From a virus: a stretch of 59,275 bases of DNA. Shown here piece by piece: positions 1 to 59,275 of the stretch; the first letter of the stretch is position 1, and every line of letters begins with the position of its first letter. Under the pieces are notes generated by a model. The model was not told the DNA's origin. It saw nothing but the letters and a program-made list of their open reading frames with translations, and ran no database searches. A program made the position numbers and the translations under genes. Where the stretch lies: positions 1 through 59,275 of the IMG/VR virus record IMGVR_UViG_3300017757_000006. The stretch is one strand, 5' to 3'.

Positions 1-6
1 AACAAA

Positions 7-12
7 TGTCAA
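7..12 (-). promoter_or_regulatory. -35 element of a promoter cut by the window edge
   Basis: Read on the minus strand, this is a consensus TTGACA followed by TTTGTT, the same start as the promoter at 398-426. The -10 element would lie beyond the left edge, so this is only half a promoter. It sits downstream of the tRNA and would serve genes outside the window. Confidence 0.45.
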
Positions 13-42
13 GCACTTTCTTCACTTTTTTTCAAAAAAAAT

Positions 43-119
43 TGGTGCGCCTGAAAGGATTCGAACCTTTGACCTTTGGTTTCGTAGACCAATACTCTAT
101 CCAGCTGAGCTACAGGCGC
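43..119 (-). tRNA. tRNA-Arg (anticodon ACG)
   Basis: The 77-nt minus-strand sequence folds as a full cloverleaf. It has a 7-bp acceptor stem (GCGCCTG with CAGGCGC), a GCTC/GAGT D stem, an anticodon stem TTGGT/ACCAA with loop CTACGAA, a T arm AAAGG-TTCGAAT-CCTTT, discriminator A and an encoded CCA end. Loop positions 34-36 read ACG, giving arginine (CGN codons). It follows the stop codon of the 127-366 gene by only 7 nt, so the two are probably co-transcribed, and a T run follows the CCA. Confidence 0.96.
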
Positions 120-126
120 AATCATA

Positions 127-366
127 TTATACTAACTCCATTCCAGCGTTCCAAAGTTTCCACGCACCATCATAGGTGTCAAACCCTTCTTCGTCAGCAA
201 AGTCCATTGAAGAACTGTGCATTGCACCAGAAGACAAACCTTTTGTTTTTACAACGTAGGCAATCATCTCAGCAGTGTTGGCATACCCAACAACACCTTC
301 ACCAGAGAACATTTGAATCCCACCCTCGTGGGCAGCGATGAAGTCGATTTCGTTTTGATTTGTCAT
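127..366 (-). CDS. hypothetical 79-aa protein
   Basis: I do not recognise this family. The protein is soluble and mildly acidic, with no membrane segment. The start at 366 (MTNQNEIDF) is preferred over the ATG at 384 because AGAAAGG lies 8 nt upstream of it. It is the first gene after the strong promoter at 398-426 and is followed within 7 nt by the tRNA-Arg, so it is probably an early gene. Confidence 0.6.
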   Translation of the reverse strand: MTNQNEIDFIAAHEGGIQMFSGEGVVGYANTAEMIAYVVKTKGLSSGAMHSSSMDFADEEGFDTYDGAWKLWNAGMELV

Positions 367-397
367 TTGAAGTACCTTTCTCATTAACTATACATAT

Positions 398-426
398 ACT
401 ATACATGTTATTATAACAAATGTCAA
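398..426 (-). promoter_or_regulatory. sigma70-type early promoter with palindromic spacer
   Basis: On the minus strand TTGACA (421-426), a 17-bp spacer and TATAGT (398-403) make a near-consensus promoter for the 127-366 gene and the tRNA. The spacer contains the 13-bp palindrome TGTTAT-A-ATAACA (406-418), which could be an operator. Confidence 0.8.
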
Positions 427-444
427 GCAAAAAATGAAAAAAAG

Positions 445-476
445 TACAAAAAAAAGTCCTTGCAAAACAAGGACTT
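445..476 (-). terminator. intrinsic terminator downstream of the DUF1127 gene
   Basis: On the minus strand a perfect 9-bp stem (AAGTCCTTG with CAAGGACTT, loop of 5) is followed by a run of T. It ends the 506-1207 gene group and insulates it from the promoter at 398-426. Confidence 0.85.
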
Positions 477-505
477 ATAATTTTTTTGAAAAAAAGTTTA
501 TTTTT

Positions 506-724
506 TTAGTGTTTCCACCCATCTCTGGGCACTTCTTTACCCATTGCAATATTCTTGATATCTCCACGACATATACCCATATCGTTTAGTTCTCTATCAG
601 TCAATGCATGTAGTTCCCTATATGCTTTCTTGTCCATCTTTGGGGTGATACTATCTCTGAAGTTTTTGTACAAGTCTGCGACTGCATCACAAAATGCACA
701 ATAAGTTGCTGTAAGTGTTACCAT
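506..724 (-). CDS. DUF1127-like small protein
   Basis: 72 aa from the ATG at 724, chosen because GGGGAG lies about 7 nt upstream. The C-terminal half, with ALTDRELNDMGICRGDIKNI, matches the DUF1127 signature (LsdrxLxDiGlxRxdI). That family is abundant in alphaproteobacteria, where some members bind RNA or affect RNA turnover and phosphate metabolism. The N-terminal half has a CAFC motif in front of an amphipathic helix. The gene overlaps the upstream 44-aa ORF by 7 nt, so the two are translationally coupled, and a terminator follows. A role in modulating host RNA metabolism is inference. Confidence 0.7.
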   Translation of the reverse strand: MVTLTATYCAFCDAVADLYKNFRDSITPKMDKKAYRELHALTDRELNDMGICRGDIKNIAMGKEVPRDGWKH

Positions 725-852
725 GTTGATGCTCCCCACATAATAAGAATTGGAACTGCAAGTGGAAATGATACAAGTACCAAGGCCTCAATTACATTAC
801 AAAATTTACATACATTTTCATTCTCTTTCAATTTCATTATCATATTACTCAT
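718..852 (-). CDS. 44-aa CxxC membrane mini-protein
   Basis: A short ORF that begins in a 4-nt ATGA overlap with the gene at 849-1049 and ends overlapping the DUF1127 gene by 7 nt, which argues that it is translated. The product has CKFC followed by a strongly hydrophobic stretch (about residues 22-40), probably one membrane helix. Its CxxC-(N/D) then hydrophobic-helix layout resembles both neighbours. In-frame ATGs at codons 4 and 6 are alternative starts. Function unknown. Confidence 0.6.
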   Translation of the reverse strand: MSNMIMKLKENENVCKFCNVIEALVLVSFPLAVPILIMWGASTW

Positions 853-1049
853 TTTCTATTCTCCAACATCAGTCGTTTTGCTTCTGCATGGTATCCCATA
901 CGAGATAGTTCAGCTGCAGCTCTAGCTCTTCCTACCGATTCCGTAATTGCAATACATCCCATAAGTACTGCGAGTAGTGCTTTACTCATCCAATCACAAA
1001 CCGCACATGTTTGTTTGTAACTTTGGTTTATCAATAAACCGACTGACAT
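849..1049 (-). CDS. 66-aa CxxC mini-protein with DUF1127-like tail
   Basis: The start at 1049 has a strong Shine-Dalgarno (AAGGAGA, about 8 nt away). The sequence runs CAVC, then a hydrophobic segment (ALLAVLMGCIAI), then an arginine-rich amphipathic end (RARAAAELSRMGYHAEAKRL) reminiscent of the first part of DUF1127 domains. It is the first of three overlapping or adjacent CxxC mini-genes. Function unknown; membrane association is inferred from the hydrophobic segment. Confidence 0.6.
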   Translation of the reverse strand: MSVGLLINQSYKQTCAVCDWMSKALLAVLMGCIAITESVGRARAAAELSRMGYHAEAKRLMLENRK

Positions 1050-1051
1050 TT

Positions 1052-1207
1052 CTAGGTTCTCCTTTTGGTCATTATGTGGTTATAAAACTCAACCACATCG
1101 TGGTCGTGTAAGTGTTTTACGTCATCAGCATATTCTGTACGAATAAATCTTACAATATCTGAATGACGATTTTTATTATTGAACAATTTTGCAATCCATT
1201 TTGTCAT
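1052..1207 (-). CDS. hypothetical 51-aa protein
   Basis: Start taken at the ATG at 1207 (MTKWIAKLF), preceded by GAGAAAG; a longer reading to 1249 would run into the terminator hairpin. The product is basic and histidine-rich in the middle (HLHDHD). It lies 2 nt upstream of the CxxC mini-gene start region and is probably co-expressed with it. Family not recognised. Confidence 0.55.
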   Translation of the reverse strand: MTKWIAKLFNNKNRHSDIVRFIRTEYADDVKHLHDHDVVEFYNHIMTKRRT

Positions 1208-1225
1208 TTTATTTCTTTCTCTTAA

Positions 1226-1252
1226 AACGATAAAAGGGATGCAATGCATCCC
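1226..1252 (-). terminator. intrinsic terminator of the primase-RNR operon
   Basis: On the minus strand GGGATG-loop-CATCCC is followed by TTTTATCGTTTT. It sits directly after the stop codon at 1253 and would end the transcript started at 6098-6126. No new promoter is visible before the 1207 gene, so that gene probably depends on read-through. Confidence 0.75.
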
Positions 1253-1417
1253 CTAAGTTAAAATACAAGCAAGACAAGCTTGCTCATTCTGTCCATAAAT
1301 TTGGGCATATTTTCGAATCTCCTTTGGGGGTGGTTCACTTTTATTTAGGTAAATGATGTTGTCGTATGTTACAAAAAGTAATGTTATTTCTGCATATTCG
1401 CTAGAACTTTTCTGCAT
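1253..1417 (-). CDS. hypothetical 54-aa protein
   Basis: Small ORF whose 5' end overlaps the end of the GIY-YIG gene by 17 nt when started at the ATG at 1417. The longer frame to 1456 would overlap further. The protein ends with CLACILT. It lies between the nuclease gene and the terminator. No family recognised; the position supports a real last cistron but the coding evidence is modest. Confidence 0.45.
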   Translation of the reverse strand: MQKSSSEYAEITLLFVTYDNIIYLNKSEPPPKEIRKYAQIYGQNEQACLACILT

Positions 1418-1829
1418 ACTCTTGTAACAAAACCTTAGAACTACCAACTCTAACATTGATTATACCATTATAGTATTCATCAGTGAGCAAAACTTCTCTG
1501 TCGAATTGTTCTTTAGCTTCTAAGTAACTAAGCATTCCTCTACTTTGACAATAGTAGAGTATCTCTCTTGTGAACTGGTCTTCGCCCAGTTCCTTTACAT
1601 CTTCAATCAACCAATCAGAAGAACCCCAATAGGTTCTCCAATCACTTTCTTTGGTTGATCTTCGTTTGTTCTTTTTTCCTTTTAGTGGGGGTTTTGTAAC
1701 CTTAAACCTTGCTAACTTCTTACCGACATATTTTTTGTCATTAGTTAAGTTGGTTATTAGATATACAAAACCCTCACAAGTCTCTGGCAGGTCATGAACA
1801 GGTTCACCATTATAAGTCCACTGTGACAT
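1401..1829 (-). CDS. GIY-YIG family endonuclease
   Basis: 142 aa. The N-terminal part has the GIY-YIG pattern as GFVYLITN...KKYVGKK (about residues 20-37), followed by a basic loop, YWGSS, and a helix with the probable catalytic glutamate in YLEAKEQF (about 102-109). This is the single-domain layout of phage GIY-YIG nucleases, including homing (Seg-like) enzymes. Homing or DNA degradation cannot be told apart here. The start codon overlaps the upstream stop by 1 nt (TAATG), so it belongs to the RNR operon. Confidence 0.75.
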   Translation of the reverse strand: MSQWTYNGEPVHDLPETCEGFVYLITNLTNDKKYVGKKLARFKVTKPPLKGKKNKRRSTKESDWRTYWGSSDWLIEDVKELGEDQFTREILYYCQSRGMLSYLEAKEQFDREVLLTDEYYNGIINVRVGSSKVLLQEYAEKF

Positions 1830-1996
1830 TAGTAATCTTCGTCTTCATCCTCATCAAACAGAACGTCTTCATGTTCTTCTTTGATGTTCTCAGAACAAAA
1901 TGGGCAGTACTTTACCTCATAGCTCCACTCATCCATATTATGAGATATTCTAAAAACTGCTTCACAACTGTCACATAAGATTTCTTTTCTGCTCAT
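1829..1996 (-). CDS. 55-aa zinc-ribbon protein
   Basis: Short ORF between NrdB and the GIY-YIG gene. It has two CxxC knuckles, CDSC (8-11) and CPFC (31-34), 20 residues apart, then a very acidic tail (EDVLFDEDEDEDY). This is a classic zinc-ribbon spacing, seen in small proteins of T4-like marine phages. It ends in a 1-nt overlap with the next start. Its role is unknown; nucleic-acid or protein binding is inference. Confidence 0.75.
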   Translation of the reverse strand: MSRKEILCDSCEAVFRISHNMDEWSYEVKYCPFCSENIKEEHEDVLFDEDEDEDY

Positions 1997-2014
1997 TAAT
2001 TGACTTACCTTTTA

Positions 2015-3220
2015 TTATGCGGCATCATAAACGTCATCCCACTTGCCTGTCAAACCAGCAACCTCATATTCTGTTACTCTGTTCTCAGAGAAGTTGGTAT
2101 GATCTGCACCGTTCAGTATCCACTCCAACCACTGTAGGGGATTTTCTTTTACTTTATAATTACCTTTTAGTCCTAATTGTATGAGTCTTCTATCAGTTAT
2201 ATATCTAATATATTGTTTAACTTCTGACTGCTCTAGACCTTCAATGTCACCAAGTTTATATGCAAGGTCAACAAAGTTATCTTCTAACTTCACTGCTTGT
2301 CTTGCCATCTCATATATATGTCCCTTAAATTCATCATCTATAATACGAGGATGTTCTGCACAATATGCCTTGAAGAGTTTTGCAATACCCTCAACGTGGA
2401 TTGATTCGTCACGAATACTCCACTCAACAACCTTACCCATACCCTTCATCTTACCGTAGCGTTGAAAGTTCAACAACATTACGAATGATGCAAATAGTGC
2501 CACACCTTCATTCATTACAGATTTTGCCATTGCAAGTCCAAGTCCACGAACAGTGTTTGGATCACTATCCATCATAAACTCAATCTTGTCTGCCATCTCT
2601 GTATATTCTAGGAAGGCATGATACTCGGCATCAGATAACCCAAGTGTCTCATTAAGAAGTGCATATGCACGTTGGTGTATAGCCTCTCTATTCGCAAACG
2701 AACCAAGCATATTGCGTACTTCATTGTTCTTAAATTTAGGGATAAGTTGGTCGTAATAGTTTTGCCCAACTGCAACATCTGACTGTGTAAACAGTCGTAG
2801 AATGTTTGTGATGTATTCTTTCTCAATTGCACTTACCTTTCCAGACTTCCAATCTGCAACATCTTCAGACAAATCAAGTTCGTCTTCAATCCAGTGTACC
2901 TTCTCATGTCTTGTTGTGATTTCAACTGCCCAAGGATAATGGAATGGTTTGTATGTTTCTGAAAACACCATTAGTCCACCACCTTTTTTCTTTACGAACA
3001 TTTCTGATACAGCTTCGAATTGATTCCAAGATCCAATTAACTTATCGTCAATAAAGATTTGTGGTACAGATCGAGCTCCAGGCACCTTTTGATAAAACGC
3101 AAGACGTTCCTCTTGATTATCCATACGATGTTCTGTGTATTCATATCCATGTGATTTGAACCAGTTCTTTGCTTTCTCACAGAATGGACAATTTGATTTA
3201 CTATAAATTTCTACTTTCAT
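2015..3220 (-). CDS. nrdB: ribonucleotide reductase beta subunit with N-terminal glutaredoxin domain
   Basis: 401 aa in two domains. Residues 1-75 are a glutaredoxin with CPFC (11-14), SVPQIF (cis-proline loop) and GSW. A KKKGGG linker leads to a class I RNR radical subunit. Metal ligands are visible as D148, E179, H182, E238, E272 and H275. The radical tyrosine is Y186 in EAIHQRAY. The enzyme would supply dNTPs with NrdA, and the fused glutaredoxin would re-reduce the NrdA C-terminal cysteines. Glutaredoxin-NrdB fusions are known in a few bacteria (for example Facklamia), but T4 encodes separate proteins. It lies 4 nt after nrdA. Confidence 0.95.
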   Translation of the reverse strand: MKVEIYSKSNCPFCEKAKNWFKSHGYEYTEHRMDNQEERLAFYQKVPGARSVPQIFIDDKLIGSWNQFEAVSEMFVKKKGGGLMVFSETYKPFHYPWAVEITTRHEKVHWIEDELDLSEDVADWKSGKVSAIEKEYITNILRLFTQSDVAVGQNYYDQLIPKFKNNEVRNMLGSFANREAIHQRAYALLNETLGLSDAEYHAFLEYTEMADKIEFMMDSDPNTVRGLGLAMAKSVMNEGVALFASFVMLLNFQRYGKMKGMGKVVEWSIRDESIHVEGIAKLFKAYCAEHPRIIDDEFKGHIYEMARQAVKLEDNFVDLAYKLGDIEGLEQSEVKQYIRYITDRRLIQLGLKGNYKVKENPLQWLEWILNGADHTNFSENRVTEYEVAGLTGKWDDVYDAA

Positions 3221-3224
3221 TTCT

Positions 3225-5054
3225 TTAACCCTCGCACGCTACACACTCATCTTGTGACTGTGCTTCCATTGTTTGTGTTTCGTAATCTTTCAATGCATCA
3301 CGAGAAACTTTTAGTGATACATTTTCTGCTCTTTGGGAAGTCTCTGTTCTAAGATAGTACAGACCTTTTGTCCCTAACTTCCACGCAGCAAAGTGTGCCC
3401 TGTGTAAGTCTTTCTTATCTGCACCAGCAGGGAAGAATAGATTTAGTGATTGTCCTTGACAGAGATACTCTTGTCTATCTGCGGCTTGTTCTACCAATAC
3501 CAACTGGTCAAGTTCTATTGCTGTTTTGAAAACATCTTTGATTTCCTCTGATAAGAAATCTAAATGTTGTACAGAACCACCATTGGTTATGATATCAGAC
3601 CAAACATCTGGGTGATTCTTTCCAACCTTTTCTAGTTCTTCTTCCAAATATATATTCTGCACCAAATGTGAACCAGCACGAGTACGATGTGTATATGCAT
3701 TCGCTTTTGCTGGTTCGATTGATGGTGAAGTAGAAACAATAATACTACTGTTGGCATTAGGTGCAATTGCCAGTAGATGTGCATTACGTCTACCAGTACC
3801 CCTCATATCGGGTGCCTCACCCTTTTCTGCACCAATATTTATAGTTTCTCTAACAGACTCATCTTTGATGTATTTGAACACTTCACGATTCAATTCTCGT
3901 GCTTCTGGTGAATCAAACGCAATTCTCTTCTGGTGTAGAAGAGAGTGCCATCCCATTGCACCTAATCCAAGACTACGTTCTTGTGTTGCTGAGTAGCGAG
4001 CACGCTGAATTTCATCGCCTGCGTTATCAATGAAAAACTGTAGAACATTGTCAAGAAAGCGAATAAGATCACGAACAAGACTTGTATCTTTCCATTCATT
4101 ATATTTCTCCAAGTTTAGAGAAGATAAGCAACACACCGCAGTTCTATCTTCAGAGGTCGGTAGGTGAATCTCATTACATAAATTAGAACCGTGAATCTTT
4201 AGTCCTTTCGCCTTCATTGTGTGTGGTAATGCACGATTAGCAGTATCAATAAAGTTTAGATATGGTTCACCTGTACGATATCTTACTTCTAGAATTTGTT
4301 GCCATAACGTCCTTGCAGGCATACTTTCACGAACTGTTTTGTCATTGGGGTCTTTCAAGTCCCAAATTTCATCACGTTCTACCGCCCGCATGAAATCATC
4401 AGTGATGTTGATTGCATGGTGTAGGTTAAGGTTCTTTCTGTTTACGTCACCTGTTGGTACACGCATATTTAGGAACTCAATAAGGTCTGGGTGTGAGACA
4501 TCCATATACGCTGCGTATGAACCTTTCCTTGTCTTACCCTGACGGTATGCAGTCATATCTGCGTCTACCGTATGCAAAAATGGCATTGGCCCAGGCGCCT
4601 TATCTGAGATGGCACGAATGTCACTCCAGTGTCCACCAACACCACCACCCTTAACTGACAACCAACGTAACTCAGCAGAGTGGTCGATTAGTCCTTCTAA
4701 TGAATCTGGTACATATGTTAGGAAACATGAGATGGGAAGAGCTCTTGCTTTCTGCCCTGGCGCTGGTGCGTTTGACAACACTGGTGATGCAAACATGAAC
4801 CAACCATTAGATACTCCATCATAAATGCGTTGTGCTAATTTCAAATCACCATCACAATATGCGACAGCAGCACGAGCAAACGCTTCCTGTGGGGAAGATT
4901 CGTTGTCATTACAATAATAGTCTTTTAGAAGTTTGTATGCTTGTTCCGATAATTCTTTGTCTTTATTTCTGTTAATTCTGATACCAAGGTGGTCGAGACC
5001 AATGTCTTCGCCAGTCTTGGTGAAGGGTACGATGACTTCTGCCAGACTTTTCAT
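3225..5054 (-). CDS. nrdA: ribonucleotide reductase alpha subunit
   Basis: 609 aa from the ATG at 5054, which has GGAG 9 nt upstream; GTG at 5093 and ATG at 5066 are alternatives. Catalytic features are present: SCF (first active-site Cys), NLCNEI (radical Cys with N and E), AVCCLSSLNL (partner Cys), KGLYYLRT (radical-transfer tyrosine pair) and a C-terminal CVAC redox pair. There is no clear N-terminal ATP cone and the chain is shorter than E. coli NrdA (761 aa), so overall-activity control by dATP may be absent. It is cotranscribed with the primase gene and nrdB. Confidence 0.95.
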   Translation of the reverse strand: MKSLAEVIVPFTKTGEDIGLDHLGIRINRNKDKELSEQAYKLLKDYYCNDNESSPQEAFARAAVAYCDGDLKLAQRIYDGVSNGWFMFASPVLSNAPAPGQKARALPISCFLTYVPDSLEGLIDHSAELRWLSVKGGGVGGHWSDIRAISDKAPGPMPFLHTVDADMTAYRQGKTRKGSYAAYMDVSHPDLIEFLNMRVPTGDVNRKNLNLHHAINITDDFMRAVERDEIWDLKDPNDKTVRESMPARTLWQQILEVRYRTGEPYLNFIDTANRALPHTMKAKGLKIHGSNLCNEIHLPTSEDRTAVCCLSSLNLEKYNEWKDTSLVRDLIRFLDNVLQFFIDNAGDEIQRARYSATQERSLGLGAMGWHSLLHQKRIAFDSPEARELNREVFKYIKDESVRETINIGAEKGEAPDMRGTGRRNAHLLAIAPNANSSIIVSTSPSIEPAKANAYTHRTRAGSHLVQNIYLEEELEKVGKNHPDVWSDIITNGGSVQHLDFLSEEIKDVFKTAIELDQLVLVEQAADRQEYLCQGQSLNLFFPAGADKKDLHRAHFAAWKLGTKGLYYLRTETSQRAENVSLKVSRDALKDYETQTMEAQSQDECVACEG

Positions 5055-5074
5055 ATTTTCTTTCTCCATTTTTT

Positions 5075-6091
5075 CTAATATGTACGTTTCCACGAATTGA
5101 AAACGGTTTGTGCTTTTAATCCCGAATGGGAGTTACTATGTATAATGCCAAGAATCTCTGCCGGCGTCCTTCCCGACAATATCATGTCATTAATATCTTT
5201 TTCTTTTATTGAAGAAGGCCATAAACACACTGTGTAACCATCTTCAATACACCTTTCAATCTGTCTAGTAATCTCTTGATTTCTAGGCTCGTTGTCTGGT
5301 ACAAGAACAGCTTTATTTTTGAACTGAGGTACACGCAAATCACTTTGGGCAACGGCAATAGCATTGTCTATGAATAAACTATCTAGTGGCCCTTCTGTAA
5401 CATATACGGTACGAGTAGGGTCAAGTTTATTCATTCCAAAGATTTTAGGATACTCTGTATCCAGAATTATTGTAATGTACTTCTGTTTCTCTTCACCAAA
5501 TGATCGCCCTTGATATGCGAATATTTGTCCGTTCTCCTTTCGAAAGGGAATAACCATACGAGGATGGTCTCCGTCCAATGAAGGGAACTTATTTTGGACT
5601 TGAGTATTGGTGAACTCATAAAACTTAGGACTAAAATATATATCATTCCAAGCATCTCTAGGCAACGATCTTTTGGATAAAAACGACACAGCAGGATGAT
5701 TTTTTTCAAGTTCTGCAAAAGTTTTTAGATCACCCAAACGACTCTTGAATTTGGGCGCTTTGAAATCGAACTGTGGTTTGGGAGTTTTGTATGCACCCTT
5801 ATAGGGTGTACCATTAGTACCTTCTTTGTACCGTTCCATTACATATTCTTTGTATAGGTTTGCATCTACAAACTCTATAAGTTTTGCAACGGTTGTACCC
5901 ATAGCACAGTTGTGACATTTATAGAACAAATCATTCTTTGTCCTGTAAACGAAACCTCGTGCCTTGTTCTTTTTCTTGGATGAATCACCACAATAGGGAC
6001 AAGAGAAGTTCCACAAATAGTCTTTCTTCTTTGTGAAGTTTCTGAGTCTTGGGCCTATGAGAGAGACATACTTTGTATCAATATAATTCAT
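5075..6091 (-). CDS. 61: DNA primase (T4 gp61-like)
   Basis: 338 aa. A zinc-binding domain (C31, C34, C59, C62; FSCPYCGDS and YKCHNC) is followed by a TOPRIM catalytic core with E233 in VYVTEGPLDS, D266-N-E268 and KDIND (about 298-302). It makes RNA primers for lagging-strand synthesis together with helicase gp41 (19688-21067). The start 30 residues before the zinc motif fits the family. The -10 element of its promoter ends 6 nt before the ATG, so the transcript would be leaderless. It heads the primase-NrdA-NrdB operon. Confidence 0.92.
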   Translation of the reverse strand: MNYIDTKYVSLIGPRLRNFTKKKDYLWNFSCPYCGDSSKKKNKARGFVYRTKNDLFYKCHNCAMGTTVAKLIEFVDANLYKEYVMERYKEGTNGTPYKGAYKTPKPQFDFKAPKFKSRLGDLKTFAELEKNHPAVSFLSKRSLPRDAWNDIYFSPKFYEFTNTQVQNKFPSLDGDHPRMVIPFRKENGQIFAYQGRSFGEEKQKYITIILDTEYPKIFGMNKLDPTRTVYVTEGPLDSLFIDNAIAVAQSDLRVPQFKNKAVLVPDNEPRNQEITRQIERCIEDGYTVCLWPSSIKEKDINDMILSGRTPAEILGIIHSNSHSGLKAQTVFNSWKRTY

Positions 6092-6097
6092 AGTAAC

Positions 6098-6126
6098 AAT
6101 ATACCAGAATTATATAGCAAAGTCAA
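6098..6126 (-). promoter_or_regulatory. early promoter of the primase-RNR operon
   Basis: On the minus strand TTGACT (6121-6126), a 17-bp spacer and TATATT (6098-6103). The expected start site falls on or next to the primase ATG at 6091, leaving no room for a ribosome-binding site. Confidence 0.75.
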
Positions 6127-6131
6127 TAGAT

Positions 6132-6587
6132 TTACATGATTGCTGGAAGTATTTCTGTAAGAGCGAACCCTACCACAATCGAACCACCGATTATGACATA
6201 ACGCCACTTTTCAAGAACACCTACCCTTGTGGATAGTTCTTCTCTTAGTTTGATGAACTGTTCTGCCTCGTTACGTCCATGTTCACGCATAGCATCAACC
6301 AGACGCCTTTCCATCTCACCCATCTGAGTAGATGTTTCCTTTGCATTAGACGTAATTCTACTATGTAGTTCTTGTACGGTATTCTTGAATTCTTTTTCTT
6401 GTTCGTCCAAAGCTTCTTCCTGACGTATTAGTTTTTCTTCATGCACCGCCATAATAGTGTGTAAGGCAGAAGATACGTCAGCAATTTTCTCAATTGCAGA
6501 ATCCAATCTAAGATGGATCTGTTTCATTTCGGAAACTTCTCTCTTTAGAAGTTCTACCTCTGTATCTAATGTTTTAACCGTTGCCAT
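6132..6587 (-). CDS. coiled-coil protein with C-terminal membrane anchor
   Basis: 151 aa. Residues 1-125 are highly charged, with heptad-like spacing typical of a long coiled coil. Residues about 130-148 (VIIGGSIVVGFALTEIL) form one hydrophobic segment at the C-terminus. This is the layout of a tail-anchored membrane protein. It is the last gene of the envelope cassette and overlaps the upstream gene by 14 nt. Function unknown; involvement in lysis or membrane remodelling is inferred from its neighbours. Confidence 0.65.
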   Translation of the reverse strand: MATVKTLDTEVELLKREVSEMKQIHLRLDSAIEKIADVSSALHTIMAVHEEKLIRQEEALDEQEKEFKNTVQELHSRITSNAKETSTQMGEMERRLVDAMREHGRNEAEQFIKLREELSTRVGVLEKWRYVIIGGSIVVGFALTEILPAIM

Positions 6588-6846
6588 CTTCTATTTTCTT
6601 TATTCGGGTTTCTAGTTCATCTATCTTCTTTGTAACATGTGGATACTTCTTTCTCCACGCATCTTCTGGTTGTCTTAACCAATTCCAGTTATATTTATGT
6701 ATTAAGTAATCTAAGAATTGGTCTAATTTACCATAACTCCAGATACCTAATTTAGTGTCCTTAAAGTACGCAAGGAATGCTGCACCGAGCAACGCACCAA
6801 TGATACTTGTGTATATCCATAGAGTGTCATCAAACAATCCCATCAT
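6574..6846 (-). CDS. small membrane protein
   Basis: 90 aa with an N-terminal membrane segment (about residues 10-28, WIYTSIIGALLGAAFLAYF) and a charged cytoplasmic tail rich in Lys and Glu. Two adjacent ATGs (6846, 6843) follow GAGGGATT. It overlaps the lipase gene by 4 nt and the next gene by 14 nt, giving tight translational coupling. It could be a holin-like or accessory membrane protein, but no holin family is recognised. Confidence 0.6.
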   Translation of the reverse strand: MMGLFDDTLWIYTSIIGALLGAAFLAYFKDTKLGIWSYGKLDQFLDYLIHKYNWNWLRQPEDAWRKKYPHVTKKIDELETRIKKIEDGNG

Positions 6847-7538
6847 AATCCCTCTGTCAACTTACAGTATTGACCCATACCGTGGTCTTTTACACCATCA
6901 AGTAAACCACTTCTCCAACCTCTCCACTTATCCTTCACTGCTTGCCAGAATGTAAGTGTTCTTATATTACCATAGAAGTTGATATACGTCAAGTCTCCAT
7001 GATGCTTGTATCCCATAACCCACAATGGAACTCTTGTTACGAGATCATTATTGTTTACAACTCTTGTATGTGGTGTCTGAATATTCTTTACAAACTTACG
7101 AGTACCAACACGAGGCGAACCAAATGTAAACAGTTCTTCAACAACTTGGGTTTCTTCGAATCTTGAACATGCAATAGTTGCCATAGCAGCACCTAATGAA
7201 TGTCCAGTGATATAAAATTTCTTTTTAAGATGTTTACTTCTATGAGCAACAACTTGTTCCCATAACTTATTACACTCGCCCACGAAACCAGAATGAACTA
7301 AACCATGTGTCATTGCACCACGAGGCCATGCATTCAAGTCTGCAAGAACATCAGATAGTTCATCTGGTTCTGTTCCTCTAAAACATAGGACATACATCTC
7401 TTTGTTCCATGCGGCATGACATTGAGCGCCATCCACCTCAAAAAACTTATGGGTAAATCCCATACTTCTAAAAATAACTTTTGCTTCCTTACCGTCTAAG
7501 TAAGCATAAGCTGCTAACTTACTCATCTGATTTATCAT
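6843..7538 (-). CDS. class 3 (alpha/beta hydrolase) lipase
   Basis: 231 aa from the ATG at 7538 (AGGA 8 nt upstream). It matches the lipase class 3 family: FRGTE oxyanion region (53-57), nucleophile elbow GHSLG with S114, FGSPRVG (139-145), aspartate D165 in NNNDLV, and histidine H219 in DHGMGQY. The triad is complete, so it is probably an active lipid esterase or phospholipase. No signal peptide is seen. It overlaps the lipoprotein gene by 20 nt and is embedded in the spanin and membrane-protein cassette, suggesting action on host membranes at lysis. That role is inference. Confidence 0.85.
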   Translation of the reverse strand: MINQMSKLAAYAYLDGKEAKVIFRSMGFTHKFFEVDGAQCHAAWNKEMYVLCFRGTEPDELSDVLADLNAWPRGAMTHGLVHSGFVGECNKLWEQVVAHRSKHLKKKFYITGHSLGAAMATIACSRFEETQVVEELFTFGSPRVGTRKFVKNIQTPHTRVVNNNDLVTRVPLWVMGYKHHGDLTYINFYGNIRTLTFWQAVKDKWRGWRSGLLDGVKDHGMGQYCKLTEGL

Positions 7539-7914
7539 CAGTCTCTTCCTTATTTTTAATAGCACTTTCGTAGTAGAGGATAATCTGTTTCTGTTGTTCG
7601 ATGTATCTTCTTAGTTCTGCAAAATTCTTAGATAAGTTCTCATAGTCCTTTACTGATATTGCAATGTATGAGTCAGCGCCGTTCTTAGCAGAAAACTCTT
7701 GCACAAACTTCTCATAGTTCTCCTCTGGTGAAACTACATAAATTTTAATATCATTCATCTGTACTGCTTTTGGTGACGGTACAGTTGGTATGTTTCTCTC
7801 TACAACTTCTGTTACGGTAACAACTTGTGGTTCTGGTCTAAGTGTTGAACAACTACTCAGTACCACTGTCGCCAGTAACAGACTCAAGGTCATCCCAAAG
7901 CTTATCTGTCGCAT
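7519..7914 (-). CDS. lipoprotein, probable outer-membrane spanin
   Basis: 131 aa from the ATG at 7914 (AGAGGA 6 nt upstream). It has an N-terminal signal sequence ending in lipobox LSSC (lipidated Cys 22), then PEPQ and a mostly charged periplasmic part with helical C-terminus. Its first 62 nt overlap, in another frame, the end of an i-spanin-like gene, the arrangement typical of Rz/Rz1 pairs. It is larger than Rz1 of lambda, so its assignment as o-spanin rests on context and lipobox. Confidence 0.65.
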   Translation of the reverse strand: MRQISFGMTLSLLLATVVLSSCSTLRPEPQVVTVTEVVERNIPTVPSPKAVQMNDIKIYVVSPEENYEKFVQEFSAKNGADSYIAISVKDYENLSKNFAELRRYIEQQKQIILYYESAIKNKEETDDKSDE

Positions 7915-8242
7915 TTTGCATCCTCTTTTCAATCAATCCTGGCTTTTTGTTTGCCAGATGGGTTAAATCATGTTTATTCAGAGTAGCCCTTAGTTCATCC
8001 CCATACTTTTCTGACTTCTGTAAGTCAAGAACAAGTTGGTTAGTCAGTGCGTTAAGTCTTTCTGAATCTCCCTTTAATTTGTTTATAGTCGCTTGGTTAG
8101 TATCATTTGCGACTGACAGTTTTGCGTTATTATCACGCAACTGTGCGATTGTGTTTTGGGTGGTGTCATAGTAATACTTAGCACCATATGCGGCACCACC
8201 CAACAATCCAACTACAATTAGTATTGCATATAATCTAAACAT
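7853..8242 (-). CDS. probable inner-membrane spanin (Rz-like)
   Basis: 129 aa with one N-terminal membrane segment (about residues 4-23) and a long helical, coiled-coil-prone periplasmic part (about 25-115). This is the i-spanin topology. Its 3' end overlaps the lipoprotein gene. Together the two would bridge and fuse inner and outer membranes in the last step of lysis. Identification is by topology and arrangement, not by a recognised motif. Confidence 0.65.
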   Translation of the reverse strand: MFRLYAILIVVGLLGGAAYGAKYYYDTTQNTIAQLRDNNAKLSVANDTNQATINKLKGDSERLNALTNQLVLDLQKSEKYGDELRATLNKHDLTHLANKKPGLIEKRMQNATDKLWDDLESVTGDSGTE

Positions 8243-8243
8243 A

Positions 8244-8498
8244 TTATCTCCATGGCAACATTGTCATACCAATTTGGTTTAGTAGTAGTTCAATAACTAT
8301 AAGTCCAATACCACCAGCACCCAATTGCCACGCCCACCATTTCCATCCAGTGAGCGATCTTGACCATTGTGCAAGTTTGCTGTTATGTGCTTTTTCATAC
8401 GCACCACTTTTATCACCAATCTTTTCTGCCCACCAATTCCCATCAAGGATATTCTTGAGCATAATAAGAGGCCAAAAAATGATACGCAAGATTTTCAT
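8244..8498 (-). CDS. small membrane protein of the envelope cassette
   Basis: 84 aa with a hydrophobic N-terminus (ILRIIFWPLIML), a tryptophan-rich middle (GWKWWAWQLGAGG) and a hydrophobic C-terminal helix (about 60-75). It lies 1 nt before the i-spanin gene start region and abuts the 68-aa membrane gene. It could be part of a holin pair; no family recognised. Confidence 0.55.
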   Translation of the reverse strand: MKILRIIFWPLIMLKNILDGNWWAEKIGDKSGAYEKAHNSKLAQWSRSLTGWKWWAWQLGAGGIGLIVIELLLNQIGMTMLPWR

Positions 8499-8705
8499 TT
8501 ACTCAGACTTCCAAATCGTCCAAGCACCATATGCAATTGCAATACCAGCAGCAATCTTTGCAAGGGGCGCCATGAATAGAATCATCAGTCCTAGTGCAAT
8601 ACATACTCCACCATCAAGTGATGTTCTTTCTTTTAGTCGATTGGTAATCCAACCTCTAATTCCAGTTTTTACAACTGCTTTCTTAGTAGCTTTTTTAGTA
8701 GCCAT
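8499..8705 (-). CDS. small membrane protein, holin candidate
   Basis: 68 aa with a lysine-rich N-terminus (ATKKATKKAVVK) and two close hydrophobic segments (about 32-48 and 50-64, GVCIALGLMILFM and AGIAIAYGAW). Size, charge and topology resemble small holins, and it is the first gene of the cassette leading to the spanin pair and lipase. A strong Shine-Dalgarno (AAGGAGAAG) precedes the start. No endolysin is seen nearby, so the holin role is inference. Confidence 0.55.
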   Translation of the reverse strand: MATKKATKKAVVKTGIRGWITNRLKERTSLDGGVCIALGLMILFMAPLAKIAAGIAIAYGAWTIWKSE

Positions 8706-8715
8706 ACTCTTCTCC

Positions 8716-9105
8716 TTAAAAAGATAGTTTTGTATCTGGAGTCTTGAAGTCTTTCTTTCTCATAACAGTCTTCGCAACTAAGTCCAGTTCTTTACCATCC
8801 CACTTTAATACAAACGGCATATTAACATCTGTTTGCATATCGTTGATTACCGCCTCGGCATCAGGCCCAAGTTTGGCAATCTTCTTACCGTACTTCTTAT
8901 AAGACTGTTTGAATAATCTAATAAGTTCTGCAACAGTAATCTGTTTCTTATTTCGTGTATCATTCACTCTATCTAAAAAGTGTCTGGTAAACTCAACATC
9001 AATACCGACTGCTTTATATAGTCTATCGGCATACTTCTCAACACCATCTAAGTCTTGCTTAGTAATCTCTTGTTCTGATAACAGATGTTGTCTGAAGGTT
9101 TTCAT
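8716..9105 (-). CDS. candidate capsid-targeted protein, function unknown
   Basis: 129 aa. The N-terminus MKTFRQHLLSE resembles the capsid-targeting sequence of T4 internal proteins (MKTYQEFIAE) and ends in LSE, a gp21-type (L/I)xE cleavage site at residue 11. The body contains FTRHFLDRVNDTR (about 39-51) and a C-terminal TVMRKKDF. This layout loosely recalls small RelE/colicin-type RNase folds, but I cannot assign it. It is the last member of the cargo-like cluster. Confidence 0.65.
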   Translation of the reverse strand: MKTFRQHLLSEQEITKQDLDGVEKYADRLYKAVGIDVEFTRHFLDRVNDTRNKKQITVAELIRLFKQSYKKYGKKIAKLGPDAEAVINDMQTDVNMPFVLKWDGKELDLVAKTVMRKKDFKTPDTKLSF

Positions 9106-9109
9106 TGTT

Positions 9110-9640
9110 CTATTTTACTTTAGACAATGCAAAGTTGGCAATCTTCTGAAAGTCTGCCTTTTTACCATTAATAAGTTTCTTCATCTTATCTTTATTAGAT
9201 TTGTTTACTAAATCAAATACCTGTGTAACGGCAGAGGCAGTAAACATATCTACCTTCATAGAACCATCTTTGAATTTCACAGATTTGTGTTGTTTGGTTT
9301 TTACAATGTTCTTTAGAACGTCAATGTTGTCTTCTGCAAGAAGATATTCATGTTCTCTATTGATTGTGTTTTCTTGAACCTTTGCGGCAAGTTTGGATTG
9401 TTTTTTCATTTCTCTTTTTGCCTTCAGTTCAGTCATACGTTTGTAGAACTTTCTTGCTTCCTTTGTTCTACCATCGTATGGGGATTTTGTTTTTGTTTTC
9501 TTTTTCTTCCAATGTACTGGATCATCTCCTGTACCAGCAACAGCAGCACCTGTTGAATTTGCTGGGGCGTCTTCCTGTGTCAACCCCAACATTGGATCGT
9601 CATAAAACTTTTTCATTAATTCATCAAAGTTAAGTGACAT
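9110..9640 (-). CDS. lysine-rich hypothetical protein
   Basis: 176 aa, very basic. A disordered, lysine-rich region (about 40-90, HWKKKKTKTK and similar) separates an N-terminal helix from a C-terminal helical domain (about 105-176). There is no recognised domain. It sits 4 nt upstream of the 8716-9105 gene and within the putative internal-protein cluster. Basic composition would suit a DNA-associated head protein, but this is inference. Confidence 0.6.
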   Translation of the reverse strand: MSLNFDELMKKFYDDPMLGLTQEDAPANSTGAAVAGTGDDPVHWKKKKTKTKSPYDGRTKEARKFYKRMTELKAKREMKKQSKLAAKVQENTINREHEYLLAEDNIDVLKNIVKTKQHKSVKFKDGSMKVDMFTASAVTQVFDLVNKSNKDKMKKLINGKKADFQKIANFALSKVK

Positions 9641-9641
9641 A

Positions 9642-10256
9642 CTATAAATCTCCTATGTCTAATTCCTTTATATCCTCAGAAGATACAAATATCTTCTGTT
9701 TTGTTTTGTTATGAATTACAGGAAACACATCTACGCCAAGGATAGTATCAGCGGGTGGTGTATCTTCGAATGCTTCAACTTCGTCACCTTGAAGGGCATC
9801 AAAGTCTTCTTCATCTTCTCCTGTTACGATAACGTCCTGTGTAAGAACATAAATTCCTTTAGATAACTTACCGTTATCCAAAGTTACTTCTTCCACAATA
9901 GTATTGTCAAGTTCAATATTATTTTCTTGTAAGTATTTCAAAAATTCTTTTTCAAACACTTGAGGGTCTTCAACATGTTCCTTAAAGGTATCTTTCAATA
10001 AGAATAGCGCAGCAGCATACGTTCCTACCTTAGAACGTAATCCTGGCACCTTACCAAATATTTTCTTGATATTAAAGACAAGCTTATGCAATACAGTGTA
10101 TGCACTCTGCTCTGTTTGTTTGTACAGTTTCTTGCCTGCTATACGATTACCATTCTCATCAATGATGCCAAGTTTATATGCATCAGTCTTTACGAATGGC
10201 GTTGTTAACAGTCTAATGAAACGGTAGGTAACAAATAAATCAATTGCTCTTCCCAT
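9642..10256 (-). CDS. hypothetical protein, possibly virion-associated
   Basis: 204 aa. It has a basic, helical first half (GRAIDLFVTYRFIRLLTTPF at the start) and an acidic second half with EDEEDFDALQGDEVEAFED (about 147-165). The short overlap with the upstream gene (stop and start share position 10256) shows coupling. The family is not recognised by function; similar genes occur in marine T4-like phages next to structural genes. Confidence 0.6.
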   Translation of the reverse strand: MGRAIDLFVTYRFIRLLTTPFVKTDAYKLGIIDENGNRIAGKKLYKQTEQSAYTVLHKLVFNIKKIFGKVPGLRSKVGTYAAALFLLKDTFKEHVEDPQVFEKEFLKYLQENNIELDNTIVEEVTLDNGKLSKGIYVLTQDVIVTGEDEEDFDALQGDEVEAFEDTPPADTILGVDVFPVIHNKTKQKIFVSSEDIKELDIGDL

Positions 10257-10618
10257 TATAGTTTCCCTAGAACTTCCTTAATTCTCAAATCTTCGTGAAT
10301 ATCTTGTAGTTCTGATTCTGGCAACATACCTAAAAATTTCATAAAAGTTTTTAGAGTTGTCCAGTAAACAGGCTCAATCTTAAATATCAACAAAGTAGAA
10401 CCAGCATCTACCCCAAATACATTAGTGATAACAATTAAATGATTTAGTATCAAGCGTTCTTTCAGTTCACCACTCTCATGGTATTTTCTGAACAAACGCT
10501 TAAGATACTTAAAGCGTTTCATGTCATCATCGAATTCGGGTTCACCTTCACATTGAGGATTGTTGTAATGTTTTATTGCAAACATCCTAACATTCTCATT
10601 AGTTATTTTTTCAAACAT
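10256..10618 (-). CDS. hypothetical 120-aa protein
   Basis: A mainly helical, soluble protein starting MFEKITNENVRMFAIKHYN, with one moderately hydrophobic central segment (LNHLIVITNVFGVDAGSTLL). No catalytic motif is visible. It is coupled to the 9642-10256 gene by a 1-nt overlap and they probably form a functional pair. Function unknown. Confidence 0.6.
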   Translation of the reverse strand: MFEKITNENVRMFAIKHYNNPQCEGEPEFDDDMKRFKYLKRLFRKYHESGELKERLILNHLIVITNVFGVDAGSTLLIFKIEPVYWTTLKTFMKFLGMLPESELQDIHEDLRIKEVLGKL

Positions 10619-10635
10619 TATATGTCTTTAACCGT

Positions 10636-11043
10636 TTATACGATTCTGGTTTTTAGAAAGTGCGTTCCTCCAGATGCGGTATGTTCAATCTCAATTGAAA
10701 GACCACCCTCAACTTTGTGAGAGATACCATCATCGTTAATGTCTTCGCCTGTTTCATCTTTACCGAATCTGCCACCAAACTGTGCAAGTGGCATGGATAC
10801 TTTACTACCCCCTTCTGCGAGTTCAACATCACCAAAAGAAAGTCCTAGTCTACCTAGTCTTTCTCTGATAGTACTCAAAGCATGCTCTGGGACAAGATAT
10901 TCCATCTGTCCCATTGCACCTAAGAATGAGTTGATTCTCTCAACATTTTTGGGGTTAGCAATATCATTTGAAAAGGAATCAGTATCCACTGGATAACCAG
11001 CGTCTGTTGCCTTCTCTGTTATGAATTTACTAAAGTTTTTCAT
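10636..11043 (-). CDS. candidate capsid-targeted internal protein
   Basis: 135 aa. It begins MKNFSKFITE|K, which matches the T4 internal-protein targeting peptide position by position: aromatic residues at 4 and 7, and I-x-E at 8-10. After the predicted gp21 cut the mature protein would be about 125 aa with GRFGKDETGEDINDDGISHK (about 92-111) and a C-terminal beta-rich part. The stop of the upstream acidic gene overlaps its start. Function after packaging is unknown. Confidence 0.65.
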   Translation of the reverse strand: MKNFSKFITEKATDAGYPVDTDSFSNDIANPKNVERINSFLGAMGQMEYLVPEHALSTIRERLGRLGLSFGDVELAEGGSKVSMPLAQFGGRFGKDETGEDINDDGISHKVEGGLSIEIEHTASGGTHFLKTRIV

Positions 11044-11252
11044 TACTCATCATCCTCTTCGTCTTCGTCTTCCAGTTCGTCTTCAAGATCTTCTTCAATC
11101 TCTTCAACTTCTGGTTCAACGTCAGAATGATTTGGGTTTACTTCTAGAATTTCTTGAAGTGTTTCTGTTTCAGAATTTTGCGCTTGCAATTCTTCCCAAG
11201 TAACAATCTTCTTATTCATCGGTAAACCATTTGCTCCAATACGTTCAGCCAT
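11043..11252 (-). CDS. small acidic protein
   Basis: 69 aa whose C-terminal third is almost all Glu and Asp (EEIEEDLEDELEDEDEEDDE). T4 gp67 and other prohead core proteins also have acidic tails, so this could be a core, scaffold-like or basic-protein-binding factor. That is inference from composition only. It starts 10 nt after the neighbouring gene and its end overlaps the CTS-bearing gene. Confidence 0.6.
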   Translation of the reverse strand: MAERIGANGLPMNKKIVTWEELQAQNSETETLQEILEVNPNHSDVEPEVEEIEEDLEDELEDEDEEDDE

Positions 11253-11262
11253 GATTATCTCC

Positions 11263-11715
11263 TTATGCTAATACTGCACCGTTGTTTGCAACGACTACCC
11301 AGCTACTGTTTGTAAATAAACAAGTAACAGTATCACCAACAGAATTAAATGTGATAGTACTGTAACCAGTAAGATTGGCAGGAGTTACAACTGAGTTGTT
11401 AGAACCGCCTTTTACAATCATAGTTAGAATTTTGATTTGACCATTTGTACCATTCGCCATCGCACCAGCGTGAGCGCCGGCAGTTGTGTTGATGTGCGTA
11501 ATAGACTTAGTAACGTCAATCGCTTCACTCGTTGTATCACATAGGTGAACGGTATCATCCAATGCAATATATGTTGGAATGTTATTAAAGAAGTTAGCAA
11601 CTGTCAACTTCTTGTTAACAGGGTTGCCACTTGGGTCATCAATAACGTGTAATAGATCCTCGGCGGCAATGCCTGAACCTAGATCTGCTAGTGCAGTAAT
11701 TTTTTTATCTGCCAT
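11263..11715 (-). CDS. probable virion surface protein
   Basis: 150 aa. The N-terminal part (MADKKITALADL, then DLLHVIDDPSGNPVNKKLT) is a motif common at the start of phage fibre and decoration proteins. The rest is rich in Thr, Asn, Gly and Val, with beta-structure composition. A good Shine-Dalgarno (AAGGAGAAA) precedes the start. Probably a head or tail decoration protein; the site on the virion is unknown. Confidence 0.65.
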   Translation of the reverse strand: MADKKITALADLGSGIAAEDLLHVIDDPSGNPVNKKLTVANFFNNIPTYIALDDTVHLCDTTSEAIDVTKSITHINTTAGAHAGAMANGTNGQIKILTMIVKGGSNNSVVTPANLTGYSTITFNSVGDTVTCLFTNSSWVVVANNGAVLA

Positions 11716-11742
11716 TTCTTTTCTCCTTAATTGTTAAAACCC

Positions 11743-11997
11743 TCAACTCAGTACAGTATTTACTGCACTATTGTCTTGCGAGGGAATGCTACTGTCGGGA
11801 CTCGACTCACTTAATTGGTTTAGAAATACATCACATTGTTGGATTGCGCCTTGTAAAGCATTACCCTGTGAAGTTAACTGCACCTTCATTCTTTCTAGTT
11901 CATTCAGGCGTTCTTGAACTTTGTCTAGATCGCCCTTCAGAACATTTTTAGTTTCTTCAATTTCGCTAACACTAAGTGTCTTTTCATTTTTTTTCAT
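11743..11997 (-). CDS. coiled-coil hypothetical protein
   Basis: 84 aa. Residues 8-70 are a charged, leucine-spaced helix typical of a coiled coil, and the last 15 residues are Ser-rich. It lies directly downstream of a TATAAATA late promoter at 12020-12027, so it is probably expressed late with the two adjacent surface-protein genes. A chaperone-like or structural role is possible; no family recognised. Confidence 0.6.
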   Translation of the reverse strand: MKKNEKTLSVSEIEETKNVLKGDLDKVQERLNELERMKVQLTSQGNALQGAIQQCDVFLNQLSESSPDSSIPSQDNSAVNTVLS

Positions 11998-12019
11998 AAT
12001 AACCTCTATATTATACTTT

Positions 12020-12027
12020 TATTTATA
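12020..12027 (-). promoter_or_regulatory. late promoter (TATAAATA)
   Basis: Exact T4-type late element on the minus strand, 22 nt upstream of the start at 11997, with AGAGGTT between as ribosome-binding site. Confidence 0.75.
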
Positions 12028-12031
12028 CTAC

Positions 12032-13063
12032 TTATGCGACTACAGTTAACGACTGTTGAGTTGCACCAGTTGTTGCAAGTGCAGCAGCAGAACCAGCAAG
12101 TGTTGCAGTTGCCTGTTGAGCAAGTCCTGTACCAGCAAGTAGAATGTCTGGAGCAGTTGAATAACCAGCACCAGCGGCGTTCACTGCAAGTGAAGCGACT
12201 GCAAGTGTCAAGTCAAATGTTGCACCAGAACCACTACCAGTATTTACTGATTGTTGTGCAATTCCTGTAACACCACCAGCGATTGCAGAGTATACGCCTG
12301 GAGCAGCAGGTTTTACTGTTGCAGTTAATACTGCACCAGAGTTAACTGTTGCAACTACTAGTACTGCATTAGTTCCTGTACCGAAACCGTTTGCAATAGT
12401 AATTTCGTTACCTACTGCATAGTTAGCACCACCAGCAGCAACTGTCGCAGAGTGTACTTTAGCAACAAGTGTATTTACTGTACCAACTGTAGTTGATGCA
12501 ACATTCGTATCAACTGAAGCAGTTGGGAATGTTGTAGAACCAGCAGTTGCAGTAGCAATAGCGATTGATGCAAGTTTGTCACCTTCTGCACCAACAATAG
12601 TACCACCGTTAAGTGTTACTGCTGAAGCAGATGGTGAACCACCACCAATTTTCAGCACGTCTGTTGCAGAAACAGTTTGAGATGCTTTAGTGAATCTCAA
12701 CTTGTTAGTTCCTGTACCACTTGCGTAGTCTAGTGTGTAATCTCCGTTACCAGCACTTGAGTTGTTGGCATTATCCACAACCAACCTTGGAGTACCAGTT
12801 ACAACAACCTTTTCGTTGAATGTGACATCAACAGAAATTGTTCTTGAACCAGCAGCAAGAGATGATTGTACGAAACGCACAGCAGTAATATCAGAAGCAT
12901 TTAATGCACCTGACAATCCACCGATTGCACAAATGACTTCTTCAAGTCCTTTGCCGTTTAATTGTGTCCAACCAGCATTGGTTGCAAACACGTTAGTTTT
13001 TTGGTCAGCAGTGAGCCACTTTGGTTTGGCTTCATCTGCATCTGTATTTCCCCATAGGGCCAT
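12032..13063 (-). CDS. large Ala/Thr/Gly-rich virion protein with Ig-like domain
   Basis: 343 aa beginning MALWGNTDADEAKPKWLT. The middle (about 75-150) reads like a bacterial Ig-like/SwmB-type beta domain (ISVDVTFNEKVVVTGTPRL ... DYASGTGTNKLRFT). The C-terminal half is a low-complexity Ala-Gly-Thr beta region with repeats of the type VxAAGGANYAVGNEI and VNAAGAGYSTAPDI. There are no Cys residues apart from one near the N-terminus. It is probably an exposed head or tail protein. A late promoter lies 32 nt upstream of its start. Confidence 0.7.
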   Translation of the reverse strand: MALWGNTDADEAKPKWLTADQKTNVFATNAGWTQLNGKGLEEVICAIGGLSGALNASDITAVRFVQSSLAAGSRTISVDVTFNEKVVVTGTPRLVVDNANNSSAGNGDYTLDYASGTGTNKLRFTKASQTVSATDVLKIGGGSPSASAVTLNGGTIVGAEGDKLASIAIATATAGSTTFPTASVDTNVASTTVGTVNTLVAKVHSATVAAGGANYAVGNEITIANGFGTGTNAVLVVATVNSGAVLTATVKPAAPGVYSAIAGGVTGIAQQSVNTGSGSGATFDLTLAVASLAVNAAGAGYSTAPDILLAGTGLAQQATATLAGSAAALATTGATQQSLTVVA

Positions 13064-13094
13064 GATATTTCTCCTAGTTTATTGTTTACTTATC

Positions 13095-13102
13095 TATTTA
13101 TC
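13095..13102 (-). promoter_or_regulatory. late promoter variant (GATAAATA)
   Basis: On the minus strand GATAAATA, 7 of 8 positions matching the late consensus, 32 nt upstream of the 13063 start. It overlaps the last codons of the HAD nucleotidase gene. Confidence 0.6.
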
Positions 13103-13610
13103 TAAATCCATTTCTCTTCAGCTGAGAAATAGTGTTGTTGGGGGATGTATGATGAATCCCAATACCACCGGCAGCCTCCCATTCTTTGATATTTTTGAGA
13201 TAATCATCAATCAAAATGTTGGGTTTACCGCTTGTCGTGGCATATTTCTGTTTATCTGCACGTTGCACCAAATGAATCCTACCAGTAGGTCTTGCATTTT
13301 TTGCTAACCACTTCTTCTTGCCAGGTCTACTGTTCGCATCCCTGTTAGAATATGCAGACAAGATGTTTGCTTTATATCTATTAATAAATTTCCACATCTT
13401 TTCAGAACCAGGCATCCAATCAAGTGTCGCCCAGAAATCCTTCTTGGACGTAATTGCATCCCATCGTTCTTCTTTGTCAGTCTTATCGAACTTCTTACCT
13501 GTAAGTTTTTCATAACCACCGATAAAATTACAGATAACCTGATCCATATCACAATAGATTTGTGGAAGTTCTTCTTCTGAAATCTTTGTAAGTTCCACAA
13601 GACTTTTCAT
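13098..13610 (-). CDS. HAD-family 5'(3')-deoxyribonucleotidase-like protein
   Basis: 170 aa. HAD motifs are visible: motif I CDMDQV (nucleophile and acid Asp about 20 and 22), motif II LSAYSN (about 89-94), a lysine region, and motif IV ILIDDYLKN (about 131-139). The size and the DMDxV form fit the small 5'-nucleotidase group that removes phosphate from dNMPs. The N-terminus MKSLVELTKISE|E has a hydrophobic residue at 4 and 7 and I-S-E at 10-12, so it may be another capsid-targeting peptide, weaker than the others. Substrate not determined. Confidence 0.75.
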   Translation of the reverse strand: MKSLVELTKISEEELPQIYCDMDQVICNFIGGYEKLTGKKFDKTDKEERWDAITSKKDFWATLDWMPGSEKMWKFINRYKANILSAYSNRDANSRPGKKKWLAKNARPTGRIHLVQRADKQKYATTSGKPNILIDDYLKNIKEWEAAGGIGIHHTSPNNTISQLKRNGFR

Positions 13611-13613
13611 TTA

Positions 13614-14204
13614 TTAGTCCTTCTCTTTTGGGGAGACTTGAACTTTAGACATAGGTTTACCTGTCATTGTGGTATCACCACCTTTGATAGTCTTTTTCTT
13701 TTCGTCTTCATCATCATCTTCTTCAGTCTTACCATCTGCTTTCTTTGCGGCCGCTTCCCACATTGCACGAACAGAATCAGCAACTGTATCTTCTTTCATA
13801 GACTTAGAAACTGCCTTGCGTCTTTTGTGCAAGAACTTATCAGAGTCATCAACATCACCATCGTTGTCGATATCTTTGTCTTTACGGTCAGCAAACTTCT
13901 TCTTTACTGCTTTAGGTTGAACTGCGTCCAAACCTTCACCGTCATCAGACTTATCATTTTTATTGGTTTCTGTTTTCAGAACTTCTTCAACGTCATACTG
14001 TTTACCGCCGATAGTAAAGGTCTTGTCACCTTTTTCTTTTGCCATCTTTGCAGCATGGATGTAGTTATTCTCATCCTTTTCGTCTTTGGGTTTCTCACCC
14101 TTTTCTTTTTTAGAGATAGCGATTGCAGCTTGTTGAGCAGGGGAAACTGCCTCAAGCACAGCCTGTTCTAGACTACCTTCTTTTGTTTTAAGATACTTGG
14201 GCAT
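13614..14204 (-). CDS. charged protein with EF-hand-like calcium loop
   Basis: 196 aa from the ATG at 14204 (MPKYLKTKEG); the track-length reading to 14222 lacks support. It is very rich in Lys, Asp and Glu and probably mostly disordered. Residues 111-122 read DIDNDGDVDDSD, a textbook 12-residue EF-hand/dockerin calcium loop, followed by a basic helix. Related highly charged proteins occur beside head genes of marine T4-like phages. A prohead core or internal role is inference. Confidence 0.6.
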   Translation of the reverse strand: MPKYLKTKEGSLEQAVLEAVSPAQQAAIAISKKEKGEKPKDEKDENNYIHAAKMAKEKGDKTFTIGGKQYDVEEVLKTETNKNDKSDDGEGLDAVQPKAVKKKFADRKDKDIDNDGDVDDSDKFLHKRRKAVSKSMKEDTVADSVRAMWEAAAKKADGKTEEDDDEDEKKKTIKGGDTTMTGKPMSKVQVSPKEKD

Positions 14205-14205
14205 A

Positions 14206-15771
14206 TTATTTCTCCTGTGCATTCATCTTGTTAATAGTTTCTTGCGCCTTTGCGATTTGCAACTGCAACTGTGCGATACGAGTTTTCTTCTTATCATCAC
14301 GCCCCTGTTCTACCTCTTTAGCAGAATCTGGTTTCTTGGGTTCTTCTTCTTCTTTTACTTCAGGCTTATCGTGTGTATAACCCATCTTCTTCATTTTAAG
14401 ATGGTCATCCATAGTATTCGCCTTATAACCTTTACCAGTTTTAGGGTCGTACATCATGTGTGGTTCAAAGTTTTCTGGTAGTGGTTGTGATGGCCACTGA
14501 ATTGGTTCAATACCTTCTTTGATATCTACAGGCGAAACTGCCATATCTCCGAAAGCCATTGTAACCTTTCCATCTCTTTTATACAAATATCTTTTAGCAC
14601 TTGTAGGACTATCTTTTCTTGCCATAGTAATCTTTTCTACTGTACCTCTGCGAACCATATTCTTAGACTTGACAATATACTCAATAAAATCTTTACCCTT
14701 CTCTAGTGTAGAGTCGTGTTTGATTTTAACAGTAGAACCTTTCTTCAGTTTATCAAAAACTCGAAGCAACTTAGGGTCGTTCATCTTCATGCCTTCAACC
14801 AAAGCGTCTGTGATTTCTACTTCTTCTTTGTACATATTAAGTTCATATCTCTTATTGTCAAGATTTGCAACTTGAATTTGTACACCTTTAGACTTTCCTT
14901 TTTTATCCATACCCATCAAACGATATTTGTTTGTTTTTCCTGATGATGGTTTACGAGGCCCCATTGCAACTTTATCATCTATTTCATCTGAGTCAATTTC
15001 AATTCCAAGTTTCTTTTTTGCATAGTCATATGCATGTTGCATTGCAGCAGAGAATGTCTTGTGATATAAGTCATACTTCTCATCAAGTTCAACTTCTTCA
15101 CCCATTCTAAGTTGTTTTGAGACCATCTTAGTAGTGTTCAACATATCACGATACGACTTAGAAATCATAGCGACAAACTTTTCTTTGTCTCGTGGTTTAC
15201 GAATCATGTCGTATGCTTTTAGTAGAGTATCAACAATCTTAGAATCAACTTTTTGTTTCTTGCCGTCTTGGAATTCTAAAGAAAAGTTACCTCGTGTATC
15301 CATAGCTTTACGCAACTGTGTAACCATATTCTTACCAGCAGACTTCTGATCAGCATCAGTTGCAACGTCATCAACGTCAGCAGGGTCAATACCACGTTTA
15401 CCCATAGCCCTCATTGCATCACGTTTTGCCTTAGATGATTCTTTTACATCTTTAGGTTTGCCACATGACTCACATATTGATTCTTTACAATCACAATCAC
15501 ATGAACACATCTCTTTAACCTCTGGGTCATAGTCCGTGTTTAGTCTTTTCAGAACAGCAGCAACCTGTGGGTGGTCTGCCAATCCCTTTTTAATTTTCTC
15601 AATCGTTCTTACTGCACCACTATAGTTACCACCTTTGTAACGTGGGTCGTTTGCAATACCGATTGCCATTTTTACTTGTTTAGTGGTATACCCTCTAGAT
15701 TGAAACTTTTCATCCAATCCCTCACGAACCTCTTGAAGAGCTTCAGTCATAGTTTTAGTATATCTAGTCAT
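14206..15771 (-). CDS. large candidate internal head protein with several LxE sites
   Basis: 521 aa, basic and modular. The N-terminus MTRYTKTMTE|A follows the targeting-peptide layout (Tyr 4, M-T-E at 8-10). Further (L/I)xE sites occur at E14, E21, E231, E326 and E419, mostly at borders between helical or compositional segments. Residues 89-103 hold a cysteine cluster CSCDCDCKESICESC. It ends in a coiled coil (about 485-521). No enzyme domain recognised. It is coupled to both neighbours (8-nt overlap upstream, 1-nt gap downstream). A polyprotein cleaved in the prohead is a hypothesis. Confidence 0.6.
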   Translation of the reverse strand: MTRYTKTMTEALQEVREGLDEKFQSRGYTTKQVKMAIGIANDPRYKGGNYSGAVRTIEKIKKGLADHPQVAAVLKRLNTDYDPEVKEMCSCDCDCKESICESCGKPKDVKESSKAKRDAMRAMGKRGIDPADVDDVATDADQKSAGKNMVTQLRKAMDTRGNFSLEFQDGKKQKVDSKIVDTLLKAYDMIRKPRDKEKFVAMISKSYRDMLNTTKMVSKQLRMGEEVELDEKYDLYHKTFSAAMQHAYDYAKKKLGIEIDSDEIDDKVAMGPRKPSSGKTNKYRLMGMDKKGKSKGVQIQVANLDNKRYELNMYKEEVEITDALVEGMKMNDPKLLRVFDKLKKGSTVKIKHDSTLEKGKDFIEYIVKSKNMVRRGTVEKITMARKDSPTSAKRYLYKRDGKVTMAFGDMAVSPVDIKEGIEPIQWPSQPLPENFEPHMMYDPKTGKGYKANTMDDHLKMKKMGYTHDKPEVKEEEEPKKPDSAKEVEQGRDDKKKTRIAQLQLQIAKAQETINKMNAQEK

Positions 15772-16039
15772 TTTTTTCTTCCCAAATTTTAAGAACTAGT
15801 TGACCCGTTCTCTTTATTATTCTGTGATACTCCATCTTAGGTATCCTGTATAGTTTTCCTTTTGACATCTCTTCTGGTAATTGATTGTCCATTTGTAATT
15901 TCCAACCTATACCAGATATGACAGATACTTCTCTTGTCCTTTTATCTCTGTGCCAGATTAACTCTTGTTCATCTACAGACTCACTAAAAGTTCTCAGTAT
16001 TGTATCTTCGTGTCTTTGGTCATCATATGGGTTTACCAA
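15764..16039 (-). CDS. conserved-looking 91-aa protein
   Basis: A compact soluble protein with LIWHRDKRTREVSVISG (about 27-43) followed by WKLQMDNQLP and a C-terminal YHRIIKRTGQLVLKIWEE. The mix of beta-type hydrophobics and His/Arg suggests a small folded domain. It overlaps the 652-aa gene by 7 nt and the 521-aa gene by 8 nt, so all three are made together. No family recognised. Confidence 0.6.
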   Translation of the reverse strand: MVNPYDDQRHEDTILRTFSESVDEQELIWHRDKRTREVSVISGIGWKLQMDNQLPEEMSKGKLYRIPKMEYHRIIKRTGQLVLKIWEEKND

Positions 16040-17991
16040 AAGAAGTTGCCCCCACCAGACAAACCAAGTTGTTTAGCATATCTCGGCATGTTACATGCCC
16101 AATATCCTGCCTTTGTCTTATCTTTTTTATTTGCACAATCATGTCTTGCAGCAAATGATTTTCTTGCCTCTTTGTCATTTAACTTGATTTTTAATCCAGT
16201 TGTATCACCCCATGATACCTTTTTGATATTTCCAGATGATGGGTCTTTGACATAGACATAGTATTTCTTCGGCCCGCCTGCCTTAGGTTTATTTAGTTCA
16301 ACGTCTTTTCCTTGATACTCTGATTCCATCATTGGACAATCTAGTGGAACATTCTCCCCCTCATAGACTGCGTACTTACCGATATCACCTTCCATCAATT
16401 CCTTATTGAACCCTGTAGGATTAAACTCTCCAGACTTATACTCAACTCTTTTCTCTTGGAAGAACTCGTAGTACTTCTCAGAACCAACACGATATTCGTT
16501 TGATTCTATTAAACTTGCAGTCTTGCATTCTTGACAACAATCTTCTGTTCCACAATGCAAATGTTCTTTGAATGAGATGATAGGTTTAGAAGGAGCCATT
16601 TGATTACTTTCTTTTACTTCAGTTTCTTCTTTCTGTCCCTTTGCTTGTTTCCACAAGTCTGCATCACCAGTAGTTCTAGTCTTACCACCAGTGATAAAAG
16701 AGTTAACTCTAGCAAACGCCCACTGCTGTGGTGTTGTGCCAGGGCGGTGTCCTGTCTTCCACGCCGCCATACCTCTATCGTATACTTTCTTTAGAATACC
16801 ATATGAGATACCAGACTTGTCTGCTTTCTTAACAAGTCCTTCAATCTTCTCATCTAGCAACATAAGTTCAACTTCAGGCGGATAATTATATCCCTCTTTA
16901 GGAACACAGTTTGGCACCATTTTGCCGCCCTTCTTCTTCATTCCTTGTTGTGTGTGAGTATCCCAACATGGGTCGTCTTCACCAAACATTTGTTTGAACT
17001 TCTTTGTATGCTTGGATGGTTTAGTCTCTGCACCCTTATCGCCAGGAGCAGGCCCATCCTTTGCTTTTGCAAAATGTGCTGCACGTTTCTTTTTAGTAGA
17101 TACTGACATTTCATCACCATCAGCATCTTTTGCATAATACTTTGCTGGTTCAGTACCTTTTCTATCTTTAATATCTTTGTCTTGTTTTACTTCATATAAC
17201 CACTTCTTGTGAGTAGTACCGTCTTGTTCTGAGAACACAAGATAGTTTGTGCCTCTACGAATAACTTTACCAGATACGCCTGTGTAGTTATCTTCTACAA
17301 TATCACCAATTGCATAGATTGTACCTTCAATGTACATATCACGAATTACATCTTCTTCTGTCTGTTCTACTTGGTGTACAATGAAAGACTCACGAATGCC
17401 CATATGTTTACGAACATCTTTGAATAAAGACATTCCTTGTTTGAAGTTTTTAGGAAGTCCATTCTTAAAAGAATCAAAATCATCAGCAGATGCTGCAGCA
17501 CGCATCTTAGAAGCAGACATCCCTGTCACTCCCTCTGCATCTGGGTCTCTTTCACCAGCAGATACAACCTCAATATTGTCGAACCCATAGTAACCGTGTC
17601 TACCTTCAACACCATTATACTTGTTCAACAATGTATCAAACTCTGTTACACGATCAGAACCAACAACCATCACGACTGATTTATGTCCTTTATTGTGTAG
17701 TGATACTGCAATTTCGAATACTTGTCTCGCTTTATCAACAACAATGTTCCTTGCATGTTTTGGGAACATCTTCTTCATGTAAGCAACTTTCTTACTGTAA
17801 GGAAGAGGGTCTTTCTTAGGGTTCTCTGAGTGTGATGCAAAAACATAGTATGGAGCGCCAGGATTTTTCTTTGCCTGTTTCTCTACTGCTTCTAAAAGTT
17901 TTTCATGTCCTGTAGTTGGTGGATTGAATCTACCAAAGGTGAAAACACATGTATCCCCACGAGCTTCTCTAATGTCTTTGAAACTTTTCAT
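16033..17991 (-). CDS. multidomain capsid-targeted nucleotidyltransferase (candidate cargo polyprotein)
   Basis: 652 aa. It starts MKSFKDIRE|A, a targeting-type peptide. Residues 13-195 are a cytidylyltransferase-like domain (FGRFNPPTTGHEKLL, SASKMR), the fold of NMN/cofactor adenylyltransferases. Residues 222-268 look like an SH3/KOW-type barrel; 283-310 a short KYYAKDADGDEMSVSTKKKR module; 341-365 CWDTHTQQGMKKKGGKMVP; 390-448 a module with YGILKKVYDRGMAAWKTGH. Residues 470-500 carry a CCxxC cluster, and 575-652 a C-terminal module ending AKQLGLSGGGNFFW. (L/I/M)xE sites at E201, E381, E496, E534 and E556 fall between modules. Enzyme specificity is unknown. Confidence 0.7.
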   Translation of the reverse strand: MKSFKDIREARGDTCVFTFGRFNPPTTGHEKLLEAVEKQAKKNPGAPYYVFASHSENPKKDPLPYSKKVAYMKKMFPKHARNIVVDKARQVFEIAVSLHNKGHKSVVMVVGSDRVTEFDTLLNKYNGVEGRHGYYGFDNIEVVSAGERDPDAEGVTGMSASKMRAAASADDFDSFKNGLPKNFKQGMSLFKDVRKHMGIRESFIVHQVEQTEEDVIRDMYIEGTIYAIGDIVEDNYTGVSGKVIRRGTNYLVFSEQDGTTHKKWLYEVKQDKDIKDRKGTEPAKYYAKDADGDEMSVSTKKKRAAHFAKAKDGPAPGDKGAETKPSKHTKKFKQMFGEDDPCWDTHTQQGMKKKGGKMVPNCVPKEGYNYPPEVELMLLDEKIEGLVKKADKSGISYGILKKVYDRGMAAWKTGHRPGTTPQQWAFARVNSFITGGKTRTTGDADLWKQAKGQKEETEVKESNQMAPSKPIISFKEHLHCGTEDCCQECKTASLIESNEYRVGSEKYYEFFQEKRVEYKSGEFNPTGFNKELMEGDIGKYAVYEGENVPLDCPMMESEYQGKDVELNKPKAGGPKKYYVYVKDPSSGNIKKVSWGDTTGLKIKLNDKEARKSFAARHDCANKKDKTKAGYWACNMPRYAKQLGLSGGGNFFW

Positions 17992-18383
17992 TATTCCGTA
18001 CCCATTCCTCTTGCCTTTTTAAGTCTTTCCAACTCCGACTTACGGAGTTTAACCATTAACTTTTTTGCAATCTTTTTAACTGCAGCGCCCTTAGTTTTCA
18101 TTATTCTATTATCTAGGTTCTGTCTTTGCATCAAAGATAGGTTTGCATATTCGTTTGGTTCTAGTCCAGCAAACTTCTTAATAATAAATTGCTTTGCTTG
18201 TTTATTTGCACGTTGTTTAAGTTTGCCATCTGAGGCTAACTTCTTTTTATTTCTTGCAACCTTTGCCTTGAATGCAGAAGACTTTGTAAGTTTCTTCATT
18301 CGTAAACCCATCTTGCGTCTAGTCGCAACAGACAGCGCTTTACGTTCAGTCAAGTCAGATATGAGATCATTCCATTCAATCAT
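17991..18383 (-). CDS. very basic candidate internal protein
   Basis: 130 aa from the ATG at 18383, which overlaps the upstream stop as ATGA; a GTG at 18392 is possible. About a quarter of residues are Lys or Arg, with a strong positive charge throughout (KLTKSSAFKAKVARNKKK). The N-terminus MIEWNDLISDLTE has Trp at 4 and L-T-E at 11-13, loosely like the targeting peptide. A DNA-binding protein packaged with the genome, comparable to T4 IPIII in charge, is a reasonable inference. It ends in a 1-nt overlap with the 652-aa gene. Confidence 0.6.
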   Translation of the reverse strand: MIEWNDLISDLTERKALSVATRRKMGLRMKKLTKSSAFKAKVARNKKKLASDGKLKQRANKQAKQFIIKKFAGLEPNEYANLSLMQRQNLDNRIMKTKGAAVKKIAKKLMVKLRKSELERLKKARGMGTE

Positions 18384-19630
18384 TTGTCCCACGCCTTAAT
18401 TGCAGTAAAGTTATTAAAACTAAATTCCATACGGTCTACTAGTTTTACTGCATCACCAGATACCCTGTCGATTGCAACATAACCTTCTGGATTAGTAACC
18501 TTAAATCCATTTGATGTTTTAATGAATGTATCAGTTAATCCCTTGACACTATTTAGTTTCTTAACAATTCCCATCTTTGCATCAACCAAGTGTCCTTGGA
18601 AGGCAATGATGTTCTCTAAATTCTTTGTGTGTTTTTTGACTTCACGAAGATACTCAGTCTGAAGATTGGTATACTTCTCTTTACCTTTGTCACTTTTAAC
18701 TTTGTCTATTTGTTTTTGAATTGCATCGAATACCCACTTCTCGTATCCCTTTGCATGTCCTCTGGGGTCACTAATCTTCTGTCCCTGTCGAACTTTACTA
18801 TTATTGTATGTTTTTAATTGAGCACCGGCAAGTTGTCCTGTAAATACATCCTGTAGTTTTAAGAACTTGTTTAATTGTGCAGAATTAATTTTCCTAAATG
18901 TAGAACCAGCAGATGATAATGATTTAGTGACAACAGCAGTCTCAGTTGCTGTCATAGTTGCCTTACCAGATACATCCTTGTATGTTGCATCGTCCATCCA
19001 AACAGATGAGGGTTTGGTAAGTCCCTTAATGTTTGCACCGAATTTAGCTTTCATCCCTTGCAAATCACTACCAGAATATGTTGTGTGCCATACGACACCA
19101 ATCTTTGAATACTTGATTATTTTGCCCAAGTCAGAGTTTACATCTACTGCATATACGATTGTGTTTGGTTGAAAGGTATAATACTTCTTACCTTCGATAG
19201 TTGTTGTGTCAACATCTTCAGAAGTATACATCAAGTCGCCCTGTAGAACGTCTTTGATACCTAACTTGGAAAACTCTGCAAGTGCAATTTTGAACTTAGT
19301 GTTCAGTGAACCAGAAAGTCCATCTGCATCAATCTCTTCAGATGTTTTGTAGAGTTTTGGAGTTGCGTTGAATACTGACTTCTTTGCAACAAAGAATTTA
19401 CCATCAGCAGGGTCGATACCAGCAAAGATTGCGGGCGCACCATCCCACTTGACAGTCATATTTACAGATGAACGAGATGCACCAGCTAACATGTCTCTGA
19501 GTGAACGAACAAAGTTAATTGCTGCTCTACCGCCAGGCACTCCGAAATTCAAAATTTCGTCTTCGATGTGTTCTAAGTGTAGGTTTTTCCCACCTTTATC
19601 TTCAGCGAGATACCCCGAAAAGTTTAGCAT
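18380..19630 (-). CDS. ligase/nucleotidyltransferase-superfamily protein with capsid-targeting N-terminus
   Basis: 416 aa. The N-terminus MLNFSGYLAE|D matches the T4 internal-protein peptide (aromatic 4 and 7, L-A-E 8-10). K61 lies in VKWDGAPAIF, the KxDG motif I of DNA/RNA ligases and capping enzymes. Downstream candidates are FVAKKS (80-85), LQGDLMY (129-135, motif III-like) and IGVVWHTTYSG (177-187, motif IV-like). The rest is helical. Polynucleotide ligation or adenylation is therefore likely but unproven. It has its own TATAAATA late promoter, unlike T4 ligase gp30, which is early. Confidence 0.7.
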   Translation of the reverse strand: MLNFSGYLAEDKGGKNLHLEHIEDEILNFGVPGGRAAINFVRSLRDMLAGASRSSVNMTVKWDGAPAIFAGIDPADGKFFVAKKSVFNATPKLYKTSEEIDADGLSGSLNTKFKIALAEFSKLGIKDVLQGDLMYTSEDVDTTTIEGKKYYTFQPNTIVYAVDVNSDLGKIIKYSKIGVVWHTTYSGSDLQGMKAKFGANIKGLTKPSSVWMDDATYKDVSGKATMTATETAVVTKSLSSAGSTFRKINSAQLNKFLKLQDVFTGQLAGAQLKTYNNSKVRQGQKISDPRGHAKGYEKWVFDAIQKQIDKVKSDKGKEKYTNLQTEYLREVKKHTKNLENIIAFQGHLVDAKMGIVKKLNSVKGLTDTFIKTSNGFKVTNPEGYVAIDRVSGDAVKLVDRMEFSFNNFTAIKAWDK

Positions 19631-19668
19631 TTAGCACCGTTTCCATTTATACAAAGTTATTACTATTC

Positions 19669-19676
19669 TATTTATA
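19669..19676 (-). promoter_or_regulatory. late promoter (TATAAATA)
   Basis: Exact late element, 38 nt upstream of the start of the ligase-like gene at 19630. It would drive the whole coupled cargo cluster 18380-13614 late in infection. Confidence 0.75.
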
Positions 19677-19687
19677 AGGAAACATAC

Positions 19688-21067
19688 TTAGAACTTTATA
19701 TCACCGAACTTTTCATAGCGTGAATTTTGTCCTTTATCAAAGGCTGGTGTGTCATCTTGTCCACTATCTATTATATCTTCTTGCGCTTCCTGTTCACAAT
19801 CATACAACTTCATCTTACCCCTGTCAATACCCACAACAAACCTTTTGTTTGTGCCAGGGTCATTATATCTGTTTTTCAACTGTTTTACCATCAACTGATT
19901 CAGTCCTTCTAACTCTTCAGTAGATATTAGTGCAAACATCAAATCAGCAGTAGCAGGCAAACCAAATGATTCTGAAGTATCTTCAAGTCCAACATCAGAG
20001 TTTGCATAACCACCACGAGTAGTTTGAGTAGCAGACATAATAGGTAAATTCATTTCAACTGCAAGTCCACGCAGTTCTTCTGCAATCGCCTTGATATAGA
20101 AATAAGAACCAATAGTTGCATTACCCTTGAAACGAGATGACCCACAAATGTTTAGATAGTCAATAAAGATAATATCTGGTGCAAATGATTTTTTCAATGC
20201 AAGTTCTTTGATTAGACTACGAAAGTGTCCACTATGAGCAGATGCAGTAGGATATTCTTTAATGATTAGTCTACCACTTGTTTTCTCATTAATCTTCTTA
20301 ACCCTATCAGTGAACATCTTCTTTGGTAGATTGTGTAAGTCTTCCATAGACACATTCATCAAGTTTGCATCAATACGTTCTGCAATACGTTCTTCTGCCA
20401 TTTCTAAAGTAATGTATAGAACATTCTTACCTTGCATCAAAGTAGATGCAGCCATGTGACACATAAACAACGATTTACCTACACCAGTACCAGCAAGGGC
20501 AATGTTTAGTGTTTTCTGTGGAAGTCCACCTTTAGTAATCTTGTTGAAATACTCTAAGTCAAATTCTAGTTTCTCTTCTTTCTTGTGATAGAATTCAAAA
20601 CGATCTTCTGCGTCTTCAATATAGTTGTGTCCAATATGTTGGTCAAATCCAACTGCAAGTGCCTCAGATAGAATAGATGGAATTGCTTCTTGATTATGTT
20701 GTTTGTCTTTACCTTCAATAATCTGAATACCAGATAAGATTGCATTGTATACTGCTTTGTCTTTACAAAACTTCTCAGTAGTATTAACCAACCACTGCAT
20801 ATCAACTTCAGCTTCATTAAGAGATTCAAGTACCTCAACAACTTTCTGGAATTCAGTACCATTCAAGTCTTTTCTGTTATCAAGTTCAATAGACAAAGTT
20901 TCCTTTGTCGCCATCGCCTGATACTTATCCATGAAGTTGTAAATCTCTTCAAAGAGTATACGATCAGTTTTGTCTTGGAAATATTCACCCTTAATAAAAG
21001 GTAACACCCTACGGGCATACGATTCATTAAAAATGAGGTTACTGAATATTGTCTTTTCTATCGTCAT
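19688..21067 (-). CDS. 41: replicative DNA helicase (T4 gp41-like)
   Basis: 459 aa from the ATG at 21067 (MTIEKTIFSN), which fits the usual family start; an upstream ATG at 21094 adds 9 residues. It is a DnaB/RecA-fold helicase with Walker A GTGVGKS (193-199), LYITLEMAEERIAERID, FIDYLN (Walker B) and an ATQTTRGGY loop. It would unwind DNA ahead of the polymerase and recruit the primase encoded at 5075-6091. It overlaps the small gene upstream by 29 nt. Confidence 0.93.
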   Translation of the reverse strand: MTIEKTIFSNLIFNESYARRVLPFIKGEYFQDKTDRILFEEIYNFMDKYQAMATKETLSIELDNRKDLNGTEFQKVVEVLESLNEAEVDMQWLVNTTEKFCKDKAVYNAILSGIQIIEGKDKQHNQEAIPSILSEALAVGFDQHIGHNYIEDAEDRFEFYHKKEEKLEFDLEYFNKITKGGLPQKTLNIALAGTGVGKSLFMCHMAASTLMQGKNVLYITLEMAEERIAERIDANLMNVSMEDLHNLPKKMFTDRVKKINEKTSGRLIIKEYPTASAHSGHFRSLIKELALKKSFAPDIIFIDYLNICGSSRFKGNATIGSYFYIKAIAEELRGLAVEMNLPIMSATQTTRGGYANSDVGLEDTSESFGLPATADLMFALISTEELEGLNQLMVKQLKNRYNDPGTNKRFVVGIDRGKMKLYDCEQEAQEDIIDSGQDDTPAFDKGQNSRYEKFGDIKF

Positions 21068-21365
21068 CGCTTGCATCTGTAAAGTGGCCCTCATCTATAT
21101 TCTGTTCAATTAAATGTGCTAGAATGTCTCCAATGAGATTAAAGAAATCATCACCAAAGCATTCTTTACCTAGTCCATTAGAGTCTAACATATTCCACTC
21201 AAATTGTAAAGAGGCATTTTCTTTTTTTTCGTCTTCTATTATAGAAACTTTACCATACTCGTATACAACACCTTGCCACATACCAGCTTTTTCTGTAAGT
21301 CCTATACCTGTCCATGTCTTAGATTCGTTCTCTACAAACTTGTAATACTCACCCATGTCAGACAT
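21039..21365 (-). CDS. hypothetical 108-aa protein
   Basis: An acidic protein beginning [20 protein letters not shown], with a C-terminal helical part. It is placed between the oxygenase gene (8-nt overlap) and the helicase gene (overlap), so it belongs to the uvsX-gp41 transcript. ATGs at 21365 and 21356 are both possible. No domain recognised. Confidence 0.6.
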   Translation of the reverse strand: MSDMGEYYKFVENESKTWTGIGLTEKAGMWQGVVYEYGKVSIIEDEKKENASLQFEWNMLDSNGLGKECFGDDFFNLIGDILAHLIEQNIDEGHFTDASDDDRKDNIQ

Positions 21366-21903
21366 AATGTAGATAACTCCCTATAATATATTTTGGTTTA
21401 TCAATTGGTTTTCTTCCAGCATGTAAATGTGTCCACATTGGGGGGAACATTGTCATCCTACCTGTCTTTGGTTGAACAGAAATATCAAATTGTGGAAACT
21501 CTGTGTGGCCACCTTCATTATCATTTAGATATAAAAAGAACACCAAGAACCTTGGCGCACTATCAATACTACCAACGTCAACATGATTGTCGAACTCATC
21601 AACATCATTAGGCATATATCTTTTCATTCTAAAGTTTTCAAATGCAAACTGTTGTGGAAACATTCTTTCTGTTATATCACAGTCTTTCATATACTTATCA
21701 ATGTAACTGAAGAAAACCTCTTGAAGAGTATCTTCAAAAGGCTTCCACTGTTCATGCAGTTGTAGTGTTACTTGTTTGAAAGAACGATGACCATCAAGAA
21801 CGACTTCCTCATGGTGTTGAGGAAACCGTTCAAACATGGCAATGAGTTGTTTTGATAACGACTCAGATATTACGTTCTCATACGTCTGTATTAGGTTCTG
21901 CAT
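21358..21903 (-). CDS. 2-oxoglutarate/Fe(II)-dependent oxygenase (prolyl-4-hydroxylase type)
   Basis: 181 aa from the ATG at 21903 ([11 protein letters not shown]), which overlaps the uvsX end by 26 nt. The double-stranded beta-helix motifs are present: HxD in NHVDVG, the distal histidine in THLHAG, and a Lys/Tyr region ([12 protein letters not shown]) for 2-oxoglutarate. The GGHTEFP segment is typical of the P4H subgroup. Such genes are frequent in marine T4-like phages. The substrate (protein, nucleic acid or other) cannot be read from sequence. Confidence 0.85.
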
Positions 21904-22957
21904 CTTCTGGTAATTCCTCAACTGATTCTTCAACATCTGCCAGTTTTGTCCCATACTTAAATTCTTTACCAGCGACAACATCTAGTTGTTGCATCACTTC
22001 CTCAGTAAAGTATTTCTCTGGGTTGTTATTAATAGTTTTACCAAATGTTTTTGTACCATCAGGCAACTCAATACGAGTTGATACTGACTTAAATATACCA
22101 TACTTGATTGCAAGTTCTAGCAAACCATAGTATCTATCAAGTCCACGTTCATACATTAATCGTACATCAACCATCTTATGTTCAATAGTTAATCGTGACT
22201 TAGCATTCTTACAGTGAATAATGTTACCAACAACAGCAGTTCCATCTTTCTCTTTCTTCTTGGAAAGATATACGATAGATGATGCCGCATACTTTAGTCC
22301 AGAACCACCACCCATTTCTTTGGTAGGGAACATAGAACCAACTACGTCATATGTGTGATTAGTAACAATCATAGGTACTTTTGCTTTACCTAATTTAAGT
22401 GTCAGTACACGAAATGTTGCCTTAACAATCTGAGCCCTTGTCATATCCCTAGTCTCTTTACCTTCGGCAGTATCTTCTACTTCTTTCGTTGTAGATAACA
22501 TACCAAGTGAATCAAGACATAACATCATAGGAGCTCGTTGTCCTTCTGGTGTTTCTAAGTATTTGTCTAGAACCTTAATCGACTGTGTTCTAAACTCTTG
22601 TACTGTTGTTACAGGTAAGATAACCATACGAGAGGGGTCAATTCCTCTGTCAACTACCATCTGTCTTGTGATTGCAGATTCAGACTCAAAATACAACACA
22701 CCAGCATCTGGGTTTGCATCAAGGAATGACTTTACCATGCCCATCAAAAAGAATGTTTTACCTGTTGCACTTTCGCCTGCAATAGCAGTAATCTTGTTGG
22801 ATGCAAGTCCACCATAGATACTACCAGACAAAAGAGCGTTGAAGATATATGAACCAGTATCAATGAAGGAATCTACATCCCCCGCTTCAACGCCATCTGA
22901 TACTAGTGCAGCGTATTCATTGCCCGCTGTTTTGGCAATATCTTTCAAAAAGTCCAA
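21878..22957 (-). CDS. uvsX: UvsX recombinase (RecA family)
   Basis: 359 aa. Walker A GESATGKT (61-68), [10 protein letters not shown], a Walker B-type [10 protein letters not shown] and a T4-type VTNHTYDV segment identify the T4 UvsX family. It forms filaments on ssDNA for strand exchange and recombination-dependent replication, with UvsY (40327-40755), gp46/47 and UvsW, all present in this window. It follows the MazG gene without a gap. Confidence 0.94.
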
Positions 22958-23365
22958 TTATAAATCTCCTTCTTCTCTGTTTTCAGAACGAAATGAGTCG
23001 AACCCATCTGGGTATCGTGCTTCAAGTTTGTCTGTGTTCATATATATGATTTCCTCTATATTAGTATCCAGAGCAATACATGCCTGACTAATATACCAAA
23101 GAATATCACCCAATTCACGCTTAGCGTGCCATACAGTTTGGTCGTCCATAGGTTTTCCTTGGAACAAACACTTCTTCACAATCTCTGTGAATTCACCACT
23201 CTCTGCACTCAATCCCATTGCAGCAGTGATTAGACGTTCTGGTGGAACACCAAAATCATCAATAATGTCCAGTGCATCACCAAATGCATCTGGATCTTTA
23301 GATTCGTCACTAGTCACCTGATCGACAAATCTTATGTAATCTATCAATAATGTATCGTCACGCAT
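22958..23365 (-). CDS. mazG: MazG-like nucleotide pyrophosphohydrolase
   Basis: 135 aa, all-alpha. The metal-binding pattern is AESGEFTEIVKK (about 53-65) and ELGDILWY (about 83-90), i.e. ExxE plus ExxD of the MazG/dUTPase superfamily. In phages it may hydrolyse (d)NTPs or alarmones to steer host physiology. It is the first gene after the promoter at 23401-23429, with a good Shine-Dalgarno (AAAGGAG), and is therefore early, in one transcript with uvsX and the gp41 helicase. Confidence 0.85.
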   Translation of the reverse strand: MRDDTLLIDYIRFVDQVTSDESKDPDAFGDALDIIDDFGVPPERLITAAMGLSAESGEFTEIVKKCLFQGKPMDDQTVWHAKRELGDILWYISQACIALDTNIEEIIYMNTDKLEARYPDGFDSFRSENREEGDL

Positions 23366-23400
23366 ATAGCATCTCCTTTAGTTATAGGTTATAGTTTACT

Positions 23401-23429
23401 ATAATAACAAATTATTAAGCGTTTGTCAA
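23401..23429 (-). promoter_or_regulatory. early promoter of mazG-uvsX-gp41
   Basis: On the minus strand TTGACA (23424-23429), 17-bp spacer, TATTAT (23401-23406). The -35 overlaps the last codons of the Sm-like gene. No palindrome in this spacer. Confidence 0.78.
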
Positions 23430-23725
23430 GAGAGAATTACACCTTTTTGTGGAACTTGTATTCCACTAGTCTGTGTTTGCCATCCTGTAGCAATCTCTTT
23501 CATAGTAGGTACTACAAAAGCAATACAAGTCTTATTGAACTGCAAAGTTCCGTCAACCTTTTCACCTGTCATACAGACACCATCAACAAGAGCTACACCC
23601 TTTTCATTTACTTGTACCAAACGTGGACGTTCAATAGTATAGGACATCATATCATCTACAATGTATTTACCAATTACTTCTGCACCGTTTGTTAGCACAA
23701 GTGTTACAATATCATTTTCTTTCAT
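23426..23725 (-). CDS. Sm-like (LSm) protein
   Basis: 99 aa from the ATG at 23725, which has AAAGGA upstream; the longer frame overlaps the next gene more. The first half (NDIVTLVLTNGAEVIGKYIVDD, then YTIERPRLVQV) has the Sm1 pattern of small RNA-binding ring proteins. A phage Sm-like protein of this kind, of cyanophage origin, has been crystallised from ocean metagenome data. RNA binding is therefore likely but not shown. A second member is at 38459-38854. Confidence 0.65.
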   Translation of the reverse strand: MKENDIVTLVLTNGAEVIGKYIVDDMMSYTIERPRLVQVNEKGVALVDGVCMTGEKVDGTLQFNKTCIAFVVPTMKEIATGWQTQTSGIQVPQKGVILS

Positions 23726-23739
23726 TTTATTTTCCTTTG

Positions 23740-25089
23740 TTAGTCTTTCCAACGGTATGTTGGAAAAGAACCGTTCACATCAAATATGTTTGGGTGATTC
23801 ATAAGAGCACGCCGATATGGTGTCCACTTAATTCCTCTACCCCAACACAACCAATCCATCAAATCTATCTTTCTAACTTCTTTGTTAGTTTTTATAAATT
23901 CAACAATTTCTTTGAACTTCTCACTATCACCCATAACTTTCTGTTTTGATAACAAGTCATTCATATATTCATTCATACCAATTATCTTATCTTTGTAGAT
24001 AAGTTTATTGTTAATCCAATCTAGTGCTTTTGATGCTTCTTCATTTCTATATTGAGGGTCATCCAAATATGTATTCAGTAACATTAGTGCATCATGGTCA
24101 TCTGAAAAGAAGTCTCCCTGCTGATATAGTTCTTCATAGTAACCAGCATCATACATGATATAAGGAACACCGTTCATCATACCGTCTGTAGTAGCAACAC
24201 TCCATCCACCATATTTCTGTTTTGGAGAGAATCCAACATAACACTTTTGCAACTCTTTATAATACCATTCCTTATCGCCTTTTGTTGTTACAACATAATC
24301 ACGATTAGGTTTATCTAAGAGTGGAATCCAAACTTTGAAGTCCTGTCGCATTTCCCATAACCTATCACACATTGCAATAAATTCTTTGAAGTGTTTATAG
24401 GTATCTGGTCGATGGTTGAATACAATAGTCTTTTCATTATGCTTTGTTACATCTATATCATCAACAACATCTTTTTTATTTACACCCAAATGTTGAACAG
24501 TCAATATCCTATCCAAGTCTGTAATAGTTTTAGTATTGAATGTTTCTGAAGCCTGTTCAAGTACCAAGTCTTTCTGTGCCTGTGTATTGATATAACATCT
24601 ATCATATTCTAATAGCCCAGTCATGTTCTGTAGGAAACTATCTTTAGGCCATGCAACAACATCCTTTAGGTCGAACCAATGAGAATATCCCATCACTGGA
24701 GGCATATGGTGTGTAACATTGTAAAGTGTATTAACAAGTTGATGTGTATGTTCAGGCAAGTGTGACATGACTATATCGAAATCTAGACTTTTGTTAAGCA
24801 TCCTTCGTATTACATCTACTCTAAAATGAGAACGCATAGTCTGGGGATAAGTTTCAAAATCCATGTACCACTGCGTTACGTTATCAAATTGTAATGATGG
24901 AACTTCAAAAGGAAGAATCATATAATGCCACAAGTCATCACGAATTTCATTCAGAAGTTTAATCTGATTCTTAACAACTTGAATATAACTATCTTTTTCG
25001 ATATCCTTCTGGAAAGTAATGTTAGGATACCAGAGTACTCTAACAGTTTTTTGAAGTTTTGGTTCTTTTCCTATATCAAATAAATTCAT
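23740..25089 (-). CDS. GT-B type glycosyltransferase
   Basis: 449 aa. The C-terminal half has features of GT4-like enzymes: IVFNHRPDTYKHFKEFI (strand-helix start of the nucleotide-sugar domain), KCYVGFSPKQKYGGWSVATTDGMMNGVPYI (read as two parts; a glycine-rich and EX7E-like region) and a late WGRGIKWTPYRRAL. The acceptor could be phage DNA, as for T4 glucosyltransferases, or a virion or cell-surface glycan. It overlaps the cytidylyltransferase gene by 1 nt, which suggests a shared pathway. Confidence 0.7.
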   Translation of the reverse strand: MNLFDIGKEPKLQKTVRVLWYPNITFQKDIEKDSYIQVVKNQIKLLNEIRDDLWHYMILPFEVPSLQFDNVTQWYMDFETYPQTMRSHFRVDVIRRMLNKSLDFDIVMSHLPEHTHQLVNTLYNVTHHMPPVMGYSHWFDLKDVVAWPKDSFLQNMTGLLEYDRCYINTQAQKDLVLEQASETFNTKTITDLDRILTVQHLGVNKKDVVDDIDVTKHNEKTIVFNHRPDTYKHFKEFIAMCDRLWEMRQDFKVWIPLLDKPNRDYVVTTKGDKEWYYKELQKCYVGFSPKQKYGGWSVATTDGMMNGVPYIMYDAGYYEELYQQGDFFSDDHDALMLLNTYLDDPQYRNEEASKALDWINNKLIYKDKIIGMNEYMNDLLSKQKVMGDSEKFKEIVEFIKTNKEVRKIDLMDWLCWGRGIKWTPYRRALMNHPNIFDVNGSFPTYRWKD

Positions 25090-25478
25090 TATATAACTCT
25101 CTTTCTTAAACTAGAAGAGGAGAAAGAATGTCTCCTACTAGTATAAAATACTTCTATAGGTAAGTCATCACCAGTAAATGACCTTTCTCTATAATCCTCA
25201 CCAATAAACCTAACATCAATCTCTTGTGATTGAAGTAAGTCTATCAAACTTTGTTCTGTATCGTATGGAATAATTTCATCTACATACTTTACACCAGACA
25301 GTTGTACATATCTTTCATACACTGACTGAACTGGTTGATTCTTTTCTTGTCTATCAATAGATGGGTCAGTTTGCAATCCTACTACTAACCTGTCACAGTT
25401 CTTTCTTGCTTCCTTCAACATAACAACATGTCCAGCATGTAGCAAGTCGAATGCACCACAAGTAAAACCAATTGTCAT
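25089..25478 (-). CDS. cytidylyltransferase (glycerol-3-phosphate type)
   Basis: 129 aa. The HxGH motif in FDLLHAGHVVML (about 11-22), and RRHSFSSSSLRKR near the C-terminus in place of the family's RTxGISTTxLKxR, place it in the TagD/small cytidylyltransferase group. It would make a CDP-activated alcohol or sugar alcohol from CTP. Coupled to the glycosyltransferase (1-nt overlap) and to the upstream nuclease-like gene (4-nt overlap). The exact substrate is not readable. Confidence 0.8.
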   Translation of the reverse strand: MTIGFTCGAFDLLHAGHVVMLKEARKNCDRLVVGLQTDPSIDRQEKNQPVQSVYERYVQLSGVKYVDEIIPYDTEQSLIDLLQSQEIDVRFIGEDYRERSFTGDDLPIEVFYTSRRHSFSSSSLRKRVI

Positions 25479-26080
25479 ATAGCAACACCCATAAACTGAG
25501 TCAAGTCTTGTTGTTTGATAGAGTTCATTCTATATTGAGAATATGATTCAGTATTTTTTCTAGTAAGTGCATCACCATTACCTAGAGTTTCTTTTCCAAA
25601 ATTAATTCTATACTGAAGTAACTGCATCTGTTCTATCGTATATGCCCACCGATTCATTAGTTGTTCATCTTCTTTTTCGAAGTCTGGTTGTGGTAAAATC
25701 AAACCCAAATACATTGGAAGATTTGTCAATGTACCGTTCAAAACATCATCACCATAACCATAGACTTCTATAATTTTTGCATGACTTGATTCAGCACCAA
25801 CACCTGTAGTCAGAGGTTTATGGTGAGTTGTCATTCTTTTATGAATATGACTTCTAGTTTTCCCCTTATGACCATTTTGTTTATCATAATAATTACCAGC
25901 AGACTTTCCAATATATACACACCCCTCAAACTCACAAGGGAACTGGTAAGGTTTTGGCATTACATCATTAAAAACAAATCCATAAGTTGCACCGTGAAAA
26001 GCGAGTTGATCACAGTGTTTATAGTAGTCTGTAAATTTCATCCATTCACATTTGTAAGGCGATAGTATTCTACTGTCCAT
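25475..26080 (-). CDS. GIY-YIG-like nuclease domain protein (variant)
   Basis: 201 aa from the ATG at 26080, preceded by GAG at suitable spacing. CVYIGKSAG (about 53-61) resembles the YIG half of a GIY-YIG motif, followed by a basic RSHIHKRMTTHH segment (about 75-86) that could hold the catalytic Arg and His. A later E in HAKIIEVYGYG is a candidate metal-binding Glu. The first motif half is degenerate, so the assignment is tentative. It sits between the cytidylyltransferase and the DUF4338-like gene. Confidence 0.5.
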   Translation of the reverse strand: MDSRILSPYKCEWMKFTDYYKHCDQLAFHGATYGFVFNDVMPKPYQFPCEFEGCVYIGKSAGNYYDKQNGHKGKTRSHIHKRMTTHHKPLTTGVGAESSHAKIIEVYGYGDDVLNGTLTNLPMYLGLILPQPDFEKEDEQLMNRWAYTIEQMQLLQYRINFGKETLGNGDALTRKNTESYSQYRMNSIKQQDLTQFMGVAI

Positions 26081-26090
26081 TTTTTTCTCA

Positions 26091-27203
26091 TTATCTAATA
26101 ATATCAATCTTATTCATTGTCTCTTGATTCCAGACTTCTAGTTCTGTACGAACCTTATTCTCTGCAATCATTTTGTTGTAACGCTTGATAGCAAGTTTTC
26201 TCCACCATGCAATCACACCTTCAAGTTCAAATCTATCATAGTTTTCAGCTTTTGTCAATAGATTAGTTTTACCTAATAGAACATCTTTTGCATTAGAGTA
26301 TCCATACTCTCCCATGTAGAATCTTTTCTGTGTGGTAACATCACCAGCCTTTGCAATCTGTTTAGAGAACAACTCATACGCTTTTGTATCGTGTTCCTTT
26401 AGACTTGCTTTGATAACACCTACCATCTTAGTCTGCATTTTTAGTTTACGAGATGATGCACCTTTATGTATCAAGTCTTCGCCACCATTCTTTTCTGTAA
26501 ACCAATCACGCATCTCAAAGTAGATTTCTTCTCCAAGTGTCAATAAAAACTTAGATTGAGTATCTCCCTTGTAACGTAAGAATGGACGCATACCATCATA
26601 CATAGAAGAACCTTTGATGTTACCATAAAGAGATGTTGTCTCAAATAAACAAAACTCTGTATCATATTTCTTGTTTAACATCCTACGAACTTCATGTGAG
26701 TTGCAGATTGCCGCCATCAATTTACCACCAAGATAGTTATATCCAAATGGTTGTACAGGAACAATGTTGAAACCCATGATAGCACGTTTGTTAAAGATAT
26801 CTAAATCTGGAACACCACCCAAGTAATCATTACGAGGTTTTGAATTGATTAGTGGTGAACCTAGTTTGATAAATCCAACCACAGTATTTGTAGTTGTTTC
26901 CTTAACAACTAGTTTCATCTCTTTGCCTGGCGCATTGTCAGGCGAGAATGATGCAACTTTCTCCAACATAGTATCAAAGGTTTGTGATGGAACTTGTACA
27001 ATAGAAAAGTTCATATCCTCTGGATGCATATCATATGATTGAAACATATCATCTTCCAATCCAAATCCTGGCAGTGCAGTAGGAATATTCTTTACACGTT
27101 CAATCTTACGAGCACGAAAATAGTCATCAATGCGTCCAAAGTCTTTGAAGTAAGTCATCAACTTTGTTGCGGCAAATATTGCATCATCTCGTTCTAGTAT
27201 CAT
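26091..27203 (-). CDS. DUF4338 (DruA-like) protein
   Basis: 370 aa. The order of segments VGFIKLGSPL, RNDYLGG, IMGFNIVPVQPFGYNYLGGK (about 144-163), EVRRMLNKKYDTEFCLFETT and SLYGNIKGSSMYDG resembles the DUF4338 family, whose bacterial members include DruA of the Druantia defence system. Here it is a phage gene overlapping the DNA polymerase gene by 4 nt, so it is presumably not a host defence gene. Biochemical function unknown. The family call is by remembered pattern and should be tested. Confidence 0.5.
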   Translation of the reverse strand: MILERDDAIFAATKLMTYFKDFGRIDDYFRARKIERVKNIPTALPGFGLEDDMFQSYDMHPEDMNFSIVQVPSQTFDTMLEKVASFSPDNAPGKEMKLVVKETTTNTVVGFIKLGSPLINSKPRNDYLGGVPDLDIFNKRAIMGFNIVPVQPFGYNYLGGKLMAAICNSHEVRRMLNKKYDTEFCLFETTSLYGNIKGSSMYDGMRPFLRYKGDTQSKFLLTLGEEIYFEMRDWFTEKNGGEDLIHKGASSRKLKMQTKMVGVIKASLKEHDTKAYELFSKQIAKAGDVTTQKRFYMGEYGYSNAKDVLLGKTNLLTKAENYDRFELEGVIAWWRKLAIKRYNKMIAENKVRTELEVWNQETMNKIDIIR

Positions 27204-29734
27204 CCAAAAAAGTCCTCAAGTGTTGTTTGTGTCCCATATGAACGGTCAATGTTCCATCCAATCTGGTTCATAATAAATGTCAATGGTTCTACAAACGCTT
27301 TCTCATACTGTAGATCATAGTCGATATAACGATGAATGTCAAGTTCTTTTGGTAATTTAGTTATAAAGGATATCACATTAGAAGACATAGGGTTTGGTGT
27401 TCGCATGTTGATAAACTTGATCTTCTCACCTTCTTGAATAAGAGGATACTTGTTTGTCAACTTTTTCTGTTTACAGAAGTGATTGTATAACAATGCACCT
27501 TTACAATGCATAGGTACACCTTTAGAGAAAATACTAGAACTACTAGTCCACTTCTTTAGTCCATTCACTGAACGAGGAAATGCAATCTCTTCTGGTGGAA
27601 GTTTCATAAACTCTTCACGAAAGTCTTGGATAAAGTTGTTTACATCTTTCTCTGTACCAGACATAATAATCTTTAGACATTCTTTAATCTTGTCACGACA
27701 TGGGGCAGGCGTAGAAGACTTGACTGCCTCAATACCCATAATCTTCAGAGAGGGTTCGTGATAACGTACACCCTCAACATCCCATGCATTTAGAATGTAT
27801 CTTTTCTTTGCAGTCCAGATGCCTTTGTCAGCGATAACTTCACGTTTCATTTGCATCTTCTGGTCGAATGCATTTACATAAGTAGCAAGATCTTGATAAC
27901 TCTTATCAATAAAAGGTTCAATTTTCTCTTGAGCAATTCTATCAAGGAAATCCACCGCCCTCCCACGATACGCACTCTCCGACTCATCTGTTCTCTTCGG
28001 TAGCACTTTATTAATAAGCTCGTCAAACCTAATGTATACTGAATCCGTATCCGATGCAATAACATAATCAACTCCTTCACTCTTCAATAGTTTATTTAAG
28101 TAACCATTCAGTGCTTGTTCAATCCACCGAATAGATAATTGTCCAGAAGTAGTAATACCTTCTGCAATACGCAAGTCATAGTATCTGAACCATTCGTTAC
28201 CAATCGCACCATAAGCAGAGTTCAAGGAAATCTTTCTTGCCATCTGGATGTTTTGATAACGAGACACATCATTGAGATACTTTGGATCTTTCGTATCTTC
28301 GTATTGTTGTTTTGCAGTCAACATCTTTTTCTTGTAGATAGTACGGTCATTGTACATCTCTTGCATCATATCAGGCAAGAATCCCTGTTGTTTGGTTCTG
28401 AACAACGCACCATTTGGTGTACAGGTAACAGATGCTGGTTTCAGTGGAGATAAGTCGTGTTGTTTTTGCAACAACTCATCAACAGATTTGTCAGAATCAA
28501 ATCCCATAGTTTTGGGAAGAAGTGTTTCTGGGGAAATGTTGTATTGCATAATCAAGTGTGGATACAGAGAGTTCAAGTCAAAAGACAGAACCCATTTGTG
28601 TTCTCCCACTTGTGGATCTTTTACATATGCACCAATATACTTCTCACCCTTAGACTCGTTACTGCGTTTCTGAGGGATAACGATTTTACGTTTGAGTAGG
28701 TGATTGTAAATTAGTACGTCCCAATACTTCACGGATGTGAATGCATCAGACATGTTGACTTTCGCCTCATACGTCATAGTAAGAAGCAGGTCAATCAGTT
28801 TCATCTTGTCATCTAGTCTATCGACTAGTTCAACGTCCATGATGTTATAGTCGATAAAGGATTGATAGTCTTTAGTGTACCAATCACGAAATGTCTCATA
28901 TGGATTCTCATCCTTACGTTGTCCAAGTTCTACATGAGCGATATGGTCAAGACGATATGATTCTTGGTTTGAGTATGTAAACTTCTTGTACAATTGTAAG
29001 TAGTCGAGATTGTTTACACCCAAGATTTCATATACTTGATCTTTACGTCCAAACCCACTGTTCACCATACGAGCGCTTACAACACCCCAAGGAGATAGAC
29101 GTTTCATTGCGTCTTCACCCATTTGGGAGTTGATACGATTACAGATGTAAGGTAAATCAAAGAACTCAGTATTCCAACCAGTAATGATATCTGGGTGGTC
29201 AGATTCCCACCAGTTTAGAAACCGAGCAAGTAGTTCACGTTCTGTAGGACAATGTATATACTCTACATCATCACGAGATGTTTTGTAGGGTTGCATACCC
29301 CATACAAGAAACGTGCCCTTGTTGTGATCTTTGACAGTGATAGACAGCATTGGTTCTGCTGCTTGGTCTGCATTAGGGAAACCATTCTCACATTCCACCT
29401 CAATATCAATCGTGACAATCTTGAGTTGTTTAGAATCAAACTCAATTTGTTTTGGATACGTTTCAGATAGATATGAGTATGGGAACTGATTCATTCCATA
29501 CACAAGATGCGGTTGAGACTGATACTGTTCTATAAATGCTTTCGCTTCCTTGATAGAAAGAAACTTCATTGGATTGACGTTTTTGTCATCCAAGGTTTTC
29601 CAACCAGTTTCTTTCTGAACAGGCACGAAAAGAGTGGGTTCATACTTCACTTTGAAGTTAGAACGAACCCCATTCTTTACTGCACGAACAAGAAGTTGAT
29701 TACCCCATTGGGCAACATGTGTGTAGAAATTCAA
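27200..29734 (-). CDS. 43: DNA polymerase, family B (T4 gp43)
   Basis: 844 aa from TTG at 29734 (AAGGA 8 nt upstream), giving NFYTHVAQWGN after the start, as in T4 gp43; TTG at 29752 is the alternative and no ATG occurs in frame for 60 codons. Exonuclease motifs begin at IVTIDIEVEC. Polymerase motifs are DLNSLYPHLI (A), KISLNSAYGAIGN (B) and ASDTDSVYI (C). The C-terminal TTLEDFFG is the sliding-clamp-binding peptide. It is the replicative polymerase working with the gp44/62 loader and gp45 clamp encoded upstream. Confidence 0.96.
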   Translation of the reverse strand: MNFYTHVAQWGNQLLVRAVKNGVRSNFKVKYEPTLFVPVQKETGWKTLDDKNVNPMKFLSIKEAKAFIEQYQSQPHLVYGMNQFPYSYLSETYPKQIEFDSKQLKIVTIDIEVECENGFPNADQAAEPMLSITVKDHNKGTFLVWGMQPYKTSRDDVEYIHCPTERELLARFLNWWESDHPDIITGWNTEFFDLPYICNRINSQMGEDAMKRLSPWGVVSARMVNSGFGRKDQVYEILGVNNLDYLQLYKKFTYSNQESYRLDHIAHVELGQRKDENPYETFRDWYTKDYQSFIDYNIMDVELVDRLDDKMKLIDLLLTMTYEAKVNMSDAFTSVKYWDVLIYNHLLKRKIVIPQKRSNESKGEKYIGAYVKDPQVGEHKWVLSFDLNSLYPHLIMQYNISPETLLPKTMGFDSDKSVDELLQKQHDLSPLKPASVTCTPNGALFRTKQQGFLPDMMQEMYNDRTIYKKKMLTAKQQYEDTKDPKYLNDVSRYQNIQMARKISLNSAYGAIGNEWFRYYDLRIAEGITTSGQLSIRWIEQALNGYLNKLLKSEGVDYVIASDTDSVYIRFDELINKVLPKRTDESESAYRGRAVDFLDRIAQEKIEPFIDKSYQDLATYVNAFDQKMQMKREVIADKGIWTAKKRYILNAWDVEGVRYHEPSLKIMGIEAVKSSTPAPCRDKIKECLKIIMSGTEKDVNNFIQDFREEFMKLPPEEIAFPRSVNGLKKWTSSSSIFSKGVPMHCKGALLYNHFCKQKKLTNKYPLIQEGEKIKFINMRTPNPMSSNVISFITKLPKELDIHRYIDYDLQYEKAFVEPLTFIMNQIGWNIDRSYGTQTTLEDFFG

Positions 29735-29760
29735 AACATTTTTCCTTATCAATTAGATTC

Positions 29761-29789
29761 ATTATATACGTTTTAAGGGTAAATGTCAA
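29761..29789 (-). promoter_or_regulatory. early promoter of the DNA polymerase gene (full consensus)
   Basis: On the minus strand TTGACA (29784-29789), 17-bp spacer, TATAAT (29761-29766), i.e. 12 of 12 consensus positions. Leader about 20 nt. The -35 overlaps the stop region of the 82-aa gene. Confidence 0.85.
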
Positions 29790-30019
29790 GAGAAAAGTGG
29801 CATTTGATCCTTTGGCGTTTCTGGGAAATATTTATCAACCATGTCGATAACATCTTGCCATTTAGCCATTTCCATTAACTCATGTTCTACTGCTTGAGAG
29901 ATATCTGAGTGTTCTCCGATACCAGCGGGATTCTTCATGTAAATCATTACGTTTACTTGATGCATTGCAATCTGTGCCTGAGCATGTCCCTTCACAGCAT
30001 TAAGAATATCATTGTTCAT
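29786..30019 (-). CDS. hypothetical 77-aa protein
   Basis: A helical, soluble protein from the ATG at 30019 (MNNDILNAVKG), which has AAAGGCG upstream. It is rich in His, Met and Gln (GHAQAQIAMHQVNVMIYM). It lies directly after regA in the clamp-loader transcript. No family recognised. Confidence 0.6.
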   Translation of the reverse strand: MNNDILNAVKGHAQAQIAMHQVNVMIYMKNPAGIGEHSDISQAVEHELMEMAKWQDVIDMVDKYFPETPKDQMPLFS

Positions 30020-30035
30020 TGTTTCGCCTTTCATT

Positions 30036-30449
30036 TTATAGTTCTCGTTTCTTACCGATATTGTATTTTGTTTCCAAATCCCATTCGTTCTTTTCCTTAA
30101 AGGAAATAACTTTTATTTGGGACAGTGGTGCTTTCGGTTCAGTATCACCAATTATTTCAATCAACCCCCAATCACTCAAAAGAACTGATATTGAGTTCCT
30201 ACGAGATATATCATTCTCAGTTATGTTTGTCTCCTTACCATCAAGGGCAAACAGTTCCTTAAAATGCACAATGTAATACCTACCTTGTTTATGTAGGATA
30301 TGACATGATTGGTATAGTTTTCTCTCTTTACGAGATGCGACACCTATTCTTGATAGTGTCTCACGAACCTTTAAGAAGTCATCAGGTTCTTTTAGTTTTA
30401 CTTCTAGCATCTTATCTGGATGCCATTCAATTTCTTCCATTTCTTCCAC
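30036..30449 (-). CDS. regA: RegA translational repressor
   Basis: Recognised by LYQSCHILHKQGRYYIVHFKE-type core (T4 RegA reads LYQSCHILQKKGLYYIVHFKE, given here as partial motifs) and by DWGLIEI. It binds the initiation regions of early mRNAs and blocks translation. The ATG at 30449 follows AAAGGTGG; the ATG at 30410 (MLEVKLKEPDDF) aligns better with the T4 N-terminus and may be the true start. It overlaps gp62 by 23 nt, the same gene order as T4 (45-44-62-regA-43). Confidence 0.92.
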   Translation of the reverse strand: MEEMEEIEWHPDKMLEVKLKEPDDFLKVRETLSRIGVASRKERKLYQSCHILHKQGRYYIVHFKELFALDGKETNITENDISRRNSISVLLSDWGLIEIIGDTEPKAPLSQIKVISFKEKNEWDLETKYNIGKKREL

Positions 30450-30825
30450 CTTTATTCAAACTATCTTTGATAGTCGTTATCTGTTCATTATTAAGTACGG
30501 AAAGAGCGACCTTTGCCTTTTCATTACTATAACCATAATACTCTTTAACATACTCTAAATCTTCCAACTTTTCTGCCTTTACCCAAGGCGCAAATCGCTT
30601 TTTCGATCTAATAGTATTTAGTAAAAAGTCATATTGAAGCTTTGCGTCAAGGTGGTGACGCATGTTCAACTCATTAACGAACATAATGGTATCATTGAAT
30701 GCACCCAAACATCTGTTTACAACATATGCTGGATACTTCTTCTCCCACATAGGATCATCTGAATCCATCAGATTTTCCTTAGTGTGGTTGATTGAATTGA
30801 GATAATGTTTTAGTTCATAACTCAT
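30427..30825 (-). CDS. 62: clamp loader small subunit (T4 gp62)
   Basis: 132 aa. Position between gp44 and RegA and the segments KKYPAYVVNRCLGAF and KEYYGYSNEKAKVAL identify T4 gp62. It joins a gp44 tetramer to load the gp45 clamp. Overlap with gp44 is 4 nt (ATGA type), consistent with a fixed translational ratio. It is shorter than T4 gp62 (187 aa). Confidence 0.88.
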   Translation of the reverse strand: MSYELKHYLNSINHTKENLMDSDDPMWEKKYPAYVVNRCLGAFNDTIMFVNELNMRHHLDAKLQYDFLLNTIRSKKRFAPWVKAEKLEDLEYVKEYYGYSNEKAKVALSVLNNEQITTIKDSLNKGGRNGRN

Positions 30826-31760
30826 TTGAACTGCACCTGTGACATAATCTCAATCATAAACGCTTGCATGTTTATTTCTTGATCTGCAACAAATGCTGAT
30901 TTGTATTGATAGTCAGCAACCGACATAACCATGTGTGGTATTGTTTGTGGTTGAACACTATCATACAATGTATCATAAATTTTACGATACAGTTGTGAAG
31001 GGTCGTTGTCTAGATTATTTGCAACCCAAGAACGAATAGACTTGAAGTCTTTTGCCTTGAGATGTGTAGTCAACTCCTTCATATTTGATTCTGATATATT
31101 GACAAGTATTCCAGTGTCAATCATTCCAGAAGCAGAATATCTTTGCAGTTCATTCAAAACTCTACGCCAGTCTGGGAAGTGTTTCATTACCAGTTCTTGT
31201 ACAACTTTTGGTTGATACTGAACATTCTCTGCAAGGAGAATATCCTGTACACGTTTGTAAAATTCACCAGCAAGTTTTGGTTTACTAGAGTTTGGAATGT
31301 TGAATACAACACCCGAACATCTACTATGCAAAGGTTCGATAATCCTGTTCTTAAAGTTACAGGTAAGAATGAATCCACAGTTCTTGTGAAACTCCTCAAT
31401 AAACCCACGCAACGCTGGTTGTGTAGATTGTGGATTGAGATAGTCTGCCTCATCAAGAATTACAAACTTGCGATTACCATCCATAGAGACAGTACTTGCA
31501 AAGTTCTTAATCTTGTTTCTCAGCACATCAATACCCGATTCTTCTGAACCGTTGATTAACATATATGTAGCACCGATTTCGTCAAGCATTGCTTTTGCAA
31601 CAGTTGTCTTACCGACACCAGCTCCACCAGACAATAGTAGATTAGGAATGTGTCCATCATCTACAAACTGTTGGAAAGTCTTCTTCAAATCATCAGTAAG
31701 AACACACTCACTGATTGTACTAGGGCGGTATTTCTCCACCCATAACATCACATCATTCAT
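30822..31760 (-). CDS. 44: clamp loader ATPase subunit (T4 gp44)
   Basis: 312 aa. AAA+ ATPase with WVEKYRP at the N-terminus, Walker A GGAGVGKT (45-52), Walker B VILDEAD, and the SRC arginine-finger motif in LHSRCSG. It opens and loads the gp45 clamp at primer ends together with gp62. Confidence 0.94.
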   Translation of the reverse strand: MNDVMLWVEKYRPSTISECVLTDDLKKTFQQFVDDGHIPNLLLSGGAGVGKTTVAKAMLDEIGATYMLINGSEESGIDVLRNKIKNFASTVSMDGNRKFVILDEADYLNPQSTQPALRGFIEEFHKNCGFILTCNFKNRIIEPLHSRCSGVVFNIPNSSKPKLAGEFYKRVQDILLAENVQYQPKVVQELVMKHFPDWRRVLNELQRYSASGMIDTGILVNISESNMKELTTHLKAKDFKSIRSWVANNLDNDPSQLYRKIYDTLYDSVQPQTIPHMVMSVADYQYKSAFVADQEINMQAFMIEIMSQVQFK

Positions 31761-31777
31761 AATATATTTCCTCTGGT

Positions 31778-32440
31778 TTAGGATGCTTCTAGAGCAATAA
31801 AGTATTCAATTGGTTTTGCAACATTGTTAAAATGTGAAATCCCTTTTGAAGATACTTCAACCTTGTAATCACCAGAGAGAAGTTTTAGATTTTCAACTTT
31901 GAAATAGTATGTGAAATCACTAGGTGCATTCTCACCAACCTTGATTGCAAAATCGTTTGAAGTTTCATTCTTACGATCAGTTACAGTCAGATTAATATCA
32001 CCACCAGCAGTACCCTTTAGTACTACATCAGGAACACCAAGTACGGCAGATGCCTTTTGGATTTGATTAAATGTATCTTGTGTGAAAGTAAACTCTACAT
32101 CCACAGAAGGCATTGTAATCTCAGTCTTTGGTGTAGTCACCACAGAAGGGTCACTAAAGAAGTAATTCAAAGAACTACCACCACCCTCTTCATTCAGTTT
32201 TACAGACTTATCTGCAAAGTCCAATGTTGGACTCTTGAATAATGAAAGTGCAGACAAGAATTCGTTCAAGTCATAGATTGCAAACTCATCATTGAATGTA
32301 TCTGGAATAGTTGCCTTTGCAACAATGTTTTTCATTGCAGACATTGTATTAATAGTATTACCAGACTTCACCAGAAGGTTTTGGTTAATGGTTGAGAAGT
32401 TCTTGAGAACATCTCTCGTGTCGCCGCTTAATTGCATCAT
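31778..32440 (-). CDS. 45: sliding clamp (T4 gp45)
   Basis: 220 aa, the size of T4 gp45 (228). The N-terminal SGDTRDVLKNFSTINQNLLV, followed by IYDLNEFLSALSLF, is typical. It forms a trimeric ring for the polymerase and, in T4, also activates late transcription with gp55 and gp33. The start is at one of two adjacent ATGs (32440, 32437) after GGAG. It lies 3 nt after the upstream gene. Confidence 0.92.
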   Translation of the reverse strand: MMQLSGDTRDVLKNFSTINQNLLVKSGNTINTMSAMKNIVAKATIPDTFNDEFAIYDLNEFLSALSLFKSPTLDFADKSVKLNEEGGGSSLNYFFSDPSVVTTPKTEITMPSVDVEFTFTQDTFNQIQKASAVLGVPDVVLKGTAGGDINLTVTDRKNETSNDFAIKVGENAPSDFTYYFKVENLKLLSGDYKVEVSSKGISHFNNVAKPIEYFIALEAS

Positions 32441-32443
32441 AAT

Positions 32444-32719
32444 TTATTTCTCCATTGTATCGTGATTATGTAGAGCCATTATACCATAATGGATCACCTT
32501 TAGCAAGTCATTTCTGTTCTTACCATCTTTTTTTCCGTACCGTTGACTATACTTGAGTATATTGCCGATACAAAAACCTTCGCCATGTCCAGAATCCATA
32601 ATGAATTCGGTGGCTTGAAACTTGTTGTGGGAATAGTGAGCAGCATAGGTTTTGTCTATGTACTCTTGTAATTCTTTCAGAATAGTGTCTTCTGAATATT
32701 TGTAGTCTATCTTTTTCAA
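32444..32719 (-). CDS. DUF3310-like protein
   Basis: 91 aa. FCIGNILKYSQRYGKKDG followed by DLLKVIHYGIMAL is the signature of the DUF3310 family, found in many phages and sometimes annotated as a nucleotide kinase without firm support. A small helical protein, expressed just before the clamp gene. Function unknown. Confidence 0.75.
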   Translation of the reverse strand: MKKIDYKYSEDTILKELQEYIDKTYAAHYSHNKFQATEFIMDSGHGEGFCIGNILKYSQRYGKKDGKNRNDLLKVIHYGIMALHNHDTMEK

Positions 32720-32741
32720 TTAATACATCCTATAAAGTTGG

Positions 32742-32763
32742 GTAGGGGGGCGAACCCCCCACC
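32742..32763 (-). terminator. strong GC hairpin between two genes, possible weak terminator
   Basis: Six consecutive G pair with six C around a TTCG loop (minus strand), in a 54-nt gap between the stop of the 87-aa gene and the start at 32719. The downstream sequence CAACTTTAT is not a proper T run, so this may attenuate, protect a 3' end or mark a processing site rather than fully terminate. Confidence 0.5.
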
Positions 32764-32773
32764 GCAGTTTCGA

Positions 32774-33037
32774 TTAGCTAGAGTAAGAGTAATCAGAACC
32801 AGTAACCGCTTTCAAACCAGCAGCGATAACACCTTTCGATGGTTCGCCGAGTCTGTATGCAGTTTTGCCTTGGAATTTATTTACATAAATGCAATTACCT
32901 TCACTTCTAAGCGTATCAATCATCGCTCTTGGTGATGTCAAATCAAGTTTAGCTCTGAGAGTATCCCATGTTACATTCTTCCCTGTAGAAAGAAGTCTCA
33001 TAGTTTTTTCTCTTTTTGTTAGTGCTTTTCTGCCCAT
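32774..33037 (-). CDS. small helix-turn-helix-like protein
   Basis: 87 aa, basic. TKREKTMRLLSTGKNVTWDTLRAKL (described: residues 7-31) followed by SPRAMIDTLRSEGNCIYVNK reads as a winged-helix or HTH fold: helix, turn, recognition helix, then a beta wing ending TAYRLGEP. It could be a regulator of phage or host genes. It is the first gene after the promoter at 33092-33120, hence early. Confidence 0.65.
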   Translation of the reverse strand: MGRKALTKREKTMRLLSTGKNVTWDTLRAKLDLTSPRAMIDTLRSEGNCIYVNKFQGKTAYRLGEPSKGVIAAGLKAVTGSDYSYSS

Positions 33038-33091
33038 ATTATCTCCATTATCATATTTTATTCAAATCACCATTATTGATGATTAGATTAT

Positions 33092-33120
33092 AGTATACCC
33101 TATTTCTAGGGCAATGTCAA
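33092..33120 (-). promoter_or_regulatory. early promoter with palindromic spacer
   Basis: On the minus strand TTGACA (33115-33120), 17-bp spacer, TATACT (33092-33097). The spacer holds an inverted repeat CCCTA-gaaa-TAGGG, unlike the TGTT/AACA type seen elsewhere. It drives the HTH-like gene, and the clamp region if the GC hairpin is read through. Confidence 0.8.
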
Positions 33121-33125
33121 TAGAT

Positions 33126-33557
33126 TTATTTAATTTCAATAGTACGAGGTTTCTTATCCTCTGGGATAACTCGTTCCATTGCAATAGATAAAATTCCATT
33201 CTTCATGTTTGCTTCTTTCACAACAACATCATCCGACAGCGTGAATGCACGCTTAAATGAACGAGCAGAAATTCCTTTGTGTAGGTATTCTGTATCATCC
33301 GTTTCCGATGTTTTCAAATCAATCGAACTAATGTTCAATCTATTTTCAGACATACGAACTTCAACATCTTTTTTAGAAAAGCCTGCAACTGCTACTTCAA
33401 TAAGAAATTCAGTATCAGACTTCTTGATAATGTTGTATGGGGGATAGTTGGTTTGTTGTGTAAAGCTTGACGCTGTGGTCAGACTATCGAACATTCTATC
33501 GAAACCGATAGAGTAAGTATTGATCCTTGATGGATCAAGTGATGCGTAATTTACCAT
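33126..33557 (-). CDS. small heat-shock protein (Hsp20 family)
   Basis: 143 aa. Alpha-crystallin domain from about residue 38 to 138 (YNIIKKSDTEFLIEVAVAGF, LNISS, YLHKGISARSFKRAFTL, KNGILSIAMERV with the GIL motif). The short N-terminal arm contains FDRMFDSL as in IbpA. It is an ATP-independent holdase that protects unfolded proteins; Hsp20 genes recur in marine T4-like phages. Strong Shine-Dalgarno (AAAGGAG). It has its own promoter at 33620-33648. Confidence 0.9.
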   Translation of the reverse strand: MVNYASLDPSRINTYSIGFDRMFDSLTTASSFTQQTNYPPYNIIKKSDTEFLIEVAVAGFSKKDVEVRMSENRLNISSIDLKTSETDDTEYLHKGISARSFKRAFTLSDDVVVKEANMKNGILSIAMERVIPEDKKPRTIEIK

Positions 33558-33588
33558 TTTTTTCTCCTTTAATTAAGCAAGATAAATT

Positions 33589-33614
33589 GTGATACCCGAT
33601 TATCGGCATATCAC
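33589..33614 (-). other. 5'-leader hairpin of the hsp20 mRNA
   Basis: On the minus strand GTGATA pairs with TATCAC, enclosing CCGA/TCGG. The predicted transcription start lies at the first stem bases, so the mRNA would begin with this hairpin. The ribosome-binding site lies outside it, so an mRNA-stabilising role is more likely than a thermometer. Confidence 0.5.
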
Positions 33615-33619
33615 TACTA

Positions 33620-33648
33620 TATATAAGGATTAGCAGGGGATTTTTCAA
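33620..33648 (-). promoter_or_regulatory. promoter of hsp20
   Basis: On the minus strand TTGAAA (33643-33648), 17-bp spacer, TATATA (33620-33625), running into TAGTAG. Slightly weaker than the other early promoters. Confidence 0.6.
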
Positions 33649-33667
33649 CCCCCCACCAATCTTTTTT

Positions 33668-34627
33668 TTATGCCGCTTCGGCATACTCAAGTGCTTTATC
33701 CAAAGCGTTGAGTTTCACTTTACGGTTACGTCCGTACCAAGCAGATTGTAATCTACCATCATTTGAACGTCCCTGTAAGTGGTCTGTCATGTTGGTGACA
33801 GAGTTGAATGCAGTCCACCATGTACCCTGAGCAAACTCAGCGCCAGGTTGTACATTCAAGTTCTCAAAAGCAAGTTTTGAGTTGCGAGAAGTAAAGGGCA
33901 GGACACCTTCTACTTTCTCTTTTGCAGGCGCACCGAATACTTCATTGAAGTATTGAATAACATTCTCGCCGGTTGCCTTTTTAGAACCAAGGAACGCAGC
34001 CATTGATTTGTACTGTTCCATCTTCTCACGAGCAATACCCATCTGTTCTTTTACTTCAGCAGGGTCAAATGCCTTACGGTGATTTACCGTAACCATTCTA
34101 TCTGCATTCTGTGATAGAGACAGTGTTAGAGTATTGTTACATACCACACGAATTGGTGTCATACGAATATTAATCGCCTTACCAAACTGGTGTGGATTAG
34201 TGAACAAGAAGTAGTTGTCAGTGACATCACCCTTGAATAATTCAAAAGACTCTTTTGTTTTTGCAAGAGCCCACACCATCTGTCCATCTTTCAATGAACC
34301 AGCAGTGTGCATCTCCATGTCACCAGACATGCAGTACTCGTGGAAAAACTCAAACGCTTCTGAGTTCTGTACTGGATTCCAACCAGTACCAACAACATCT
34401 AATACAGAGTTGTCAGAGGTACGAACAAGCGCCTCTTTGTTTTTGATAGGAACACCTGTTGCAGTAACAAGTGGTTGTTTCTCTACTGTCCAATCAAGTC
34501 CAGCAACCTTTTGGAACTGGTCTGGTGTCAACTCTCGTTCTACCAAAGTACCTAGTCCATGCCAAGGAAGTTCCCCAACATACGCCATTTGCGCTTTTCC
34601 GTCAATCATTTCAAGTTCATGTGCCAT
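33668..34627 (-). CDS. DUF932 (phage/plasmid-like) protein
   Basis: 319 aa. LPWHGLGTLVERELTP near the start, NIRMTPIRVVCNNTL in the middle and NSVTNMTDH towards the end are characteristic of DUF932, a family found in phages and plasmids without assigned biochemistry. It carries its own promoter at 34671-34699, preceded by a second at 34767-34795, so strong early expression is expected. AGGAGAG precedes the ATG. Confidence 0.8.
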   Translation of the reverse strand: MAHELEMIDGKAQMAYVGELPWHGLGTLVERELTPDQFQKVAGLDWTVEKQPLVTATGVPIKNKEALVRTSDNSVLDVVGTGWNPVQNSEAFEFFHEYCMSGDMEMHTAGSLKDGQMVWALAKTKESFELFKGDVTDNYFLFTNPHQFGKAINIRMTPIRVVCNNTLTLSLSQNADRMVTVNHRKAFDPAEVKEQMGIAREKMEQYKSMAAFLGSKKATGENVIQYFNEVFGAPAKEKVEGVLPFTSRNSKLAFENLNVQPGAEFAQGTWWTAFNSVTNMTDHLQGRSNDGRLQSAWYGRNRKVKLNALDKALEYAEAA

Positions 34628-34670
34628 TATATATCTCTCCTAGAGTGGTTTTTTTCAATCTTACCTATAC

Positions 34671-34699
34671 AGTATACGTTGTTTTCATAACAAAGTCAA
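34671..34699 (-). promoter_or_regulatory. early promoter of the DUF932 gene
   Basis: On the minus strand TTGACT (34694-34699), 17-bp spacer, TATACT (34671-34676). The spacer contains an imperfect 13-bp palindrome TGTT-N5-AACA (34680-34692). Confidence 0.78.
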
Positions 34700-34766
34700 G
34701 AGGTTTTTGAAACTTTTTTGACTTTTTTTCATATTTCTGTGGTTGGTTTCTCATCATTACCTATAC

Positions 34767-34795
34767 AGTATACCTGTTCTTAGAACAAATGTCAA
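34767..34795 (-). promoter_or_regulatory. second, upstream early promoter with perfect spacer palindrome
   Basis: On the minus strand TTGACA (34790-34795), 17-bp spacer, TATACT (34767-34772). The spacer contains the perfect 13-bp palindrome TGTTCT-T-AGAACA (34775-34787). About 70 nt without a gene separate it from the promoter at 34671-34699. Confidence 0.8.
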
Positions 34796-34802
34796 GAGGT
34801 TT

Positions 34803-34961
34803 TTACCAGTTTTTTATGTTTCCGGCAATAATAACAAAACAAGTTATGAAGTTAACGACTACAATGATTGTTCTTATCATAGCAATCTTGTCAGCTTCAC
34901 AATCATTTGCACCCTCTTTTTCACCTATAGCTTTAGCCCATAGTCGCCATACTTTTTTCAT
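34803..34961 (-). CDS. 52-aa membrane mini-protein
   Basis: A short ORF filling most of the 345-nt gap between the gp46 and DUF932 genes. It reads MKKVWRLWAKAIGEKEGAND, then a membrane segment (about residues 30-47, RTIIVVVNFITCFVIIAG) and ends NIKNW. Similar MKKVWRLWAKA proteins are frequent in marine T4-like phages. AAGAG lies 8 nt before the ATG. It is the last gene of the gp55-gp47-gp46 transcript. Function unknown. Confidence 0.65.
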   Translation of the reverse strand: MKKVWRLWAKAIGEKEGANDCEADKIAMIRTIIVVVNFITCFVIIAGNIKNW

Positions 34962-34972
34962 AGAATATACTC

Positions 34973-36682
34973 TTATGTCACTAAGTGACTAAAGTTCTTC
35001 TCTTTCTTGAATTGAACAACACTTCTAAACTTATCGAATAGCATATCTTGTTTGTGGGAAATGACGAACACGTTCTGGTCTGAGAACGTATCTAGGATTT
35101 TGAGGAAGTCATCTGTACCAGAACCATCTAATGATGAATCAAAGATTTCATCAAGGATTAGTAGATTGGTGTTAGTAGAGTTCTTCATCTTTGCGATTGC
35201 ACGCCATGTGAATAGTAGTGCAAGGTCGATACGCATCTTCTCACCTTCAGAGAATGATGCATAGGAAAACTCATCACGAAAGCGTGACTTGATAGTTTCA
35301 TTAAAGTTCTCATCCAAGTTAAACTGTACATAAAAATCCATAGAGGATAAGTATGTATTGACTAGCTTGTTCATAATAGGAAGGTATTGTTTTACTATCT
35401 TTGTTTTGATACCAGTGTCTTGTAATAGATTACGAGCAACATCAACATAGAATTTATCTTCATTTAACTTAGACTTCTGTTCTTCGATTAGTTTAATCTG
35501 TCCTTTAAGTTCGGCAAGTTTTACTTTATCATCATCAGACACAGAACCCTGTGTATAAGTTTCGATATCTTTTTGTAACTTTACATTAAACTTTTCTAAC
35601 TCATTTATAGAAGAACGAATCTTTGCAATCTCAACATCATGTTTTCTGAACGCTTCTAGATTTTCTCTAATTATTTCTAGTCGTTCTTGTTCTTCTCGTT
35701 CCATTCGCTTGGCGTCAGAGATTGCTTTGTCAAGTTCTCCAACTTTGGAGTTGCGAGTTGCAATCTGCGTCTGCTTTGTTGCATCCGTAATATCTTGCTC
35801 GCATGTCGGACATTCTGCGTTCTCCTCGAAAAAGTTAATCTGCCTTTCATATTCACCTCTTTTATTCTGTAGGGCTGATTCAGTTCTACTTAGTTTACGA
35901 ATTTTCTCTTCTAACTTAATCTTCTGTTCACTATCATATGACAGAGATGTCTTCGCTTTATCAAGCAAAACAATAGAGTCTTTTTTAGTTTTTATTGATT
36001 TTTCGTTACTAGTAATTTTAGACTTACTCTCTTCAATTATTGAAGATTTGTTTTCAATAACATCTTCTATAAACCTTTGTTGCAAAGATGCCTTTTCTTT
36101 TGTTAAGTCAAATTGCGCCTCAGTATTCCGTATGTTCTCATTTAGTTCTTTTGTTTGATTCTTCAATAGAAAGTTCATCAATGAAAAAATCTTAATATCT
36201 AGGATATCCTCAACAACCTCACGGCGGGCCTTAGTAGTAAGTTGCATGAATGGTACAAATGTAGAAGAACCTAGAATAACAACTTGTGTAAATGAACGAT
36301 AGTTTAGTCCCATAATTTGTTGTTCAAGATACTTCTGATAATCACGAGCATTTGCATCTTGGTTAATCATGTTACCATTAACGTAAACCTCAAACTTGTT
36401 AGGTTTAATGCCCCTAACAACCTTAACGTCCTTACCACTTACGTTAAACTCAACCTCAACAACAGAACCACCACCATTTACAGTGTTGACTAATTGTTTC
36501 TTGGAAATGTTTCTAAATGGTTTATTGAACAAACCAAAACACAATGCATCAAGAATGGTACTTTTACCAGCACCATTCTCACCAATAATTAATGTAGATG
36601 AACTTCTGTCCAACTGTATTTCTGTAAAGTTATTCCCTGTGGAAAGAAAGTTTTTCCACCGCACGAATCTAAATGTAATCAA
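34973..36682 (-). CDS. 46: recombination endonuclease subunit gp46 (SbcC/Rad50-like)
   Basis: 569 aa. Walker A IIGENGAGKST near the N-terminus, a long coiled coil with a zinc-hook CPTC in the middle, then SFSEGEKMRIDLALLF (ABC signature), LLILDEIFDSSLDG (Walker B, D loop) and VISHKQ (H loop). With gp47 it resects DNA ends for recombination and degrades host DNA in T4. It overlaps gp47 by 4 nt. Confidence 0.94.
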   Translation of the reverse strand: MITFRFVRWKNFLSTGNNFTEIQLDRSSSTLIIGENGAGKSTILDALCFGLFNKPFRNISKKQLVNTVNGGGSVVEVEFNVSGKDVKVVRGIKPNKFEVYVNGNMINQDANARDYQKYLEQQIMGLNYRSFTQVVILGSSTFVPFMQLTTKARREVVEDILDIKIFSLMNFLLKNQTKELNENIRNTEAQFDLTKEKASLQQRFIEDVIENKSSIIEESKSKITSNEKSIKTKKDSIVLLDKAKTSLSYDSEQKIKLEEKIRKLSRTESALQNKRGEYERQINFFEENAECPTCEQDITDATKQTQIATRNSKVGELDKAISDAKRMEREEQERLEIIRENLEAFRKHDVEIAKIRSSINELEKFNVKLQKDIETYTQGSVSDDDKVKLAELKGQIKLIEEQKSKLNEDKFYVDVARNLLQDTGIKTKIVKQYLPIMNKLVNTYLSSMDFYVQFNLDENFNETIKSRFRDEFSYASFSEGEKMRIDLALLFTWRAIAKMKNSTNTNLLILDEIFDSSLDGSGTDDFLKILDTFSDQNVFVISHKQDMLFDKFRSVVQFKKEKNFSHLVT

Positions 36683-37743
36683 AGTTCTAAGTCACTCGCT
36701 TCTAAGTATAGAGATTTCATCATGGATGTTAGTCTATCTTTATCTAACTCCACATCTAATTCATCAATATATCGCTCTAACACTGTCATAGTATCTTCTG
36801 CATTCTCAACAATCTCATCAGACACATTAGATGCATCCAACTCACTAAAGTCCTCTACAATCTTAACCTCATGGGCTCCAGATTCGGACAACACTTTATC
36901 AACAAACCTATCGAATTGATAGATATCTTTTTTATTGACAACGACTATTCTAACATACTTATCCCTTAATGTCAATACATCAAAGTCAGAAAAATCCTTA
37001 GTACTATCATCATAGTATACTTTTTCAAAAATTGTGTGGGGATTGATGATACGTTCAAGTTCCCTCGTGTTCGTGTCAAACACATGGAATCCTTTTGGAC
37101 AACCGTTATCAGACCAAGTCATTTGATATGTGTTACCAAGATAGAACACCTGTCCATCGTCAGATTTCTTGTGGAAGTGTCCACTGAATACTGTATCGAA
37201 TTTCTTTAAGAATCCTTTATCATATCCACCTTCTGCAAAGTGTCCAGCGTGCATCTCAAACCCATTAATCTCTAAGTGTCCCATAGCAACCTGTGCTTTG
37301 GTATCCTCAATATGTTTCATGGTTTCTGCGTAATTATCAGGACAAATCCAAGGAATAAAACAGATAGGTGTTCCGTCAAATTCTACTGTTGTAGCTGCTG
37401 GGTATGTATGAATGTTATTAAACTTACCATTAATCAACTCATCCAGTGAGTTCACCTCATTGGTATTTTTGTAGAATGTATCGTGATTGCCAACCATCAT
37501 ATGGACAGTGACACCCAAGTCTACAAATCTTTGTAGGAATCGTTCACGGAAATCTTTAGCAATCTTGTATGAGACAAACTTACGTCTGTCCATAACATCC
37601 CCCAAGTGAATAACTGTATCAATACCATTCTCCTCAATATAAGGAAAATATACCTCTTCCCAAAATTTGTAGAAGTAATCGTTGAATGCTAGGTTATCGT
37701 TGCGGGCGCCAAAGTGTGTATCAGTTATTAGCGCTATCTTCAT
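36679..37743 (-). CDS. 47: recombination endonuclease subunit gp47 (SbcD/Mre11-like)
   Basis: 354 aa. Metallophosphoesterase motifs in order: DTHFG, HLGDVMDRR, VGNHDTFY, FSGHFHKKS. It is the nuclease partner of gp46. It overlaps gp55 by 23 nt and is transcribed with it. Confidence 0.94.
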   Translation of the reverse strand: MKIALITDTHFGARNDNLAFNDYFYKFWEEVYFPYIEENGIDTVIHLGDVMDRRKFVSYKIAKDFRERFLQRFVDLGVTVHMMVGNHDTFYKNTNEVNSLDELINGKFNNIHTYPAATTVEFDGTPICFIPWICPDNYAETMKHIEDTKAQVAMGHLEINGFEMHAGHFAEGGYDKGFLKKFDTVFSGHFHKKSDDGQVFYLGNTYQMTWSDNGCPKGFHVFDTNTRELERIINPHTIFEKVYYDDSTKDFSDFDVLTLRDKYVRIVVVNKKDIYQFDRFVDKVLSESGAHEVKIVEDFSELDASNVSDEIVENAEDTMTVLERYIDELDVELDKDRLTSMMKSLYLEASDLEL

Positions 37744-38293
37744 TTATCTTTATCTCTTCACCGTCATCATCATAAAATTTTTCAAGTCCTTTAGGTTCTT
37801 TTTTAACCTTCTTCTTAGGTTTATACACTGCTTCATCTGGTAGGAAGTTCTTCTGTAGATAGTCTACATATCCTGCTTGCGACATGTCTTCACCTTCCAT
37901 CATCAAGTCCACATTCATGTTGGATATGATTTGGTGTTTGACATGTTGTTGTTTTTTCTCTTTAGCAATCCTACGAAGAAATGCATAGTAGATTATTTGA
38001 GTAAAATATGCAAAGGGGTTCTTTGATTTCTCTGGATTGAAGTTGCCACAATACTGTAGACAGTTTTCTATACCATCAGAAATCATCTCATCTCTGTATG
38101 TATAATTAATAAAGTTTGGTCGATAGGATAGGTGATTCGCAATTTTAAGGAAACACTCGCCGATGTAATTGGTTACTGGTGGTTGTGGGTCACCAAGTTC
38201 TTCTGCCTCTTTGCATTTCTCCTTCCACTCTTTCATTGCTTCTAGGAACTGTGCATTGTTGACGTAATGAACACCCTTTTGTTTTTTAGCCAT
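37721..38293 (-). CDS. 55: late sigma factor gp55
   Basis: 190 aa. The region FAYFTQIIYYAFLRRIAKEKKQ (conserved part RRIAKEKKQ) is the region-2-like core of T4 gp55, which directs RNA polymerase to TATAAATA promoters. Many such elements occur in this window, so the factor and its targets are both present. First gene after the promoter at 38338-38365. Confidence 0.92.
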   Translation of the reverse strand: MAKKQKGVHYVNNAQFLEAMKEWKEKCKEAEELGDPQPPVTNYIGECFLKIANHLSYRPNFINYTYRDEMISDGIENCLQYCGNFNPEKSKNPFAYFTQIIYYAFLRRIAKEKKQQHVKHQIISNMNVDLMMEGEDMSQAGYVDYLQKNFLPDEAVYKPKKKVKKEPKGLEKFYDDDGEEIKINEDSANN

Positions 38294-38337
38294 TATAACT
38301 CCACATTTTGTTGCTTATAATTTACAACTATTCATAT

Positions 38338-38365
38338 AGTATACACTTTTACAGGGAAAAGTCAA
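38338..38365 (-). promoter_or_regulatory. early promoter of the gp55-gp47-gp46 operon
   Basis: On the minus strand TTGACT (38360-38365), 16-bp spacer, TATACT (38338-38343). Leader about 38 nt. Confidence 0.75.
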
Positions 38366-38400
38366 TAGATATAATAAAATAATTATTTTTCAAAAACTTC

Positions 38401-38429
38401 TTGACTTTCTCTTGACAAGACGGTATTAT
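38401..38429 (+). promoter_or_regulatory. plus-strand promoter facing minus-strand genes
   Basis: On the plus strand TTGACT (38401-38406), 17-bp spacer, TATTAT (38424-38429). It points into the 3' end of the Sm-like gene and would make antisense RNA to it and to uvsW. Only an 11-codon ORF follows directly. The 165-nt gap 38294-38458 holds no gene, just this and the opposite promoter. Confidence 0.5.
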
Positions 38430-38458
38430 AGGTATGTGCCGTTTGAGAATAGATAGAT

Positions 38459-38854
38459 CTAATGTATAGTTTTAGATGTTAATGAAGACTCCCATTCATC
38501 AAAGGCTTCTTCTGCTTCAATCTCCATTAGTTCTTCTTCTGTTGGCACCCTAATCTCATCTTCTACATCTCGTAGCATCTTGAGAACACACAACTCATAA
38601 AATCTAGATAATCCCAAAGATGCATCTGCTTTGGTAACAACCATACTTTTGTTAATGCTGTATACTTGTTCTTCAGAAAAATGTATCCATCTTCTTAGAG
38701 ACACAGACTCCTCTAGTCCTAAACTAGTGACTCTAGGTGTAGTGCTGACTAACAAGGGGTTGGTTATTTGTATCATTCCAGACTGTGTATCTTCAACTAA
38801 TCTGCAAACGATTTCTTCGCCACTTGATAATTTCAGAATTATATTTTCTGTCAT
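38459..38854 (-). CDS. second Sm-like protein
   Basis: 131 aa. The N-terminal half (ENIILKLSSGEEIVCRLVED, ITNPLLVS) has the same Sm1-type pattern as the protein at 23426-23725. The C-terminal tail is acidic (VPTEEELMEIEAEEAFDEWE) and absent from that relative. A ring-forming RNA-binding role is suggested by the family only. It overlaps the uvsW end by 4 nt. Confidence 0.6.
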   Translation of the reverse strand: MTENIILKLSSGEEIVCRLVEDTQSGMIQITNPLLVSTTPRVTSLGLEESVSLRRWIHFSEEQVYSINKSMVVTKADASLGLSRFYELCVLKMLRDVEDEIRVPTEEELMEIEAEEAFDEWESSLTSKTIH

Positions 38855-40326
38855 TTGATTTTTATCCTTGTAATCTCATAGTCAAATTCTTCTTCTGCGT
38901 ATATATTTATGCGTTCTTGAAAATGATTTATAGTAAAGTTCCTTTTTGACTTGTATGAAAAGTCATCTGCTATATCGAAGAGGGTAGCGGTATCTTTACT
39001 TTCACTCTTACGCAATCCTCGTCCAATACTCTGCAAGGTACGGACTCTAGATTTGCTAGGACTTGAGAACACGATGTTATGCAAATTCCGAATATTAATA
39101 CCAGTAGAAAAAGTACCATAAGACGCAATAATGATAGCATCTTTCTCTTTCTCTGTAATAGCACGAATATCTTCCCTTGTTTTAGTATCTGTTCCACCAT
39201 AGACATAGAAAACCTTCCTGTCTGTAGAATCAGATATCAACTTATGCAAAACATCTCCATGCTTCTCTACAAACTGAAATAGTATTAGTGTATTACCTTT
39301 TAGGTTCAATGTCAAGTCTTTAATGAAATCATTTCTCTTGGAGTGGGTTACGATGTAGTCCATCTCCTCTTGATAATTCATACCCTTAACAATTTTACAC
39401 TCTTCTTCTGAATATGTGAGAACTATAGATTTAATCTTAAAATCAGATAGTGTTTTTTCATCAATCAACTTTTTGGTTGATATAACTTTATTTAGAGTGC
39501 CGAACAGTCCTTCTAGTACAAGTCTGTGTGTCTGCATCCCATCTAGTGTACCTGTCAATCCAAACCTATACTTACATTGATCTAGTTTGGTTAGAATAGA
39601 AGTCAAGGACTTTGCCTTAAATAAATGCGCTTCATCTCCCACAACCAATCCAAAACTATCAAAGTATGACTTGGGCATTTTGTATAAAGATTGCCATGTA
39701 GATATTACCACAGACTTTGATATCTCTCTATCATGTCCACTGTACACTCTTTGCATATTGTTTTCAGACCATCCGTAGTCAACAAAATCTGAGTACATCT
39801 GTTCAACTAGAGATGTTGTGGGAACAAGAATGAGGATCTTATCATTTGTTTGTTCTTTTATTTTTAGTTTGTAATATCTTACAAGGATGTATATAATTAA
39901 CGACTTACCAGAAGCAGTAGGACTAAGAAGAAGTGCCCTATGTTTTCTGATTGCAAAATCCACGGCGTCAACTTGGTAATCACGAGGCGATATATTCTCG
40001 CCTCTGGAGGTAAGCTTAAGTTGTCGTATGAATCCATCCAGTGTTTCTCTGTCAATTTGTTTTTCATCTTCTAATTCCTCACTTATTTCATATGGTTCTT
40101 CCCACTCATCCAACCATTTTTTCAAATATGATAATAACCCAAGATACAACTCTCCTGTCTGTGGAGAATACAATCGTATTTTTCCATCCCATATGCGATT
40201 TCGGTATGCAGGCATAAATCTAGCGCCCGGCACTTCAAATGTAAAATGGTCTGATAATGAACGAGCAGTAGAAGGTTCAGTACTCACTTCTAAGTAAACC
40301 TCGTTCTTCTTTGTTACCTTTGTCAC
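38851..40326 (-). CDS. uvsW: UvsW helicase
   Basis: 491 aa. Superfamily 2 helicase: Q-like region RDYQVDAV, Walker A SPTASGKS (135-142), VVGDEAHLF (DExH box), GLTGTLDG, and the C-terminal domain with SIGRGLRKS (motif VI). The N-terminal domain, with PGARFMPAYRNRIWDGKIRL, is specific to T4 UvsW. It branch-migrates recombination intermediates and removes R-loops at origins. Lies between uvsY and the Sm-like gene. Confidence 0.93.
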   Translation of the reverse strand: MTKVTKKNEVYLEVSTEPSTARSLSDHFTFEVPGARFMPAYRNRIWDGKIRLYSPQTGELYLGLLSYLKKWLDEWEEPYEISEELEDEKQIDRETLDGFIRQLKLTSRGENISPRDYQVDAVDFAIRKHRALLLSPTASGKSLIIYILVRYYKLKIKEQTNDKILILVPTTSLVEQMYSDFVDYGWSENNMQRVYSGHDREISKSVVISTWQSLYKMPKSYFDSFGLVVGDEAHLFKAKSLTSILTKLDQCKYRFGLTGTLDGMQTHRLVLEGLFGTLNKVISTKKLIDEKTLSDFKIKSIVLTYSEEECKIVKGMNYQEEMDYIVTHSKRNDFIKDLTLNLKGNTLILFQFVEKHGDVLHKLISDSTDRKVFYVYGGTDTKTREDIRAITEKEKDAIIIASYGTFSTGINIRNLHNIVFSSPSKSRVRTLQSIGRGLRKSESKDTATLFDIADDFSYKSKRNFTINHFQERINIYAEEEFDYEITRIKIK

Positions 40327-40755
40327 TTACACGACACCATCCACGAACTTGCGCCACTCAATAGCATTCTTAATTTCCCAATTACGATTGCCGACTTGTT
40401 TTAGAATGCGCTCACAGGTATCTTGACATATCTTGAAATATTCTACTTTTTGTTTTGCTTTGATAAGGTCTTCATCAGACTCCAAGTATATTGGTAAGTC
40501 TGCTTTTAGGATTTTATGGTCGAATGGATTGTCACGATATACGGTTGCGTCAGCTTTACCGCCGTAGTATTCCCACTTCTTGCGATAGAGTACTTTATAC
40601 TCTCCCTCTTTCAACAGAACGAGTTGTCTAAAGTTGTTGTATATGGTGATATATTTTTGGTGAAGAGATGCAGCCCTTAGAGATTCATCTCCAAGTTCTA
40701 TGTAGTCAATCTTCAAATCTTTTTCGGCAGATGCCTGCAATTCATCAAGTGTCAT
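40327..40755 (-). CDS. uvsY: UvsY recombination mediator
   Basis: 142 aa, close to T4 UvsY (137). Typical segments are the N-terminal MTLDELQASAEKDLKID, EGEYKVLYRKKWEYY and NRNWEIKNAIEWRKFVDG. It loads UvsX on gp32-covered ssDNA. It immediately precedes uvsW, as in T4, and follows the structured RNA at 40776-40866, which lies in its transcript leader. Confidence 0.9.
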   Translation of the reverse strand: MTLDELQASAEKDLKIDYIELGDESLRAASLHQKYITIYNNFRQLVLLKEGEYKVLYRKKWEYYGGKADATVYRDNPFDHKILKADLPIYLESDEDLIKAKQKVEYFKICQDTCERILKQVGNRNWEIKNAIEWRKFVDGVV

Positions 40756-40775
40756 AATGTTTCATCCTATAGTGT

Positions 40776-40866
40776 GTGGACAGGGTCAGCAGAACTTACA
40801 GTTCTATATTTTCTCTGATTAGAGAACCAACTTCAGAGTGTCTAAGTCGCATTTCCCCCTGTCCAC
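40776..40866 (-). ncRNA. candidate structured RNA: 10-bp helix closing three hairpins
   Basis: On the minus strand GTGGACAGGG at the 5' end (40866-40857) pairs perfectly with CCCTGTCCAC (40785-40776). Inside are three hairpins: ACTTAGA/TCT(G)AAGT (40847-40830), TTCTCT/AGAGAA (40826-40811) and AGAAC/GTTCT (40805-40791). This is a four-way junction of 91 nt, cloverleaf-like, but not a tRNA: no T-loop consensus, no anticodon loop of 7, no CCA. A TATAAATA late promoter ends 6 nt before the first helix base, so transcription should begin at the helix. It could be a stable small RNA or the uvsY leader. Confidence 0.6.
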
Positions 40867-40871
40867 TGTGA

Positions 40872-40879
40872 TATTTATA
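40872..40879 (-). promoter_or_regulatory. late promoter (TATAAATA) of the structured RNA and uvsY
   Basis: Exact late element on the minus strand. The usual T4 late start distance puts +1 at about 40866, the first base of the long helix. Confidence 0.75.
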
Positions 40880-40884
40880 AGTCT

Positions 40885-41457
40885 TTATACCTTATCTCTT
40901 AAAACTTCCAGTGAATAATAATCATAATTCATAGTGGTTGTTGCAACTAAACCTGTTGCATCTGTGTCTTTAGTATCAAAATTAAGTCCAGATAAAGATG
41001 TAGGATATACATTTTTGAACAAAATTCGCACACTAGGATTATTCTTATTTGTCATAATAGTAAGTACTGCATCACTTGTAAGTGCTGATACTTTATCTGC
41101 ACCACTACGAGTCGCTGCAGCATCTAGAATAGCATCTTCATATTGTTTAGTACTTTCTGGAAATCCAATACCTACCATCCAATTATGTATCTCACGCCAA
41201 TTGTGTAAATTTTCCTGTACATTGAATGATAGTTCTATTGGTTCATAGTTGATGGTATCTCCCATCATAGGAAGTGCAGTGAATCTACTATTCAATACTG
41301 CGTCACCAGAAAATGCAATGCCCGGCAAGTTTGCCTCTGTGATAAAGTATTCAGTGTTTGGAATTTTCAGAATAGAAAAACGGAACTGAGTTGGGCGTGC
41401 CAAATCAAGATTATCTGGTTGTCTATCTAGAGGATTTTGTTTAACTGCCATTGTCAT
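40885..41457 (-). CDS. tail tube-like protein (second gp19-type protein)
   Basis: 190 aa. PTQFRFSILKIPNTEYFITEANLPG (residues about 21-45), ELSFNVQENLHNWREIHNWM and FKNVYPTSLSG fit the phage tail tube fold, as in T4 gp19 and its relatives gp54/gp48. The bona fide gp19 is at 47058-47585, so this may be a tube-initiator, baseplate-junction or tail-terminal variant. Starts at 41457 or, with better Shine-Dalgarno spacing, 41451. It has its own late promoter. Confidence 0.75.
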   Translation of the reverse strand: MTMAVKQNPLDRQPDNLDLARPTQFRFSILKIPNTEYFITEANLPGIAFSGDAVLNSRFTALPMMGDTINYEPIELSFNVQENLHNWREIHNWMVGIGFPESTKQYEDAILDAAATRSGADKVSALTSDAVLTIMTNKNNPSVRILFKNVYPTSLSGLNFDTKDTDATGLVATTTMNYDYYSLEVLRDKV

Positions 41458-41475
41458 ACTTCCTTTTCATACAAC

Positions 41476-41483
41476 TATTTATA
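41476..41483 (-). promoter_or_regulatory. late promoter (TATAAATA)
   Basis: Exact late element, 18 nt upstream of the tube-like gene and directly after the gp23 terminator, which separates the two transcription units. Confidence 0.8.
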
Positions 41484-41487
41484 AGTC

Positions 41488-41515
41488 AAAAAAAAGGGAG
41501 AACCGAAGTTCTCCC
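41488..41515 (-). terminator. 23: intrinsic terminator of gp23
   Basis: On the minus strand GGGAGAAC-TTCG-GTTCTCCC (8-bp stem, C(UUCG)G tetraloop) followed by eight T. A textbook strong terminator just after the major capsid gene. Confidence 0.92.
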
Positions 41516-41546
41516 CTAAAGATTGGTTATCCCAATTCTTTTTGTG

Positions 41547-42866
41547 TTACATGATGTTTGTAACTTGTACTCTTCTGTAGTACACGTTGTCGTTAGCAGT
41601 TAAAGCACCACCACGAGCAGTCGCACCACCAGCAAATGGGTTAGCAGTCATGCCGTAGCGTGTCTTGAAACCGATTTTTGGTTGGAAAGTGTTTTCACCA
41701 ACCGCACGAACCATTTGTAATGGAACGTATGGGCAGTAGAAAAGACCTGCGTCATATGGTGAAGTACCTTTGTAACCCACTGTGAAGTACTGTTTTGCAG
41801 CACCGTTTGCAGCATATGGGTCGATGTAGACTTTGTAACGTCCGTTAAGTACACCAGCAAAAGTAGAGCCTGCATCGTCAACATTCAAGTTGTTGTTCAG
41901 AGCAGGAGTGTAATCCAATTGTCCAGCCATTTGAAGTGCAGATGCAACATCAGATGAACAGATAATCATGTTACCTTTTCCTCTACGAGTTTGTTGTGCA
42001 ATTACGTTTGCTTCACGTTCTACTTGGAACATAAGTCCTTTGAACTTTTCAACACTCCAACGTCCGTTTGAGTCAACGTCCATGTCAAATATACCACCTG
42101 TAGCAGTATCTACTTGAGCGCCTGGCTTAGCAGTTACATATACTGTACGAACAACTTCACGGTTGATTTCGTTCAATATTTCAGCAGATAGGATGTTTGC
42201 AAGTTCTGTTTCAGCGTCCAAACCGTGGATTGCTTTAAGGTCTTGTGCAAGTTCCATTGTGTATTCTGCTTTAAGAGCACGTGATTTAGCAGTAACAGTT
42301 TGCTTTTCGATTGAGAAAGACATCTCAGCGAATGCATTGTTAGATGCGTCACCTAGTGCTTCAGCAGTTGTAGTTGACATACCACCATCAGCAGTATATG
42401 CGCCTGGCGAACCATCGTTAAGAACAGCAGGGTTAGTTTCACCGTTAGATGAAGTACCGGCGCTGCCTGGGATGTTTGAGTTTGCAGCAGCACCTGAGAA
42501 TGCAGATTCTGCTTCGTTGTAGAATGCTTCATCGCCTGTCTGTGAATCAAAGCGTGAGCGCATTGCGAAGATCAAGCCTGTTGGGCCTGTCATTGGTTGA
42601 ACGCCAGCAATATCATATGCGATAAGGTTAGGCATAGAACGTCTAACTAATGAGATCATAATTGGATCCCAGTTGTCAACATTTGCGCCTGTAGCGTTAA
42701 CTGGTGCAGCTTCTGAAAGGAAGTTTGAATCCTCACGAAGTGCTTTTTCTTGGTTTTCTAGGATAACTGTGGTTACAGCTTTTTTGTAAGAATCCTTGAT
42801 CTCTGGAAGATCATTGTGTTCTAGGACTGGCTGCCACTTTTCCTGTAGATGTTCTGTCTGGAACAT
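41547..42866 (-). CDS. 23: major capsid protein (T4 gp23)
   Basis: 439 aa. HK97-fold capsid protein of the T4 family, with NWDPIMISLVRRSMPNLIAYD and GPTGLIFAMRSRF as characteristic segments. NFLSE|AAP at residues 48-55 is a gp21 cleavage site (LxE|A), so the first 52 residues form the propeptide. This shows directly which cleavage rule the phage uses. Late promoter at 42898-42905 upstream and a strong terminator downstream, giving a monocistronic high-level transcript. Confidence 0.96.
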   Translation of the reverse strand: MFQTEHLQEKWQPVLEHNDLPEIKDSYKKAVTTVILENQEKALREDSNFLSEAAPVNATGANVDNWDPIMISLVRRSMPNLIAYDIAGVQPMTGPTGLIFAMRSRFDSQTGDEAFYNEAESAFSGAAANSNIPGSAGTSSNGETNPAVLNDGSPGAYTADGGMSTTTAEALGDASNNAFAEMSFSIEKQTVTAKSRALKAEYTMELAQDLKAIHGLDAETELANILSAEILNEINREVVRTVYVTAKPGAQVDTATGGIFDMDVDSNGRWSVEKFKGLMFQVEREANVIAQQTRRGKGNMIICSSDVASALQMAGQLDYTPALNNNLNVDDAGSTFAGVLNGRYKVYIDPYAANGAAKQYFTVGYKGTSPYDAGLFYCPYVPLQMVRAVGENTFQPKIGFKTRYGMTANPFAGGATARGGALTANDNVYYRRVQVTNIM

Positions 42867-42897
42867 TGTTATTTCTCCTTATTGGGTTTTCTAATAA

Positions 42898-42905
42898 TAT
42901 TTATA
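42898..42905 (-). promoter_or_regulatory. late promoter of gp23 (TATAAATA)
   Basis: Exact late element 31 nt upstream of the gp23 start; AAGGAG lies between. Confidence 0.82.
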
Positions 42906-42924
42906 AAAAACGAATCTTTCATCG

Positions 42925-44097
42925 TTATTTTGCACGCTTTACATTTTTGCTAATTGCACTCATATAAGCACTCATAGCGCCAGTTGTATCAAAAGATTGA
43001 CCGTTTTCTTCAACAGCATCTACTGATTCAGCGACAGTTGTTGCCTTTGGAAAATAACTTTCCTTCAGCGTTTCAAGTTTTTCACTGAAAGCTTCTTCAG
43101 TTGTAAACTCTACATCTTCTGCAAGAGACTTAAATTTTTCAATTTCTGTATCTGCAAGGTCAGAAGCGACTTCTGCGAAAACTGACTCACGAACCAATAC
43201 ATCTTTTTCACTCTTCAGTGAAGCAGACTTTTCGATTTGTTCATTCAATTTTGCTTCCAATTCATCAATCTTTACAGACTGTTGACCTAGAATGTCATAC
43301 TTTTCATCTGGAATATCAACATAATGTTCTTCGAACAATGATTTTAGTCCAGAAATAAAGTCTTCTGCGATCTCACCTTTGAGTCCACGCTCAATAGCGA
43401 TTTCGTTTTCTTTCATCCACTCTTCTACAACGTAGTTCATGTATGCGTCAACTTTTTCAGTCAACTCACTGCGTACTGAAGCAACTTCTTCTGCAACTTC
43501 TTGCATTTTAGCTTCTTCAATTCTCGCAACTTCTGAACGAAGTTTTGATTTAACAGCAGCTTCAAAGATTGTGGATGCTTTTTCTTTGAATTCCTCAGAA
43601 AGTTCTTCACCTTGTGTAAGGGCAGTAACATCTTCAGAAACATCTACAGATGCAAGACGGTCTTCCAAAGTAGATTCATCTACTTCTTCTTTATCATCTT
43701 CATCTTCTTCTTCTTCTTCATTTTTCATAAGCTTGTCGTATGACGCTTTCAAATCTGTTGCTTTCATTTTTTCCATTTCGGAATACATTGCTTTCAACAT
43801 TTCTGCTTTTGTCATTTTTCCTTCTTCAAGCTCCTCGCCTTCATGATCGAGTTCTGTGTCTTCTTTGGTTGCACTAGCTTTTGGTTCTGCAGCTTTCTTA
43901 ACTTTTGCAGACGCCTTTTTACCAGCACTGTCCTTTGATTCTGGATCAACGACAGCTTTACCCAAATCTTCTACTTCCCCATCGGCTTTTTCCATTGAGT
44001 CGCTTTTTCCAGCTCCGTCAGTAGGTTTCTTTGCTTCTTCAAGCTCAGCACTAACTTCCGCTTCCAGCTCCTCAATTGTCTTGTCTAGTTCTGACAT
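42925..44097 (-). CDS. 22: prohead core scaffold (T4 gp22)
   Basis: 390 aa from the ATG at 44097 (MSELDKTIEELEAEVS), downstream of the late promoter; the longer frame to 44178 would start upstream of it. The protein is very acidic and helical, with long Glu-rich coiled coils, the composition of T4 gp22. It forms the inner core on which gp23 assembles and is then degraded by gp21. Order gp21-gp22-gp23 is as in T4. It is larger than T4 gp22 (269 aa). Confidence 0.9.
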   Translation of the reverse strand: MSELDKTIEELEAEVSAELEEAKKPTDGAGKSDSMEKADGEVEDLGKAVVDPESKDSAGKKASAKVKKAAEPKASATKEDTELDHEGEELEEGKMTKAEMLKAMYSEMEKMKATDLKASYDKLMKNEEEEEDEDDKEEVDESTLEDRLASVDVSEDVTALTQGEELSEEFKEKASTIFEAAVKSKLRSEVARIEEAKMQEVAEEVASVRSELTEKVDAYMNYVVEEWMKENEIAIERGLKGEIAEDFISGLKSLFEEHYVDIPDEKYDILGQQSVKIDELEAKLNEQIEKSASLKSEKDVLVRESVFAEVASDLADTEIEKFKSLAEDVEFTTEEAFSEKLETLKESYFPKATTVAESVDAVEENGQSFDTTGAMSAYMSAISKNVKRAK

Positions 44098-44134
44098 TGG
44101 GATCTCCTTGATTGGTTTTGTCTTATCATAATCA

Positions 44135-44142
44135 TATTTATA
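44135..44142 (-). promoter_or_regulatory. late promoter of gp22 (TATAAATA)
   Basis: Exact late element between the gp21 stop and the gp22 start. Confidence 0.8.
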
Positions 44143-44146
44143 ATAA

Positions 44147-44794
44147 TTAAAGTTTAGACATAAATTTTGCAAAGGCAAGTGCGGAAACTTTAGAGTCCCT
44201 ACGTCTTACCCCTTCATTTATATCATTCTTGATTTCGGCAACGTCAACTTCTTTCAGTATACCATTGTTCCATACCCACTCTTTACCTTCCATAATACCT
44301 TCAACAAAGGCTTGGGGTGCAGAAGGGTCTGCAACAATATCTGCCCCAGTGGCACGATAAAAATCATCTTTCACATAATTCGCACCTGATTTACTTTCGA
44401 TAGAACCCATGCCTCTTGAAGAGACACCAAGTTTACCACCGTCTTTAATTAGTGCTTTCGCAATTTCCCCCATCGGAGTTGAGAGCAATTTTGCTTCACC
44501 GACAAAGTTCTTTCCATCCGCTTCCAGTTTTGTGATCATGTGCGATACTCTGTCAAGATTGACAGTAGGGCCTTCTGGATGTCCCAGCTCCCCGAATGCA
44601 CGACCTTCAGCAACAAATTCTTTGTTATAGCGTTTCACTTCTTTATTAAGAACCGCCATTGGGTAGACACGACCATTACGGTTTTTCATGTCTGCCTGCA
44701 TAAAGATTCCACGAATCTTCATATCCTTTTTACCATCCTCTTTTTCTTCAAGGATGTATTCTACGTCTTGTATCTGTTCTGCTATTAGTTTCAT
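44147..44794 (-). CDS. 21: prohead core protease (T4 gp21)
   Basis: 215 aa. Catalytic histidine in GELGHPEG and serine in GVSSRGMGS identify the herpes-like prohead protease family. It cuts head proteins after (L/I)xE during maturation; the site in gp23 of this phage is LSE|A. Proteins at 8716-19630 that carry the same motif after a targeting-type N-terminus are candidate substrates. Confidence 0.94.
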   Translation of the reverse strand: MKLIAEQIQDVEYILEEKEDGKKDMKIRGIFMQADMKNRNGRVYPMAVLNKEVKRYNKEFVAEGRAFGELGHPEGPTVNLDRVSHMITKLEADGKNFVGEAKLLSTPMGEIAKALIKDGGKLGVSSRGMGSIESKSGANYVKDDFYRATGADIVADPSAPQAFVEGIMEGKEWVWNNGILKEVDVAEIKNDINEGVRRRDSKVSALAFAKFMSKL

Positions 44795-44795
44795 A

Positions 44796-45044
44796 TTAGA
44801 ACCCCACTGATACTATTGGTGTGATAAACAGTGATGTTGCACCACGAAATCCTACACCAATGTCAGTACTGATAACAACACCAGCATTTGCATTAATTCT
44901 GATTGAACCAGTATCACCATCATCAGCAGCGTTTCTAATTGTAACTGCCTGTTTTGAACCGTTATTAAACACATAGTGTGCAGTATGTGACTTGCCCTTG
45001 GTTGCACCAGTGGCGAGCGCTTCTTCTGCTCCGATTATCTTCAT
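44796..45044 (-). CDS. hypothetical 82-aa protein inserted between gp68 and gp21
   Basis: A small beta-type protein (TAHYVFNNGSKQAVTIRNAA, then INANAGVVISTDIGVGF) with Gly/Ser/Thr composition like decoration proteins. T4 has no gene at this position. A TATAAATA element lies upstream at 45130-45137. Its place within the head genes suggests a head role, for example capsid decoration. Function unknown. Confidence 0.6.
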   Translation of the reverse strand: MKIIGAEEALATGATKGKSHTAHYVFNNGSKQAVTIRNAADDGDTGSIRINANAGVVISTDIGVGFRGATSLFITPIVSVGF

Positions 45045-45055
45045 GTTATCTCTTC

Positions 45056-45304
45056 CTAAATTGCGAGCATTTCTTTTTCAAAGTAATTCATAAGTGACTT
45101 AGTAGGTACTTTGAACTTCTTAGAAACACTATTTATAGTTTTATCAAAAGTATTTAGGAAATCTGAGGGTTTAGAGTCCATTTCCTTAAAAATAGCATCA
45201 ATAGCCTTCCTCATCTGCGGAGATAACTTCTTATACTCCTTAGATGATTTGTGCTCATCTTTCTCTGGTAAGTTCTGTTTGAACTGTGAAAGAGTTTTAC
45301 TCAC
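45056..45304 (-). CDS. 68: prohead core protein, probable gp68
   Basis: 82 aa, highly charged and helical (KLSPQMRKAIDAIFKEMDSK). Identified mainly by position: gp20-gp67-gp68-gp21 is the T4 order, and it overlaps the gp67-like gene by 8 nt. T4 gp68 is longer (141 aa), so the match is by context and charge. A core component is expected. Confidence 0.6.
   Translation of the reverse strand: MSKTLSQFKQNLPEKDEHKSSKEYKKLSPQMRKAIDAIFKEMDSKPSDFLNTFDKTINSVSKKFKVPTKSLMNYFEKEMLAI
45130..45137 (-). promoter_or_regulatory. late-promoter-like TATAAATA inside the gp68 gene
   Basis: Exact late element within coding sequence, 86 nt upstream of the 82-aa gene at 45044. May be functional or chance. Confidence 0.45.
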
Positions 45305-45476
45305 TATCTTCTTCTACCTCTGGTATGTGATGTGTTACAAATGTTTTCGCAACATCTACACGTTTTGTTTCCAATGAATCTCCAACTTTTGCAGCGAGAG
45401 CATTGTTAAAGTGGGTTTCTGCTGCAAGGTTATTTCCTGATGCAATAGAGTCCACAAAGTTTTTTACGTCTTCCAT
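45297..45476 (-). CDS. 67: prohead core protein (T4 gp67-like)
   Basis: 59 aa, too short for a usual ORF cut-off. MEDVKNFVDSIASGNNLAAE, then NNALAAKVGD and VDVAKTFV, follow T4 gp67 (a helix-rich N-terminal half), with an acidic end EVEEDSE in place of T4's long acidic tail. It overlaps the portal stop by 1 nt (TAATG) and gp68 by 8 nt. It is a core component cut to internal peptides by gp21 in T4. Confidence 0.82.
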   Translation of the reverse strand: MEDVKNFVDSIASGNNLAAETHFNNALAAKVGDSLETKRVDVAKTFVTHHIPEVEEDSE

Positions 45477-47005
45477 TATCTATCTCCTGTTTCTGGATCG
45501 TTGTTTGCAAACATACCATCGTCTGCACCCATTTCGTCATCTCCGCCCTCACCTTCATCTTTGATTTGAGCGTCAATGTCACTTATCTCCTCATCAGTCA
45601 TACGAAGAATTTGTTTCTTAACGTACTCTTGTGAGAAGTATGTTCCTACATAAGATTCGATTTGTCCAAGCATATCCAATCTTTCTCTAAGTATTTCTGC
45701 ATTCTTTAACTCTGCAAAGTGTCCGTCTTGTAGGAAGTCGAACTGAATATGTTCTTTGAATGTATCCCACTCTTCTAGTGCAATAACACCTTTGAGTAGA
45801 AGTTGTGTCTTGAGCATATCTGCAAAAAGCATTGTAAACTTCTTACGAAGTCTTTGTACAAACTTAGTAAATTTAAGTTCGTCACGAGTAATGTTATCAG
45901 AACGTCCAATCTGAAATCCTGACTCTTCTGCAAGTCTGGATACTGGTACGTTCAATGAGCGATATAATTTTTTCTGGAAGTATGTGATATCATCAATCTC
46001 ACCAAGGTTTGAACCGCCCGGCAAAGTTGTAATCTCTGTACCTCTACCACCTTCTCTACGAGGCAACCAGAAGTCTTCCAACATTGACATATGATTTCTA
46101 TCATCTCTAATTTCACCAGTTCGTGCATCGTAAACCATTTTGTTTCGATAACGATTCATCACATCTTTTAGATATGATTCTGCTTTCATCTTTGGTAAGT
46201 TACCAACGTCAATATAAAATATACGTCTTTCAGGCGCACGAGAGATACGATAGATAACTAAAGAGTCCTCAATCATACGCAACTGATTGACAGGTTTAAT
46301 TGCTTTGTTTAGGTGGGAAAGGACTGTTCCTTTATGCATATCAACAAGTCCAGAAGGGCAATAACTGATAGAGTCTTCAGTAATCTTTACGCCTTGTGTT
46401 GAACCTTGTTGTGTATCCCAACCTGATTGATTAAACAGATAATAGTTTTTAATATCTGTAACGATATCTATACCTGTCTTTTGATCTTTATCTTTTTTAG
46501 TCTCTCTGACTTTTTTAATCTTACGAGGGTCGATATATCGAACTTCTTTGATGCCCTTGCGAGGGTTCTTAGTGTCGATTACTTTGTGATAGTATACTCT
46601 ACCATCAACATACCAACGTCTAAAGATGTCATGTCCCTTTGCATTAAAATCTAATAGGTGTAGGATTTCATGGAATTCCTCACGAATTTTTGTTTTAATT
46701 TTAGGGGAGACTTTAAGACGATCAAGAGAGATGGATACTGACATATCCCTCTCATCTGAAACGATTGCTTCGTTTACAATATCTTCAATCGCACTATCAC
46801 ACTCTGGTTGTTGTGCAATGTCACGATATCTTTTAATTAATTCAAGTTCACTTTTATCACGACCATCCAAATCTAGGACAGACGCATAATGTCCACCGCC
46901 CGAAATTACATCAAGGGTGCCATCGTCAGAAGCGGGGGCGGTGAATCCATCACCGCCTCCGTCCTGATTTGCTCTTGTAATTTTGAAACCAAAGAGTTCC
47001 GCCAT
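45476..47005 (-). CDS. 20: portal vertex protein (T4 gp20)
   Basis: 509 aa, near the T4 length (524). Recognisable segments include YRDIAQQPECDSAIEDIVNE, VRYIDPRKIKKVRE, YRISRAPERRIFYIDVGNLP and NRYRNKMVYDA. Twelve copies form the DNA entry channel and the base for terminase and neck. A late-promoter variant lies upstream at 47033-47040. Confidence 0.95.
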   Translation of the reverse strand: MAELFGFKITRANQDGGGDGFTAPASDDGTLDVISGGGHYASVLDLDGRDKSELELIKRYRDIAQQPECDSAIEDIVNEAIVSDERDMSVSISLDRLKVSPKIKTKIREEFHEILHLLDFNAKGHDIFRRWYVDGRVYYHKVIDTKNPRKGIKEVRYIDPRKIKKVRETKKDKDQKTGIDIVTDIKNYYLFNQSGWDTQQGSTQGVKITEDSISYCPSGLVDMHKGTVLSHLNKAIKPVNQLRMIEDSLVIYRISRAPERRIFYIDVGNLPKMKAESYLKDVMNRYRNKMVYDARTGEIRDDRNHMSMLEDFWLPRREGGRGTEITTLPGGSNLGEIDDITYFQKKLYRSLNVPVSRLAEESGFQIGRSDNITRDELKFTKFVQRLRKKFTMLFADMLKTQLLLKGVIALEEWDTFKEHIQFDFLQDGHFAELKNAEILRERLDMLGQIESYVGTYFSQEYVKKQILRMTDEEISDIDAQIKDEGEGGDDEMGADDGMFANNDPETGDR

Positions 47006-47032
47006 ACTATAATTCTCCTAATTTTACCTAAC

Positions 47033-47040
47033 TATTTAGT
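47033..47040 (-). promoter_or_regulatory. late promoter variant (ACTAAATA)
   Basis: On the minus strand 6 of 8 positions match TATAAATA, 28 nt upstream of the portal start; AGGAGA lies between. Confidence 0.55.
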
Positions 47041-47057
47041 AGGTTCAAAAAGACGAA

Positions 47058-47585
47058 TTATACAGAGGATGCAGTGAAGTCTGTATATCTCCACGTTACA
47101 TCAAAGGTCTCAACTTCACTTACTGTGTCATAAGACAGTTCAATTGCTGAAATTGCAGTTGGCCAACAGTTCTTCATCTCATAAGATTTGAGGAGATTAT
47201 TATCTCTGTCTAGTTGTTCAACTCTTAACTGCGAATAGTAAAGTGCTGGATCTGTTACACCAGTACTTGTTTCCAAGTCATTGATGCCACTCATCCATTT
47301 TTCAATACCATTACGGATTCTAAAATCAGTTTCGTTAATAACAGTTGTAGTCCACGTTTCGAACTCTCTGTCACCAGCAAGATACAAAGTTCTACCCCTA
47401 AAAGGAATAGGAACTTCTGTAATTGTTTGTCCTGGCAAACTTGATGCCTTAATCAAGAAAGAGTCGCCCGCAGGCTGCAAACCTGTTGCAATTGACGGAG
47501 TATTCAAAAATACTCTGAACTGGTTAGCACGAGCACCGCCACCGGCGATGTTCGCTTTGAAGTCATTAATATTTGCTGTTGTCAT
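47058..47585 (-). CDS. 19: tail tube protein (T4 gp19)
   Basis: 175 aa (T4 gp19 163). Segments ANQFRVFLNT, SLPGQTITEVPIPFRGRTLYLAGDR (in parts) and FDVTWRYTDF are typical. It lies between sheath gp18 and portal gp20, as in T4. Hexamers stack into the inner tube through which DNA is ejected. It follows gp18 by 11 nt. Confidence 0.93.
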   Translation of the reverse strand: MTTANINDFKANIAGGGARANQFRVFLNTPSIATGLQPAGDSFLIKASSLPGQTITEVPIPFRGRTLYLAGDREFETWTTTVINETDFRIRNGIEKWMSGINDLETSTGVTDPALYYSQLRVEQLDRDNNLLKSYEMKNCWPTAISAIELSYDTVSEVETFDVTWRYTDFTASSV

Positions 47586-47596
47586 TGTTTTTCTCC

Positions 47597-49756
47597 TTAA
47601 CCGCCTACCTCACTAAACGATACGCCAGTTCTTACGGCAATAAAGCTTAGTGTGATAAAGTTAATTGAGCGAGCAGGTTTGATGTAGATATCTGCAACAA
47701 ACTCGTTTCTATCAATAACTTCACCTGTGTTATTTCTTTCATCACAGACTACTGAGAAGTCTGTAATACCTCTACGTCCCTGTACATCACGCAAGAATGG
47801 TTCAACCATATTTCTGAACTGAGCCTGTGTGAATGCATCGTTGAATTCAAACAACTGATACTTTGCAGCAGTAGCGATTGACTTCTCAAGAACAAGGAAC
47901 AATCTACGGACGTTAATCCTATCGAATGCACTTGGTCTAGACAACGCAGTTTTGTCACCAAAGAGAACTGTACCTTGGCCTGGGAATGTGACAATTGGAT
48001 TGACACGAGCAGGATAAAGAATATCTCTTTGTGGTTTAGTTGGGTTGTATGCAAGTTTAACTGCACCACGAACCTGTCCTCTGTTGTAACCAGCTGGTGA
48101 GAACCAAGGGTCAGCAACATTATCTGTGTTCGCAGCAAGTCCAGCCATATCACCGTTCAAAGGAACGAAGCGATATACGTCTGAGTACTTGTCGTACATA
48201 TACTTGTATCCAGAATCGAATACTGCATATGAGGAACTAGCAAGTCCATCAAAGAAACCTTTGACGTTTGCAGTTTGTGTAGCACCAGAAGTTACACCAA
48301 CAACATCTGCCCTACGAGGGGAGATGAATGCAACCATATCTTTTCTTGACTCTGCAAGGTCGATAATTGCAACAGCGTGTGCAGTTCCGTCTGTACCAGC
48401 AGGAGTTGATCCTGCCATTATGAGGTTAACATCAACTGTTTCAGTATCAGCAAACTGGTCATAAGCAGCTGTTAGTTCACCTACAGATGCAGCAAAATCA
48501 TCTTGTCCGATTGACAATGTGTCAACGTGTGGAAGATGTTGAGCATCAAACACTTTATCAGTACCAGCAGATGTAAGGGCAGTACCCCAATCTGTTGCGC
48601 CAGTAGCAGGGTGATCCATCCACCAAATGTGAGTAGAACTTACATTTACTTTATTTGGATAGAAGTTAGTTCCACCTTGTGGTGTTTTAGCATTTGGATG
48701 CTTTGACAAGAATGCGTGTGTTTCGATAACAGCGTTACCTCTGTTTCCAGCAACATCAATGTCGTAACCAGTGATTGCACCAGTTGTGTCATATACTACA
48801 ACGTGAAGTTCGTCTTCAGCAGTAGATAGTCCTTGTGAAACAGCCCAAGCAGATGTGCCTGGCGCAGAATCGAACAAGTCATAGAATCTCCAACGTCTAC
48901 GGATAACTGTATCATCTGCAATTGCAGAAAGTAAACCGCCACCATTTGGATTGTCTAGTTGACGAATAGTAAGGTTGTGACTACTAATCGAAGTAACTTC
49001 ATACTGAGCGCCTGATTCTTCTTGGAAGAACAGGATATCGCCTACAGAAAACTCTGAACCGTCATCAACAGTAACTATTGTAACACCAGCAGCTTTTGCA
49101 CCATTAATCTTGTTGTCAGCAGGCATAGTTTGTTCGTATGCTTCAGCAGAAGCACAAACAGATACACCAAGTGCGTTACCCCATGCGCCTGGATACTTGG
49201 AAGCCCAAGAACCTACTGAACCAGAACCATCTGCATAGTTATCGTCATAGAATTGGTCGTTTGTTATTTTAAGTCCTAGTTTAACTACTACGTTATTTGA
49301 ACCAGAAGCGGGTGCTGAACCAAATGTAATTGTAGTCGAACCATTGACTGTAAAGTTAGTTGTTTTGACGCCTGCAATTGTTACTTCTAATAGGTCTGCA
49401 TCAGATACCGCATTCGACATTGTAAATGCTGTAGTTGATCCATTTCCGCTGAAAGTTCCGATTGTGGCACCACCGTTTGCTACAGCGTTACGTGCTCCGT
49501 TGTTCACACGAACAACACGAAGTGCATTACCGTAGTCTAGAAAGTTAGCGGCAGTGAACCATGTTTCAAAGTTACTTGAATTTGGTTTACCGAAGAACTG
49601 AACAAGTTCCTTCTCACTTCCAACTGGTATGATTTCATCCATCGGGCCATTTTCGGCCACGATGGCAACGCCACCAATTGATGTTGCGAGAGCTGGAACA
49701 ACATTAGTCAGATCAACCTCTTTTACGAGTACGCCAGGTGATACTTGAAATGCCAT
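47597..49756 (-). CDS. 18: tail sheath protein (T4 gp18)
   Basis: 719 aa (T4 659). N-terminal SPGVLVKEVDLTNVVPALAT and C-terminal GRRGITDFSVVCDERNNT and INFITLSFIAVRTGVSFSE are hallmark sheath segments. A beta-rich insert (about residues 95-160 and 200-300) explains the extra length and probably faces outward. It is the contractile outer tail layer. A late promoter lies 59 nt upstream of its start. Confidence 0.95.
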   Translation of the reverse strand: MAFQVSPGVLVKEVDLTNVVPALATSIGGVAIVAENGPMDEIIPVGSEKELVQFFGKPNSSNFETWFTAANFLDYGNALRVVRVNNGARNAVANGGATIGTFSGNGSTTAFTMSNAVSDADLLEVTIAGVKTTNFTVNGSTTITFGSAPASGSNNVVVKLGLKITNDQFYDDNYADGSGSVGSWASKYPGAWGNALGVSVCASAEAYEQTMPADNKINGAKAAGVTIVTVDDGSEFSVGDILFFQEESGAQYEVTSISSHNLTIRQLDNPNGGGLLSAIADDTVIRRRWRFYDLFDSAPGTSAWAVSQGLSTAEDELHVVVYDTTGAITGYDIDVAGNRGNAVIETHAFLSKHPNAKTPQGGTNFYPNKVNVSSTHIWWMDHPATGATDWGTALTSAGTDKVFDAQHLPHVDTLSIGQDDFAASVGELTAAYDQFADTETVDVNLIMAGSTPAGTDGTAHAVAIIDLAESRKDMVAFISPRRADVVGVTSGATQTANVKGFFDGLASSSYAVFDSGYKYMYDKYSDVYRFVPLNGDMAGLAANTDNVADPWFSPAGYNRGQVRGAVKLAYNPTKPQRDILYPARVNPIVTFPGQGTVLFGDKTALSRPSAFDRINVRRLFLVLEKSIATAAKYQLFEFNDAFTQAQFRNMVEPFLRDVQGRRGITDFSVVCDERNNTGEVIDRNEFVADIYIKPARSINFITLSFIAVRTGVSFSEVGG

Positions 49757-49814
49757 CTCTTTTTTCTCCTTTGTGGATTATTCAATAATTTAGTTATTTT
49801 CAAACTTACGAATA

Positions 49815-49822
49815 TATTTATA
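49815..49822 (-). promoter_or_regulatory. late promoter of gp18 (TATAAATA)
   Basis: Exact late element in the gap between gp18 and the divergent plus-strand gene. Confidence 0.8.
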
Positions 49823-49865
49823 AAAAACCAAGTCTACACTTTTGTCTTTTATAGGTTCTGCGGCA

Positions 49866-49873
49866 CATAAATA
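49866..49873 (+). promoter_or_regulatory. plus-strand late promoter (CATAAATA)
   Basis: 7 of 8 late positions on the plus strand, 5 nt before the ATG at 49879. The usual +1 would fall on the ATG, so the mRNA would be leaderless. Confidence 0.6.
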
Positions 49874-49878
49874 ATACT

Positions 49879-50178
49879 ATGTCGGAACACTATCAGAAAT
49901 ACAAAGATACCATTAAAAGGGTATCACAACGCAATTATAGGGCTCGCAAGATATGGGTTAATGAATATCTTGGGGAAAAGTCCTGTCATTACTGTGGTGA
50001 ATCTGAAACCGCCTGTCTCCAGTTTTATCCTCACGAGAAGGATATTCGTAGACTAACCAAAAGAAAAGGCTTGAACGAAGAGTCTAGGACTGAGGTTAGA
50101 GGTCTAATCAACATGTCCAAGGTAGTCTGTGCAAACTGTTTCCTTAAACTAGAAAACGATATTATTGATATTATGTAG
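49879..50178 (+). CDS. HNH-like zinc protein on the opposite strand
   Basis: 99 aa, the only plus-strand protein gene. Two CxxC pairs (CHYCGES about 36-42 and CANC about 86-89) flank FYPHEKDIRR, in the place of the HH of HNH domains. This looks like the metal-binding shell of an HNH endonuclease with an altered active site (YPH instead of HH). It sits between the terminase and sheath genes; phage HNH proteins next to terminase can assist packaging, but homing is also possible. Convergent with gp17, 14 nt apart. Confidence 0.65.
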   Translation: MSEHYQKYKDTIKRVSQRNYRARKIWVNEYLGEKSCHYCGESETACLQFYPHEKDIRRLTKRKGLNEESRTEVRGLINMSKVVCANCFLKLENDIIDIM

Positions 50179-50192
50179 GGTTTTTGATATCT

Positions 50193-51842
50193 CTACCAAT
50201 CTGAGTCATAACTACGCACCACTGGACTCCAGCGTGTACCATACTCATCTATAATGGTTTCTCCATATGGAGACTGTAATCCATCGTCCATAAATCCAAA
50301 TGGAGCCATGTCCTGTTCTAGTTGATTCTGTTGTTCTGAATACATTCTAGCACGAATATCATCGTCTGTCAACTCTTTGAAATATGTTTGTTGTACCAAC
50401 CATCCGAATATAACACAACACATTGCTAAGTCATCTGAATGTCCATCTTCTGCTTCGTAGGACTGTCCTTTCAATATAAAGGTAGACCACTCGTTGATTA
50501 GTTCATAATCATTGACAATAAGTTTGTCTGATTCAATAATTTGTTTAATATTAGAACAACCCATCTTTTTGACGGCCTTTGTTGTTCTTACCCCCAACTG
50601 CGCTTTACCACCACTGAAGCCACCCCCAACGACTTGTCCCGCTCGACCTCGCATGCTTGCCATTATAAGGTTCTCATACTCCAAGTCAAACTGTAGAGCA
50701 GTTGCAACCTGTTCACCTATATCATTTACCTCAACTAAGACGTAAGCTTGATTATAAGCGTTAGCAACATCGTAAATGATGTTAGGGTATAGTAGTGGTT
50801 TAATCTCGTTATTACGGTACTTTGCAACAATCTTATAGGGTACTGTTGTTACGTCAAATACAATAAAAGCAGAGTAATCATTACTCGTACCCCTAGCAAC
50901 ATCTGCAATAATAACGTATGTGTTATTTGGTTCTGGACGTTCATGCATGTCCAACCCAGCATTTGATTGTATAGGGTTGTGGAAAGCCATCGTTTTAATC
51001 TTAGCAGGGTGTATTAGTGTGTTAGCAGAACCTAAGAACTCACACTCAAACTCTCGTTGAAATTGTTCTAAGGATGTGTTCGCAATAGTCTCTTCACGCC
51101 ACTTGTCATCTCTGCCAGGCACTTGACTCCAATGAACATCTACGATATTATATGAGTTGCGTTTATTCTCTGCATCAATCCACAACTTGTAGAACATGTT
51201 CATACCATTTGGAGTTGATACGATAACAACTTTAGTAGACTTACCAGATGATATTGTTGGGTATACCGAACTAAAGAAGTCCTCTGCAACATTCTGTGGA
51301 ACGAATGCAAACTCGTCTAGGAACAGCATATTGTAAGAACCACCACGAACAGCAGATGATGATGTAGATGATGCTACAACACGAGAACCGTTCTCTAAGT
51401 CCACTGAACCCTTGTTCCAAGACACAACTCCTTGTTGTAACCACTTGGGTAGGTTCTCATATGCAAGTTGCAAACGTCCAAGAATATCTCTTGCAGTCGC
51501 AGCTTTGTTAGCGAGAATTGCAACATTCATGTTTGGATTGAATAGGATATAGTGTAACACATATGATACAAGTGTGGTAGATTTACCAGACTGTCGAGGC
51601 AACTTACAGATAGTGAACCTGTCGTTGTGTATTGTGTTTACAATATCTTCTTGGAAATCATAGAGTTCAAAGGGAACTAATCCCTCATCAAGTGATACAA
51701 TTTTGATGTAGTTTTTGATGAAGTATATGGGGTCTTCCATACACTTCTGATACTCTAAAATGTTATCCTTTGTCCAGTTTACAGGGACATTAGATTTTTT
51801 TAGTAGTGGATTTCCAAGGTAGTGTTCATAATTATCAGACAT
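50193..51842 (-). CDS. 17: terminase large subunit (T4 gp17)
   Basis: 549 aa (T4 610). ATPase: Walker A PRQSGKST (82-89), MLFLDEFAFV (Walker B and catalytic Glu), VVIVSTPNG (coupling motif). Nuclease: VIIADVARGTSNDYSAF with the first metal Asp, VLVEVNDIG, and HSDDLAMC near the C-terminus. It packages DNA into the prohead through gp20 with the help of gp16 (56001-56414). A gap of 8 nt separates it from the small ORF upstream. Confidence 0.95.
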   Translation of the reverse strand: MSDNYEHYLGNPLLKKSNVPVNWTKDNILEYQKCMEDPIYFIKNYIKIVSLDEGLVPFELYDFQEDIVNTIHNDRFTICKLPRQSGKSTTLVSYVLHYILFNPNMNVAILANKAATARDILGRLQLAYENLPKWLQQGVVSWNKGSVDLENGSRVVASSTSSSAVRGGSYNMLFLDEFAFVPQNVAEDFFSSVYPTISSGKSTKVVIVSTPNGMNMFYKLWIDAENKRNSYNIVDVHWSQVPGRDDKWREETIANTSLEQFQREFECEFLGSANTLIHPAKIKTMAFHNPIQSNAGLDMHERPEPNNTYVIIADVARGTSNDYSAFIVFDVTTVPYKIVAKYRNNEIKPLLYPNIIYDVANAYNQAYVLVEVNDIGEQVATALQFDLEYENLIMASMRGRAGQVVGGGFSGGKAQLGVRTTKAVKKMGCSNIKQIIESDKLIVNDYELINEWSTFILKGQSYEAEDGHSDDLAMCCVIFGWLVQQTYFKELTDDDIRARMYSEQQNQLEQDMAPFGFMDDGLQSPYGETIIDEYGTRWSPVVRSYDSDW

Positions 51843-51850
51843 ATCATAAC

Positions 51851-52024
51851 TTAATCTGCGGCAGCGATAGTTAAATCTCCTGCCTCTACTTGTCTCAGAA
51901 TTTCTGCATAGTGTGTGTTAGCAGGGTCTAAAGGCACTAACCAATCAACACCATCTATAGTACATTTTACACAAGAATTCTTTCCATCCAAATCTTTAGA
52001 GTATTTTGCATTTGTAATATTCAT
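51851..52024 (-). CDS. 57-aa fibre-island protein (paralogue of 54333-54521)
   Basis: MNITNAKYSKDLDGKNSCVK at the start and EILRQVEAGDLTIAAAD at the end closely match the 62-aa protein at 54333-54521 (MNITNAKYIKDM..., EILKQVEAKELTIADAD). Each follows a fibre gene in transcription order. A small fibre-associated or assembly protein is likely; function unknown. Confidence 0.65.
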   Translation of the reverse strand: MNITNAKYSKDLDGKNSCVKCTIDGVDWLVPLDPANTHYAEILRQVEAGDLTIAAAD

Positions 52025-52027
52025 TTT

Positions 52028-53149
52028 CTATACCTCCGCTGACATAGCAATTGCGCCTGGAAATAAGATGTGGGGTTTGGAACTCGTAGTCGATGTAATA
52101 GTCGCATCAACCGCCCCTCCTAGAAAAAAACCAGAGCCGGCACCGGCAGATAGACCACCTAAACTAACGAGATTTCTATTTCCAGTTCCAAAATCTTCAA
52201 CTACTCCAGTAGCCGAAACTATACTTAGAGATGGTGAGGCTCTCATTGCTGAGTTACCAGCAAGTCCTAGTCTAACAGCAGTTGTCGTCATTGCATATCC
52301 AGTATTAGTAATATTTAATTGATAGTATCTTTGACAAAGCGAAAGCTCTTCTCCGTATGAACGGTGTTCGAAATTTGTGGCTGCACTGCCAACTTCAATT
52401 TGTAAACCAGTTATTTCACAAGTCGCATCATTTACTGTGTACCAACTTGTAGCAGCTGCACTTGCACCCCAATCATTTGAATCATGAGCTTTCCATGCGT
52501 TTGGTGTACCACCACCAGTATAATTTGTTCCTAGATAAGGCCATAATAACCACTGTAAACCAAGTCCATTATCATTATTGACAGTTACTCCAGAAGCGCC
52601 TGGAATGGTTTTAATTACTTTTGTCCATGTATTTGCTGATAAAGCACCAGTATCCCAATTATAAATTTTAGTTGAATCAGTTGCTCTAAGCGCACCTAAG
52701 AATGTTGTAGCGACACTTGATTTTATCCAGAAAGACATAGTAATATTACTACTAGTAGAAGTTGAATCCCAACCAGAAGTTGCTACGTTTTGTGCTTCAA
52801 TCCCTTGTTCATATTGAATATAATCAGCAGCACCAGCACCACTTGTTTGATTTCCGTTTGTAACTCTGAATGCTTTTCTAAAACCCAATGAATATGGTTG
52901 AGTACCACTTGCAACATCTACTTGTGCTTGCGTTGGTGCCTCGTCAGTACCACTATGAATAAGATTAGTTCTGTCTACTGTTTTCATACCACTGGTTGTT
53001 GATGATGTTCCTCTCTGGGCCACTACAAACGACCCATTGATGATAAGATTTCTACCCATCATGTTCGATGATGTTATATTATGTCCATTTACTGTTGTTG
53101 TATTACCACCAGAAGCATCAACGATTGCGTTTGTTTGAATTGTACTCAT
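52028..53149 (-). CDS. tail fibre / receptor-binding protein
   Basis: 373 aa from the ATG at 53149 (GGAG 8 nt upstream). N-terminal STIQTNAIVDASGGNTTTV attaches it to the fibre-type group. RNLIINGSFVVAQRGTS (about 33-49) and a later LCQRYYQL are typical of a phage fibre domain with a jelly-roll, carbohydrate-binding-like fold. The C-terminal part is variable. The same architecture recurs at 54534-55610. Probably recognises a host surface glycan. Confidence 0.75.
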   Translation of the reverse strand: MSTIQTNAIVDASGGNTTTVNGHNITSSNMMGRNLIINGSFVVAQRGTSSTTSGMKTVDRTNLIHSGTDEAPTQAQVDVASGTQPYSLGFRKAFRVTNGNQTSGAGAADYIQYEQGIEAQNVATSGWDSTSTSSNITMSFWIKSSVATTFLGALRATDSTKIYNWDTGALSANTWTKVIKTIPGASGVTVNNDNGLGLQWLLWPYLGTNYTGGGTPNAWKAHDSNDWGASAAATSWYTVNDATCEITGLQIEVGSAATNFEHRSYGEELSLCQRYYQLNITNTGYAMTTTAVRLGLAGNSAMRASPSLSIVSATGVVEDFGTGNRNLVSLGGLSAGAGSGFFLGGAVDATITSTTSSKPHILFPGAIAMSAEV

Positions 53150-53496
53150 TATGGTTTCTCCGGCCAAGTCACATCATCTAACGATGTTGCGCTTTTTGTA
53201 ATATCTCTAAGTGCTTGTCTATATGTTTTCATAGCAGAAGGAATGTTTGTTCCCAACTCTTTGTGCATAGTGACAACCCAATCTGTATCTACAAGCTTTT
53301 GATTTCTTTCTTTTCTTACTTCATGTAACTTTTCTTCGGCAGTTAGAGTAACTTCATTAGTTGTGAATTTTGAACCATCATAAGTCCAACCTATTGCAAC
53401 ATTATTATCACAATCTACCCAAGACATAGACGAATGAACTTCAAATCCACTTTTGTGTAAATCTACAACTTTACCATCTAGAATAAGCGCTTTCAT
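53149..53496 (-). CDS. fibre assembly chaperone-like protein
   Basis: 115 aa. The C-terminal part (ERNQKLVDTDWVVTMH, then KTYRQALRDITKSATSLDDV) is the domain seen in phage tail-fibre assembly or XkdW-like proteins. It shares the last 20 or so residues with 56422-56811 (YRQALRDITDSATSLDDVTW). It lies between two fibre genes, overlapping one by 1 nt. Its N-terminal half is beta-type. Role inferred from family and position. Confidence 0.65.
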   Translation of the reverse strand: MKALILDGKVVDLHKSGFEVHSSMSWVDCDNNVAIGWTYDGSKFTTNEVTLTAEEKLHEVRKERNQKLVDTDWVVTMHKELGTNIPSAMKTYRQALRDITKSATSLDDVTWPEKP

Positions 53497-54302
53497 TATG
53501 CATACTCCTCAATATAAATTATGCCAATTTTTCCAGCACCACCGTTACCAAAAGCACCACTACTGCCTGAATGGCCACCACCACCACCGCCAGAACCATA
53601 TGCTCTACCAGCTTCACCATGCAATCCTGCTTGATCATCACGACCACCAGCTGAGCCAGTACCACCGCCGCCCCAGAATGATGCACCACCTATTGCACCA
53701 CGAGGTTGATCAGCAGTAGTACCTCCACCTTGAGATTGTCCTTGACCGCCGGCAATATTAATTACACCACCAGAACCAACGCCAGGCTGTGCTCTTGGTT
53801 GGGTGCCACCTTCTTGTTTACCACCTTCACCACCAGTTGCTGAACAATAAGAACCAAAGGAAGAAGATGAACCAGCATTACCAGCAGAACCATTTCCAGC
53901 AGTAACAGTTGCGCCTCCAGAGCCAACTGTCACAGTCACAGTAGAAATTCCAGATGCGTCAATAATATCAATTGCAGTACCACCAGCAGCTCCACCACCG
54001 TTGTAGTTATATGTACCTTTACCTTCACCACCACTACCTCCGCCGCCAGTGCAAATAACTTTTAGTTTGGTAATACCAGATGGTTTCGTATATGTTCCAC
54101 TTGAAGTAAATACTTGAACAGATTTTAAGCCACCATGTCCAGCAGCTAACATTGTTGGACTTACTGTAGCACTGTCACCAGTTGTAACAATGTTACCAGC
54201 AGCATCTGGAATATTCAGAGTTCTGTTCGTATTTGTATTAGGACTGGCAATGGTAATACTACCAGTTCCACTTGCATTTGGTTGTAGGACAATGTTACTC
54301 AT
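53496..54302 (-). CDS. glycine-rich fibre adhesin
   Basis: 268 aa. N-terminal MSNIVLQPNASGTGSITIAS is a common fibre start. From about residue 85 the protein is dominated by glycine blocks (GGGGSGGEGKG, GGGAAGG, GGGGTGSAGG, GSGGGGGGHSGS) spaced by variable segments, ending GKIGIIYIEEYA. Such glycine-rich folds form polyglycine-II adhesins, as in T-even gp38 tips, with variable loops binding receptors. The host receptor is unknown. Confidence 0.75.
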   Translation of the reverse strand: MSNIVLQPNASGTGSITIASPNTNTNRTLNIPDAAGNIVTTGDSATVSPTMLAAGHGGLKSVQVFTSSGTYTKPSGITKLKVICTGGGGSGGEGKGTYNYNGGGAAGGTAIDIIDASGISTVTVTVGSGGATVTAGNGSAGNAGSSSSFGSYCSATGGEGGKQEGGTQPRAQPGVGSGGVINIAGGQGQSQGGGTTADQPRGAIGGASFWGGGGTGSAGGRDDQAGLHGEAGRAYGSGGGGGGHSGSSGAFGNGGAGKIGIIYIEEYA

Positions 54303-54329
54303 TTATATCTTTTCCTATTTTCTTTATAC

Positions 54330-54337
54330 TATTTAGT
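54330..54337 (-). promoter_or_regulatory. late promoter variant (ACTAAATA)
   Basis: Six of 8 positions match, 28 nt upstream of the glycine-rich fibre gene, and overlapping the stop of the 62-aa gene. Confidence 0.5.
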
Positions 54338-54521
54338 CTGCATCTGCAATGGTTAATTCTTTAGCTTCTACTTGTTTTAGAATTTCTATATAATCTGTAT
54401 TCTCTATATCTTTTGGTACACTAGATGCTACACCATTAATGGTACATGAAATTGCAATGATATCATCTGTTGCTTCACCATTAACCATATCTTTTATATA
54501 TTTTGCATTTGTAATATTCAT
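54333..54521 (-). CDS. 62-aa fibre-island protein (paralogue of 51851-52024)
   Basis: Starts MNITNAKYIKDMVNGEATDD and ends EILKQVEAKELTIADAD, matching the 57-aa product at 51851-52024 at both ends. The middle differs, with an insertion (IIAISCTINGV versus CVKCTIDGV). Placed directly after the second fibre gene, as its relative follows the first. Function unknown. Confidence 0.65.
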   Translation of the reverse strand: MNITNAKYIKDMVNGEATDDIIAISCTINGVASSVPKDIENTDYIEILKQVEAKELTIADAD

Positions 54522-54533
54522 ATCAAATAATCC

Positions 54534-55610
54534 TTAATAATCTGCGTGAAAAATACACTGTGATAACGCACTGGGGCCAATATTTACAGCATAGTTATTG
54601 GTAAATGAACTAGAAGGAAAACCAGCTACTCGCAGTGCAATAAAACCATGTGTCGTCCCATGTCTAGTTACAGTCGCTACATTGGAAGACGTTACCATTG
54701 CTCCAGCAGGTCTAAAAGCTCTCCATCCTGTTCCACTGTGACTTATGGTTGGACTTACTCTTAATGGAACTGCAAGCGGCCAACCAAAGTCAATTTGTGT
54801 GCTGCCCTGTCCCTTTCCAGCAAAAATTAATGCATCTCCAGACTCACTCCAAACTTGACAATACCTTTGACATAAATGAAGTTGTTCACTAAATGATAAT
54901 CTCTCAAACGGTGTAGCTTCTGTGCCTATTTCCATTTGAATATTTGTAATATCAATATTACCATCTCGTACTTTATTTGAACCCTGATTAGTTGACCAAT
55001 AAAATAAAACAGACCAGTAATTAACTGATCCGATTGTTTTACTACTGAAATCTACAGCATCGTAAGTGTGTGTAAATTTTGTCCATGAGGTAGTAACAGG
55101 AACATCTACAAATCCACTATATTCGGTAGATGAACTGCCATAATAATATTCTCTTCTTAATTGAAAGGTTGTAGCAGTATTAGCCTTAACCATAAATGAT
55201 ACAGTTACTTGTTTATTACTAAACTGTTCTATGCCTTCTATTGCTTGTCTTGAATAAACTGTAGCACTAGTACCAGCAGTACCAGCAGTAGTAGCTCTTA
55301 AAAATTTAGGTGCATCTACACCATCGTGTCCAGCATGTTGTTGACTTAATGCTAATGTTCCACCAGCACTAAAACATGCACTAAACAGTCTATCTATAGT
55401 ATGATAACCAGATTGACCGTTTGAATATGTGTGTGAAGTTCCTCTTTGAGCTATTTGGAAGTCTCCATTCATAAAACGGTTTCTACGTCCAAGATTTACT
55501 GTATCAGCAATCTTTGGGGGAGTGATTGCATCTGTAGCAATATCTGCCGTTCCGATTGAACCGTCTTGTACTTTGTCAATCCCTGTTGTTCCGTTAATTA
55601 CTACAGCCAT
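54534..55610 (-). CDS. tail fibre / receptor-binding protein
   Basis: 358 aa from the ATG at 55610, in a TAATG overlap with the preceding gene; the earlier frame start lacks support. MAVVINGTTGIDKVQDGSIG and DAITPPKIADTV are typical fibre N-termini; RNRFMNGDFQIAQRGTS and LCQRYCQVW repeat the domain seen at 52028-53149. The two differ in the receptor-facing C-terminal part. Probably an exposed adhesin. Confidence 0.75.
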   Translation of the reverse strand: MAVVINGTTGIDKVQDGSIGTADIATDAITPPKIADTVNLGRRNRFMNGDFQIAQRGTSHTYSNGQSGYHTIDRLFSACFSAGGTLALSQQHAGHDGVDAPKFLRATTAGTAGTSATVYSRQAIEGIEQFSNKQVTVSFMVKANTATTFQLRREYYYGSSSTEYSGFVDVPVTTSWTKFTHTYDAVDFSSKTIGSVNYWSVLFYWSTNQGSNKVRDGNIDITNIQMEIGTEATPFERLSFSEQLHLCQRYCQVWSESGDALIFAGKGQGSTQIDFGWPLAVPLRVSPTISHSGTGWRAFRPAGAMVTSSNVATVTRHGTTHGFIALRVAGFPSSSFTNNYAVNIGPSALSQCIFHADY

Positions 55611-55999
55611 TATACTACCACCCATCTTGCGCCAGAAGGTACGGTAACTGTCACACCACTATTCACAGTGAGAGTACCAGCACTTACGGCATTCTTATTA
55701 GTTGAAATTGTATAGTTGGTTGTCACTGTCTGGTCGTTTTCGATAAACACTTGGTCTGAACCACCACCAGTAGCACCACCACCGACTGCACCCCAAGCAC
55801 TATTTGAATATCCTTCAAATTGGTTTAGAGTGGTATTGAATCTGAACTTACCATCAGCAGCTGTACCTCTTTGTGCAGTTGTACCTTTTGGTAGAGTAAT
55901 AGAGTCTGTACCTGTAAGTACCATGTTACTTGCAAGGTCAGCACTTGTGACTCCACCTCCGTCTGCAATAACACTAGATTTAATTCTTGTCAAGGGCAT
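55610..55999 (-). CDS. short fibre protein
   Basis: 129 aa. The N-terminus MPLTRIKSSVIADGGGVTSA and a middle with KFRFNTTLNQFEGYSNSAWG (a fibre-needle motif common in marine phages) identify a fibre or hinge protein. It ends in a beta-rich GTLTVNSGVTVTVPSG stretch similar to 57861-58202. Likely trimeric. Confidence 0.7.
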   Translation of the reverse strand: MPLTRIKSSVIADGGGVTSADLASNMVLTGTDSITLPKGTTAQRGTAADGKFRFNTTLNQFEGYSNSAWGAVGGGATGGGSDQVFIENDQTVTTNYTISTNKNAVSAGTLTVNSGVTVTVPSGARWVVV

Positions 56000-56000
56000 A

Positions 56001-56414
56001 TTATTCTTTTCCTTTTAACATCTTTTGTAGTTCAGCGGTAGAACCAACAAACAATGCATTCGTTACATTCTTAGGGCCTTGGTTAGGCACTTCTTTCAAC
56101 TTCTTCATCTTCGCCTGCAAGTCACCAAGTTTCTCTGTTACGTCTGCAACCTGTTTAATCAAGTTCCCAGCAACCTCATATGCTCTGGGATGTTCACCTT
56201 CTCTTGCGAGGTCTAGAATACCATCAATTGCATCCTGTCCTCTTTCTACCAACTGATAAAAATTCTCTCTCTGATATTTATAATCATTGTCAGTGTCTTG
56301 TTCATTTGTTTCTGGAACAATTACTGGGCGAGGTGGAGTAACTTCTCTTGTAGTTGTTTCCACAACATCTGTTATTCCAAGAACATTATCTAAAATTTCA
56401 GTTTGGTTTGACAT
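56001..56414 (-). CDS. 16: terminase small subunit (T4 gp16)
   Basis: 137 aa (T4 gp16 164). The central coiled-coil region YQRENFYQLVERGQDAIDG and ARGEHPRAYEVAG-like stretch (here REGEHPRAYEVAGNLIK), then NALFVGSTAELQKML, are diagnostic. It regulates gp17 and binds the packaging start. In T4 it directly precedes gp17; here about 4 kb of fibre genes separates them. Confidence 0.92.
   Translation of the reverse strand: MSNQTEILDNVLGITDVVETTTREVTPPRPVIVPETNEQDTDNDYKYQRENFYQLVERGQDAIDGILDLAREGEHPRAYEVAGNLIKQVADVTEKLGDLQAKMKKLKEVPNQGPKNVTNALFVGSTAELQKMLKGKE
56275..56282 (-). promoter_or_regulatory. late-promoter-like TATAAATA inside gp16
   Basis: Exact late element inside the gp16 coding region; could drive the 55610-55999 fibre gene. 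May be chance. Confidence 0.35.
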
Positions 56415-56421
56415 TTCATAC

Positions 56422-56811
56422 CTATGGTGCTGTTGGCCAAGTCACATCGTCTAGTGAAGTTGCACTATCTGTAATATCTCTTAGAGCTTGTCTGTAAGCA
56501 GTTTGTGCATCTGTCATAGTCAAGTCTGAACTTGCCCACCAATCAGTTTCAGCAATCAATCTATCTCGTTCTGCACGAAGTGCTTTCATTGGTTCTGCAG
56601 CAGTCAAGTCTTGCATCTTGGCATTTACCGCATCCCATGTTAAACCTTTAGGCCAGTCAGAAGAGTTGTCTGATTCGATTGCAGTTCCATCATCAGTTGA
56701 ACCTGTTACCTTACGGAACATTGCTCCAAATTCGTCTGCATTTGTTGGTTCGCCTCTAAGAACCCATTGTGTGACACCAAGAGCACTTAGTGCGTCTGAT
56801 ACTGTTGCCAT
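56422..56811 (-). CDS. fibre assembly-type protein
   Basis: 129 aa. C-terminal RAERDRLIAETDWWASSDLT and YRQALRDITDSATSLDDVTW match the end of 53149-53496. The N-terminal half (ALSALGVTQWVLRGEPTNAD) is unrelated to it, so the shared chaperone domain has been joined to a different front. It lies between gp16 and a fibre gene. Confidence 0.6.
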   Translation of the reverse strand: MATVSDALSALGVTQWVLRGEPTNADEFGAMFRKVTGSTDDGTAIESDNSSDWPKGLTWDAVNAKMQDLTAAEPMKALRAERDRLIAETDWWASSDLTMTDAQTAYRQALRDITDSATSLDDVTWPTAP

Positions 56812-56838
56812 TATTTTTTCTCCTGTTTATTCATTTTG

Positions 56839-57378
56839 TTATCCACTAATTTCCATAAGAACTATATTACCACCCTTAGCAGAATCATAAGTTAGTATGT
56901 AACCACCAGTTAACAATTTAGTTTGGATTGTGTATGTTAAAACTCCTGTTGTACTTGGTGAATCTAGAACGCCAACATATGCTGGTGTGTCATGTTCATT
57001 GTCTGCATTTCTAACTTGCATAGTTTCACCAGAACCATCACTATTCCAAATATAAGCTGCACTACCACCATTAATTTCTCTGCGTAATCTAATACCACCC
57101 CTAATTGGACTACCAGAACCATTAATACGCATATGGTTACTAAATGCAACGTATATCTTACTGTTTGCAGAGGTTGGGGTAATGTTGAGAGTATAATTAG
57201 TACTTGCCCAACTGGTTGCGGTGTTACTGGTAGATGCAATTGTACCAGTAGTTAATACTTGAATAACATGTCCTGCTGGTGGAGTAAATCCATTAGATGC
57301 ATTTAGAGTCTTGCCAGATGCAAGTGAAACTGTGCTACCTGTCTCTGCGGTGATTGTGTTAACTGCTAAAGTACTCAT
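56839..57378 (-). CDS. short fibre protein
   Basis: 179 aa. MSTLAVNTITAETGSTVSLA, then PPAGHVIQVL, followed by a beta domain. The same plan (STL-V-N/D-I, then PGHVIQV and a beta domain ending SITLMEI/GNIVLMEI) is found at 57375-57848, so the two are duplicates that have diverged. Likely a small trimeric tail fibre; overlaps its neighbour by 4 nt. Confidence 0.7.
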   Translation of the reverse strand: MSTLAVNTITAETGSTVSLASGKTLNASNGFTPPAGHVIQVLTTGTIASTSNTATSWASTNYTLNITPTSANSKIYVAFSNHMRINGSGSPIRGGIRLRREINGGSAAYIWNSDGSGETMQVRNADNEHDTPAYVGVLDSPSTTGVLTYTIQTKLLTGGYILTYDSAKGGNIVLMEISG

Positions 57379-57848
57379 TGTGCAATCTCCATAAGTGTAA
57401 TTGAACCAGTACTACTATCATTATTTATTCTAGCTGTAGATCCACCTTTATAATAGAGTTGATATGTAGTTGAAGAAGTTGTACTAGGAGAATCTAAAAT
57501 TTGTAATGATGTATGACCGTGGACATAAGAACTTCCACTAAACATAGTACCAAATCCACTTGTAGAGTTACCTAAATTTGTTGAACCTCTGTATATTGTT
57601 GCATTAAAATTATTAGTTCCAGATGGTGTACCATATGAAAAACTAGTAGTTACAAATATTTTACTATTAGAAAACTTTGGTGTTATTGCTGCTACTAAAC
57701 CACTGTGTGCTACAAATGAACTAGCGTTAGTAGTGGTTTGTTGAGAGCTATTTGTTACACTTACTACTTGTATAACGTGGCCTGGAGCATGCACTGTACT
57801 TGCAGTTGTTGCCCCTACAATGTTGTCTACTGTTAATGTTGATGCCAT
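57375..57848 (-). CDS. short fibre protein (duplicate of neighbour)
   Basis: 157 aa. MASTLTVDNIVGATTASTVH and APGHVIQVVSV, then a Ser/Thr-rich beta domain ending GSITLMEIAQ. Same architecture as 56839-57378. The ATGA overlap couples their translation. Confidence 0.7.
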   Translation of the reverse strand: MASTLTVDNIVGATTASTVHAPGHVIQVVSVTNSSQQTTTNASSFVAHSGLVAAITPKFSNSKIFVTTSFSYGTPSGTNNFNATIYRGSTNLGNSTSGFGTMFSGSSYVHGHTSLQILDSPSTTSSTTYQLYYKGGSTARINNDSSTGSITLMEIAQ

Positions 57849-57860
57849 CTCTTATATCTC

Positions 57861-58202
57861 CTATACGATTGACAAGTTGCCACTAACAGTAAGTGTGACA
57901 CCATCTGCAACCGCCAGAGGGCCTGCTGCAAGTGCATTGTCTGTTGATGCAATTGTTACATTTGTGTTTAATGTTGGTTCGTGTACTCTGAAGATATGTC
58001 CCTTACCACTAGTAGAATTTCCACCAGAAGTTTCTCCTTGGAAAAATCCACCACCCAAATTTGCTTGTGCAGAAGTAGCAATCTTCGCCAGTGTTACCGC
58101 ACCATTTGTAAGTTCAGCAGTTGTTACTGAGTTGTTTGCTAAGTCCTCGGCAGCGATGACATCCACTCCGATACTTCTTGATAATATTTTTCTAATTGCC
58201 AT
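57861..58202 (-). CDS. short fibre protein
   Basis: 113 aa. DVIAAEDLANNSVTTAELTN and VTLAKIATSA form a repeat-type fibre shaft motif; the C-terminal GPLAVADGVTLTVSGNLSIV resembles the end of 55610-55999. Small trimeric fibre component, possibly a hinge or connector. Confidence 0.65.
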   Translation of the reverse strand: MAIRKILSRSIGVDVIAAEDLANNSVTTAELTNGAVTLAKIATSAQANLGGGFFQGETSGGNSTSGKGHIFRVHEPTLNTNVTIASTDNALAAGPLAVADGVTLTVSGNLSIV

Positions 58203-58208
58203 TTTTTT

Positions 58209-58739
58209 CTATCCTATTAAATGTCCGCCAAAGTTACAATTTGGGCCGTAAAACTCACCGTTTTGTGCGCCGGTCGATTGGGCATGAAGAGTAATTTCAT
58301 CATTTGCAGCCAATTGAATGGTCATTGAGTCAGTTGCTGCTTCATCCCTTGCACCAATATTGTAGTAGTAAGCCATAATCATACCAGAGTGACCAGTAAT
58401 TGCGCTGTTGTTTTTCTGAAACCGTGATTGCCAATACGTTGAGTCAGCACCACCAGATTGAACTCGCCCATATAATCTGTAGTAGAAGTGATAAACACCT
58501 GCTACTGGAGCAACGAATTTAGAATTTGTACTATCGTAATGACCACCTACGTTCAAAGTTGGCGTTGCGTTCAAAACAATTTTTGTCCAAGCACCGTTGC
58601 TAAATATAGTCCAAGCACCAGTGCCATAAGCGTTGAACGCTGGTTTTGTTGGTTGAGAAATTCTACCAGCACTATCTAATGTCATTGCTGTTGTGCCACC
58701 AGTGTGAACTATTGTATCTACTTTTAATGTACTTGCCAT
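58209..58739 (-). CDS. fibre protein with C1q/TNF-like domain
   Basis: 176 aa. N-terminal MASTLKVDTIVHTGGTTAMT as in the neighbours, then a C1q-like jelly roll: KFVAPVAGVYHFYYRLYGR (about 87-105), DSMTIQLAANDEITL. C1q-type trimeric domains are used by marine phages for receptor binding. A late promoter (AATAAATA) lies 24 nt upstream. Confidence 0.75.
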   Translation of the reverse strand: MASTLKVDTIVHTGGTTAMTLDSAGRISQPTKPAFNAYGTGAWTIFSNGAWTKIVLNATPTLNVGGHYDSTNSKFVAPVAGVYHFYYRLYGRVQSGGADSTYWQSRFQKNNSAITGHSGMIMAYYYNIGARDEAATDSMTIQLAANDEITLHAQSTGAQNGEFYGPNCNFGGHLIG

Positions 58740-58762
58740 ATCGTTTTCCTAATTCTTTGTAT

Positions 58763-58770
58763 TATTTATT
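58763..58770 (-). promoter_or_regulatory. late promoter variant (AATAAATA)
   Basis: 7 of 8 late positions, just after the gp15 coding end and upstream of the C1q-type fibre gene. Confidence 0.6.
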
Positions 58771-59275
58771 CGTCTTGACCAGTAGTTGGGTTATAATTTT
58801 TTGCATCCGTAAAGAAAGATGTTGTTTCATTGAAACCGAAATCACCGTCATCTGTATCCCAATCACTCGGCGCAACGTCAGCCGGTTTAGGTGTAGCAGA
58901 ATATCTCTGTTCTCTCTTAGGTGCTGCAACTTGTAAGTCTGTGTATTGATCGACTTGTACAGAACGAATAACACCTTGTGACGTTACTGGGCCGTACATA
59001 TAATACTTTGCAGTAAAGTTTAGTGTGTAAATGATTGCCCTACGATTTGCAAAATCTCCCTCATAGTCATCCTCATAACTGATATCATTTAACACAATAG
59101 GAACGTCCCTAATGATATCAAGTTCGGCAGACTCCTTCAAAGTAATCGTGTACTCTGGTTGGAAGTATGGAAGAATTTGTTCAACAATCTGTAGTGCATC
59201 ATCTGAGTTTTTACTCATAATGAATAGTTCAAAGTCAACATTATAAGGTACAGGCATAAATCCAGACTTGATAGA
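58766..59275 (-). CDS. 15: tail completion / sheath stabiliser gp15, 5' end missing
   Basis: 170 aa visible; the frame is open to the window edge (SIKSGFM precedes the internal ATG at 59257), so the N-terminus is cut. DALQIVEQILPYFQPEYTIT and RRAIIYTLNFTAKYYMYGPV match the C-terminal part of T4 gp15 (there IVEQILPYFQPHFNTT and GWMYPPV). Hexamers of gp15 cap the tail for head joining. Confidence 0.85.
   Translation of the reverse strand, partial: SIKSGFMPVPYNVDFELFIMSKNSDDALQIVEQILPYFQPEYTITLKESAELDIIRDVPIVLNDISYEDDYEGDFANRRAIIYTLNFTAKYYMYGPVTSQGVIRSVQVDQYTDLQVAAPKREQRYSATPKPADVAPSDWDTDDGDFGFNETTSFFTDAKNYNPTTGQDE

Follow-up and report, generated by a model that had tools for sequence, protein, structure and literature searches.

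In bacteriophage T4, IPI is an injected anti-restriction protein and Alt is an ADP-ribosyltransferase. The T4 internal proteins and the capsid-targeting sequence have long been known (PMC9026906). Separately, proteomic studies of cyanophage virions have found enzymes again and again, and carry-over has been put forward as a possible cause: Sullivan et al. (2010; PMC3037559) detected the cytidylyltransferase T4-GC190 in virions of S-SM1, a cytidylyltransferase or NMNAT was reported in the virions of S-SZBM1 (PMC9146016) and S-SCSM1 (PMC9602691), and the virion protein list of S-CREM2 (PMC10665884, Table 3) includes a cytidylyltransferase.

The locus described here shares with IPII, IPIII and the Mullaney-Black sequence a leader of about 10 residues with an aromatic residue at position 4 (in the best cases also at 7), Leu or Ile at 8 and Glu at 10, as well as a gp21 gene in the genome, late head components and the use of one leader on unrelated bodies. 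It differs from them in that some of the bodies are enzyme domains (cytidylyltransferase, nucleotidase, DUF6267) or long strings of modules, that the Glu falls anywhere from 9 to 13, and that several leader variants (MKxF, MTRY) occur. With IPI and Alt it shares the functional model of an injected cargo, but the window yielded no homolog of either. The cytidylyltransferase or NMNAT of S-SM1, S-SZBM1, S-SCSM1 and S-CREM2 has a homologous domain, and for S-SM1 and S-SZBM1 the gene neighbourhood matches as well; in the present protein, by contrast, DUF5824 and other modules come after this domain. A tagged-enzyme cargo is a clear extension of a known system rather than a new kind, and it adds a predictive rule. 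The link between tag and enzymes and the modular design appear to be new, since the titles and abstracts of 15 open-access papers on the capsid-targeting sequence mention neither cyanophages nor other marine phages.

A tagged gene block between gp41 and gp61

The window, that is the whole 59,275-base virus contig analysed, comes from a marine phage of the T4 superfamily close to the OM43 (Methylophilales) methylophage Melnitz, the DUF6267 proteins of the two being 77% identical. It carries gp21, gp22, gp23, gp20, sheath, terminase, polymerase, primase and other T4-type genes, all but gp21 being named from their similarity in sequence to annotated genes of Melnitz. The tagged genes span most of a block, or island, bounded by the gp41 helicase and gp61 primase genes (Table 1), and this same block lies at the equivalent place in Melnitz, HTVC008M, S-SM1, S-PM2 and S-SZBM1. 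Genes 16-31 of Melnitz (MZ577097) form the orthologous island, with a mostly shared gene order and a late box; it differs by an extra tagged first gene (MQGFKTFLSEAK) and by its module orders.

Table 1. Features of the gp41-gp61 island and of the head genes in the window
Feature	Position	Strand	Remarks
gp61 primase, island boundary	5075..6091		
Small basic protein; leader MKTFRQHLLSE (residues 1-11)	8716..9105	-	body is an inner module in phiM12
Small protein, no assigned fold; leader MKNFSKFITE (residues 1-10)	10636..11043	-	
NT5C-type 5'(3')-deoxyribonucleotidase (PF06941); leader MKSLVELTKISE	13098..13610	-	Leu-4 variant
Cargo-like protein; third leader (MPKYLKTKEGSLEQAVLEA), EF-hand-like DIDNDGDVDDSD module	13614..14204	-	partly from sequence
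String of shuffled modules d1, Cys-rich, d3, d4, d5, d6, d7	14206..15771	-	
LVE site before module d5	14794..14802	-	predicted internal cut
Linker ending VELDE, modules d3/d4	15079..15102	-	predicted internal cut; pLDDT <50 at residues 224-233
Leader MTRYTKTMTE of gene 14206-15771	15742..15771	-	predicted cut before A11; second leader class
Cytidylyltransferase-like (PF01467) + DUF5824 (PF19141), multi-module	16033..17991	-	first-domain homologs in cyanophage virions
LDE site before DUF5824 module	16849..16857	-	predicted internal cut, inferred
Capsid-targeting sequence MKSFKDIRE of gene 16033-17991	17965..17991	-	predicted cut before A10
Very basic protein, pI 10.9; leader MIEWNDLISDLTE, residues 1-13	17991..18383	-	body is an inner module in phiM12
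DUF6267 protein (PF19782), predicted cargo	18380..19630	-	profile E 1.3e-102, 344 bits
Capsid-targeting sequence MLNFSGYLAE of gene 18380-19630	19601..19630	-	predicted cut before D11
T4-type late promoter box TATAAATA	19669..19676	-	38 nt ahead of first island gene 18380-19630
gp41 helicase, island boundary	19688..21094		
gp23 major capsid protein	41547..42866	-	NFLSE|A; late box upstream
gp22 scaffold core protein	42925..44103	-	late box upstream
gp21 prohead protease (PF03420; peptidase S77)	44147..44794	-	E 2e-34; presumed cutter

The five open reading frames for which the earlier note had described a T4-type N-terminus (8716, 10636, 14206, 16033 and 18380) were all found on the minus strand with the reported residues. 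Under a strict rule (F, Y or W at position 4 and [LIVM]xE with Glu at 8-11), 5 of the 17 island genes and none of the 63 others were picked (P = 2.6e-4), a rule chosen after the examples of the earlier note had been seen and therefore tested on other genomes. The leaders of 18380, 10636 and 14206 have the full T4 spacing, while those of 16033 and 8716 are shorter or longer by one residue; residues 1-15 of the DUF6267 protein are unordered in its structure model. Two details count against capsid targeting, namely that position 7 of the 14206 leader is Thr, not aromatic, and that the residue after Glu at the predicted DUF6267 cut site is Asp, as against Ala in IPII and IPIII. Two further leaders had been called weaker, MIEWNDLISDLTE (17991-18383), in which the Glu of the LxE is residue 13, and MKSLVELTKISE (13098-13610), with Leu at 4 and an IxE ending at 12. 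The first was borne out by its relatives (MKTFRELFE, MKNFKDLYE, MKTFDELLFELSE), W or F at position 4 and an LxE at slightly wider spacing being seen, with Glu at 8-14 in 26 of 29; the second held only in part, as one relative of the nucleotidase reads MKTFNQYIFE and others MKxLxxLxE, with Leu at 4 in most. Genes 9110-9640 (MSLNFDELMKKFYDD) and 15764-16039 were also considered, and the leader was absent from both.

The late box TATAAATA occurs 10 times in the window, each time on the coding strand (10/10), against 4.2 expected in all, and other copies precede gp18, gp22, gp23 and the gene at 40885-41457. In Melnitz, the box stands 39 nt ahead of the first island gene and also ahead of many structural genes. 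Judged by this promoter, the island appears to be expressed late, and such timing suits head components better than it would early metabolism. The NFLSE|A site attributed to gp23 was indeed present in the major capsid protein, as a site predicted by sequence only.

As to the enzymes named in the earlier note, both the nucleotidyltransferase (PF01467, 29.9 bits against a cut-off of 21, with a GRFNPPTTGH signature) and the nucleotidase (PF06941, 26.1 bits against a cut-off of 24.8; phrog_2643, E 2e-30) passed their Pfam thresholds. The ligase-like assignment of the DUF6267 protein fared less evenly. Its motifs KWDG (residues 61-64), EG.V (382-385) and KLV (396-398), together with a GD, are invariant in 39 sequences and recall those of the covalent nucleotidyltransferase (DNA/RNA ligase) superfamily, which we take to be KxDG (I), EGxV (IV) and K (V). 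Its structure model, of moderate confidence (pLDDT 74, weak near the motifs), gave no significant match and no ligase among PDB folds, and the sequence gave only chance ribosomal matches among solved structures. A viral model library likewise returned no ligase, its significant matches looking like relatives of the same family, several of them annotated as cytidyltransferase fusions. With motifs alone and no fold match, ligase-like is therefore a lead. These enzymes might conceivably serve to take over NAD or nucleotides, or to counter a defence that depletes NAD.

We consider it very probable that these proteins are packaged via a T4-type N-terminal capsid-targeting address. The scheme would run as follows: (i) the gp41-gp61 genes would form a late head-cargo operon; (ii) its tagged cargo would comprise at least six proteins (DUF6267, cytidylyltransferase/DUF5824, the 14206 string and the 10636, 8716 and 17991 products), probably with the 13098 nucleotidase; (iii) the capsid-targeting sequence would tie them to the gp22 core during prohead building; (iv) gp21 would then, as is likely but inferred for this phage, cleave the leader after (L/I/M)xE and leave the mature protein in the head; and (v) the cargo may be ejected with the DNA into the host and be active in the first minutes of infection, on the model of IPI and Alt in T4. 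The packaging of a tagged protein set, claimed in the earlier note, is well supported because of the conservation of the tag, a Lys-for-Glu specificity control, the late box, the gp21 gene and the published virion proteomics of homologs.

The leader in other genomes and on unrelated bodies

Applied to Melnitz, the strict rule picked 5 of 21 island genes and 5 of 200 elsewhere (P = 9e-4); in S-SM1 the figures were 2 of 11 and 0 of 223 (P = 0.002). In the T4 control, ipII and ipIII (MKTYQEFIAE) were picked, as was gp2, and lysozyme e by chance, while ipI was missed because its ITE sits further in, at residues 17-19. Over all fetched loci, 157 of 1930 RBS-supported first ATGs (8.1%) fitted the rule, against 32 of 8914 internal Met codons (0.36%); RecA homologs (MPDFLKQIIKETG) were among a small number of fits attributed to chance.

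Among relatives on public contigs, both leader features were present in 43 of 53 distinct N-termini of DUF6267 (0.34 expected after shuffling), 39 of 50 of the cytidyltransferase (0.43 expected) and 14 of 18 of the 10636 gene (0.07 expected), these being related sequences and hence not independent events. In these relatives, residues 2, 3, 5, 6, 7 and 9 are free to vary while F4 and [LI]xE are kept. The DUF6267 leaders read MLNFSGYLAE, MINFSSFLTE, MKSFFEILNE, MISFAQLTE or MIGFKELIIE and are followed by a near-constant DKGGKNLHLE. That the spacing slides while every other residue changes speaks for constraint on the leader. As a point against packaging by this address, the tag is missing from some homologs: the DUF6267 protein of S-PRM1, S-PM2 and S-SZBM1 starts at the domain, that of the HTVC008M type has a short LxE only, and phiM12 gene 458 has no tag.

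The earlier note had proposed a search of related genomes for MKxF-type N-termini on unrelated bodies, and such N-termini were found. A DNA search for an RBS followed by MKxFxxF[LIM]xE, made without homology input, returned at least 82 starts; among the matches listed there were 72 open frames of at least 60 residues and about 37 body groups unrelated to each other. When Lys was substituted for Glu as a control, long frames followed in 40 of 80 among the matches listed, and the two sets were compared by residue composition at the unqueried positions, not by totals. Again among the matches listed, S or T occupied position 3 in 60 of 82 of the Glu set versus 18 of 80 of the Lys control, Phe at position 8, which the pattern permitted, was seen once versus 19 times, and convergence on S or A at position 11 occurred in the Glu set only. 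At the level of sequence, the unqueried positions of the Glu set thus re-find MKTYQEFIAEA of T4, and those of the Lys control do not. The tagged bodies include DUF6267 (with KYDG), a cytidyltransferase and a SAM lyase (PF23780, E 2e-17); most of these bodies, however they were grouped, matched no Pfam family. One of them, at a locus outside the window (L377), has a weak ADP-ribosyltransferase match.

Strings of modules and a possible polyprotein

Small modules strung together make up the 14206 and 16033 proteins. These modules move between proteins, occur in more than 40 orders among homologs, and are fused here and encoded by separate genes elsewhere. Examples of their junctions are EEVELDE|KYDLYHK, EEVELDE|GYSPKEIKMA, DALVE|GMKMNDPK and EELGE|ALTYSQR, and the commonest linker is VELDE. 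With module anchors placed by eye ahead of counting, 106 of 129 distinct internal module starts had an [LIVM]xE no further than 10 residues ahead of them, compared with 39.1 when the linkers were shuffled and with 5.4% of the 10-mers inside modules. Directly upstream of its gp61, phiM12 gene 458 encodes a 602-residue chain that unites what the window splits, joining relatives of the 17991 protein, DUF5824 and the 8716 protein.

This pattern of modules and linkers suggests what a polyprotein cut by gp21 would look like. The larger cargo proteins might accordingly be polyproteins in which gp21 also cuts the [LIV]xE linkers, freeing several small proteins in the head, a proposal that extends the main explanation rather than competes with it and that we regard as evenly poised. 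The module orders, the fused or separate state of the modules, the placing of [LIVM]xE and the phiM12 chain all favour it; against it, the anchors were set by eye, ExDE-type linkers in Melnitz alone showed no significant enrichment in the island, the shared acidic linkers could be mere recombination joints, and the structure model of the 14206 protein (pLDDT 50.6) is too poor for defining modules or proving separate folds. If true, this combination of modules and cut sites would amount to a polyprotein delivery system produced by head maturation. Carried over to Kyanoviridae and other T4-superfamily phages, the scheme would consist of one head address and interchangeable module strings joined by prohead-protease sites, each phage composing its injected cocktail by shuffling and processing the polyprotein through head maturation; to this wider form we give tentatively a shade less belief than doubt. 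As regards packaging, the cargo reading of the earlier note stands; the late promoter and the modular, possibly polyprotein, design had been overlooked.

Tagged enzymes in cyanophage virions

Another reading takes the tagged set to be scaffold or core parts used for head building and not injected effectors. T4 IPIII aids head assembly (PMC9026906) and several of the window proteins are small and basic, but the bodies include enzymes and, unlike gp22, are freely swapped or lost among relatives, and the T4 internal proteins are mostly dispensable (PMC9026906), so that we hold this reading to be unlikely. That the enzymes are ordinary cytoplasmic auxiliary metabolic genes, their N-termini being due to chance or a translational signature and their detection in virions to carry-over, is highly improbable: the cytidylyltransferase is so listed for S-SZBM1 (PMC9146016) and the S-SCSM1 authors mention possible carry-over (PMC9602691), but against this stand the late box, the conserved (L/I)xE, the way in which the unqueried positions converge on that of T4, the sharing of this enzyme type by four independent virion preparations and the presence of tags on unrelated bodies.

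Published proteomics documents the presence of cytidylyltransferase homologs in virions of four cyanophages. T4-GC190 corresponds to SSM1_190 in the S-SM1 record and starts MKKFSAFLNEA, leaders of this type reading MK[KSN]F[SN]AFL[TNSIV]EA across 80 fetched loci, and S-SZBM1_140 starts MRFRQFIIEA, a like pattern shorter by one residue. The tag could be the addressing mechanism that accounts for recurrent enzymes in purified cyanophage particles, and the sequence rule would then single out the phage proteins that are delivered into the cell along with the DNA. In other phages the tag is carried by likely counter-defence or take-over proteins (a SAM lyase, a kinase and a Cas9-like nuclease), and the injected effectors of marine phages are therefore directly testable.

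For S-CREM2, all 219 proteins were scored against the rule, 52 of them detected in virions and 167 undetected; the words targeting and N-terminal are absent from the text of the paper (PMC10665884). When all detected proteins are counted, the strict rule gave 3 of 52 versus 2 of 167 undetected (P = 0.09), which counts against the association, and a looser core rule, set after the data had been seen, gave 5 of 52 (P = 0.009). Among the virion enzymes that are neither structural nor lytic, 3 of 4 fitted the strict rule, compared with the same 2 of 167 (P = 5e-5), and 4 of 4 carried the tag core: the SAM lyase (MKDFDSFLEE), the APH-like kinase (MKRFDAFLTE), the cytidylyltransferase (MKNFSSFLTE) and the Cas9-like nuclease (RFASFMAE behind a 17-residue extension).

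Enzymes with a tag or a probable tag

HTVC008M, Melnitz and many of the loci L133-L212 encode a P-loop kinase resembling zeta toxin (PF06414; E 3e-13 and 3e-12), which is probably a further tagged cargo enzyme. It opens with MIPFILKE|GLYDP, MERFIIQE|GLYDP or MKTFAELQE|GVYDP (bar, predicted cut), and its HTVC008M copy lies inside the block between the gp41 helicase and gp61 primase genes. Three S-CREM2 proteins that have been reported in virions, the SAM lyase, the Cas9-like nuclease and the APH-like kinase (gp6, gp12 and gp14), have the capsid-targeting core. A protein tagged MKTFKQFIFE, with a weak, sub-cut-off match to the ADP-ribosyltransferase family PF03496, recalls T4 Alt.

Tagged proteins and Pfam

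Those scanned of the tagged proteins at or near the block start matched no Pfam family, and the window holds no counterpart. Nor was a family found for MKSFRQFISESVNIAGDFTGNLYINSQ (106 aa, at least ten further relatives), the commonest body among the listed matches of the homology-free motif search.

Features discussed
Feature	Locus	N-terminus
Zeta-toxin-like kinase, HTVC008M	L130:15742-16404
Zeta-toxin-like kinase, Melnitz	L003:15855-16523
PF03496-like protein	L377:1723-2589	MKTFKQFIFE
Block-start protein	L002:12203-13288	MQGFKTFLSEAK
Block-start protein	L130:12947-14005	MLSFTGYSNLSEAR
Block-start protein	L211:2359-3627	MKSFTGFLKESE
Block-start protein	L113:4859-5956	MLRFKGYLQEAY
106-aa body	L356:2327-2644
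Melnitz gene 16	L002:13272-14528	MLTLINFSKYITED (annotated)
Module-string protein	window 14206-15771 (-)	MTRYTKTMTE
Cargo-like protein	window 13614-14204 (-)

Leaders, starts and a shared module

The annotated start of Melnitz gene 16 is probably too far upstream; an inner TTG gives the N-terminus MINFSKYITED, in agreement with relatives. The leader of the module-string protein belongs to a second class, M[TS]xYxK[TS]MxE, which proteins at loci L054, L070, L071 and L078 share on unlike bodies. The module DKDIDNDGDVDDSDKFLHKRRKAVSK, found in the cargo-like protein and many relatives and kept in the cargo proteins across pelagiphages to cyanophages, resembles one calcium loop of the EF-hand/dockerin type.

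Follow-up and report, generated by a model that had tools for sequence, protein, structure and literature searches.

In T4-type phages, the control of a gene through its mRNA leader has a precedent in the gp32 operator pseudoknot (PMC3014915). The hosts and phages of the Melnitz group are also known to use riboswitches, and the paper on Melnitz reports a glutamine riboswitch and a tmRNA, with uvsY unmentioned (PMC9004378). Here we analyzed a leader from the window, by which we mean the whole 59,275-nucleotide stretch of IMG/VR virus record IMGVR_UViG_3300017757_000006. By sequence comparison, the folded element of about 90 bases at the start of its late uvsY message is real and kept by many ocean phages, and it probably controls that message. 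The Rfam 15 scan returned no family matching the element (best 14.7 bits against a cut-off of 42), and six relatives had no Rfam match on it either. No description was found in the open literature, non-Rfam motifs such as Ocean-VI (PMC2864571) lying outside this comparison. The structured leader RNA family is thus apparently undescribed so far.

The element occupies most of the 129-nt intergenic gap between the end of the tail-tube ORF (40885) and the start of uvsY (40755), in the following surroundings:

40885 to 41457, minus strand: tail-tube gene, preceding the leader (PHROG 45 tail tube, E 4.4e-27)
40327 to 40755, minus strand: uvsY, recombination mediator, first gene 3' of the leader (PHROG 231, E 1.3e-46)
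38851 to 40326, minus strand: uvsW-type DNA helicase, the next gene (PHROG 16 DNA helicase, E 1.6e-108)
37721 to 38293, minus strand: late sigma factor of the gp55 type, further 3' on the same strand (PHROG 234, E 2.8e-62)

A terminator scan of 40600-41000, which includes the interval between P1 and uvsY, found none on the leader's strand, and for this reason we read the leader as the 5' end of the late uvsY mRNA, a message that reads as covering uvsY, uvsW, a small ORF and perhaps gp55.

On the minus strand, 40776-40879 folds at -34.4 kcal/mol against a shuffle mean of -20.6 (z -4.62), and none of 200 shuffles was equally stable. The single-sequence fold reproduces what the sequence-only reading had described, three hairpins enclosed by a perfect 10-bp helix within 91 nt of the gap. 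The plus strand also folds (z -3.8), and the minus strand was chosen because the late promoter and the gene context are both on it. The promoter that this reading placed 6 nt before the helix is indeed there, TATAAATA running from 40879 to 40872 and the helix starting at 40866. Since T4 late promoters span positions -13 to -6 (PMC1524935), 40866 is also the predicted +1, which coincides with the first base of the closing helix P1. The features of the leader are:

40872 to 40879, minus strand: T4-type late promoter TATAAATA, recognized by sequence, with predicted +1 at 40866
40776 to 40866, minus strand: structured leader RNA, whole element, 91 nt (z -4.62; covariance models; four lineages)
40857 to 40866, minus strand: P1 5' strand GUGGACAGGG, starting at the predicted +1 and pairing with 40776-40785
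40776 to 40785, minus strand: P1 3' strand CCCUGUCCAC, pairing with the P1 5' strand
40843 to 40848, minus strand: P2 5' strand GACUUA (NCUUN in the family), pairing with 40793-40798
40839 to 40842, minus strand: unpaired GACA (nnCA in the family), 3' of the P2 5' strand (C in 94% and A in 100% over 80 rows)
40811 to 40826, minus strand: P3 hairpin UUCUCU-AAUC-AGAGAA (99.5% of cells paired; both sides change)
40805 to 40810, minus strand: motif AAUAUA, directly 3' of P3 (first two positions invariant, 5 and 6 at 97-99%)
40793 to 40798, minus strand: P2 3' strand UAAGUU (NAAGN in the family), pairing with the P2 5' strand and supported by covariation
40790 to 40806, minus strand: P4 local hairpin (core AGAAC/GUUCU) of the single-sequence fold, alternative to or pseudoknotted with P2
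40763 to 40768, minus strand: Shine-Dalgarno-like AGGAUG of uvsY, outside the fold (mean unpaired probability 0.87)

Across the TATAAATA sites of the window and of the complete genome of the cultured Methylophilales phage Melnitz (host OM43), structure is strongest in the two uvsY leaders (z -5.4 in the window, -3.1 in Melnitz; -2.1 or weaker in all others). Other late-type promoters of Melnitz include a TATAAATA close to the 5' end of the tmRNA gene (L366, 46000; gene annotated at 45984-46436) and one about 170 nt before gp55, with an unusually long leader (L368, 37465; z -1.9). The accessibility of the ribosome site varies among family members from 0.21 to 0.87, the Shine-Dalgarno of the window being mostly unpaired and that of some relatives less so. 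On visual inspection, the P1 3' strand can pair with the Shine-Dalgarno in some clades, but this pairing was inconsistent and we rejected it.

The search with the window UvsY recovered 80 viral contigs, and TATAAATA followed by the same RNA was present in 78 of the 78 with enough upstream sequence. The element is single-copy in the window and occurs once in the whole Melnitz genome, before uvsY, where the first P1 base lies at about position 129850 of MZ577097. Further searches, based on other UvsY proteins and on DNA patterns, extended the family to four lineages: the main group M, which includes the window, lineage A (P1 GGUGGUGG and similar), lineage B (P1 GGAUGNGG) and lineage C (P1 GAGCAGA; members include L412, L446, L486 and L600-L651). 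Nearly all members carry the element between the tail-tube gene and uvsY, behind a late promoter. P1 starts 3-6 nt past the promoter box in 92 members (of the 77 that have TATAAATA, 55 show a distance of 5 nt), and in the members measured it begins at the predicted +1 or within about 2 nt of it. Most of lineage A (L524-L548) has TATATAAT or TATATAGT before the RNA instead of TATAAATA, which suggests a shifted late-promoter specificity.

Two relatives, L351 and L353, encode a UvsY 94% identical to that of L358, yet have neither promoter nor RNA, and in them uvsY follows the tail-tube stop after about 20 nt. The comparison with L358 shows that promoter and RNA are gained or lost together as one module and, since such close relatives do without it, that the element is dispensable. 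No element was found before uvsY in the cyanophages P-SSM4, S-SSM7, S-SSM4, S-H38 and Sf-FS3, nor in the single-cell virus AG-341-P01, HTVC008M and Mosig. In the loci examined, the element always lies just upstream of the uvsY start, with L446 as the one exception. There, the RNA and its promoter (5808-5893, L594) follow the tail-tube gene and the next ORF is asparagine-synthase-like (SGGIDSTA); no UvsY was found in this 18.3-kb contig, which ends soon after the element.

All lineages share a constant plan, with P1 (7-11 bp), the long-range P2 (NCUUN/NAAGN) and then the hairpin P3. In the window, the partners in P2 are CUUA and, about 45 nt further on, UAAG. P2 is preceded by GGU/ACC or GAU/AUC in most of M and in C; across M, A and B its flanking pair can be A-U, U-A or C-G. 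Among 48 group-M sequences, the P2 core is paired in 99.6% of cells and the varying P2 pair is G-C in 19, U-A in 16 and A-U in 12. The unpaired nnCA is kept after CUUN across lineages, while P3 varies between them in sequence and length, with AAUAUA directly 3' of it. P3 tolerates insertions, since upstream of uvsY in L643-L649 it contains an additional GC-rich stem, about 35 nt long. P4 is present in M and B in several versions (AGAAC/GUUCU, GUAAC/GUUAC, AAAAC/GUUUU and UAUCUAC/GUAGAUA) and was not seen in lineage A. Because its 3' strand overlaps a P2 strand, P2 and P4 must alternate or form a pseudoknot; in group M, the P2-forced and P4-forced folds differ by about 0 to 4 kcal/mol.

This plan departs from the four-way junction proposed by the sequence-only reading. 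Hairpin 1, paired in 47.6% of cells, does not outperform shuffles, and the CUUA-UAAG pairing is found instead; the hairpin is only the minimum-energy choice for a single sequence and is unconserved, so the four-way junction was dropped. Of the three internal hairpins, then, the first does not survive and the third, which is P4, does so in some lineages only.

Covariation was compared with a purpose-written null, a tree-preserving simulation (400 simulations for the 80-row alignment). With 58 rows (M, A and B plus L412, L446 and L486), the best 12 of 1225 column pairs were all proposed pairs; with 80 distinct rows, after lineage C was added, the best 9 of 1225 were again all proposed base pairs. 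The remaining values refer to the 80 rows unless stated otherwise. The P1 pairs rank 1, 3, 7 and 9 of 1225, the score of P1 pair 4 was reached in 0 of 400 simulations, and the family-wise p is 0.04 for P1 pair 6 and 0.048 for P3 pair 4, the covariation of these two helices being partly circular since the script placed the P1 3' and P3 5' strands partly by complementarity. For the varying P2 pair the family-wise p is 0.003, the P2 core having been placed in groups M and B with nothing but a sequence motif and in A and C with looser motifs. The P2 pair flanking CUUN ranks 10th of 1225 without lineage C and 19th with it. Added up over the proposed pairs, the score reaches 782, whereas the null averages 7 and peaks at 75. 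Two alignments were excluded from the models, A4 (a mixed MAFFT alignment of all lineages) because it misaligned P1 and A5 because it misaligned P2. The search for compensatory changes in relatives, by which the sequence-only reading had asked to be judged, thus found them in abundance and beyond the phylogenetic null, and on this comparative evidence the element is a conserved structured RNA.

Covariance models point in the same direction, and those that found the window were built without its sequence. R1, made from 17 group-M sequences and containing no P2 pairs, matches the window (E 1e-8) and lineage C (2e-8 to 2e-4). R2, in which the P2 pairs are included, matches the window at 2e-10 and sampled lineage C members, just before uvsY, at 2e-10 to 1e-3. 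On lineage A it gives E values from 3e-4 to about 1, and it finds neither L360 nor L544 of this lineage, nor any member of lineage B; several lineage A members and all of B were therefore assigned by position, motifs and pairing. R2 had no significant match in cyanophages, HTVC008M, Mosig, the element-lacking relatives and bacterial contigs. A host origin was considered and rejected, since the 16 P4-motif matches in bacterial genomes compare with about 15 expected by chance (an estimate) and fail the model.

Sequence comparison shows the structure, the family and the position at a late promoter. The 5' end at the first P1 base and an action in cis we infer, the latter being the best reading because of the missing terminator and the fixed place just before uvsY. 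The sequence-only reading had itself listed a 5' leader for uvsY among its options, and the location just upstream of this gene, behind the late promoter, agrees with it. With moderate confidence, we suggest that the element is a conserved 5'-terminal cis-acting leader of the late uvsY mRNA, most likely acting as a protein operator and, at the same time, as a seal of the 5' end. Late transcription would start at the first P1 base, so that P1 seals the end, and P2, P3 and the unpaired nnCA and AAUAUA together would make up a recognition core. A phage or host RNA-binding protein could bind this core and set the translation and lifetime of uvsY-uvsW, with P2/P4 exchange or a pseudoknot as the putative moving part in the P4-bearing lineages. 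The regulating protein and the direction of control are hypothetical; the sequence of the element indicates no partner, and candidates are UvsY itself or the phage single-stranded-DNA-binding protein (cf. gp32 on T4 gene 32 mRNA). We favour the combination of operator and 5'-end seal because the gene 32 operator (PMC3014915) offers an analogy. Tentatively, the leader may be bistable, a recombination or single-strand-binding protein or a ligand selecting P2 or P4 and so coupling late uvsY-uvsW, and possibly gp55, to the replication state.

It is also possible, at clearly lower probability than the operator, that the element is only a stabiliser, P1 pairing the triphosphate end and hiding it from pyrophosphohydrolase and 5'-end-dependent nucleases so that the late mRNA lasts longer, with the inner structure doing no more than rigidifying the fold. 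The closeness of P1 to the predicted +1 and the changes of P1 sequence with pairing kept are consistent with it, and 5'-terminal stem-loops stabilise E. coli mRNAs according to works cited in PMC3997798. In L446, moreover, the RNA is kept although a different gene follows it, and a role at the level of the transcript accounts for this more readily than a uvsY-specific operator does. However, a plain hairpin would suffice for this purpose, the conserved CUU, nnCA, AAUAUA and long-range CUUN/NAAG would be left unexplained, and other late leaders in the same phages have no strong structure.

We consider unlikely a metabolite-sensing riboswitch with a P1-P2-P3 aptamer, switching by P2/P4 exchange and controlling the late recombination operon. 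The closed domain with a conserved unpaired core, the small energy difference between the two forced folds in group M and the use of riboswitches in the Melnitz group would suit it, but no Rfam class matches, the downstream genes serve DNA recombination rather than metabolism, no terminator separates P1 from uvsY on the strand, and lineage A has no visible P4.

Less probable still is a free trans-acting late small RNA or a tRNA-like decoy, both raised by the sequence-only reading, since the compact closed fold with its own promoter is set against the lack of a terminator in 40600-41000 and of tRNA features, and against a place just before uvsY in all lineages, L446 being the only other context seen. 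That the element is not a tRNA had been rightly noted: ARAGORN and Rfam find only a tRNA-Arg (acg) at the window end (43-119, minus strand), and they offer no positive evidence for a decoy. A chance fold or single-sequence artefact, to which the unconserved hairpin 1 could point, has a negligible probability, being refuted by covariation, with the family and the model searches also against it.

These results describe a covariation-backed RNA family in widespread marine T4-like phages, including the cultured Melnitz on OM43, tied to one genome place and a late promoter. It would provide, within the same recombination pathway, a second leader that can be tested, together with a precise prediction of the late 5' end.

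Among known systems, the glutamine riboswitch of Melnitz (PMC9004378) is a structured RNA from the same phage group, but in a different place. As with manA, wcaG and PhotoRC-II (PMC2864571), the uvsY leader is a candidate structured RNA that comparative analysis revealed in marine T4-like phages and metagenomes; those RNAs, however, are in Rfam, do not match it, and go with metabolic or photosynthesis genes, whereas the uvsY leader goes with a recombination operon. The gene 32 operator of T4, T2 and RB69 is likewise a structured element in the 5' leader of a T4-type gene for recombination or replication and precedes the ribosome-binding site, and the uvsY leader is also pseudoknot-capable. No sequence resemblance between the two is established, and the uvsY leader differs in serving another gene (uvsY, PHROG 231), in its larger size (about 90 nt) and in being closed by a 5'-terminal helix at a late promoter. 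With the ompA/papA-type 5'-terminal stem-loops, which stabilise bacterial mRNA, it would share a base-paired 5' end at the predicted +1, but its stem encloses a core of several helices and conserved loops that is common to diverse phages.
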